A stretch of 30,485 nt of DNA, from the IMG/VR virus record IMGVR_UViG_3300038457_000126, positions 1 to 30,485 of that record. One strand, given 5' to 3'. The stretch comes from a virus. Positions 1 through 30,485 of the stretch are shown here, piece by piece. Both the position numbers and the translations under genes were made by a program. The notes beneath the pieces were generated by a model. It saw nothing but the letters and a program-made list of their open reading frames with translations. It did not search any database and was not told where the DNA came from. The stretch's first letter is position 1, and each line of letters starts with the position of its first letter.

Positions 1-127
1 ATGCCGAAGTGGGTCCGATGTCCGAATGGCTCACGCACAACCGTGGCGTGCTGGTGCAGCAGTTCCCGCAACTCGCCGGCGCGCTCGGCGGGGACAAGGT
101 AACGCCCACCCTCGAGCTGAACAAGCA
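1..127. repeat. Terminal direct repeat, copy 1 (circle overlap)
   Basis: These 127 bases are identical to the last 127 bases of the window. A perfect overlap of exactly 127 bases at the two ends is what a de Bruijn assembler with k=127 leaves on a circular contig. The coding frame of the 579-residue virion gene continues across the join, which supports real circularity. It should be counted once, giving a circle of about 30,358 bp. Confidence 0.95.
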
Positions 128-494
128 ACTGACCAACGCGGCATTGCAGGGTGCGCGCTCCACCTTCGGCTCTCGCATGACGCAGAACGAGGTGAACCTG
201 CAAAAGGACGAGATGAGCCCGAACCCGGGCATGACCCGCGATGCGCTCGCCTCGCTGATCAATCAGGCGAAGATGAAAGCGGCGTACGGTATCCAGCAGG
301 ACAAGGACTATGCCGACTATCACGCCGCCAACGGCGATCCGAATCGCTTCGAGTCGCAGTACAACGTAAAACGGCCGATTACCCGCTTCGCGTCGCAGTA
401 CGCCACGCCGCCCGCTGCTCTCGATCGCCTCAAGCAGCAGCCGGGAACGCTGCCGGACTTCAAAGCCAGATACGGCTGGGATCCGACGCAGTAA
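1..494 (+). CDS. Virion/DNA-ejection-like protein, C-terminal part (starts at 29113, crosses the circle join)
   Basis: This is the last part of a 579-residue protein that begins at 29113 and crosses the join. In this window its frame starts at base 3 and stops with TAA at 492-494. The segment is mostly helical and polar: a conserved-looking stretch around SEWLTHNRGVLVQQFPQL, then a charged helical region and a short C-terminus ending DPTQ. No enzyme motif is visible. The GTG at base 9 is an internal valine codon, not a start. The stop overlaps the next gene's ATG (TAATG), so the two are probably translationally coupled. Confidence 0.8.
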   Translation, partial: AEVGPMSEWLTHNRGVLVQQFPQLAGALGGDKVTPTLELNKQLTNAALQGARSTFGSRMTQNEVNLQKDEMSPNPGMTRDALASLINQAKMKAAYGIQQDKDYADYHAANGDPNRFESQYNVKRPITRFASQYATPPAALDRLKQQPGTLPDFKARYGWDPTQ

Positions 495-2686
495 TGGCCA
501 ACGCATACGATGATTTGCCGCCGATTCAGCCCGCGACTGCGACGGCGGCTCAAGTGCCAGACGCCACTCAAACGGCGAACGCCTACGACGACATCACGCC
601 GCCGCCGAAGCCTCGCGAAAAAGATCTCCCGCCGGTGACGGCAACCAACCGTGTGCACGCCGCGGAAGGCGGCATTCTGGGAGGCACCGCCTATCTGGCC
701 GCGCTTCCACTCGACACAGTCGCGAATCTCTACGGCCTGGGCAAAGCCGCCGTCGGCACCGGGCTTGGCCTCGCGACCAGCAGCACGACGCAGGATCCGC
801 TGCGCACACCTGGCGGCCTCTATCACTTCGTCGGACCCAACGGCGTCGAGACGTTCAGCAAAAATGCGCCGCCAGCAGGCGCAACTCCCGTGTCAGTGCA
901 GCACCCTGGTGTCACGCTCGATTCGAGTGGCCCATCGCCCGTCGGGCATTGGCTCACCGAGCAGATGGACAAGAATCCCATCACCTCGACGCAGCCAGAG
1001 CGGCCCGACGATGCTGCTTCGCGCTGGCTTGCGACGGCCGGAAGCGTGGTTCCCGGCGCGGCGGCCGCCGGCGGAGGTGCGATAGCGCCGACCGTCAAAG
1101 CGCTCGCCGGTGCATTGCCCTCGGCAGCAGCTGGTCAGGCCGTGACGGAAGCGCACCCGTTCCAGAGCGACGATGCGAACCGGACCGCGAGCGTGCTCGC
1201 CCAAGCCCTCACGAGCGTTGGCACACCCTACGTTGCGAAGGCCGCGATCCGCGGCGTAGACCCCACGCCCTCCGGTCTCGTTACTGGAGCGGCGCCGGCC
1301 GAGATGGGCGAGAACATTGCAGCGTTCCGCGATGCGAATGCAGAGCCGAGCCTTGCGCAGGCCGCTGGCACGCGACGCATGCAGTTCGTCGAAAGCGGCA
1401 TGTCGAAGATTCCCGGCGGCGCCGGCGTGATGCAAAAGGCCGCCACACAGCAAGCGGCGGATCTGCGCGGCGGAGTCGATCAGACGATTGATCAACTCGC
1501 ACCCGGTGGCGTATCTCCCGAGCGTGCCGGACGCGCCATCAGTCAAGGCGTGACGGGCCCGGGCGGCTTCCGAGATCAGTTCAACACGAAGGCTGGACAG
1601 CTCTACGACGCGGTCGATCAGCACATTCCGCCAGATTCGCCCGTCGATGTGTCGAACACGCTAGCAACGCTGGATAGGGTCGCAAAGCCGAATCCGCTCG
1701 CCCCGAAGACGACCGCCGCGCTCATCAATCCGAAGATCGCATCGATTCGAGACGCGCTTCAGGAGGATCTCGGCGAGACAGGCACCACGCTGCCATACAG
1801 CACGCTCTCTGATCTGCGGAGCCGCGTCGGATCGATGCTCACCGGGTCCGAGCTCGTGAGCGATATTCCGCGCGCCCAAGTGAAGCAACTCTATGGCGGC
1901 CTCAGTGATGACCTGAGAGGAGCCGCGCAAGCCGCCGGGCCCGATGCCGTCCAGGCCTTCAGCCGAGCGTCCAACTACTACCGCGCGGGCATGGGGCGCA
2001 TGGATGTGCTTTCGGACGTCCTCGATAAAAACGGTGGCCCGGAGCAGGTGTTCAACGGCGCGATCTCCGGCACCAAAGACGGCGCGACGCGCTTGCGATC
2101 CGTCATGCAATCGCTGCAGCCCGAGCAGCAGCAAGTAGTCGCCTCCACCGTGTTCAAGCGCATGGGTCAAGCGACGGCAGGGAATCAGAACGCAGCGGGC
2201 GATGTGTTCAGCCCGGAGACGTTCCTCACGAACTACAACAAGATGAGCCCGGAGGCGAAATCCGCGCTCTTCGACCGAGTCCCCGGGCTTCGTGAGCAGG
2301 CCGACAATTTGGCCGATGTGGCGGAGAACCTGCGCGAAGGGTCGCGGGTGTTCAAAAACGCGAGCGGTACCGCGGGCGGTGAAAATCAGAGCGAGATTTT
2401 CAAGCATCTCGTCAGCCTCGGTGCCGGTGCAGTCATGGGACATGGCGGCGGAAGCCCTGGGGCGATAGCGGGCGCCGGCGCTGCGCTGGTCGGTGTTCCT
2501 TCATCGGCCTACATGCTCTCGAAGGCGCTCACTAACCCGAATACCGTCAACTGGGCCGCGCGGCCAGCACTCGGCTCGAGCGCCCAAGCGGCCTCGTTGA
2601 GCGGCTGGCCGGCGACCATGAACAGCAACGATCGCGATCGGCAGCGATTGGTCAATGCGCTCAATCACGTGAACCAGCCGAACTAG
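494..2686 (+). CDS. Large internal virion / DNA-ejection-like protein (730 aa)
   Basis: I chose the ATG at 494, which overlaps the previous TAA; the reading frame is open further upstream but there lies over the preceding gene. The N-terminus carries two copies of an NAYDD motif (residues 3-7 and 29-33) and is Pro/Ala-rich. Two long Gly/Ala-rich weakly hydrophobic stretches lie near residues 183-215 and 638-674, and the middle is a long polar helical region. This composition (no enzyme motif, Ala/Gly-rich amphipathic stretches, clustered with two similar proteins) is typical of the pilot or ejection proteins of short-tailed phages that leave the head with the DNA. The family assignment rests on composition and context, not on a diagnostic motif. 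It could instead be another internal head protein. Confidence 0.65.
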   Translation: MANAYDDLPPIQPATATAAQVPDATQTANAYDDITPPPKPREKDLPPVTATNRVHAAEGGILGGTAYLAALPLDTVANLYGLGKAAVGTGLGLATSSTTQDPLRTPGGLYHFVGPNGVETFSKNAPPAGATPVSVQHPGVTLDSSGPSPVGHWLTEQMDKNPITSTQPERPDDAASRWLATAGSVVPGAAAAGGGAIAPTVKALAGALPSAAAGQAVTEAHPFQSDDANRTASVLAQALTSVGTPYVAKAAIRGVDPTPSGLVTGAAPAEMGENIAAFRDANAEPSLAQAAGTRRMQFVESGMSKIPGGAGVMQKAATQQAADLRGGVDQTIDQLAPGGVSPERAGRAISQGVTGPGGFRDQFNTKAGQLYDAVDQHIPPDSPVDVSNTLATLDRVAKPNPLAPKTTAALINPKIASIRDALQEDLGETGTTLPYSTLSDLRSRVGSMLTGSELVSDIPRAQVKQLYGGLSDDLRGAAQAAGPDAVQAFSRASNYYRAGMGRMDVLSDVLDKNGGPEQVFNGAISGTKDGATRLRSVMQSLQPEQQQVVASTVFKRMGQATAGNQNAAGDVFSPETFLTNYNKMSPEAKSALFDRVPGLREQADNLADVAENLREGSRVFKNASGTAGGENQSEIFKHLVSLGAGAVMGHGGGSPGAIAGAGAALVGVPSSAYMLSKALTNPNTVNWAARPALGSSAQAASLSGWPATMNSNDRDRQRLVNALNHVNQPN

Positions 2687-2706
2687 GCGACCCGGAGAAG
2701 ACGTTT

Positions 2707-3711
2707 ATGAAAATCATTGTTCGAGGCGTGATTGACTGGGCCACCGGCAAAATCGAGGAAGAGGAAAGCTACGAGTACACGGGCCCCGTCGCCGAGTGCA
2801 AATCTTCGGGCTCTGCTCCGCAGCCGACCGATCCATATGCGCAGGCCGCGGCGCAGTACGGTCTCTCGACCGGTACCGCGAACTACAACGCCGCGCTCAA
2901 TCGCACGAACAGCGTCAACCCGCTGGGTTCAAACACCTGGGCCGTGACAGGCACCGACGGCAATCCCACATCGTCCCTCAACGGCTATTCGACATCGAGC
3001 GATGGGGCGTATTCATTGCCTTCTTCCCTTGGCAGCGGCTATTTCGGACTGGGCGGCATCGGCTTCCCCTCCGCGGGAAGCGCGCCGGCGACGGAGAGCG
3101 GCGCCATGAATGGCGGATCTGGCGCGCCGCTCTACACGCAATCGACATCGCTCTCGCCCTGGGCGAACCAGATGCTCGAATCGCCCATCGACACCTCGAG
3201 CGTGCCCGGCATGCCCGGCGGCCCCAATGTGTCTCAGAACGATTACGCGGCACAGCAGGCCAACTACAACCAGCAGATGGGATACCTCGCGCCACAAGAG
3301 GCCCAGCAATCCGAGCAAACCCAAGCGCAGCTCGCGAACGAAGGCGCGATGCCCGGCTCCGCTGCCTACGGCTACGGCATGCAGCAGCTCAACCAGCAGC
3401 AGACCTTTGAGAATCAGCAAGCGGCCGATTCCGCGATCGGCGCCGGCAATCAGGAGGAAGCGACCCTGTATGGCCTGGGCAGCCAGGGCCTACAGAACCA
3501 GTTGGCGGTGCGCAATGCGCCGATCTCGGAATACGAGCAGCTGCAGGGCAATCCGTCGAGCCAGGTCTCCGCGACAACCCCTGACATCTCTGGCGCCTTC
3601 GGCCAGCAATACCAGGGCGCCCTGGCCGGCTACAATGCGAACGTCGCCACCAACAACGCCGATACGAGCAGCCTTGCCTCGATCGCGGCCGCCGCTGCGA
3701 TTTATTACTGA
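2707..3711 (+). CDS. Podovirus-type virion/ejection protein (334 aa)
   Basis: The start has a good ribosome site (CCCGGAGAAG) in the 20-bp gap. The protein opens with a short charged segment. A region with the N-x-V-NPLGS pattern (about residues 62-80) follows, which I associate with ejection-type proteins of podoviruses. The middle is Gly/Ser-rich. From about residue 178 there is a Gln/Asn/Ala-rich helical part with the layout 'QLANEGAMPGSAAYGYGM', resembling a conserved module of virion proteins in BPP-1/BcepC6B-like podoviruses as I recall them. It ends in Ala-rich IAAAAAIYY. It is the third of three adjacent candidate ejection proteins. Its stop TGA overlaps the methyltransferase ATG by one base. 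Confidence 0.65.
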   Translation: MKIIVRGVIDWATGKIEEEESYEYTGPVAECKSSGSAPQPTDPYAQAAAQYGLSTGTANYNAALNRTNSVNPLGSNTWAVTGTDGNPTSSLNGYSTSSDGAYSLPSSLGSGYFGLGGIGFPSAGSAPATESGAMNGGSGAPLYTQSTSLSPWANQMLESPIDTSSVPGMPGGPNVSQNDYAAQQANYNQQMGYLAPQEAQQSEQTQAQLANEGAMPGSAAYGYGMQQLNQQQTFENQQAADSAIGAGNQEEATLYGLGSQGLQNQLAVRNAPISEYEQLQGNPSSQVSATTPDISGAFGQQYQGALAGYNANVATNNADTSSLASIAAAAAIYY

Positions 3712-4391
3712 TGCGCGGCGCGCGCGCTTACGCCGATCCGGCGATGGTCGCCGAAGTCTCGCGGCGCCTGGTCGCAAATGGGGACACGGTGCTCCAGATC
3801 CATCGCCTGGCCGAATCGCAAGGGGATCACGTCCGCTCATTGCTGGCGTTCTTCGACCCTCCCGCGAACGCCCACATTCTCGATGTTGGTTGCGGCGTCG
3901 GCGGCGTGGCGGACCGCATGGCGTCCGAGCGCCCAGATCTGCGATTCACGCTGCTCAACAACAGCGCCGAGCAACTCGCTCTCTGCCCTTCCCGCTTCGA
4001 GACGCTCTGCGCTGACGCCCACGAGATCTCGCTGCCCGACGCCAGTGTGGACGCCGTGATGATCTGCTACGCGCTGGGGCATATGGACCTGAGAGCGGCT
4101 TTGCTGGAATGCAGCCGAGTCACGCGACCCGGAGGCATGCTGTTCATCTACGACCTCACCGGCGATGACAGCCATCGACTGATCGACACGTTTGATTTCG
4201 AGGCCTATTCGATCGAGAGAGTGAAGGCCGCGGCCGCGACCGCCGGCTATACCCTCGACAAGGCGCTCGTTCCGGACAGCACGCACGTCGAGCATTTCTA
4301 CGACAAGATGCCCGCGCCGCGTTTCGCCGAGGTGTTCGCCGGCATCAGCCCCACGCTGTTTCGGTTTCAGAAGGCGGCGCCGATCGCATGA
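3711..4391 (+). CDS. Class I SAM-dependent methyltransferase
   Basis: This 226-residue protein has the Rossmann-type SAM-binding fold. Motif I is ILDVGCGVGG (about residues 56-65), followed by an acidic loop and the NNSAEQL turn. A later strand reads DAVMICYALGHM, and the post-motif segment SRVTRPGGMLFIYDL is typical of small-molecule or Ubi-like methyltransferases (Methyltransf_11/25 type). No DNA-methylase catalytic motif (DPPY or PC) is present, so DNA base methylation is unlikely by the usual mechanism. The substrate is unknown. It sits between the ejection genes and the PP-loop gene with overlaps on both sides (1 nt and 4 nt), so it belongs to the virion operon and may modify a virion component or a host metabolite during infection. 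Confidence 0.85.
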   Translation: MRGARAYADPAMVAEVSRRLVANGDTVLQIHRLAESQGDHVRSLLAFFDPPANAHILDVGCGVGGVADRMASERPDLRFTLLNNSAEQLALCPSRFETLCADAHEISLPDASVDAVMICYALGHMDLRAALLECSRVTRPGGMLFIYDLTGDDSHRLIDTFDFEAYSIERVKAAAATAGYTLDKALVPDSTHVEHFYDKMPAPRFAEVFAGISPTLFRFQKAAPIA

Positions 4392-5137
4392 CGACTGTGC
4401 TGCAATTTTCGGGCGGCAAAGACAGCCTGGCGTGCCTGTATCTACTCGAGTCCCGCTGGGACGAGATCACAGTCGCATGGGTGAACACGGGCGCCGCGTT
4501 TCCCGAGACCCTCGAGCAGATGGAGGAGATCCGATCGCTGGTCCCGCATTTCGTCGAGATCAAAAGCACGCAATCGATCGGCACCGAAGGCTACCCCGCC
4601 GATGTGCTGCCGATCGCGTCTACCACGCTCGGGCAATACGCCGAGGGGAAGCACGCGCAGCGATTCCAATCGCGCATCGCCTGTTGTGCCGCGGCGCTGT
4701 GGCTGCCAACGCAAAAGGCCATGAAGGATCTGGGCGCCACGGTGGTCATTCGCGGACAGAAGCGCGCAGACCGTCGATCGAACCGGATTCAAAGCGGCGC
4801 AGTGATCGAAGGCGTGCGCTACGAGTTCCCGCTCGAGGATTGGACCGACGAGCGCGTCACCAACTACTTGGCTAGCCGCGGCGTTTCGCTGCCGCCGAAC
4901 TACGGGTACATGAACACCGGCCTCGATTGCTGGAACTGCACCGCCTATCTCGACGAGAACGTGGGCAAGTTCGATTACATGCGGGAGCATCACCCGGACA
5001 AATACCGGCACGTCCGAGGCGTGCTGACCGACCTGGCGGCCGCGATCAAGGACGACCTTCAACCGCTCAAGCAAATCAATGCGCGGGCTTTGGCGACGGG
5101 AGCGCTGGCAGTGAACGAGGCGGTTCGCGCGGGCTGA
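4388..5137 (+). CDS. PAPS-reductase-like PP-loop protein
   Basis: The N-terminus has the ATP-pyrophosphatase PP-loop SGGKDS (residues 8-13), the signature of the phosphoadenosine-phosphosulfate reductase / adenine nucleotide alpha-hydrolase superfamily. Further on there is a Cys pair (IACCAA, about residue 98), an Arg-rich loop (RGQKRADRRSNR) that could bind a sulfonucleotide, and a C-terminal CWNC motif. The real assimilatory enzyme (CysH) has a C-terminal ECGLH motif that I do not see here, so the activity may differ. The start ATG overlaps the methyltransferase stop (ATGA). Such genes are frequent in tailed phages with unsettled roles. Sulfur transfer to nucleic acid and altered host sulfur metabolism are both possible. 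Confidence 0.8.
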   Translation: MTTVLQFSGGKDSLACLYLLESRWDEITVAWVNTGAAFPETLEQMEEIRSLVPHFVEIKSTQSIGTEGYPADVLPIASTTLGQYAEGKHAQRFQSRIACCAAALWLPTQKAMKDLGATVVIRGQKRADRRSNRIQSGAVIEGVRYEFPLEDWTDERVTNYLASRGVSLPPNYGYMNTGLDCWNCTAYLDENVGKFDYMREHHPDKYRHVRGVLTDLAAAIKDDLQPLKQINARALATGALAVNEAVRAG

Positions 5138-5147
5138 CGGACTCACA

Positions 5148-6359
5148 ATGGGGAATGCAATGGCGTTGAACGACAAAGACGTGGACGAGGGGATCGCGGC
5201 CGACTGGGCGGCGATTCAGGACAAGTATGCCTTGCCCGAAGATGACACGCCGGCGACGGACGCAAACGCCGATGCGGGCGATACGGGTGATGCTGGCGCA
5301 GATCCTGAGAACAGCGGCCGCGAGACGAATCCGGTCTCACGCAAGCCGGATAGATTGTTCAAGGCGCAGGGCGACAAGCCGAGCAGAGATGCGGCGGCAG
5401 CCGATCGGGGTAGGACCGCGTCCGCGGGTGCGGAGCTAGCCGCCGATGCCGATCGTGATGGATCGCAGCCGCAAGGGCGTGACATCAATCGTGCTCCCTC
5501 AACCTGGAAGCCGACGGCGCGCGCCAGCTGGGAGAAGCTCGACCCCGCCATTAAGGCGGAGATCCACCGTCGCGAGGCCGATTTCCAGAACGGGCAAGCT
5601 CAGATCCTGCCCGATGCGACCCTGGGCAAGAGCATGCGCCAGGTCATAGAGCCGTATCGAGCGCTGATCCAGGCCGAGGGAGGAACGCCCGAGAGTGCAG
5701 TCGGCAACCTCTTTCGCACCGCTGCGATTTTTCGGACGGGCACGGTGCAGCAGAAGTACCAGGCGATCGCCACGGTCGCGCAGCAATACGGCATCGACTT
5801 GCGATACCTCGCGCAGGCCGCCAGCGAGCATCTGGGCCAACCGCCGGCGCAGCAGCAGCAGCCCTACGCAGGTCAGCAGCAGGGAGAGTTTCGCGATCCG
5901 CGGGTCGATCAGATCCTCGCTGCGCAGAATCAGGAGCGCCTGCAGGCGCAAGCCCGCGAGCAGTATCAGACCGAATCCACGGTGAGCCGATGGATGAACG
6001 AAAAAGACGCGACAGGTAATCCGAAGCGTCCCTATCTGGGCGACGTGATCAATGAAATGTCTGCGCTCGTCCCTCAACTCCGGCGAGCCGACCCTTCGCT
6101 GACCCACGCGCAGGCGCTCGATGCTGCCTATGAACGCGCAACCTGGGCACACCCGGAAGTGCGCCAGCTCCTTACGCAGAAGCAACAGGCGGATCTCAAC
6201 GCGCAGCGCCGAGCTACCAATCAGACGCGAGTTCGCGATGCGCGGCGGGCGGGCAGCGTGAACGTTCCTCGACGCGGATCCACTCCCAGCCCTGGTAAGC
6301 CGGGGACGATGGACGAGACGATCGCCAGCACCGCACGCGAGCTCGGACTGATCTCGTAG
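5148..6359 (+). CDS. Scaffold-like head assembly protein
   Basis: This 403-residue protein has an acidic, low-complexity N-terminus (Asp/Ala-rich, about 30-60). A conserved-looking core follows: STWKPTARASWEKLDP, EIHRREADFQNG, VIEPYRALIQAEGGTP and QQYGIDLRYLAQ (about 123-225). A Gln-rich helical segment and a basic C-terminus complete it. This order (acidic tail, W-K-P motif, RE-x-D motif, PY-x-x-I-x-x-GG motif, helical C-terminus) matches proteins annotated as capsid scaffolds in T7/BPP-1-like podoviruses, as I remember them. ATG 5160 (after GGGGA) is an alternative start. In ordinary phages the major capsid gene follows; here late-regulator-like genes follow instead. Confidence 0.55.
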   Translation: MGNAMALNDKDVDEGIAADWAAIQDKYALPEDDTPATDANADAGDTGDAGADPENSGRETNPVSRKPDRLFKAQGDKPSRDAAAADRGRTASAGAELAADADRDGSQPQGRDINRAPSTWKPTARASWEKLDPAIKAEIHRREADFQNGQAQILPDATLGKSMRQVIEPYRALIQAEGGTPESAVGNLFRTAAIFRTGTVQQKYQAIATVAQQYGIDLRYLAQAASEHLGQPPAQQQQPYAGQQQGEFRDPRVDQILAAQNQERLQAQAREQYQTESTVSRWMNEKDATGNPKRPYLGDVINEMSALVPQLRRADPSLTHAQALDAAYERATWAHPEVRQLLTQKQQADLNAQRRATNQTRVRDARRAGSVNVPRRGSTPSPGKPGTMDETIASTARELGLIS

Positions 6360-6398
6360 GAATGAGCACTGCCAATCCTCACAACGAGCGCGCCCTTC

Positions 6399-6815
6399 AT
6401 GGATAGACGCGGCCTGAATGCGATGTCCCCGGAAACGCGTTTCGTGCATGAACGGCTGATGGGCTGGGGCGACTGGCAGCGAAGCGAGCTGCGCAGCGGC
6501 AGCCCCATGTCACCGATCGCCCGCATGATGACGTACGGGATCGACGGTGCACACACCAGCAACGCTCCTATCGAGATGCCGAGCCACATTGAGGCTGTCG
6601 ATCGCGCGGTCGCAATGCTCAAGGGCGCTGATCACTTCGTCATCGTGCACTTGTACTGCGAAGATGAGCCGGTTGAGGCGATCGCCCGTGGTCTGCGCGT
6701 CTCGATGGAGAACGTGAGATACACGCTCAACCGGGCGCGCTGGCGGATTTCCGGTTACATCTTCGCGGTGGACTCACACCCGCTGTTCAGAGTCGCTGAG
6801 GCCGCATACGCATGA
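6399..6815 (+). CDS. Antitermination Q-like late regulator, copy 1
   Basis: This 138-residue protein has the layout of phage Q / DUF1133-type late regulators. An N-terminal WGDWQRSEL segment is followed by the SPMSPIARMM stretch. A helical 'AVDRAVAML' region comes next, and then a sigma4-like helix-turn-helix around EDEPVEAIARGLRVSMENVRYTLNRAR (about 88-115). Such proteins switch on late genes by antitermination or by direct promoter action. The call rests on this motif order and not on a unique signature. ATG 6423 is a possible shorter start; neither start has a strong ribosome site. The stop overlaps the next ATG (ATGA). The late (virion) genes it would control lie mostly upstream in this frame, reached around the circle. 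Confidence 0.55.
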   Translation: MDRRGLNAMSPETRFVHERLMGWGDWQRSELRSGSPMSPIARMMTYGIDGAHTSNAPIEMPSHIEAVDRAVAMLKGADHFVIVHLYCEDEPVEAIARGLRVSMENVRYTLNRARWRISGYIFAVDSHPLFRVAEAAYA

Positions 6816-7255
6816 ACGCTGCTGTGGATAGCCTCCAGGCGATGGCGAGCAGCATGGCGAGCCCTACGGTGCCCGGCGAAATCGTCATGGTCGATCGTCT
6901 CTGCGAGAAATGGGCGCGTTGGGTAGGCAACCAGCTCGCCGGCATTGGCTGGTCGAGGACGTCGCCAACGGGCCGGATGATTGAGTACAAGCAGCTGGGC
7001 ATTCAGCGTGAGAGGCTCTACTCGGCCGCGGGTTCGGACAAAGCTCCGGAAGGCGTCATGTTGATCGATCTCGCGGTGGCCCGGCTTCCCCTGCCTTTGC
7101 GCCGGTGCGTCGAGGTCGAGTACTTCACTGGCGGCCCTCGCTCGGTGAAGGCGAAGCGCCTGGCGATCAGCGTGAATGATTTCCGCCAGAACCTGCGCAG
7201 CGCCCAGTGGGCAATCTACGTGCGCATCGACGCGCAGCTCGAACTCGTCGAGTAG
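6812..7255 (+). CDS. Antitermination Q-like late regulator, copy 2
   Basis: This 147-residue protein shares the outline of its upstream neighbour. CEKWARWVGNQ near residue 30 is the W-x-x-W motif seen in Q-type proteins. An SPTGRMIEY segment follows, then 'LIDLAVARLPLPLRRCVEVEYF' and a C-terminal helix-turn-helix-like part (RSVKAKRLAISVNDFRQNL). Overall similarity to the first copy is in motif order, not in close identity, so this is an old duplication or two independent acquisitions. It overlaps the first gene by 4 nt and ends 6 bp before the convergent membrane gene. A role in late transcription is inferred from family resemblance. Confidence 0.5.
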   Translation: MNAAVDSLQAMASSMASPTVPGEIVMVDRLCEKWARWVGNQLAGIGWSRTSPTGRMIEYKQLGIQRERLYSAAGSDKAPEGVMLIDLAVARLPLPLRRCVEVEYFTGGPRSVKAKRLAISVNDFRQNLRSAQWAIYVRIDAQLELVE

Positions 7256-7261
7256 TCGCCC

Positions 7262-7756
7262 TTACGCTTCGCTGATCGCGGTGTCGGCGCCGGCGGCCGC
7301 CACGGCATTCGAACTGCCCTGCTCGTTCAGGGTATCGAGCATCGAGACCAGGATCCATGCACCGGTGAATACCGGCACGGTGGCCCAGTTCGGGGCGTTA
7401 TTGACGACGAAGACCAGCCCGGCCACGTAAAGCGATGCGAACAGCCAGCCGCCGACGGTCCATCGCGGGATTCGATAATGCAGCGTGCGGCCGCGCAGAA
7501 ACCAAAGCGCGATCGCGCACAGGACGGCGTAGTTTGCCCAATGGGGAAGCGGACTCGTCCAGTCGGCGCCCTGCCCTGGCCACGCCTTCTCGCCGGCCCA
7601 GTAAAGCCCGACGGCACAGACGCTGATGATGGCCCAGAGGGCGAAGCCGGCCGCTATGGCCGCGCGCACGTCGCTGAAAGTCACGTTTCGAAGATGCGGC
7701 CACAGCTGCTCGGTGTCGGCGCCTGCCGTCTCCGTCCGTTTTCGCGTCTTGCCCAT
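7262..7756 (-). CDS. Four-helix membrane protein of unknown function
   Basis: This is the only convincing minus-strand gene. The ATG at 7756 has an AAGGA ribosome site eight bases upstream, which is why I prefer it to the TTG at 7963. The 164 residues hold a charged N-terminus (about 1-30) and four probable membrane helices (about 31-54, 73-88, 101-119 and 124-142). The C-terminus is short and polar. I recognise no family. It points the opposite way to everything else and is convergent with the Q-like genes, as expected for a gene expressed when the others are silent, such as a superinfection-exclusion protein. A holin is less likely given its length and orientation. Confidence 0.65.
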   Translation of the reverse strand: MGKTRKRTETAGADTEQLWPHLRNVTFSDVRAAIAAGFALWAIISVCAVGLYWAGEKAWPGQGADWTSPLPHWANYAVLCAIALWFLRGRTLHYRIPRWTVGGWLFASLYVAGLVFVVNNAPNWATVPVFTGAWILVSMLDTLNEQGSSNAVAAAGADTAISEA

Positions 7757-7891
7757 GGCAGAGATCCTTGCGTTTTCGGTGGTAGACGCCCGGAAGCTTA
7801 CTCCTGCCCGCGGCGGACGCAGCACGGTAGATCCGGGTTGCGGGACGGGGCGCACAATCCTGGCCGGACTTATGTCGCCCGACCGCCGTAC

Positions 7892-7935
7892 GTAGGTAAG
7901 GCGATATGTATACCCGTACGCCGGTTTGATACGAT
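7892..7935 (+). repeat. Imperfect 45-bp repeat D, upstream of the serine recombinase
   Basis: The core GGTAAGGCGATATGTATAC is repeated at about 8935 as GGTAAGACGATATGCGTAC, in the same orientation 1041 bp away, and similarity continues through a TACG..CGGTTT..TACG tail. The copy lies in the divergent 219-bp gap (7757-7975) between the membrane gene and the recombinase, next to the palindromes TACGTA and GTATAC. It could be a recombination site, an operator-promoter, or a truncated duplicate of the start of the 8947 gene; here the frame from the shared ATG closes after seven codons. Apart from this repeat I see nothing definite in the gap. Confidence 0.6.
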
Positions 7936-7975
7936 GGCCGCGCGTCCAAAAGGCCACCGCCAAGAGGGAATCAGC

Positions 7976-8647
7976 ATGAATCGAGCCGTGGGCTATATCC
8001 GAGTGTCCACTTCGGATCAGTCAACCGAAGGCGTCAGCCTCGAGGCGCAGCGCGCCCGCATCACCTCTTGGTGTCACGCCAACGATTACGAACTGATCGC
8101 CATCTTCGAAGACGCGGGCTTGAGCGGCTCCAGCATGCTCCGCCGGGACGGTCTGCACGCCGCGGTGAAGGCAGCAGTTCGCGGAACCGCCCTCGTCTCC
8201 TACTCCATCAGCCGCCTCGCCCGCTCCACCCGCGACATGCTCGAGCTCGCCGATCGCCTCGAGCGCCAGGGCGCCGACCTGGTGAGTCTCACCGAGAAGA
8301 TCGACACCACGAGCGCCGCGGGCCGCATGGTGTTCCGCATGCTTGCGGTGCTGGCCGAGTTTGAACGTGAGCTCATCGGCGAGCGCACGAAGATGGCACT
8401 CGCCCACAAGAAGGCCAAGGGGGAGAAGTACGGACCGGTGCCGTTCGGCTTTGAGGAGGTTGAGGGCCGGCTGATCGAGGTGCGCCTCGAGGCCCAGGCC
8501 GTGGCAGCAATCGTCCGCATGCGCGAGAGCGGCCTCGCCTACCGGCAGATTGCCGACCAGCTCAATACGAGCGGCATCACAGGCAAACGCGGTGGCCAGT
8601 GGCACGCGTCCACAGTGCGCTACGTCATCAATCGGCAGGCAGCATGA
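7976..8647 (+). CDS. Serine recombinase (resolvase/invertase family)
   Basis: This 223-residue protein opens with YIRVST; Ser11 is the expected nucleophile, with Arg9 beside it. The SISRLARSTRDM segment (about 78-89) corresponds to the DRLxRxxxD motif of the family, although the first Asp is Ser here. The long E helix follows (MLAVLAEFERELIGERTKMAL). The C-terminal region GPVPFGF...RQIADQLNTSGITGKRGGQWHAS is a short Recombinase-type segment with a DNA-binding helix-turn-helix. The start has a GAGGGA ribosome site. Length is greater than a minimal resolvase and far below a large integrase. It may resolve multimers of the circle or move its own cassette; the flanking repeats D and E are candidate sites. 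Confidence 0.9.
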   Translation: MNRAVGYIRVSTSDQSTEGVSLEAQRARITSWCHANDYELIAIFEDAGLSGSSMLRRDGLHAAVKAAVRGTALVSYSISRLARSTRDMLELADRLERQGADLVSLTEKIDTTSAAGRMVFRMLAVLAEFERELIGERTKMALAHKKAKGEKYGPVPFGFEEVEGRLIEVRLEAQAVAAIVRMRESGLAYRQIADQLNTSGITGKRGGQWHASTVRYVINRQAA

Positions 8648-8940
8648 TACCCGCGCGTCGGCTCTTGGAGGCAAAGGCCTTGTTCGGTCGGTCGCTGGTG
8701 CGTCAGGCGCGATATACCGATCCCGCCGACATCGAACTCACGGCCGAGACCATGGACGCCGTGCACGATGCTGCCGATGAACTGCTCGAGCATGCCGGCG
8801 ATCCGCGGGCTCAAGGACGCCTCGTTGCAGCGCTCAACCCGCAGACGCGCCTGGTGCTCTGCATGTGGGTCATCGACCTTTCGCTCGGCGGAACCCTCGC
8901 CAAAAGAGCGGTTTCCGAGCCGATTCGGGTATGTGGGTAA
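8644..8940 (+). CDS. Small hypothetical protein behind the serine recombinase
   Basis: The ATG overlaps the recombinase stop (ATGA), giving 98 residues; an upstream in-frame start at 8599 lies inside the recombinase. The protein is helical and polar with a hydrophobic C-terminal half (RLVLCMWVIDLSLGG). It has no motif I recognise. Its last codons lie within repeat E, so gene and repeat share sequence. It may travel with the recombinase as a two-gene cassette between repeats D and E. Confidence 0.5.
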   Translation: MIPARRLLEAKALFGRSLVRQARYTDPADIELTAETMDAVHDAADELLEHAGDPRAQGRLVAALNPQTRLVLCMWVIDLSLGGTLAKRAVSEPIRVCG

Positions 8941-8976
8941 GACGATATGCGTACTAATACGGGCGGTTTAGTACGC
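8933..8976 (+). repeat. Imperfect repeat E with inverted repeat, over the start of the GNAT-like gene
   Basis: This is the partner of the repeat at 7892. It also contains a perfect 8-bp inverted repeat, GCGTACTA (8949-8956) and TAGTACGC (8969-8976), spaced by 12 bases. The repeat spans the stop of the preceding gene and the ATG of the next one. No clear ribosome site precedes that ATG, so the site may control its expression. Confidence 0.6.
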
Positions 8977-9462
8977 GCCGACGGGCAAAAACCGGTCCCG
9001 GAGGCCCGATCCGAGGGTGCAACTGCCCCACTCGCCCGGCTCATTTTCGATCAACACCAGCGCATCGCCGATTGGTGCGAGGAGCACATCGAGCATTTTT
9101 CTGGCTGGGGGAGTGATCCGCGAGCCATCGGCCTCGAGGTAAATGGCAGCCTGCGCGCCGGCGTCGTCTATACGAACTTCAGCCCCGGCAACGTCCACGC
9201 CTCCATTGTCGTCGATGGCGGCATGAACCGGCGCTTCCTCTACGCGATCTTCTACAACCCCTTCGTGGCTTGGAAGGTGCGGCATATCACCTGCACCATC
9301 GAGGAAAGCAACGCGCGCTCGATCAAGCTGTGCAGCCACATGGGATTCGTCGAGCGCGGCCGTCTGCCGGAGTCAGCTGTGGACGGCGAGGACGTCGTCA
9401 TCATGGGGCTACTGAAGCGTGATTGCCGATTTTTGGCGTGGGGGCCGGTGAACCATGGATAG
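8947..9462 (+). CDS. GNAT-like acetyltransferase
   Basis: The 171 residues have the GNAT order. A helix FDQHQRIADWCEEHI is followed by strands (RAIGLEVNGSLRAGVVYTNF), a central strand pair (HASIVVDGG), a helix containing FYNPFVAWKVRHITCTI, and the closing ESNARSIKLCSHMGFVERG, typical of the acetyl-CoA-binding C-terminal half. The A-loop Q/RxxGx[G/A] is not obvious, so activity is uncertain. The first 30 residues, encoded by repeat E, look unconserved and the real start may lie further in. Similar proteins are common in podovirus structural regions. The stop overlaps the next gene by 8 nt (ATGGATAG). Confidence 0.65.
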   Translation: MRTNTGGLVRADGQKPVPEARSEGATAPLARLIFDQHQRIADWCEEHIEHFSGWGSDPRAIGLEVNGSLRAGVVYTNFSPGNVHASIVVDGGMNRRFLYAIFYNPFVAWKVRHITCTIEESNARSIKLCSHMGFVERGRLPESAVDGEDVVIMGLLKRDCRFLAWGPVNHG

Positions 9463-10024
9463 GTCCCGCTTCTGCATCACAGGACTGCCGCGCAGTCGCA
9501 CCGCGTGGCTCGCGGCGCTGATGTGCGCCCACGGCATCGAGACACTGCACGAGTATCCGCCGTTCTTCAGCTCGCTCGAGGAGCTCGGCGCGTGGCTCTA
9601 CGCCGGCACGGCAGAGAACCCGCACGGGTATGTCGATGGCTTCTCGATCATCCATCACGCGCGGCTCTTGAAGCAGCACTTCGAGGGCTGCCCGATCGTC
9701 GTGATCCAGCGCGACCCGGCAGAGGTCAGACGCTCCTGGGCGACCTGGGACGGTGCGATCAGCGATGCAGCGTTCGCCGAGGTGCTATCCACCGTCAGTT
9801 CGTTTTGCGAGCAGATGGCCGCGCGCCCCAACGTGCTCACGGTTCCGTATGAGGATCTGGAGCGTTACGACGCGGTGAACCGGTTGGTAATCCACTGCAC
9901 CGATCGGGCGCTCAAGGCTCGGACCTGGCAGCTGTTCCACCTGCTGAAGATCGAACTGCTCAAGTCGAAATGTCAGCCGCGGCCGGGTGAGCTCGATTCG
10001 ATTCGAGCGCTCGCAGTCCTATGA
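9455..10024 (+). CDS. Sulfotransferase-like P-loop protein
   Basis: The N-terminus FCITGLPRSRTAWLA (residues 6-20) is a good match to the 5'-phosphosulfate-binding loop of PAPS-dependent sulfotransferases. The later VIQRDPAEVRRSW (about 82-94) resembles the 3'-phosphate-binding segment, with the Arg and Ser that contact PAP. At 189 residues it is shorter than most sulfotransferases but complete around both motifs. It overlaps the GNAT-like gene by 8 nt and the next by 4 nt. Together with the PAPS-reductase-like gene at 4388, this is a second protein expected to bind a sulfonucleotide. The acceptor is unknown. Confidence 0.6.
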   Translation: MDRSRFCITGLPRSRTAWLAALMCAHGIETLHEYPPFFSSLEELGAWLYAGTAENPHGYVDGFSIIHHARLLKQHFEGCPIVVIQRDPAEVRRSWATWDGAISDAAFAEVLSTVSSFCEQMAARPNVLTVPYEDLERYDAVNRLVIHCTDRALKARTWQLFHLLKIELLKSKCQPRPGELDSIRALAVL

Positions 10025-10443
10025 ACGGGCGCCCCGCCATCAGACTGGTCGGCGGCCGCGCGGTCATCGGCGATCCAGTGCAGCCGACTCGATCAGAAGC
10101 AGAAATCATCAGCGTCGTCCCAGATGGCGAATATCGCGCCCGGCTCGTGGCTGTAGCGCCCTTCTCCAACGCCCACGGCGAACGCATGGGTTTCTCGTTC
10201 GAAATCGACTCCGGGCCGCATTCCGGCATTGTGCTCATGCAATCCGCCGCGCGCAGCTCGTCGCCCGTGGGAAGGTTGGCTGCCCTCCTCCGAGATCTGC
10301 TGGGCCGCGAGCCGACGCCGGCGGAACTCCGCGATGGACCCGGATTGGAGCAGATCGGCCTGACCTGCCGTATCATTGCCCGCGAGGGTCGCAGGCGATC
10401 CGGGACGAAATACTCAGCGGTGGAGCGTGTAATGCGCATCTGA
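10021..10443 (+). CDS. Small protein of unknown function, possibly OB-fold
   Basis: The 140 residues form mostly strands in the first two thirds: PDGEYRARLVAVAPF, GERMGFSFEIDSGPHSGIVLMQSA. A helical segment (LAALLRDLLGREPTPAEL) and a final strand LTCRIIAREGRR follow. The 'dGeY-x-A-x-(V)' opening and the FEI-x-x-GPHSG part recall DUF669-type phage proteins thought to bind single-stranded DNA. The match is by eye and weak. It is coupled to the upstream gene by ATGA and precedes repA by 39 bp. Confidence 0.45.
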   Translation: MNGRPAIRLVGGRAVIGDPVQPTRSEAEIISVVPDGEYRARLVAVAPFSNAHGERMGFSFEIDSGPHSGIVLMQSAARSSSPVGRLAALLRDLLGREPTPAELRDGPGLEQIGLTCRIIAREGRRRSGTKYSAVERVMRI

Positions 10444-10482
10444 TCGCGAAAGCCAAAAGGCCGGAAGGCCAAAAGGTGACGA

Positions 10483-11466
10483 TTGACGAAGAAAACGCCC
10501 GGCCCTGGGAAAGGCGCCGATACACCAGGACTTACCCACGCCGGTACGTACCTCCCGGGCGGCCTGCGCGAGGAAGCCGCGAAGCGCAAAAAACTGGTGC
10601 CGGAGTCGATCAACACGCTGATGCAGCGCGGTCTGGCGATCGAGACCGACGAGGCGCAGAACGCCGGCGCCATCGGCTTCATGGCCCGCGCCATGACCAT
10701 GGCGAGCCTCCCCCACAGCCGTGTCCATGGCAATGCGTTCGAGCGGCATAACGGCGCCTTCAGCCTGTCGATCGTGGCTCCGCCGCGGCTCGGCCTGCCG
10801 TATGGGACGGTACCGCGGCTGCTCCTGTCCTGGCTGACCACCGAGGCCGTGCGGACCCGCAGCCCCGAACTCGTGCTCGGCGATACGTTGAGCGGCTTCA
10901 TGCGTCAACTTGACCTGGTGCCCACTGGCGGCCGCTGGGGGACCATCAAGCGTCTGCGGGATCAGAGCGAACGGCTGTTTGCCTCGTCGATCACGGCGAT
11001 CTACAAGGACGAGCGGCGCACGGCGATCCAGAATCACAGCGTGGCCGAGCACGCCGATCTATGGTGGGACCCAGCGGAGCCGGAGCAGGGCACCCTGTGG
11101 CAATCGACGGTGAGACTCACCACGAATTTCTACAACGAGATCATCAAGGCACCGGTGCCGGTCGATATGCGGGCACTCGCCGCGCTGAAGCGCTCGCCAA
11201 TGGCGCTCGACATCTACGTGTGGCTGACCTACCGCATGTCGTACCTGAAGAAGCCGACCACCATCACGTGGGAAGGCCTGCAGGGGCAGTTCGGCGCGGG
11301 CTACCCGGAGACGCCGAGGGGGCTGCGCAACTTCCGAGCGCATTTCGTGCCGGCGCTCAAGAAGGTGATGGTCGTCTACCCGGACGCCAAGGCCGCCGCG
11401 GTCGATGCCGGCATTCGGCTCACCCCGGGCCGACCGCACGTCTCGAAACTGCCGGCGAATGAATAG
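10483..11466 (+). CDS. repA: Plasmid replication initiator RepA
   Basis: The 327-residue protein matches the RepA family of iteron plasmids. After a helical N-terminus, the conserved block YGTVPRLLLSWLTTEAVRTRSPELVLGDTLSGFMRQL (about 106-142) includes the 'IPR-LLL-W-x-T-EA-x-R-T' signature. SPMALDIYVWLTYRM and the tryptophan-containing WEGLQGQFG winged-helix segment follow. It should bind the iterons downstream and open the origin. I take the TTG at 10483 because AAAGGTG lies at a proper distance; the next ATG (10621) has no ribosome site. A GGTACGTACC sequence at 10543 falls inside the coding region. Confidence 0.85.
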   Translation: MTKKTPGPGKGADTPGLTHAGTYLPGGLREEAAKRKKLVPESINTLMQRGLAIETDEAQNAGAIGFMARAMTMASLPHSRVHGNAFERHNGAFSLSIVAPPRLGLPYGTVPRLLLSWLTTEAVRTRSPELVLGDTLSGFMRQLDLVPTGGRWGTIKRLRDQSERLFASSITAIYKDERRTAIQNHSVAEHADLWWDPAEPEQGTLWQSTVRLTTNFYNEIIKAPVPVDMRALAALKRSPMALDIYVWLTYRMSYLKKPTTITWEGLQGQFGAGYPETPRGLRNFRAHFVPALKKVMVVYPDAKAAAVDAGIRLTPGRPHVSKLPANE

Positions 11467-11523
11467 AAGCTGCCAGACCACACCCAATCGATGAATACCC
11501 TATGAAAACAGCGATTTGCTTAC

Positions 11524-11540
11524 GCATAAACGGTAGCGCC
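11524..11540 (+). repeat. Iteron 1
   Basis: The sequence GCATAAACGGTAGCGCC is the first of four direct repeats. It stands 117 bp before the second, so it is probably a separate site, possibly for control of repA. Confidence 0.85.
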
Positions 11541-11605
11541 TCGAATCGTCGAGTCGGCCTGCTGGAGTTCGGTCCGGGGACGTCACGTCCAAGGCGCCGC
11601 GCGGC

Positions 11606-11641
11606 TGTGGACAACCCTGTGAGCGGAGCGGGTTATCCCCG
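11606..11641. promoter_or_regulatory. Pair of DnaA-box-like sequences
   Basis: TGTGGACAA (11606-11614) differs by one base from the consensus TGTGGATAA, and TTATCCCCG (11633-11641) is a weaker match in the opposite orientation. They stand directly beside iteron 2, as expected for host DnaA assisting RepA. Confidence 0.55.
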
Positions 11642-11657
11642 CATAAACGGTAGCGCC
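11641..11657 (+). repeat. Iteron 2
   Basis: This is an exact copy of GCATAAACGGTAGCGCC. It is 34 bp from iteron 3, about three helical turns, so initiators would bind on the same face. Confidence 0.85.
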
Positions 11658-11674
11658 TAGTGAGGGGCATTCAC

Positions 11675-11691
11675 GCATCAACGGTAGCGCC
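11675..11691 (+). repeat. Iteron 3 (one mismatch)
   Basis: GCATCAACGGTAGCGCC differs from the others by one base (A to C at position 5). It is 22 bp from iteron 4, two helical turns. Confidence 0.85.
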
Positions 11692-11696
11692 TTTGC

Positions 11697-11713
11697 GCAT
11701 AAACGGTAGCGCC
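11697..11713 (+). repeat. Iteron 4
   Basis: This is an exact copy of the 17-bp repeat, placed immediately before the AT-richer segment that is the likely unwinding site. Confidence 0.85.
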
Positions 11714-11771
11714 ACTCTTATTGTCAGACCAGTAGTCCCTGTAATTAAGACCTGTAGTTGCTTCGCCGGAT

Positions 11772-11799
11772 CTGTGGACAGCGAAGCCGCTGCCCACAG
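11772..11799. repeat. Strong hairpin upstream of parA
   Basis: CTGTGGACAGCG (11772-11783) pairs with CGCTGCCCACAG (11788-11799) over 12 bp with one G-T wobble and a 4-base AAGC loop. No T-tract follows, so it is not a typical terminator. It could be a primosome or partition-protein site, or a leader structure of the parA message. Confidence 0.6.
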
Positions 11800-11829
11800 C
11801 CCGACTCGCCAAGTGGGAAGAGGTTCGCT

Positions 11830-12486
11830 ATGGCGACAATGAAGACGCGGACGATCGGAGTGGTGCAAGTGAAGGGCGGAGCAGGGCGCTCGACGCTGGC
11901 CACCACGCTCGCCGGCGAGCTCGCGAAAGTCGGCAAGACGGCGCTGATCGACTGCGACATGCCGCAGGGGACGTCCTCGAGCTGGGCCAGTCTGCGACAG
12001 GCCGCGCTCGGCAAGTCCGTCATCGACGCGTACACCGCGGCGAATCACCGGGATCTGGTCACGCTCGCCGCGCGCCTGGCTGACACCGTCGATTGGGTCG
12101 TACTCGATGGCGGCCCGCGGATCGCCGAGACTACCCGGGCAATCCTCGCCTTGAGCGACCTGGTGCTGGTGCCAGTGGGCGCATCGCCGGCCGAACTCTG
12201 GGCAACGACCGACGTCGTGCCGCTGATCGATGAGGCCCGGAAGGTGAGGGCGGTCGATGCCCGGCTCGTTTGGACCCGCTTTCGCGCGCACACCCGGCTC
12301 GCCATGGACCTCGAGGCCCAGGCCGGCAAGGAACTCGGATTGAAGCCGCTCAAATCGAAGCTCGGTTTCCGGGTGGCATACGCCGAAGCGCTCGGGGACG
12401 GCTCGACCGCGGCGGAACTCGGTGATGCGCTGGCCCGCGAGGAAGTCGAGGCGATGGTCAGCGAGATTCGGCGGATACTCAAGTAA
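11830..12486 (+). CDS. parA: ParA-family partition ATPase
   Basis: The 218 residues have the deviant Walker A KGGAGRST (15-22), the switch I Asp in LIDCDMPQGTSS (about 39-50), and the Walker B-like WVVLDGGP (about 90-97). The size and absence of an N-terminal helix-turn-helix suggest a type Ib ParA, which works with a small ribbon-helix-helix partner. The usual Walker A lysine of KGGxGK is Arg20. The signature Lys15 is kept. The start (ATG 11830, with ATG 11839 as alternative) follows an AAGAGG ribosome site. The gene runs into the RHH gene 22 bp downstream. Confidence 0.85.
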   Translation: MATMKTRTIGVVQVKGGAGRSTLATTLAGELAKVGKTALIDCDMPQGTSSSWASLRQAALGKSVIDAYTAANHRDLVTLAARLADTVDWVVLDGGPRIAETTRAILALSDLVLVPVGASPAELWATTDVVPLIDEARKVRAVDARLVWTRFRAHTRLAMDLEAQAGKELGLKPLKSKLGFRVAYAEALGDGSTAAELGDALAREEVEAMVSEIRRILK

Positions 12487-12487
12487 T

Positions 12488-12508
12488 CAGGTAAGAGGGT
12501 ACATACCT
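12488..12508 (+). promoter_or_regulatory. Operator-like site A (GGTAA plus GGTACATACC)
   Basis: The palindrome GGTACATACC (12498-12507) is preceded by GGTAA. It lies between the ribosome site (AGAGGG) and the ATG of the RHH partition gene. The same composite occurs at 13428 and 18801. It is a candidate binding site (operator or centromere) for one of the element's RHH proteins. Confidence 0.6.
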
Positions 12509-12802
12509 ATGGCAAAGAAGAAACACGCCACATTGAAAAAGCCGGTGCTCACGAGCGAGGCCGTTCTCGGCTTCGCGGAAGGCCGCGGTTCGCCGGCGTC
12601 GAGTCGGGCACGCAGCTCGAAGGCCTCTGCCGCGGTGGTGGATCCTGCATCGACGTCGAGATTCCCGCCCACCGGCGATATTCGGCTCACGGTGAATATC
12701 CGCGAGGATCTGCACATGCGGCTGAAAATGGAGGCGGTGAAGCGTCGCACCACGGTGGGGGAGATCCTCGAGGACCTGGTTCAGCAGCACATCAAGGCGT
12801 GA
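12509..12802 (+). CDS. Ribbon-helix-helix partition/repressor protein (ParG-like)
   Basis: The 97-residue protein has a basic, disordered N-terminal tail (about 1-55) followed by an RHH fold. A strand IRLTVNI is followed by helix REDLHMRLKMEAVKRR and helix TVGEILEDLVQQH. This is the layout of ParG-type partners, in which the RHH dimer binds the centromere/operator and the tail stimulates the ParA ATPase. It directly follows parA, and operator-like site A overlaps its translation start, consistent with autoregulation. No sequence-specific signature distinguishes ParG from other RHH repressors, so the symbol is left blank. Confidence 0.75.
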   Translation: MAKKKHATLKKPVLTSEAVLGFAEGRGSPASSRARSSKASAAVVDPASTSRFPPTGDIRLTVNIREDLHMRLKMEAVKRRTTVGEILEDLVQQHIKA

Positions 12803-12814
12803 GCCGCACCGTCG

Positions 12815-13366
12815 ATGGATCCGCAAATCGTGGGCGAGTTCTGGGAGATCTGCAACGCGGCGTATGAGTGCTGGCTGGCAAGGCGAGGCCTGTTCGAGGA
12901 CAACGCCGAGCTTGAGCAGCTGGTACACACGCACTGCGCCCAATACTTGGCGCATCTCGGCATTGTCACGCAACGGGACGTGCTGCATCAGATCGCCAAG
13001 CTTCACGATCCGGCGAGACAGTTCGGGCAGAGCAATCTCTCGATCGGCTTCATCATCGACAATGGAGTGTGGGATCGGGAGACCCGAATGCGCCTGAGCC
13101 TGCTGAAGGCCAAGCTCGATGCCTTTGCATCGCTCCTGCGCGACGCCCGCAACAAACTGACGGCGCACAACGACCTAGCCACGATTCTGGCCGGCCAGCC
13201 GCTGGGGAGATTTCCCGCCGTCGCCGACATTGAGTACTTCAAGGATCTGCAGGAGCTCGTGGCCATCGTTGCTGGCACCCCGCGGCCGTTCAATGACCTG
13301 GTCCGAAACGACGCGCGGGCATTCGTTGAAGCGCTCATGCGCGGAACTCGCCAGATTCCTCAATGA
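12815..13366 (+). CDS. HEPN-domain protein, AbiU2-like
   Basis: The 183-residue all-helical protein contains IAKLHDPARQFGQSNLSIGFII (about 68-89) and LLRDARNKLTAHNDLA. The latter holds the HEPN Rx4-6H ribonuclease motif (R-N-K-L-T-A-H). The 'DPA..NLS' segment followed by 'LR..RNK..AHND' is the pattern I know from the AbiU2-like HEPN family. Such proteins often act in abortive infection or toxin-antitoxin pairs with a nucleotidyltransferase; none is adjacent. It starts 12 bp after the RHH gene, so it may be part of the partition operon and act in defence or plasmid maintenance. I base this on motif reading only. Confidence 0.6.
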   Translation: MDPQIVGEFWEICNAAYECWLARRGLFEDNAELEQLVHTHCAQYLAHLGIVTQRDVLHQIAKLHDPARQFGQSNLSIGFIIDNGVWDRETRMRLSLLKAKLDAFASLLRDARNKLTAHNDLATILAGQPLGRFPAVADIEYFKDLQELVAIVAGTPRPFNDLVRNDARAFVEALMRGTRQIPQ

Positions 13367-13424
13367 AATCAATCAAACGGGCCATAAAGTAGGGGCATCG
13401 GAGCGCCGCGGCTGTGGTCTGCTC

Positions 13425-13449
13425 ATAGGTACATACCCGATTACCTGTG
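13425..13449 (-). promoter_or_regulatory. Operator-like site B
   Basis: GGTACATACC (13428-13437), with the GGTAA flank present on the opposite strand, gives the same composite site as at 12488 and 18801 but inverted. It lies 28 bp upstream of the promoter of the HigBA accessory operon. Confidence 0.6.
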
Positions 13450-13464
13450 CGTCGGTTCACATTT

Positions 13465-13507
13465 GTAACCAAATGGGTTGCACATCCGTAACCAATGGGG
13501 TTACAAT
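13465..13507 (+). promoter_or_regulatory. Promoter with two tandem palindromic operators
   Basis: The -35-like TTGCAC (13478-13483) and -10-like TACAAT (13502-13507) are separated by 18 bp. The perfect palindrome GTAACCAATGGGGTTAC (13488-13504) covers the spacer and part of the -10 box. A near copy, GTAACCAAATGGGTTGC, lies 23 bp upstream (13465-13481). This is a typical repressible promoter. It drives the operon starting at 13534, which includes the HigA-type regulator. The 167 bp between 13366 and 13534 hold no gene. Confidence 0.65.
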
Positions 13508-13533
13508 CTGCCTCACGTTACTGGAGACCGACC

Positions 13534-13740
13534 ATGCAAACCTGGAACTGGAAGCAAAGCCCTGACCTGATGGCCCGCCTGACCAAGGCGCAGAACGCCC
13601 TGCGCACCCCGATCGACATCATGACGTACGCCGGCTGGTGCGAAACGGAAGCGGCTCTGAAGGCCCACGTCGAGCGCTACGAGGCCGAGGTTGCCGCCCA
13701 GCCGGCGCGCAAAGTCCGCCGCTCGAAGGTGGCCGCATGA
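13534..13740 (+). CDS. Small hypothetical protein, first gene of the accessory operon
   Basis: The 68-residue protein starts at an ATG with a GGAG ribosome site. It is helical, begins MQTWNWKQSPDL, and ends in a basic tail (ARKVRRSKVAA). Its 3' end contains AAGGTGG, the ribosome site for the next gene, whose ATG overlaps the stop by 4 nt. I recognise no family. It is the first gene after the twin-palindrome promoter. Confidence 0.6.
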   Translation: MQTWNWKQSPDLMARLTKAQNALRTPIDIMTYAGWCETEAALKAHVERYEAEVAAQPARKVRRSKVAA

Positions 13741-14051
13741 TCCGCAACAGCAAGCAGGTTTGGACGGTCGGAAGCACGGTCAAGGTCGGGTTTCTGACGC
13801 TGGTCGTCAAGGCCGCGATCGCCACGCCGGGCGACGGGCTGCCGGATGTGTATTTCCTGGCGAGCGTCGCCGGGACCAAGCTTTACGAGTTCACGCCGCA
13901 TAAGGGCTTGCGCAGCGTGACGGTGGAGGAGGCGGTCAAGCGGGTTGCGGAACTCCGGGCTGCGCTCGAGCGCATTGCGGCGTCCGAATCGGCGCGCGCC
14001 ATCAAAGTCGCGCAGGCCTCCGCTCGGTTCAATGAGATTTTCGCGGCTTAA
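13737..14051 (+). CDS. Hypothetical protein, accessory operon
   Basis: The 104-residue protein has a strand-rich first half (VWTVGSTVKVGFLTLVVKAAI, VYFLASVAGTKLYEFTP) resembling a small SH3-like or KOW-type barrel, and a helical second half rich in Ala, Arg and Glu. The start at 13737 is coupled to the preceding gene by ATGA. I know no function. It precedes higB by 11 bp. Confidence 0.6.
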   Translation: MIRNSKQVWTVGSTVKVGFLTLVVKAAIATPGDGLPDVYFLASVAGTKLYEFTPHKGLRSVTVEEAVKRVAELRAALERIAASESARAIKVAQASARFNEIFAA

Positions 14052-14062
14052 CCGGCGACCGC

Positions 14063-14341
14063 ATGATCACGAGCTTCAAGAGCAAGGCCCTCGCCGAGCT
14101 GTTCAACAACGGCAACCCTCGCAAGGTGCAGCCGAAGCACGTCGAGCGATTGAACATGATCCTGACCATGCTGAACGCTGCGACGAATGCCGGACAGATG
14201 ACTGCGCCAGGCCTGCGGCTGCACCCGCTCAAAGGCAAGCCGAAAGGGCGTTATGCGGTCTGGGTCGATGAGAATTTTCGAGTGACTTTCCGATTTGAAG
14301 CCGCGAACGCGGTAGAGGTGGATTATGGCGACTATCATTAA
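14063..14341 (+). CDS. higB: HigB/RelE-family toxin
   Basis: The 92-residue protein carries the HigB core. It starts ITSFKSKALAELFNNG and contains KVQPKHVERLNMILTMLNAA, then GLRLHPLKGKPKGRYAVWVDENFRVTFRFE and ends VDYGDYH. HigB toxins cleave mRNA on the ribosome and stabilise plasmids when the antitoxin decays. The toxin-first order and overlap with the antitoxin gene are typical for HigBA. It should stabilise the element as an addiction module. Confidence 0.9.
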   Translation: MITSFKSKALAELFNNGNPRKVQPKHVERLNMILTMLNAATNAGQMTAPGLRLHPLKGKPKGRYAVWVDENFRVTFRFEAANAVEVDYGDYH

Positions 14342-14636
14342 AGCAGCGGCGACCATGCACAGCCCGGCGCACCCCGGCGCAATCCTGTCCGAGATGTATC
14401 TGAAGCCGATGAAGGTGAGCGTCACCGAGGCGGCCGAAGCGCTCGGCGTCACCCGCAAGCACGTCTCCTCGATCATCAATGGCCGATCGCCGGTGTCGCC
14501 GGACATGGCGATGCGGCTTGCCGGTGCGTTCGCAACCGAGGCAGCGTTCTGGGTGAACCTCCAGGCGCAGTACGATCTTTGGGTGGTGAGCCAGAAGAAG
14601 CCGCCCAACGTGAAGTCGCTACGGCAGGCGGCCTGA
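14325..14636 (+). CDS. higA: HigA antitoxin (XRE-type helix-turn-helix)
   Basis: The 103-residue protein has the HigA opening HPGAILSEMYLKPMKVSVTEAAEALGVTRKHVSSIINGRSPVS, a helix-turn-helix of the XRE type. The conserved 'MAMRLAGAFATEAAFWVNLQAQYDLW' segment follows. It neutralises HigB and represses its own promoter. A GAGGTGG ribosome site precedes the ATG, which lies 17 bases inside higB. The palindromes at 13465-13504 are a plausible HigA operator although two other genes stand between. Confidence 0.9.
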   Translation: MATIIKAAATMHSPAHPGAILSEMYLKPMKVSVTEAAEALGVTRKHVSSIINGRSPVSPDMAMRLAGAFATEAAFWVNLQAQYDLWVVSQKKPPNVKSLRQAA

Positions 14637-14637
14637 C

Positions 14638-14844
14638 GTGGAACTGAGCCACGACGACATCGGGGATATCAGCCTCGCGCTGCGGCATCGAATCGTGCAC
14701 GTGGAGAAGCAGCTCGCCGGCGAACTCGATGCCGAGGACCGCGAGGAACACACCGACGAGCTCGCGCGGCTGAAGGCGCTCGTCAAGCGCGTCGATGCGG
14801 AGCGGCCGGCGGCACAGCAACGATTCCTCGAGCGCGAAACTTAA
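14638..14844 (+). CDS. Small acidic helical protein
   Basis: The 68-residue protein has a GTG start one base after the higA stop, behind AGGCGG. It is almost entirely helical and rich in Glu, Arg and Leu, likely a coiled coil (VHVEKQLAGELDAEDREEHTDELARLKALVKRV). Function is unknown. Confidence 0.55.
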   Translation: MELSHDDIGDISLALRHRIVHVEKQLAGELDAEDREEHTDELARLKALVKRVDAERPAAQQRFLERET

Positions 14845-14865
14845 CCATCGGCGAGGGGCGTGAGC

Positions 14866-15111
14866 ATGCCTGACACGAAGCGACAGCCGACCGCCGATGA
14901 AATCGCTGGCATGGCGTGGTGGAACAGCTTGACCGAGGCAGAGCGCGCGACGGCTCTCAAGGCGGCTGGCTGGCAACACGGAGGCGCATACACGCCCAGC
15001 GCGGCAGATGCTTGGGCCTGGCATAAACAGGGCCAACGTGTTGCCGTCGGCGACCTCGCGAAAGATGCCGATGCGTACTTCAAGACGTTCGGAGGCGATT
15101 CCGATGGCTGA
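14866..15111 (+). CDS. Small hypothetical protein
   Basis: The 81-residue protein begins at ATG 14866 behind GAGG; an in-frame GTG at 14860 is an alternative. It contains ADEIAGMAWWNSLTEAERATALKAAGW and a Trp/Ala segment (ADAWAWHKQGQ), resembling small phage or plasmid proteins of unknown role. The stop overlaps the next ATG by 8 nt (ATGGCTGA), the same junction type as in the 19.4-21.7 kb array. Confidence 0.55.
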   Translation: MPDTKRQPTADEIAGMAWWNSLTEAERATALKAAGWQHGGAYTPSAADAWAWHKQGQRVAVGDLAKDADAYFKTFGGDSDG

Positions 15112-15454
15112 CCTCGAACCGAACAGCGGCCCGGCCCATCGTTGCAAACACGGCAACGACTGGCTTACCTGCGACGCCTGCGAGAAGGCCTCTCGAGCAA
15201 CCGCGCATTTCGCCGCCGATCCCGACAACACGTCCCCCGAAGCGACCGCGCGGCAGTGGATCATTCAGCGCTGCATCAACGCCTTCCGGAACGAGTACGA
15301 GGATTGGCCCGGCTACTGCGAGCGGCTGTTGAACCGGCCGGAGATGATGGCCGCGCTCTACGAATGCGAGGAGCGATGGCCAGAGCACGAATTCCGTGGC
15401 CACAACGTCGCCAACCAGAAACCAGGGCGCGATCGGCTGCGGGTGGTGCAGTGA
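15104..15454 (+). CDS. Small Cys-rich, possibly zinc-binding protein
   Basis: The 116-residue protein has HRCKHGNDWLTCDACEK near residues 12-28, which could bind a metal through its Cys/His set. A helical part follows (QWIIQRCINAFRNEYEDWPGYCERLL) and a polar C-terminus. GGAGG stands eight to nine bases upstream of the ATG, inside the previous gene. The function is unknown. Confidence 0.55.
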   Translation: MADLEPNSGPAHRCKHGNDWLTCDACEKASRATAHFAADPDNTSPEATARQWIIQRCINAFRNEYEDWPGYCERLLNRPEMMAALYECEERWPEHEFRGHNVANQKPGRDRLRVVQ

Positions 15455-15678
15455 TGAACGCCGCGCCGAGTTTCCAGCGATATGGAGGCAGCTACCTGCG
15501 CTATGCCAGCGTCGATGTCATCACCCACACTGGATTGCAGTTCGCCATTTTGGATCGCAAGACCTCCCAGCTGGTGCGCGCGCCTAATGCCCCACATCGG
15601 ACCTGGTTGTTCATGGAACCGGCCGAGGTCTCGGAGCAAATCGAACGCCTCGAAGCGTGCGCTTTGGAGACCCCGTGA
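15454..15678 (+). CDS. Small hypothetical protein
   Basis: The 74-residue protein starts at an ATG overlapping the previous stop by one base (TGATG). It has strands (LQFAILDRKTSQLVRA) and a C-terminal helix (PAEVSEQIERLEACAL). No family is recognised. An 81-bp gap without clear signals follows before the small-terminase-like gene. Confidence 0.5.
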   Translation: MNAAPSFQRYGGSYLRYASVDVITHTGLQFAILDRKTSQLVRAPNAPHRTWLFMEPAEVSEQIERLEACALETP

Positions 15679-15759
15679 CGACCCCAGGTTTAATCAAACA
15701 ATCGCCAGCTATTCAGCAAGATAGGTGGGCGAATCCGCTCCCGGCAGGCGGGGCCTGAC

Positions 15760-16086
15760 ATGGCCCGTGGCGGAAGCCGGCCCGGCGCTGGTCGCAAGCC
15801 CGGGTTCCACCACAGCGAGCGCACCCGCGAACGTATCCGCACCTGGATCATCGTGAACCGGCTGCAGGCCTTCTGCCTCGGCGAAAATGACCCCAGCACG
15901 GGAAAGCCGGTGGTCATGTCGGCGAGCCAGGTCACCGCCGCCCTTGGGCTGCTGAAGAAGACGCTCCCCGACTTGAAGGCTGTCGAGCACTCGGGCGACG
16001 TCGAGGCCATGGTCTACGTCGTGACGGCCGATCCACCGACCGAGGCGGAATGGCAGGAGCGATACGGCGGGACCGGCCGGCATTGA
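15760..16086 (+). CDS. Small terminase subunit-like protein
   Basis: The 108 residues begin MARGGSRPGAGRKPG, the basic Gly/Arg start common in phage small terminases. A helical region (RERIRTWIIVNRLQAFCLGEND) and 'MSASQVTAALGLLKKTLPDLKAVEHSGDV' follow, then the acidic end PPTEAEWQERYG. This order is the one I know from small terminases of podoviruses. The small subunit recognises the packaging site and hands DNA to the large subunit. The large-terminase gene, which normally follows at once, is missing: 665 bp of non-coding DNA and a recombinase come next. The opening motif also occurs in other phage proteins, so the call is moderate. Confidence 0.6.
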   Translation: MARGGSRPGAGRKPGFHHSERTRERIRTWIIVNRLQAFCLGENDPSTGKPVVMSASQVTAALGLLKKTLPDLKAVEHSGDVEAMVYVVTADPPTEAEWQERYGGTGRH

Positions 16087-16121
16087 CCGACGGCCGACCG
16101 CAATAGGGGAGAGGCAGGATA

Positions 16122-16148
16122 GGCCCTCCGGGCCGGTTGCATTGCAAC
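16122..16148. repeat. Two tandem small hairpins
   Basis: GGCCC-TCC-GGGCC (16122-16134) and GTTGC-ATT-GCAAC (16136-16148) are perfect five-bp stems with three-base loops, separated by one base. They stand 35 bp after the small-terminase-like stop. No T-tract follows, so intrinsic termination is not indicated. Confidence 0.6.
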
Positions 16149-16183
16149 TGCGGGTTCACGACTGTCACGGGCCAGGGAGTGTG

Positions 16184-16195
16184 TGGAAATTTCCA
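16184..16195. repeat. 12-bp perfect palindrome
   Basis: TGGAAATTTCCA is a perfect AT-centred palindrome in GC-rich surroundings. It is a candidate protein-binding site within the possible packaging or attachment region. Confidence 0.55.
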
Positions 16196-16751
16196 TCGGC
16201 CGGGTAAGTTGCCGGCAAGAACGGCACCGCGCGCACCGCCGACAACCCATCGTCTCGCCCCGCTGGCTAGGGAAGCGGTTTAAATCAGCCATCGGGGTAC
16301 CGAAGTAGCGGCCCCCCTGCCGATCGCCGCCTATAAACGATCTGGCGCGGTCGGCCTGGAAGCGGTCCCTGGCAAACCGCCGTACCCGATCATTACGCGC
16401 TCCGAGTCCCCGTGCCCTCCGATCCGGGTCCGCCGCGCTGCCCGGCGTCGGGTCGGTAGCGAATCGTCTTGGCTGCCCGTTAGCGCCCGAAACGCGAAAA
16501 CCCCTGGTTTCGAAGGACTGCGGGCGATCCTCTGCGAACCGCATAACCGCGGTTCCTATGCTCTGGGCGAGCAGAAAAAGACGTCCAGCGTTTAATGATC
16601 GTGGCTCCCTTCGTTCAAAGCGATGAAGCGAGTTCCCAGACAGGGGAAAGCGCAGCCGAAACAACGAGCTATAGCCATCGATCATTATGCCGATTTGGCC
16701 CGGGGTAATGACCGTTCGCACCCCGGCAGACGCAGGACGCGGAGACGTGTC

Positions 16752-18752
16752 ATGCCCAAGAATATTACGTTCGATCAGCTGCGAGCCGTGATGGCCAGCC
16801 GTGCCGGCCGCCCCGGCCTTCCCTCCAAAAAGTCCATGGGCAACGCTCGGTCCGCCCTCGTCGGATTGGTCCGTGCCCTGCAGCTCGACATGGAGGCCAA
16901 GGTCGGCGCCACCCTGCGGGAGGACTTCAAGGCCTCCCTGGACGAGTTCCGCGGGCAGCTGCGCCGGCTCAACCGCGGCCGCCAGAGCATCAACAACAAA
17001 GCCGCCTCTCTGAAGCAGTGGGCGACCCTCGTGCGAATCCTCGACCACGAAGGGGCTCTGCAGGCCGATACGCGGACCCCGTTCCAGCAGAAGCTCGATC
17101 AGATGTTCGAGACCCGGAAGGACATGTTCCGCCTGGCCGCCCAGGCCGGGCTCTCCTGGCGGACGCTGCGTAACTGGAAGACGCGCGGCGCGATGCCGAA
17201 GTCCACGTCCGACGGGAACCTGGTCCGCCTCGCCATCGTGAGCGGCCTCGATCCCGATGCGCTGACGAAGTTGCTGCCGCCGGCGATCGGCCGCTTCCCG
17301 GTCCAGACGATCGAGGTGATGAGCATTCCTTCTCGCACGAGAAACACGGCGCTCGCTAGCAAGAAGGAGAACCGGTACCTCGTGCGGCCGAAGCAGGCCA
17401 CGGAGGCGTTCAAGACGGAATGGCGCGGGTTGCTGATCCACAAGGTGCCCGCGGCCAAGGGCATGGACGACACCGAGGATCCGCAGGCGAAGCTCGGCGT
17501 GCGCCAGCTCGTGCGCGCGGCGATGAAGTCGGACCCGGAGGACTCGGATCGAGTGTGGCGACTGCGCCCCGTGGAGGATTACCCAACCGACCACCCGGCA
17601 TGGATCAACACCGTCGGCGGCCAGGTTGCGCCGTCGGCAGATATCAACTACCGGCACGTCTCCGCGTTCTTGGGGTGGGCACGGCTACCAGTGGAGAGGG
17701 GCGGAAAGGCGATGCCGGACGAGAAGCTGTCGATGGGACTGCTGGTGAACACGAAGCTGCTCGAGGAGTTCCTGGAGTGGCGCGCGGTGCGCTCCGACGC
17801 TGTGAATGCGGGGCTGATGGGATTCATCGCGAGCGTGCGCTCCTACTGTCGCCCCAAGACCGGCTATCTGTGGGCATCGAAGGCGATCGGCAAGACGATG
17901 GGGAAGAGCGAGACCGCCTGGCGCGCTCGCTGCAAGGCGACGAATGATTGGCTCGCGCTCAAGATGGAGCAGCTCCGGCCGTTGCTCGAGCAGTCCCGTG
18001 ATCCGGCGGCGCCGCTGAAGCCGCTGCTCGATATGCCGCGGCCGCTGCAAGGGTACCGGGACGCGATCAACCGATATGCGAGCCAGGTGCGGCCGACGCC
18101 GTTGCTGCGCGCCACGCAGGCCCGCGATCTCGCGTTGCTCGCGGTCTCGATCTCCAACCCACTGCGGCTCACGAACCTGCGGCTGCTCACGTACAAGCCC
18201 GATGGCAGCGGCCATTTCCGCAAAACGGCGCGCGGCACCTGGGAGGTGTTCGTTCCCCGGATCGAGTTCAAAAACATCCGGGGAGCAGCGAAGGACCGCG
18301 ATTACCACATGCCCCTGTCCGAGATGGCCGCGCATTTTCTTGAGGAATACTTGGAAAAGCATTGGCAGCTCCTGGGCGGGGCAGGGCAGCGCGGCCTCGT
18401 CTTCATCAGCACGGGAAAACCCGATGAGGTATGGGAGGACCTGGACTGCCAGTACGCGAAGGTGACGTCGGATTGTCTGCGCGTCCTCGGCTGCCCGAGC
18501 ATTCGGCCCCACGCTACCCGTTACCTGGTTGGCACGGCCATTCTCATGGCGACCCAGGGCAACGTCGAGCTCGCGGCTGCCGCCCTGCACGACAAGAAGG
18601 AAACCGTGGAGAAGCACTACAGCAAGCTGCTGGCTTCGTATGCCTCCCGAGGCGTTCATGCCGCGATCGGCAGGGATCTGTCGTTCGGCTTCGATGAGAA
18701 GGTGGCCGGCCTGGTGCCGATTCCGTACATCGAGCCCGACACCAAGGAGTGA
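16752..18752 (+). CDS. Very large tyrosine recombinase / integrase-like protein (666 aa)
   Basis: The C-terminal third holds the catalytic set of tyrosine recombinases. NPLRLTNLR gives Arg472, RPHATRYLV gives His587 and Arg590, ALHDKKETVEKHYSK gives His613 and the nucleophile Tyr623. The N-terminal 400 residues are far longer than a usual arm/core-binding region. They contain a helix-turn-helix-like segment (AQAGLSWRTLRNWKTRGAMP, about 134-153), followed by a region with no recognisable motif. I chose ATG 16752 because GGAG stands eight bases upstream; an ATG at 16623 is in frame but lies in poorly coding DNA. On a plasmid-like circle it could integrate the element or resolve dimers. Confidence 0.8.
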   Translation: MPKNITFDQLRAVMASRAGRPGLPSKKSMGNARSALVGLVRALQLDMEAKVGATLREDFKASLDEFRGQLRRLNRGRQSINNKAASLKQWATLVRILDHEGALQADTRTPFQQKLDQMFETRKDMFRLAAQAGLSWRTLRNWKTRGAMPKSTSDGNLVRLAIVSGLDPDALTKLLPPAIGRFPVQTIEVMSIPSRTRNTALASKKENRYLVRPKQATEAFKTEWRGLLIHKVPAAKGMDDTEDPQAKLGVRQLVRAAMKSDPEDSDRVWRLRPVEDYPTDHPAWINTVGGQVAPSADINYRHVSAFLGWARLPVERGGKAMPDEKLSMGLLVNTKLLEEFLEWRAVRSDAVNAGLMGFIASVRSYCRPKTGYLWASKAIGKTMGKSETAWRARCKATNDWLALKMEQLRPLLEQSRDPAAPLKPLLDMPRPLQGYRDAINRYASQVRPTPLLRATQARDLALLAVSISNPLRLTNLRLLTYKPDGSGHFRKTARGTWEVFVPRIEFKNIRGAAKDRDYHMPLSEMAAHFLEEYLEKHWQLLGGAGQRGLVFISTGKPDEVWEDLDCQYAKVTSDCLRVLGCPSIRPHATRYLVGTAILMATQGNVELAAAALHDKKETVEKHYSKLLASYASRGVHAAIGRDLSFGFDEKVAGLVPIPYIEPDTKE

Positions 18753-18800
18753 TTTCAGGATCCGTTCAGTCCCTTGATATCGAAAATGAGGATATACGTG

Positions 18801-18820
18801 GGTAATCAGGTACATACCTA
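18801..18820 (+). promoter_or_regulatory. Operator-like site C
   Basis: GGTAATCA is followed by the palindrome GGTACATACC (18809-18818) and TA. It is the best copy of the composite also found at 12488 and 13425. It lies in the 144-bp gap after the recombinase gene, 40 bp upstream of the putative promoter of the small RHH gene. Confidence 0.6.
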
Positions 18821-18859
18821 CGCAGAGGCCGAACGGATCACGTTTTCACGCGATTTTGC

Positions 18860-18892
18860 TGGACAGGACGGACGCAAAAGCTAATATTAGCT
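18860..18892 (+). promoter_or_regulatory. Promoter and palindromic operator of the small RHH gene
   Basis: A -35-like TGGACA (18860-18865) is 16 bp from a -10-like TAATAT (18882-18887). The perfect 14-bp palindrome AGCTAATATTAGCT (18879-18892) covers the -10 box. Transcription would start about two bases before the ATG at 18897, giving a leaderless message, and no ribosome site is visible. Confidence 0.5.
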
Positions 18893-18896
18893 CCGC

Positions 18897-19070
18897 ATGG
18901 GCAAAACGACGCGACATCAGCAGCTGATCTATCTCGACCACGAGAAAGCAGCATTGTTGGACGCGCTGGCAAAGGAACTTGGGACGCCGCGGGCAGTGCT
19001 GCTGCGCGCTGCGGTCGATGATTTGCTGGTGAAGTTCAAGAAGCTGAAGCCGCCCAAACGCAAGCCCTGA
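18897..19070 (+). CDS. Small ribbon-helix-helix DNA-binding protein
   Basis: This 57-residue protein has the RHH layout. The strand QQLIYLD is followed by helix HEKAALLDALAKELG, the turn TPRA, and helix VLLRAAVDDLLVKFKK. A basic tail KPPKRKP follows. CopG/Arc-type repressors have this size. The start at 18897 is preceded by a 14-bp palindrome overlapping the -10 box, which suggests autorepression. It stands at the head of the tandem small-gene array and may control it. It could also bind the GGTACATACC sites, but the other RHH protein is an equal candidate. Confidence 0.65.
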   Translation: MGKTTRHQQLIYLDHEKAALLDALAKELGTPRAVLLRAAVDDLLVKFKKLKPPKRKP

Positions 19071-19138
19071 AGCGGCGCCCGCCGGTGTTATCAGCACCGA
19101 CGAACGCCTAACCACAGTCAACAGTTGAGGTGAAGACA

Positions 19139-19432
19139 ATGGCTGACGACAATTCTACGGCGCTCGAGGCGCCGCGGGGACATTCGCGCCCCTCCGATCT
19201 GCTCAATGATCTGCTCGACATCAAGGGAACCGTTCAGGTCTCCCGCCGGGCCGTGTACAGCACCATGAACCGGGTCACCCTGGAAGATTACCCCGAGGAA
19301 TCGGCCGAAACCCTCCAGGCCGCCGAGGGCGCGCTGACGCTTGTGGAATCAGCAATCGAACGGCTCTACGAGCAGCTCGAAGCGATGGACAAAGTATGGG
19401 CGGCGCCGGTCGAGGAGGTGGCCCATGGCTAG
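19139..19432 (+). CDS. Tandem helical paralogue 1
   Basis: The 97-residue protein starts at ATG 19139 behind TTGAGGTG. After a polar N-terminus come two helices: LLNDLLDIKGTVQVSRRAVY and, after a short linker, ETLQAAEGALTLVESAIERLYEQLEAM. The last residues EEVAHG are encoded by GAGGAGGTGGCCCATGG, which is also the ribosome site and start of the next gene. The two-helix layout recurs in the following genes. No known family is recognised. The 68-bp gap upstream holds a weak GGTG..CACC hairpin. Confidence 0.6.
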   Translation: MADDNSTALEAPRGHSRPSDLLNDLLDIKGTVQVSRRAVYSTMNRVTLEDYPEESAETLQAAEGALTLVESAIERLYEQLEAMDKVWAAPVEEVAHG

Positions 19433-19892
19433 AGCAACCGTTCCATACGTCGATGACGAGCGCGACAGTCGAGACTGCCTGTTGCTGGGGGCGATCAAGG
19501 GCGCAATCCAACTGGTCGAGGACGGCGAATCGCAGCCCGAGATGGCGCTGGCGGTGTTACGCCTCGCTCGGGATCGGCTTGAGGCTAGCTGGCCAGCGAC
19601 GGACGTGAAGTTCGTAGCGGAGGTGAGCCATGGCAGAGCAACTACCCGGATTGATAACCCGCCAGTTGATACGCGCTTGCGGCCATATCTCGTCGATACG
19701 ATCGCAGCAACTGGGACACTCGATGAGGCGATCGGCGCGCTGACCCTTGCCTTCGAAACCGTGCTCCGGGAGGCCGGAACAAACGAGGCGCTGTCACACG
19801 CCTTTGGTTGCATGCGTCTCGTGATCGAGAGCCTGGACAAGCTGCGGGACAGGTTGTCTGAAGCGGAGTCGGTGGAGGTGTCCCATGGATGA
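19425..19892 (+). CDS. Tandem helical paralogue 2, a two-module fusion
   Basis: The 155-residue protein consists of two modules. The first (1-69) ends AEVSHG and the second (70-155) ends VEVSHG. Each has the pattern helix, linker, helix with A-x-x-x-(V/L)-x-x-(L/A)-x-x-x-L. At the internal junction (19620-19637) the DNA reads GGTGAGCCATGGCAGA, which differs by one base from the ATGGCTGA stop/start overlap used elsewhere. A +1-frame ATG there would begin MAEQ, as does the gene at 21005. The protein therefore looks like a former gene pair fused by stop loss and a compensating frameshift. The function is unknown. Confidence 0.6.
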   Translation: MARATVPYVDDERDSRDCLLLGAIKGAIQLVEDGESQPEMALAVLRLARDRLEASWPATDVKFVAEVSHGRATTRIDNPPVDTRLRPYLVDTIAATGTLDEAIGALTLAFETVLREAGTNEALSHAFGCMRLVIESLDKLRDRLSEAESVEVSHG

Positions 19893-20181
19893 GGACAACG
19901 TCACGCCGATTTCGGCGGCAGTGAGCACGAAGCCGAAGAAATGCGGCCCGAAGGAGGTCGCACACGCTCTTGGACAAATTCAGAAGAAGGTCCACCTCAT
20001 TTTCTGCACGCTTGAGTGCGCCTCAGCCGGACTTTGGAAGGCCGAGACCGATGGGGGCTTGGATTTGTGGATACGAGCTGCGCGCGTGGTTGAGCGCTGC
20101 GTCGAAGACCTCGAAAGTCTCCGCGAGGATGTCGATGACGCGGCGGGCATGGCGGCCCGATCGGAGGCCTTCCATGGATAA
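19885..20181 (+). CDS. Tandem helical paralogue 3
   Basis: The 98-residue protein overlaps the previous gene by 8 nt (ATGGATGA). After a Lys-rich start come helices VAHALGQIQKKVHLIFCTLECA and LDLWIRAARVVERCVEDLESLRED. It ends in EAFHG, encoded by GGAGGCCTTCCATGG, which provides the next ribosome site. The N-terminus MDEDNVTPI resembles MDNVTPI of paralogue 4, a clear trace of duplication. The function is unknown. Confidence 0.6.
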   Translation: MDEDNVTPISAAVSTKPKKCGPKEVAHALGQIQKKVHLIFCTLECASAGLWKAETDGGLDLWIRAARVVERCVEDLESLREDVDDAAGMAARSEAFHG

Positions 20182-20518
20182 CGTGACTCCGATTCGGTCC
20201 GGTTCTTCTCTGCAAGTGCCTCCAAACCCTCCGAAAGCGAAACGCCGGCGAGCGCAGCCTGCGGTTCGGCGCCGGAACATGGAGCTGGCCATCGACGATC
20301 AGCGCATGAAGCTTTGGGAGGTGGGCTCCATCGTTGAGACTGTCGCGCTCGCCCTCGAGGCGCATTTCAGCAGGGACTGGCCTGCCGACATTCCTCACTT
20401 TCCGATGGCTCTGCGCGTCGCGGCCCGCACGATCAACAAGGTGACGGGCGATCTCGAAATGGCAACCATCGAGGAGCGGGCAAAAGAGATGGACGTGGAG
20501 GCTCGCGATGGACGCTAG
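20174..20518 (+). CDS. Tandem helical paralogue 4
   Basis: The 114-residue protein overlaps paralogue 3 by 8 nt (ATGGATAA). A basic linker (KAKRRRAQPAVRRR) precedes the helices DDQRMKLWEVGSIVETVALAL and FPMALRVAARTINKVTGDLEM. The first helix matches paralogue 6 well (R-x-x-LW-x-x-x-x-I-x-ETV-x-x-x-L). Its end overlaps the next gene by 11 nt, the one exception to the 8-nt rule among these genes. The function is unknown. Confidence 0.6.
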   Translation: MDNVTPIRSGSSLQVPPNPPKAKRRRAQPAVRRRNMELAIDDQRMKLWEVGSIVETVALALEAHFSRDWPADIPHFPMALRVAARTINKVTGDLEMATIEERAKEMDVEARDGR

Positions 20519-20753
20519 CACTGCACACGCGCTGAAGGGCCAGGCGCGCCGGGTCATGGTCCATGAGCGCGTCATCGACCTACTCTCGCCAGATGAGCGG
20601 ATTGCGGTTGCGTTCGTGCTCGATCGCGCCGATCTATTCCCGCGCGACTTCACCATGCTCGACGCCGTAGATCGCCTCGGTCCCGAGTGGATCGAAGTCG
20701 CGCTTCGAGTGCAGCGTGCCGGCCTGCAGTGCGAGGAGGCCGCCCATGGGTAA
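20508..20753 (+). CDS. Small array gene with a different body
   Basis: The 81-residue protein has the array's junctions (ATG inside the previous gene, and EEAAHG at the end from GAGGAGGCCGCCCATGG), but its body differs. It has VMVHERVIDLLSPDERIAVAFVLDRADLF and a later helix WIEVALRVQRAGLQ. It may be a diverged paralogue or an unrelated gene captured by the array. The function is unknown. Confidence 0.55.
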   Translation: MDASTAHALKGQARRVMVHERVIDLLSPDERIAVAFVLDRADLFPRDFTMLDAVDRLGPEWIEVALRVQRAGLQCEEAAHG

Positions 20754-21012
20754 GTCGCAGCCGACGGCTCCGGGCGATGTTCCCGACGTCATCTTCGAAC
20801 GCATCGAAGCGCAACGTGCTCGGCTCTGGCAAGCACGCGCCATCATCGAGACGGTAAGCAAATGCCTGGACGAGCAAGGGGAGACGGGTGACGACAAGCA
20901 GGCCCAGCCCCTCTGGTGGTCATTGCAAGCGGTCTCGGAGCTGATCGAAAACGTCAATCATCGATTGGATCCGGCCGTGATTTCAGCGCGCGCGGAGGTG
21001 GGCGATGGCTGA
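20746..21012 (+). CDS. Tandem helical paralogue 6
   Basis: The 88-residue protein overlaps its predecessor by 8 nt (ATGGGTAA). The helices RIEAQRARLWQARAIIETVSKCL and LWWSLQAVSELIENVNHRLD align with paralogue 4. The end RAEVGDG comes from GCGGAGGTGGGCGATGG, which again combines ribosome site and next start. The function is unknown. Confidence 0.6.
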   Translation: MGKSQPTAPGDVPDVIFERIEAQRARLWQARAIIETVSKCLDEQGETGDDKQAQPLWWSLQAVSELIENVNHRLDPAVISARAEVGDG

Positions 21013-21718
21013 ACAAATGTGTTCTTCGGCGCCGGTCCCCGCAAGAATCCCGCGCTATATCGGCAATCTGAATGAGCTCGCCTTGAATGCGGGCCTGAAA
21101 GTCGAGATGACCGCAGAGCCTTACAGCGATGCTCCGGAGATTCGCCTCTGGTCTAACTGGCGCGGTACGCAGGCGGCATTCCTGGCCCTCGTGCAGCCGG
21201 TTGCGTCCTACCGCCTCCCGCTATCGCGTGGCCGGCTAAACATCCCAGGAGGGGCTGGCTATTACGCTCCCAATGCGCTCGTCAGTGGGGACGTGGAGGT
21301 AAGCGGGAATGAGGTGCTTTTTCAGATCGACTTCGGTCCGCCTGACTTCACCATTGCCGACGTTGCAGGGGTCGAGATCGTGAGCTACGCAGACGAAACG
21401 CTCTATCACGGCACGCCAGCGGCGCTCGTGGCTTTGGGCATTGAGCGCTCTCGGCTGCCGCTGCAAAAGAAAAAGACGCGCAGCGGCCGCGATTGGAAGG
21501 CAGAAACGCAGGATTGGCGGAGCCGTCGCCAACCCGATGGCACGATCGTCTACCGCATCGAGAGCCCGGCCGCGTTGCGGCGCCGACGCAAAAGCGTTGT
21601 GGAGGGATTCGCCAACCAGGGATTGATGGTCCGGCCCGGGCGAGACCCAGACACGAAGGCACGACCGTCCCACCTACGTCTGGTCATCGACAACACGCGT
21701 GAAACGACCCATGACTAG
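21005..21718 (+). CDS. Hypothetical protein at the end of the array
   Basis: The 237-residue protein overlaps paralogue 6 by 8 nt (ATGGCTGA). It is larger than the array genes. A strand-rich first half (LKVEMTAEPY, EIRLWSNWRG, LFQIDFGPPDFTIADVAGVEIV) is followed by a strongly basic C-terminal region (KKKTRSGRDWK, ALRRRRKSVVEGF) that could bind nucleic acid. I recognise no family. It may be the effector with which the preceding small proteins work, though only position supports this. Confidence 0.55.
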   Translation: MAEQMCSSAPVPARIPRYIGNLNELALNAGLKVEMTAEPYSDAPEIRLWSNWRGTQAAFLALVQPVASYRLPLSRGRLNIPGGAGYYAPNALVSGDVEVSGNEVLFQIDFGPPDFTIADVAGVEIVSYADETLYHGTPAALVALGIERSRLPLQKKKTRSGRDWKAETQDWRSRRQPDGTIVYRIESPAALRRRRKSVVEGFANQGLMVRPGRDPDTKARPSHLRLVIDNTRETTHD

Positions 21719-21872
21719 CGGTTCTTCGACCAGGCCGCCCAAGCGATCGCGCGCGGACGAGCTCGTCGATTTCCTGCAAGACGTGGCGCTCGGTAAGCGC
21801 AAAGCCACCGAACAGCAAATCGATGACGCGCAGGAAGAGCTGAACCAGCTGCTGCCTGACGCTGAGCAGTAG
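21711..21872 (+). CDS. Small helical hypothetical protein (53 aa)
   Basis: The start lies 8 nt inside the previous gene (ATGACTAG). The 53 residues are basic at first (STRPPKRSRADELVDF) and then helical (KRKATEQQIDDAQEELNQLL). The size and coupled start support a real gene, although no family is recognised. A 27-bp gap follows. Confidence 0.5.
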   Translation: MTSGSSTRPPKRSRADELVDFLQDVALGKRKATEQQIDDAQEELNQLLPDAEQ

Positions 21873-21899
21873 CACCGCATTGATTCGCGCCTTTCACCA

Positions 21900-22421
21900 A
21901 TGACTCACGACGCGCCACAAACCCTTGATCTGTTCCCGCCGCCGGCGAGGCCTTCGTGGGCGGAGTTCATGGGCGGTGTGCGGCAGGAGCGCACCGGCTG
22001 GCGCGACCAGGAGATCTCCGAGCGGCATCGACGATGGGGCGCGAGCTGCCCAGCGGTCGATCTAGACTTCCTGCTGACGGAGATCCACATCGGCGAGCCG
22101 GCGGCGCTGGTCGAGTACAAGCACTTCATGGCGCGCCCCATCAATGCGGGTGCCGCGGTGATCACGGCGCTGCGGCGGCTCGCCGATCGAGCCGAGATCC
22201 CGTTCCTGGTCGCGTGGTACTGGCCTGGCTCCTGGGCTTTTCGGGTGTGCCCCATCAACGACCTGGCCCGCGAGCATTTCGAGGATCCGGAGGATTTCAC
22301 CGAGCGCGCATACGTGCAGCGCCTGTATCGACTGCGGCGCCTGGCGCTCACGCAAGGGCTATCGCAGCAGCTGCTCGAGGTATTGCCGCCGATCGAGCGC
22401 CGGACCGCCGCAACCCGGTAA
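21900..22421 (+). CDS. PD-(D/E)XK nuclease-like protein
   Basis: The 173 residues include CPAVDLDFLLTEIHIGEP (50-67) followed by ALVEYKHF (69-76). Asp54 or Asp56 with Glu72 and Lys74 gives the D-(x)n-ExK catalytic pattern of restriction-endonuclease-fold nucleases. Upstream WRDQEISERHRRWG could supply the additional Glu. I recall similar proteins in proteobacterial phages and plasmids, but without an experimentally known role. Candidate roles are Holliday-junction or DNA-end processing, or exclusion. The 98-bp gap after it contains GGTA and ATACC half-sites near 22416-22438 but no clear operator. Confidence 0.55.
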   Translation: MTHDAPQTLDLFPPPARPSWAEFMGGVRQERTGWRDQEISERHRRWGASCPAVDLDFLLTEIHIGEPAALVEYKHFMARPINAGAAVITALRRLADRAEIPFLVAWYWPGSWAFRVCPINDLAREHFEDPEDFTERAYVQRLYRLRRLALTQGLSQQLLEVLPPIERRTAATR

Positions 22422-22519
22422 ACTCACCATACCAGACTAGGCCGGCCAGCCGAAAAGCGGGAAACCTTCCCCGTCTGTCTGGTGTTTCATCGAAGGCAGC
22501 ACGAGAAGGTGTGCTGGTA

Positions 22520-23164
22520 ATGGCGAAATCCACGCCCAAGCTGGGCTCGCGGTCGGCCGCTTCTAGCTGGGTATCGATAGGGCACGTGCTGTCCGATGAA
22601 GCCCGGAAGCGGTTGGCGGAGATCGTCGGCCTGGCACATGAGTCTGATACCGCCGATCTCGGGCAAATGTTCATTCGGGTGCAGCACCACCTTGGCATTT
22701 ACCCCGGCTCGGTGCAGCTCTTGGATAACGCTCCGCGCGCCGCCGATTACGTCAGCGAATTTCAGGCGCTGAAGGAGCATGCGGAAGCGCTGATCAGCGC
22801 GCTCAAGGCGGCAAATCCTCGGATCATGGAAGACCTCGAGGCGGAGATGGAGGAGCCGGCTCACTCCACCTCGCTGGTGGCGGTCCAAGCGGCGATCGCG
22901 GCCTTGATCAAAGGCACCGCCAATCGGATCACGGTCTACGGCGCCGACCCAGGAGGCAGACCCAAACAGGTGGCGCTCGGCCTCTTGATCGACTCGCTGC
23001 TCAAAATCTTCAAGGCCTACTATCGCGGGACCGCCGACGATGAGCGCAATGCAGAGTTGCAGTTCCTGACTGCAGCGCTCGCGGACGCCCACATCCAGAT
23101 CGAGGCGCGGAAGCTTGGAAAACTGCTGAACGCCCATCGTCAAGGGAAAAAACCTCCCAAATAA
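22520..23164 (+). CDS. Helical hypothetical protein (214 aa)
   Basis: ATG 22520 has GAAGGTG eight bases upstream; an in-frame GTG at 22511 is possible. The protein is almost wholly helical: EARKRLAEIVGLAH, EFQALKEHAEALISALKAAN, VAVQAAIAALIKGTANRITV, VALGLLIDSLLKIFKAYYRGT and a basic tail RQGKKPPK. No family is recognised. A 112-bp gap follows, with a weak -10-like TAATAG but no convincing -35 box. Confidence 0.55.
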   Translation: MAKSTPKLGSRSAASSWVSIGHVLSDEARKRLAEIVGLAHESDTADLGQMFIRVQHHLGIYPGSVQLLDNAPRAADYVSEFQALKEHAEALISALKAANPRIMEDLEAEMEEPAHSTSLVAVQAAIAALIKGTANRITVYGADPGGRPKQVALGLLIDSLLKIFKAYYRGTADDERNAELQFLTAALADAHIQIEARKLGKLLNAHRQGKKPPK

Positions 23165-23276
23165 TCGGCAGGTTGTTGTTCTCGCGGGAAGCCTCTCGCG
23201 CTAATAGTCTCTGTATCGCCCCGCGCCAACCTGTGAATACCCACGGAGGCGCGCCACCCTCATTGGAGGACCGGCG

Positions 23277-23513
23277 ATGCAAACCACGTCCCTTCCCCCT
23301 GCTCTGGCAGCGATCGCCGCCGGCCGCGATCACATCCTCACCGAAGAGTTCGCCAAGGCGTCCAGCCGAAGCTGCGAAACCATTCGTAAAAACTATGCCC
23401 GCCGCGGCGACTGCTTCGGCATCAAACCACTGAAATTTGGGAATCGGCTGCTATGGCCGGTGAGCCAGATTGCGGCGCTATTGAGCGGCGAACTGCCTTC
23501 AAAAGCCGCGTGA
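23277..23513 (+). CDS. Small helix-turn-helix DNA-binding protein
   Basis: The 78-residue protein has a GGAGG ribosome site. EEFAKASSRSCETIRKNYARRG is a MerR/excisionase-like helix-turn-helix, followed by the wing FGNRLLWPVSQIAALL. Proteins of this layout act as small regulators or recombination directionality factors in phages and mobile elements. It may be an early regulator or the directionality factor of one of the recombinases. It is followed by a strong terminator. Confidence 0.6.
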   Translation: MQTTSLPPALAAIAAGRDHILTEEFAKASSRSCETIRKNYARRGDCFGIKPLKFGNRLLWPVSQIAALLSGELPSKAA

Positions 23514-23524
23514 TTTCCTTCGGC

Positions 23525-23563
23525 GAACGCCTCGGGTCGGCAAAACCCGAGGACGTTCTTTTT
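23525..23563 (+). terminator. Intrinsic transcription terminator
   Basis: GAACG-CCTCGGGT (23525-23537) pairs with ACCCGAGG-a-CGTTC (23545-23558), a 13-bp stem with one bulge and a 7-base loop. The stem's end leads into the T-rich TTCTTTTT (23556-23563). It lies 12 bp after the small HTH gene and separates it from the phage replication block. Confidence 0.85.
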
Positions 23564-23594
23564 CCAGCAACGCAGACCACAAGGACTTCCAGCA

Positions 23595-23804
23595 ATGAGG
23601 AATTTAGCATCGGCGCGCCATACCGCGCCACTCCACACCGCCCATTTCGAGACCGAGCTACTCCTGACTGCCGCTGAACGACGCCATGTCGCGCTGGCCG
23701 CTTTGCAGATCCAGGAGCAGCGTCATCGTCTAAAGCTGGCGCAGATTGCAGTTGAGCGGCGCGCCCTCCTGGCCGCCGAATCGACTGAGCTTTGCGCACT
23801 ATGA
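23595..23804 (+). CDS. Small helical hypothetical protein
   Basis: The 69-residue protein follows an AAGGA ribosome site. It is helical, Ala/Arg/Leu-rich (LTAAERRHVALAALQIQEQRHRLKLAQIAVERRALL), and likely forms a coiled coil. Its stop is overlapped by the next ATG (ATGA). It is the first gene after the terminator. No family is recognised. Confidence 0.5.
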   Translation: MRNLASARHTAPLHTAHFETELLLTAAERRHVALAALQIQEQRHRLKLAQIAVERRALLAAESTELCAL

Positions 23805-24016
23805 ACCGCGCGATGCACGACCCGCGCGGCCTGTCACACGCTCATGTCGATCTATCCGTCTCCTTCCCGGTTGGCCGATTGACACCTCGCGGCGTGCGCC
23901 AACAGTTCATTCAATCCCTTCGCATCGCCATTGCCAGATCTCGCCTCAGTCGTGCGATCGAGCCCGAGATTGCCGAGGAACTGTGGCGTGCTCTACCGAA
24001 GTCGGGGACCGCATGA
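23801..24016 (+). CDS. Small hypothetical protein
   Basis: The 71-residue protein overlaps its neighbours by 4 nt on both sides (ATGA). A strand-like start (HAHVDLSVSFPVGRLTPRG) is followed by helices (VRQQFIQSLRIAIARSRL, EPEIAEELWRAL). No family is recognised. Confidence 0.5.
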   Translation: MNRAMHDPRGLSHAHVDLSVSFPVGRLTPRGVRQQFIQSLRIAIARSRLSRAIEPEIAEELWRALPKSGTA

Positions 24017-24423
24017 AAAACCCACTCGCTCCCGTCATCGGGACCATCAATCCGTCCAGCGACGCCGATGCCGAGCGCTCACCCCAAATGGCGAAAATGC
24101 CGTGGTATCCGCGGGATTTTGCCAGCGCGACACGCGGCTGGCCGCTGGCCGCTCGCGGCGCCTATCGCGAGCTCCTCGATGCCCAGTGGGACATGGGATC
24201 TCTGCCCGAAGATCCGGCCGAGCTCCGAGCAATCGTCGCGGCAACGCCAGCCGAGTGGCGCATCTCATGGCAGTTCGTCGGGCCGAAGTTCCTGATCGGG
24301 GAAGACGGCCGCCGGCGCAATCCACGCCTCGAGATCCATCGCAGCAAGGCCATCAATCAGTTCAAGAGCCAAAGCGAAGGCGGTCGAGCTGGAAATCGCA
24401 ACCGATGGGGTGCGCGCCAATGA
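24013..24423 (+). CDS. DUF1376-type replication-associated protein
   Basis: The 136 residues hold the DUF1376 core. MPWYPRDFASATRGWPLAARGAYRELLDAQWDMGSLPEDPAELRAIV is followed by WQFVGPKFLIGEDGRRRNPRLE. This domain occurs at the N-terminus of phage replication proteins that resemble lambda O, usually with a longer C-terminal part. Here the frame stops soon after the domain, and the next short frame (24420) may carry on what was once the same gene. It is followed directly by helicase and primase genes. Confidence 0.75.
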   Translation: MKNPLAPVIGTINPSSDADAERSPQMAKMPWYPRDFASATRGWPLAARGAYRELLDAQWDMGSLPEDPAELRAIVAATPAEWRISWQFVGPKFLIGEDGRRRNPRLEIHRSKAINQFKSQSEGGRAGNRNRWGARQ

Positions 24424-24641
24424 CCACCACTCGCACAAAAAGCTGTCGGTCACTGATCGGCGAGCGATCAGTCAGTGATCGGTTAGCGATCTCTGGCCCA
24501 CTGATCAGTTCCGTATCCGTATCCGTTGCCTTGCTTCCGGATGCTTACCAAGGGGCGGATCTACCTGATACCTATCTACCTGGTGCTCTGGGGTTCCCTT
24601 CCAAAAACCGCGCCGATTTTAAAAATCGAGAAGCGTCATGA
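24420..24641 (+). CDS. Short frame downstream of the DUF1376 gene, possibly its displaced tail
   Basis: The 73-residue frame starts in an ATGA overlap and ends in an ATGA overlap with the helicase, which fits a coupled gene. Its sequence is low in complexity (SLIGERSVSDRLAISGPLISSVSVSV), like the repetitive tails I recall from some DUF1376 proteins. The DNA beneath is an 11-bp repeat array, not a multiple of three, so the protein sequence may be a by-product of a DNA function. It may not be a real protein. Confidence 0.35.
   Translation: MTTTRTKSCRSLIGERSVSDRLAISGPLISSVSVSVALLPDAYQGADLPDTYLPGALGFPSKNRADFKNREAS
24452..24509. repeat. Phased GATC repeat cluster next to the replication genes
   Basis: GATC occurs at 24455, 24466, 24477 and 24488, exactly 11 bp apart, and again at 24503. 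ACTGATCG-gcgag-CGATCAGT (24452-24472) is a perfect inverted repeat, and ACTGATCAGT (24500-24509) a perfect palindrome. The 22-bp unit GATCGGnnAGCGATC appears twice. Iteron-like, helically phased repeats inside or beside an O-like gene are typical of phage origins. Confidence 0.65.
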
Positions 24642-26317
24642 GCCCGCGGCCCCAGGAAGCTCTCCCCCTTGGCAAGCCGGCTTGGCTCCCTCCGGCAAAC
24701 GAGATGCCGGCTGGGTGGCTCGACCGCCTGCCGCCGACCGCAGATTGCCTCCGCGACTACCAGTTGCATCTGATTTCCGCGATCGCCGAGGCCCTCGACG
24801 ACGGACATTCGCGGATTCTCGGACAAGCGCCCACCGGCGCCGGCAAGACCCACATCATTGCCGCGATCGTGATGGCAGCCCAGGCCGCGGATCGGCGAGT
24901 GCTGATCCTTGCGACCCGCACGCGCCTGGTCCGACAGATCCACGAGCGGCTCGCCGACTTCGGCGCGCTGCACGGCGTCATCGCGGCATCGCTACCGCAT
25001 CTGCGCAACTACTCCTCGCGGATCCAGATCGCCTCGATCGACACGCTGCACCGGCGCGCCATCGTGAACGAGCACATACCGCTGCCCGCGGCGGACGTCG
25101 TGATTTTCGACGAAGCGCACCTGGCGACGGCCGCGACCCGCCTGCAGATCCTCGACAGCTACCCAGGGGCTGTGCGGATCGGCTTCACGGCGACGCCGGC
25201 GCGCAAGTCGGGTAAGTCTCTATCCACGGCGTTCGATTGCCTGATCCATGGCCCCACGGTGAAAGCTCTGACGGCGGCCGGCGTGCTGGTGCCGACTCGG
25301 ATATTCAACACACCGAGCGTGACGGCGGCGGAGCTGCGCGCGCTGCCGAAGGACAACGACAACGATTTCAGCTCGAGCGCGCTGGGCGATCTGCTCAGCC
25401 GGCCGAAGCTGATCGGCGATGTGGTCGGCAACTGGCTGCGGATCGCGAACCGCAAGAAAACCCTGTGCTTCGCGGTCAACAAGGCGCATGGCGCCGCGCT
25501 CTGCGATTCGTTCCGCCAGCAGGGCATCGCCGCCGAGCTACTGACCGATGCAGACGATGAGGCTATCCGCGACGAGGTGATCGGCCGCCTCGAGGCGGGA
25601 TCGACGAGCGTCGTGATCAACTGCTTCCTGATGAGCTACGGCGTCGATGTGCCCTCGGTCGAGTGCATCATTCTCGCCCGCCCCACGCGATCCCTGACGA
25701 TGTACCTGCAGATGGTCGGCCGAGGCCTGCGGGCGAGCCCGGGCAAGACGCACTGCATCGTCATCGATCACGGTCACGTCGTCGAATCGTTGGGACTGCC
25801 GCAGAGCGACTTCGACTGGACGCTCGACGCCACGCGCAACGTGAACGCCGAAACACTGAAGGCGCGCAGCAGCAAACCCGCCAAAGAGACGATGCGCACG
25901 TGCAGTCAGTGCGCCTCGATCTGGCTCACGTCCGAACAGGGGAACGCGTGCCCATCGTGTGGCTGGGCGCCGGCGCCGAAGGCCAAGCCGATCGCCGTGC
26001 AGGACGCGGACCTCGAGGAGCTCGCCGACGCACCGGACGCCGTATCGCCGAATGATCCGAGCGTCGCGTGGTTTTATCGGGAGGCCTGCGGCTGGTATTC
26101 GCGGCGCTGGCCGGACAAGTGGACCGCGAAACCGAGCTCCGGACACTGGTGGGCATGGATGCAGACCCAGGCGAAATTCGGGATCGTCGAATCGGTTAAA
26201 AAGCCGTCGGCGTTCTGGAGTCTCCCGCCAGCGCCACCGTCTGCGGCGTCGAGCGGCTGGCTGCATCACCGGCTGATCAAGTGGTCTCGCGATCGAGCCA
26301 GGGCGACAGCAGCATGA
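24638..26317 (+). CDS. Superfamily 2 DNA helicase (DEAD/DEAH type) with zinc ribbon
   Basis: The 559 residues have Walker A APTGAGKT (64-71), motif II FDEAH (about 150), and motif III FTATP. The C-terminal RecA-like domain contains SYGVDVPSVE and the motif VI stretch YLQMVGRGLRASPGK. After it a Cys4 zinc ribbon (CSQCASIWL...NACPSCGW, about 427-446) and a Trp-rich C-terminus (WFYREACGWYSRRW, WWAWMQTQAKFG) follow. Phages use such proteins as replicative or recombination helicases. It is coupled with the preceding frame and with the primase gene (ATGA at both ends). Confidence 0.9.
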   Translation: MSPRPQEALPLGKPAWLPPANEMPAGWLDRLPPTADCLRDYQLHLISAIAEALDDGHSRILGQAPTGAGKTHIIAAIVMAAQAADRRVLILATRTRLVRQIHERLADFGALHGVIAASLPHLRNYSSRIQIASIDTLHRRAIVNEHIPLPAADVVIFDEAHLATAATRLQILDSYPGAVRIGFTATPARKSGKSLSTAFDCLIHGPTVKALTAAGVLVPTRIFNTPSVTAAELRALPKDNDNDFSSSALGDLLSRPKLIGDVVGNWLRIANRKKTLCFAVNKAHGAALCDSFRQQGIAAELLTDADDEAIRDEVIGRLEAGSTSVVINCFLMSYGVDVPSVECIILARPTRSLTMYLQMVGRGLRASPGKTHCIVIDHGHVVESLGLPQSDFDWTLDATRNVNAETLKARSSKPAKETMRTCSQCASIWLTSEQGNACPSCGWAPAPKAKPIAVQDADLEELADAPDAVSPNDPSVAWFYREACGWYSRRWPDKWTAKPSSGHWWAWMQTQAKFGIVESVKKPSAFWSLPPAPPSAASSGWLHHRLIKWSRDRARATAA

Positions 26318-27309
26318 TGCGCGCCGACGAAATCCATTCACGGCTCGCCTCGAGCTGGCCGCAAGTTCTCGTCCAGCTCGGAATCGCCGAGACGACGCTC
26401 AAAAACAAACATGGCCCGTGCCCGGCATGCGGCGGGAAAGATCGGTTCCGCTTCGACAACAAGCGCGGCCGCGGCGATTATTTCTGCAATCACTGCGGCG
26501 CCGGCGATGGCTTCAAGCTCCTGGAGCGCACGTTCGGTTGGACGTTCAGCATGGCGCGCCGGCATGTAATCGCCGCTGCGGGGCTGGCCGATGATGCTGA
26601 CGCTTCGCCTGCACCGGTAAGTACCCGCATACCTGCACACGTCCCAGCTACCCCGGAGATCGCGCAACCGACAGCGCGCGTGCATCGGCTGCGCAGCGAT
26701 CGATGCGCCATCGAAAACTGTGACGATGCGGTCGATTACCTCGATAGCCGGCGCCTCTGGCCGCCTCCCCCGGGCTGCTCGCTGCGGGCCCACGCCACCG
26801 TCGAATATTGGAACGACAACGTACGGGTGGGCCGGTATCCGGCGCTCGTTGCCGATGTCCTCGACGTCGCCGGCGAGCTCGTCACCGTCCACACGACCTA
26901 CCTACAGCACGGCAAGAAGCTGGCCGGGCACGAGCCCCGGAAGATCTGGAGCCCAATGACCGGCCGCCGCGGCTGCGCGGTGCGACTGATGCCGGTGGGC
27001 GCGGTCATGGGGATCGCCGAAGGTATCGAAACCGCCTTGTCCGCTACCGAGCTGCACGACGTGCCGACCTGGGCAGCGCTCAACACGTCGCTGCTCGCCA
27101 AGTTCGAACCGCCGGCGACCGTCCGTCGTCTGCTCATTTTCGCGGACGCCGACGTGCCAGGCCTGCAGGCCGCCGCGGCGCTGATGCAGCGGCTGCAGGG
27201 CCGCGTCGAGTTGGAGATCCGCACACCGCCGGCGCCCGCGAAGGATTGGAACGATGCCCTGATGACCCATAACAGCCGCCGGAGCGGCGAAGGATTCGCG
27301 CATGAATAA
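26314..27309 (+). CDS. Phage-type DNA primase (zinc finger plus TOPRIM)
   Basis: The 331-residue protein has a Cys4 zinc-binding domain, CPACGGKDRF...DYFCNHCG (Cys36, 39, 58, 61), for template recognition. A linker and middle region follow, and then the TOPRIM motifs MGIAEGIETALSA and LLIFADADVPG. The layout matches phage primases of the P4-alpha/TOPRIM_3 type, without a helicase domain; the helicase is the separate gene just upstream. The start is ATGATG at the helicase stop. It overlaps the next gene by 8 nt (ATGAATAA). Confidence 0.85.
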   Translation: MMRADEIHSRLASSWPQVLVQLGIAETTLKNKHGPCPACGGKDRFRFDNKRGRGDYFCNHCGAGDGFKLLERTFGWTFSMARRHVIAAAGLADDADASPAPVSTRIPAHVPATPEIAQPTARVHRLRSDRCAIENCDDAVDYLDSRRLWPPPPGCSLRAHATVEYWNDNVRVGRYPALVADVLDVAGELVTVHTTYLQHGKKLAGHEPRKIWSPMTGRRGCAVRLMPVGAVMGIAEGIETALSATELHDVPTWAALNTSLLAKFEPPATVRRLLIFADADVPGLQAAAALMQRLQGRVELEIRTPPAPAKDWNDALMTHNSRRSGEGFAHE

Positions 27310-27988
27310 GCTCGCAGCCGTCCCGGATCTCGCCCTCACGCCTCTCGCGGTTGTGAATGCTGTCCTACCGGCGACCTACGAAGCGGCCAGGCTCGCGATC
27401 GCGGAATGCGACCGGATCGATGAGTGCAAGACCTGGGCGGATAAGGCCGCCGCACTCGCTAGCTACGCACGCCAAGCGAAGGACGACAGCCTGGCCGTGA
27501 TGGCCCGCCGGATTCAGGCTCGCGCCGAGCGCCGCGCCGGCGAGCTGCTCAAACTGATTCCACGGGCCGACGACTCCACCCGCTTCGGGCGGGAGGGCGA
27601 CCGCCCGCCCATGACGCGGACCCAGGCAGCGACCGACGCCGGCCTGTCCGAACATCAGCGCAAGACCGCCTTGCGCATCGCTGCTGTGCCGGAATCGCAG
27701 TTCAATCGGCAGGTGGAAAGCGCGAAACCCCCGACCGTCACGCAACTGGCGGACCAAGGGCGGGAGATGCGCGCAGCATCTGCGGCCGCCCCGAGCGCCG
27801 TGCATACGTCTGCACCGGAGGTCTGCAAAGCTGTCGCCGACTTTGCCAGCGCATGCGGCCAAATCGACGCCACCAAAGCGGGTCTGGAACTGACGGCACG
27901 TGAGGCCGCGGAAATCCGGAAAGCCGTGACCAAGATCGACAACTGGCTCGATCGCCTCATGAACTCACTGCCGCCCGCGGTCGCATGA
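27302..27988 (+). CDS. Conserved phage/plasmid helical protein (228 aa)
   Basis: The first half contains YEAARLAIAECDRIDECKTWADKAAALASYARQAKDDSLAVMARRIQARAERRAGELL, which I recognise as a widespread module in phages and plasmids without an assigned function. A helix-turn-helix-like ATDAGLSEHQRKTALRIAAVP follows, and then PPTVTQLADQGR. The C-terminal part is helical (AREAAEIRKAVTKIDNWLDRLM). The HTH resembles that in ParB-like proteins, but the nuclease-like ParB N-domain is absent. A DNA-binding role in replication or its control is plausible. Confidence 0.6.
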   Translation: MNKLAAVPDLALTPLAVVNAVLPATYEAARLAIAECDRIDECKTWADKAAALASYARQAKDDSLAVMARRIQARAERRAGELLKLIPRADDSTRFGREGDRPPMTRTQAATDAGLSEHQRKTALRIAAVPESQFNRQVESAKPPTVTQLADQGREMRAASAAAPSAVHTSAPEVCKAVADFASACGQIDATKAGLELTAREAAEIRKAVTKIDNWLDRLMNSLPPAVA

Positions 27989-28254
27989 GCACCGCTTCCG
28001 CCTCAAAGGCCTCGCTGGCCGAGATCGGCGAGCGCATTCTCGCGCCGCTTATTGCCCAGTCGGCGCGGAATCGGCAACGCGGCGATGTTTTGCGCGCAGA
28101 GATCCAGGCGCTGATCGACCGGCACCCCGGGCCGAAACCGATGACGGCGCAGCAGATCCGGGCCGCTCTGTCCCGCGAAAACCCGCCTTCAGTTCGCAGA
28201 ATCCAGAAGCACTTGAAATTATTACGCGCCCCATCGTCGGTAGGGCGCGGCTGA
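27985..28254 (+). CDS. Small helix-turn-helix-like hypothetical protein
   Basis: The 89-residue protein is coupled by ATGA to the previous gene. It has a long N-terminal helix and the segment MTAQQIRAALSRENPPSVRRIQKHLKLL, which looks like a winged-helix or HTH DNA-binding unit. It may be a transcription regulator. No family name can be given. Confidence 0.5.
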   Translation: MSTASASKASLAEIGERILAPLIAQSARNRQRGDVLRAEIQALIDRHPGPKPMTAQQIRAALSRENPPSVRRIQKHLKLLRAPSSVGRG

Positions 28255-28470
28255 ATGAGACAGGATGCGACGGACATGGAAATCTCCACAAAAACCGCGC
28301 CGCCCAAGCTTTCATACAGCCTCTCGGAGGCGAAGTTCATGACGAGCCTGTCGCGCGCCACGCTGTACCGAATGATCGCGGCCGGCACCCTCAAGACGGT
28401 GAAGGTCGGCGGCCGTCGCCTCGTGCCAATGGCCGAGCTCGAAAGGCTTTGCGCTGCAGGGGCCGCGTGA
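28255..28470 (+). CDS. Excisionase/AlpA-like DNA-binding protein
   Basis: The 71 residues contain YSLSEAKFMTSLSRATLYRMIAAGTLKTVKVGGRRLVPMAELERL, the standard small MerR-like (HTH_17) domain found in excisionases and AlpA-type regulators. It may start at ATG 28255 or ATG 28276. It could be the directionality factor for the tyrosine or serine recombinase, or a regulator of the virion operon that begins immediately downstream. Confidence 0.75.
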   Translation: MRQDATDMEISTKTAPPKLSYSLSEAKFMTSLSRATLYRMIAAGTLKTVKVGGRRLVPMAELERLCAAGAA

Positions 28471-28757
28471 TGCAGGAGGAAGAGCAGCCCATCACGGTCA
28501 CGCTTTCGCTCAAACAGTGGCGCGCTATCAGCGCGCACGTTGAAGGCGGCATATATCGCGAAGTGCAGCCGATTCTCGCCTCCATATTCCAGCAAGCGAA
28601 TCCGCAGATCCAAGCATCGAGAGATCGCGCCGCGGCCGCTGCGGTCGCAGCCGCAATCAAGGAAACCGAGGCACAGCTAGCACCTCATCAACCGGAGAAC
28701 GTCACCGATGATCAGCCTGAAAACCCGTCAACCACCAAGCGCCTCGCGCTGCACTGA
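28470..28757 (+). CDS. Small hypothetical protein at the head of the virion block
   Basis: The 95-residue protein starts in a one-base overlap with the previous stop (TGATG). It has a strand VTLSLKQWRAISAHV, helices (IYREVQPILASIFQQANP, DRAAAAAVAAAIKETEAQL) and a polar tail. No family is recognised. It may belong either to the regulatory group upstream or to the virion genes downstream. Confidence 0.5.
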   Translation: MQEEEQPITVTLSLKQWRAISAHVEGGIYREVQPILASIFQQANPQIQASRDRAAAAAVAAAIKETEAQLAPHQPENVTDDQPENPSTTKRLALH

Positions 28758-28759
28758 TC

Positions 28760-29116
28760 ATGGCCGCTGACCCCGCAATGATGCAGCAGATGCTGGTGCA
28801 GCAACTCCAGCAAGGACCCCAAGGCGGAAGCTTTGGCGGCGGCGCGGCAGGTCCGCAGATGCAAGGGAGCATCAACCCGATGAACGCGGCGGCGAACCTC
28901 GTGCAAAAGGCGATGTTGGTGAAAGCGCTCCAAAATTCGCAGCAGGGACAGGCGCAGCAGCAGTTCACTGCGAACCAGCCTGCGATGCAGGCCCAGATGG
29001 CGAACGATCCCACGATGCAAGCGCTCCAGCAGTCCCCGCAGCTGGATCCGAACGTCCTGGCGCAACTGCAACAGCAGCCCCCGATTGCGCCGCCGGGAGG
29101 AGGTCCGACGCAATGA
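28760..29116 (+). CDS. Gln/Ala-rich virion-associated protein
   Basis: The 118 residues are rich in Gln, Ala, Met and Pro, with a Gly-rich turn (GGSFGGGAAG) near residue 25. A helix NAAANLVQKAMLVKALQNSQQGQAQQQ follows, and then a PPIAPPGGG end. Its composition is like the small Q/A-rich proteins that precede ejection proteins in podovirus operons. It overlaps the next gene by 4 nt. It may be a small ejection protein or an internal head component. Confidence 0.5.
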   Translation: MAADPAMMQQMLVQQLQQGPQGGSFGGGAAGPQMQGSINPMNAAANLVQKAMLVKALQNSQQGQAQQQFTANQPAMQAQMANDPTMQALQQSPQLDPNVLAQLQQQPPIAPPGGGPTQ

Positions 29117-30485
29117 GCACGCCCGCGAATCAGCTGCCACCGTTCCCGCAGATCGACACCGCCAAACAGCCGGACTGGCTCGACATGGCGCGAAAACAGC
29201 AGATCGCGCAAATGCTGATGAGCTCGCTGCAGCAAGCGAATCAGACGCCGGATAACTGGAACTCGATGAAGGTCGTCCCGCGGCGCGGCGCGCTTCAGAA
29301 CGTCTCCGTGCTCGCGGATGCGCTGATGGCGGGGAAAGCGAATCAGAGCGCGCTGCAGGCGCAACAGAACTATTACGCGCCGAAGCCGTCTGCTTCGACG
29401 CCCGATCCGGCCGCGACGCAAGGCGACTCCGGTCAAACTTTCAACGGTCCCACGGGTGGCATCAACGTGCCTGGACAGGCGCCCCAGACGTCGGGGCTTG
29501 TGCAGACGCCGGCCGCCGCGGCTCCCGCGCCTCAAGCCACTCGCAATCCTTTGGTGCCTCCTGGCATGACGCCGGCGAGCGCGCAGCAAATGTTCAACGC
29601 TCTGGGCCCCGAGGCTTACGCGAAGAACTTTCTGGTCGGCACGCCCGAGTGGCAGAACGCGCTGCGAGCGAACAATGGCGATCCGAATGCCGCGATGGCG
29701 CAGTTGCACGCCGAGGCGACCAAGAAGGGCGCGATCGATATGCGTGCCGGCGGCTCCGTGGCGATTCCGGATACCTCCGCGCCTGGCGGCTATCGCATGG
29801 TGCGGTCGCCCAATCTCGGCGTAGGGCAGGAAGCGATCTACGACAATTCGGGGAACGTCGTCGGCGTCCGCAATATCGACGGCGCCGTAGCGGCGGGCGC
29901 AGCAACCAAGGGAGCCGACACTGCGGCGGAGGTGGCGAACACGCCTCGCATGGTGCCGATGGGTGGCGGCTCCGAGCGACTCATGTACCCGGGCGATCCC
30001 AACGGTCCTGGGGTGCCACCGGCACTACGCCAGCCGGGAATGCAAGGCGCCGCGCCCCCGACGGCCAACGCGCCGCGACCGTCTGCAAACGCCGCTCCTG
30101 CAGCTGGGCCGAATGCTTCGGCGCCGGCCGCCCTGCCGCAGAAAGATTCGAGCGGCATCTTGAGCAACAACCTGTGGTCCGACATTCCGAAGATGCAGAT
30201 CCCCTCGACGCCGGGGCAGACCACGAACGCGTATCAGCAAAAGATCATCGATTCGGCGGCCGCGAAGCACCAGGAGCTCGTCAACAAGTTCGGCGATCAA
30301 TCAGCCGCTGGCGTGCAGCAGCTCGAGTACCTGACTGCGGCCGAGAAGTCGCTGCCCAATGCCGAAGTGGGTCCGATGTCCGAATGGCTCACGCACAACC
30401 GTGGCGTGCTGGTGCAGCAGTTCCCGCAACTCGCCGGCGCGCTCGGCGGGGACAAGGTAACGCCCACCCTCGAGCTGAACAAGCA
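29113..30485 (+). CDS. Virion/DNA-ejection-like protein, N-terminal part (continues at base 128, ends 494)
   Basis: This frame is open to the end of the window and continues at base 128 of the start, giving 579 residues in all. The N-terminus is helical (DMARKQQIAQMLMSSLQQANQ), with LQNVSVLADALMAGKANQSAL (about 58-78). A Pro/Ala/Thr-rich linker follows (about 90-145). A compact part resembles FNALGPEAYAKNFLVGTPEWQNALRANNGD (about 157-187), and a second Pro/Ala-rich linker precedes the helical C-terminus. There is no enzyme motif. Composition and position suggest an internal virion or ejection protein of a short-tailed phage. Its start is coupled by ATGA. Confidence 0.65.
   Translation, partial: MSTPANQLPPFPQIDTAKQPDWLDMARKQQIAQMLMSSLQQANQTPDNWNSMKVVPRRGALQNVSVLADALMAGKANQSALQAQQNYYAPKPSASTPDPAATQGDSGQTFNGPTGGINVPGQAPQTSGLVQTPAAAAPAPQATRNPLVPPGMTPASAQQMFNALGPEAYAKNFLVGTPEWQNALRANNGDPNAAMAQLHAEATKKGAIDMRAGGSVAIPDTSAPGGYRMVRSPNLGVGQEAIYDNSGNVVGVRNIDGAVAAGAATKGADTAAEVANTPRMVPMGGGSERLMYPGDPNGPGVPPALRQPGMQGAAPPTANAPRPSANAAPAAGPNASAPAALPQKDSSGILSNNLWSDIPKMQIPSTPGQTTNAYQQKIIDSAAAKHQELVNKFGDQSAAGVQQLEYLTAAEKSLPNAEVGPMSEWLTHNRGVLVQQFPQLAGALGGDKVTPTLELNK
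30359..30485. repeat. Terminal direct repeat, copy 2 (circle overlap)
   Basis: It is identical to bases 1-127. The coding frame of the virion gene starting at 29113 passes through it into the start of the window at the correct phase. Confidence 0.95.

Follow-up and report, generated by a model that had tools for sequence, protein, structure and literature searches.

Short tandem octad arrays as probable ParG landing sites dispersed over a plasmid-like element with phage genes

Copies of one short composite sequence stand at several control points of the DNA studied here (IMG/VR record IMGVR_UViG_3300038457_000126; the whole stretch of 30,485 nucleotides is called the window), which raises the question of what these sites are and which protein reads them. 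The element that carries them is circular, 30 kb in size and plasmid-like, with phage genes. A first-pass annotation had placed a GGTAA-flanked composite at three control points, and all three are present at slightly shifted coordinates, GGTAA-N3-GGTAYRTACC occurring without mismatch at 12490-12507 (+), 13428-13445 (-) and 18801-18818 (+) in a search of the window. That list overlooked arrays at 7887-7910, 8928-8951 and 26616-26641, and the site that it put at the start of the ParG-like gene is longer (12474-12507), ending one base before the start codon, since the parG ATG is at 12509. The repeat unit is the octad NGTAAGYA, in which the TA at positions 3-4 is near-invariant and of which two to four copies follow one another head to tail in each array; besides these direct repeats, octads also pair in the closing inverted form GGTAnnTACC. 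Six octad arrays are found in the window, near genes for inheritance, DNA resolution, toxin-antitoxin function and replication (Table 1).

Table 1. Octad arrays of the window and the genes discussed with them
Feature	Position	Strand	Context or evidence
Octad array CGTACGTA GGTAAGGC GATATGTA (TACC)	7887..7914 (octads 7887-7910)	+	62-66 bp before resolvase ATG (7976)
Small serine recombinase, resolvase/invertase type	7976..8647	+	PHROG 95 E=8e-66; PHROG 125
Octad array GGTATGTG GGTAAGAC GATATGCG	8928..8951	+	Overlaps start of first gene of cluster ending in repA
RepA (RepA_C) replication initiator	10483..11466	+	PF04796 E=1.5e-31
ParA partition ATPase, type Ib, no HTH	11830..12486	+	AAA_31, MipZ, CbiA
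Four-octad array GATACTCA AGTAATCA GGTAAGAG GGTACATA + CC	12474..12507 (octads 12474-12505)	+	parA stop to one base before parG ATG; putative centromere and/or operator
ParG-type ribbon-helix-helix (RHH) protein, proposed binder	12509..12802	+	Directly downstream of parA
Two-octad site GGTAATCG GGTATGTA CC	13428..13445	-	89 bp before first gene of higBA-carrying operon; exact composite
Operon of four genes, the last two encoding HigB toxin (14063-14341) and HigA antitoxin (14325-14636)	13534..14636	+	PF05015 E=1.5e-15; PF01381 E=4.7e-9
Array TATACGTG GGTAATCA GGTACATA CCTACGCA	18793..18824	+	Between integrase-like gene and small RHH gene; composite 18801-18818
Small RHH protein, 57 aa, rival binder	18897..19070	+	RHH_3 E=3e-7
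Two to three octads (CGTGTGCA GGTATGCG GGTACTTA CC)	26616..26641	-	Inside primase gene, coding

The looser frame GGTA-N4-GGTA-N2-TACC has four copies in the window, the fourth at 26616-26633 (-), and none in dinucleotide shuffles of the window. The first-pass annotation had named an equal frequency of the motif in coding regions of unrelated DNA as something that would count against its reading; the frame is absent from 303,678 bases of unrelated contigs with a GC content of at least 58 %, used as control DNA. Tandem GGTA-N4-GGTA pairs number six in the window, against 0.17 in shuffles, 0.2 per window in control DNA and about 0.3 expected from the window's true GGTA frequency. Several further candidates were rejected. 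The core GGTACGTACC at 10543, previously grouped with the sites, exists but is a lone match within repA codons that lacks a second octad and escapes the matrix; the second octad of a GGTAGATAGGTA pair at 24569 scores negatively; GGTATGTACC in phage contigs L027 and L028 stands in another context and not in octad arrays; and the 19 matches to the exact composite in viral_contigs are attributed to chance, since none lies near a ParA or ParG homologue.

Octad arrays also stand beside parA and parG in replicons that share the ParG clade of the window, namely Polaromonas plasmid pW9NP1, a Caballeronia contig and two IMG/VR contigs; five replicons with this clade were found in all. A single-sequence search of viral_contigs for relatives of ParG and ParA found none, and an alignment-based search found L115 and L128. 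A matrix built from the arrays of the relatives only, with the octad registers of the training arrays drawn by eye, ranked the sites of the window first, giving eight matches of at least 12 bits in the window against 0.35 in shuffles, and four of at least 15 bits against none in the control DNA. When each replicon was left out in turn, none of 200 shuffles scored as high as the three-octad par arrays of the window, L104, L109 and L115, and in L128, the fifth replicon, found after the matrix had been built, the top three-octad match (22.1) exceeded all 200 shuffles and lies directly behind the 3' end of a copied parG. With the matrix trained on other replicons, the 7887 array likewise outscored all 200 shuffles over three octads; the three-octad score of the 8928 array (16.1) is reached by about 0.5 % of shuffles. 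The four-octad scores are 27.2 for 12474-12507, the maximum of the window, and 27.1 for 18793-18824, and the two-octad score of 13428-13445 ranks second in the window. The only near copy of the 26616 site (L024) is identical, so that it gives no independent test of conservation.

The placing of the arrays relative to genes recurs among these replicons. Par arrays are found between parA and parG in the window and L104, behind parG in L109 and the L128 copy, and before parA in L109 and L115. The window and pW9NP1 have in common arrays at the resolvase promoter, at the head of the cluster leading to repA and in the gap between parA and parG; the pW9NP1 equivalent of the 8928 array is 6785-6824, before repA and the homologue of the gene at 10021. 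As read from the sequence, octad sites occupy the spacer and start region of the pW9NP1 resolvase promoter (TTGCAC-N17-TATAAT). In the window, the higBA operon has a promoter-like site at 13479-13507, and approximately 34-42 bp separate the ends of the 13428 and 18793 arrays from predicted -35 boxes; as both arrays sit upstream of these boxes and not on them, promoter occlusion is not evident. The integrase-like protein int709 has only distant plasmid relatives, so that its gene neighbourhood is uninformative here.

The protein encoded directly downstream of parA matches the Pfam ParG family (PF09274) with 22.8 bits against a cut-off of 21.4, and its best sequence match in the PDB is ParG (1p94, E=0.0024), followed by omega (2bnw); its score against the Omega repressor family (PF07764), 16.0 bits, is below the cut-off of 33.3. 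In an AlphaFold2 model of the monomer, residues 1-60 are of low confidence and residues 64-96 form two confident helices; foldseek found no match with this model. The strand predicted to recognize DNA is RLTVN, at residues 59-63. The accompanying ParA is small (218 aa) and without an N-terminal HTH, its AAA_31, MipZ and CbiA matches starting at residue 7, and is 54-58 % identical to ParA of Polaromonas plasmids.

Since related plasmids also carry the arrays, these are probably the landing sites of the plasmid's own ParG, for which they would probably act as both switch and 'centromere'. We put a probability of roughly 0.7 on the reading that the octad arrays are ParG landing sites, the longest being candidates for the centromere and the shorter ones mainly operators. 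We infer from the sequences that one ParG dimer would land on each octad, and that this binding would serve regulation or partition; adjacent octads, whether direct or in the closing inverted form, would let dimers sit side by side. The four-octad arrays, one at the junction of parA with parG and one ahead of 18897, would be the best candidates for a centromere coupled to ParA, and the arrays of two to three octads, before the resolvase, the repA-leading cluster and the higBA operon and in the primase gene, may be mainly operators. The level of ParG would in this way tie together copy number, multimer resolution, addiction and partition.

An unlikely alternative, the strongest of those considered, is that the serine resolvase binds at, or carries out crossover in, some of the arrays or all of them. 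Both the window and pW9NP1, whose recombinases are 66 % identical, have arrays upstream of the resolvase gene, and the 7887 and 8928 arrays of the window flank the gene and belong to a duplication of about 40 bp. The two sites near the pW9NP1 resolvase, however, point in opposite directions, neither being a copy of the other, and the par-locus arrays are far from the resolvase. Moreover, L105, L106 and L108 encode 47-54 % identical resolvases without par-locus arrays of the octad kind, and the Caballeronia contig has no more than a 34 % identical recombinase, at a distance from its arrays.

Slightly less probable still is regulation by the small RHH protein, with the sites as its operators. 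This protein is of CopG type and its gene has an array 73-96 bp upstream, yet no homologue was found in seven related replicons (phmmer --max, E<=5), among which arrays are present in pW9NP1, the Caballeronia contig and L115, and these arrays adjoin parA/parG and not a small CopG gene. Orphan RHH genes elsewhere (L119/L124, L127, L120-L123) are decayed or without parA and thus uninformative. ParG is recognizable in every replicon tested, and no other candidate binder accompanies the arrays in all of them. The earlier proposal that one of two RHH proteins links several functions through dispersed sites is supported in part: the comparison bears out its core and singles out ParG, not the small RHH protein.

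Binding by RepA, HigA or a host factor is marginally less probable again. Sites are found near the repA-linked and higBA operons, and the higBA promoter has inverted repeats of its own; but the iterons of RepA are a different word (CGCATAAACGGTAGCGCC), and no tblastn match to higA, higB or HEPN was detected in the related loci, including L104-L109, L115 and L128. In the replicons L105-L108, RepA and ParA reach the similarity seen in pW9NP1, yet ParG is divergent and par arrays are lacking, and a host factor would not track the ParG clade. A palindrome carried by L105-L108, GCATAAGTATGC, is a separate word. Finally, chance or codon effects, suggested by single GGTA words being about twice as frequent in the window as in shuffles (an excess that is common in GC-rich coding and control DNA too) and by the 10543 core and 26616 site lying inside genes, are very improbable and refuted for the main arrays, given the empty control DNA and the independent finding of sites by matrices from other replicons, and are possible for 26616 alone.

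A wider reading is one that we hold tentatively and at a little under even odds: ParG would regulate globally, both across a family of proteobacterial RepA_C plasmids and in a phage-gene-bearing plasmid, acting through octad arrays on the repA-linked cluster, the resolvase, the toxin-antitoxin operon, partition and small accessory genes. Genera would share the relative placing of the arrays, and the exact words would drift. The analysis provides a defined DNA word, a protein and positions for this ParG clade of betaproteobacterial replicons and IMG/VR contigs. The word could be used to find the centromeres of related plasmids and to ask whether centromeres differ from operators in array length, with at least four octads in the former and two in the latter. 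It also suggests that dispersed RHH centromere/operator arrays, detailed for a Firmicute plasmid, may organize Gram-negative plasmids and a plasmid bearing phage genes.

KorB of IncP plasmids is a partition protein whose dispersed sites control replication and maintenance genes, and a network of this sort is proposed for the window; KorB, however, is a clamp-forming ParB of HTH type, whereas the protein of the window is of RHH type and its putative sites are short tandem repeats. The parFG-parH locus of TP228 is similar in that a ParA ATPase precedes a small RHH protein, whose N-terminal tail is long (putatively so in the window), and that tandem short boxes adjoin the genes. The parH boxes are reportedly tetramers with a 4-bp spacer, which would likewise give an 8-bp step, and are said to differ in sequence from the octad. 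For TP228, no sites are described outside the par locus, while the arrays of the window are spread over the replicon. TP228 ParG is also an operator-bound repressor (PMC7308502). In pSM19035, the RHH centromere-binding protein omega (ParB) recognizes contiguous 7-bp repeats, non-palindromic and direct or inverted, which lie at several dispersed loci and overlap promoters, namely those of the copy-number, partition and omega genes; two repeats suffice for tight binding, and activation of ParA takes four or more (PMC9499535). The arrays of the window, of two to four repeats, similarly stand at partition, repA-linked, resolvase and toxin-antitoxin genes, but their unit is the 8-bp NGTAAGYA in place of the 7-bp WATCACW, the arrays are shorter, and the putative regulation would be exerted by a ParG-type protein in a proteobacterial RepA_C replicon. 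The system is best read as a centromere-binding protein of ParG type whose operator/centromere arrays are dispersed, which would resemble omega in its organization while using an 8-bp unit.

The composite that the first-pass annotation had placed at three control points is present exactly, as GGTAA-N3-GGTAYRTACC, at 12490-12507(+), 13428-13445(-) and 18801-18818(+), and a fourth site at 26616-26633(-) follows the looser frame GGTA-N4-GGTA-N2-TACC. This frame occurs four times in the window and was found neither in shuffles of the window nor in 303 kb of unrelated GC-rich contigs, which argues against a motif equally frequent in unrelated DNA. Since GC-rich coding DNA is in general enriched in GGTA itself, the expectation was also computed from the real GGTA frequency, giving approximately 0.3 GGTA pairs at 8-bp spacing against six observed. 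The related core reported at 10543 proved to be an isolated match within repA codons and was rejected as an array member.

Four replicons carry the closest relatives of ParA and ParG: Polaromonas plasmid pW9NP1 (L104), a Caballeronia catudaia contig (L109) and two IMG/VR contigs (L115 and L128). In all four, head-to-tail 8-bp words (octads) adjoin the par genes. The 46 octads pooled give the consensus G-G/A-T-A-A-G-Y-A, in which position 4 is always A and position 3 is T in 45 octads; the composite is two octads plus a closing inverted half. In L128, 42 bp of the parG 3' end (1449-1490) recur approximately 1.9 kb downstream (3397-3437); the octad array follows this copy, which suggests a rearrangement at parG.

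Octad arrays of the window and its relatives
Replicon	Position or octads	Location
Window	7887-7910	66 bp upstream of resolvase
Window	8928-8951	start of four-gene cluster ending in repA
Window	12474-12507	parA stop to parG start
Window	13428-13445(-)	89 bp upstream of higBA-carrying operon
Window	18793-18824	upstream of small RHH gene
Window	26616-26641(-)	within primase gene
pW9NP1	GATAATTA AGTAAGTA CATAAATA CGTAAGGA CGTAAACA	immediately 5' of parG ATG
Caballeronia	TGTAAGTA CCTAAGCT GGTAAGCG TACAAGTA GGTACGCG GATAAGCA GGTAAGTA	begins at parG stop
Caballeronia	four further octads at 2910; two further octads	the two, 5' of parA
L115	seven octads	upstream of parA
L128	four octads	approximately 45 bp behind 42-bp copy of parG 3' end

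A matrix trained solely on octads of the relatives gave the window's own sites the highest ranks, with eight matches of at least 12 bits in the window against 0.35 in shuffles, and four of at least 15 bits against none in 303 kb of control DNA. When each of four replicons was scored with a matrix from the other three, par-locus three-octad scores exceeded all 200 shuffles in every case, as did the best three-octad match in L128, discovered after matrix construction; the registers of the training arrays were set by eye, a bias that these two tests limit without removing.

ParG was recognisable in all replicons examined, and the arrays track the ParG clade: plasmids L105-L108 have RepA and ParA of similar identity, and three also the resolvase, yet their ParG is divergent and their par loci lack octad arrays. 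The rival binder, the 57-aa small RHH protein, was absent from all seven replicons tested, and no match to HigA, HigB or the HEPN protein was found in the relatives. The nearest solved proteins to the window's ParG are TP228 ParG and omega. Just 5' of repA in three divergent-ParG plasmids (L105:193-217, L107:753-777 and L108:4133-4157) lies GCATAAGTATGC followed by GGTATGC (= GCATAAGTATGCNGGTATGC), and GCATAAGTATGT is repeated at the promoter of the resolvase gene in L105 and in L108; these sites may serve the divergent clade as a counterpart of the octad network, or may be a RepA operator.

Arrays of pW9NP1 occupy three matching places: they lie at the promoter of the resolvase gene, at the start of the repA-leading cluster and in the parA-parG gap. 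At its resolvase promoter, read from sequence as TTGCAC-N17-TATAAT, one site lies in the spacer and one just downstream, a classic repressor-operator layout. Approximately 34-42 bp separate the window arrays at 13428 and 18793 from promoter-like -35 boxes downstream of them, so these two give no sign of simple occlusion. Two inverted repeats, GTAACC-N5-GGTTAC/GGTTGC (13462-13507), overlap the promoter-like site of the higBA-carrying operon and are probably a separate autoregulatory operator. Approximately 40 bp (GTRGGTAAGRCGATATGYRTAC...) are common to 7887-7930 and 8928-8970, in direct orientation flanking the serine resolvase gene, and are perhaps a duplication or sites of recombination.

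With a 127-bp repeat shared by the two ends of the IMG/VR record, the window closes into a circle of 30,358 bp. It encodes plasmid-type functions (a RepA_C initiator with iterons, ParA, ParG-type RHH protein, HEPN_AbiU2, the higBA operon and serine resolvase) together with phage-like ones (primase, helicase, virion structural family phrog_6121 and PAPS reductase); no terminase, portal or major capsid protein was recognised among the scanned proteins, and the whole is a circular plasmid-like element carrying phage genes. Four copies of the iteron CGCATAAACGGTAGCGCC adjoin repA (11513-11714); this iteron recurs in related plasmids, with GGTCGCG or GGTGACG. Between iterons and parA lie CCTGTAAT/CCTGTAGT repeats (11727-11760), which L104, L106, L107 and L128 have in the corresponding position. 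The HEPN_AbiU2 gene immediately behind parG (12815-13366) possibly has an abortive-infection or toxin role. A 579-aa open frame spans the record ends (29113-30358 joined to 1-494); its first 312 aa, the part compared with PHROGs, gave no match.

We propose that each octad would take one ParG dimer, adjacent dimers sitting side by side. Omega of pSM19035 binds tightly with two repeats, and ParA activation requires four contiguous ones (PMC9499535); an analogous rule here would make the arrays of four octads, at 12474 and 18793, candidate centromeres, and the shorter arrays operators. A 2018 paper on Polaromonas plasmids noted a ParG-type protein on pW9NP1 and has a supplementary table of putative parS sites (PMC6015842) that may already include the par-adjacent array of this plasmid; no account of dispersed octads was found. 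By gene content the system belongs with the ParA-ParG modules, and it would work like the omega/parS network. It is no member of the omega family, neither the 7-bp word nor the Pfam family of omega having been found.
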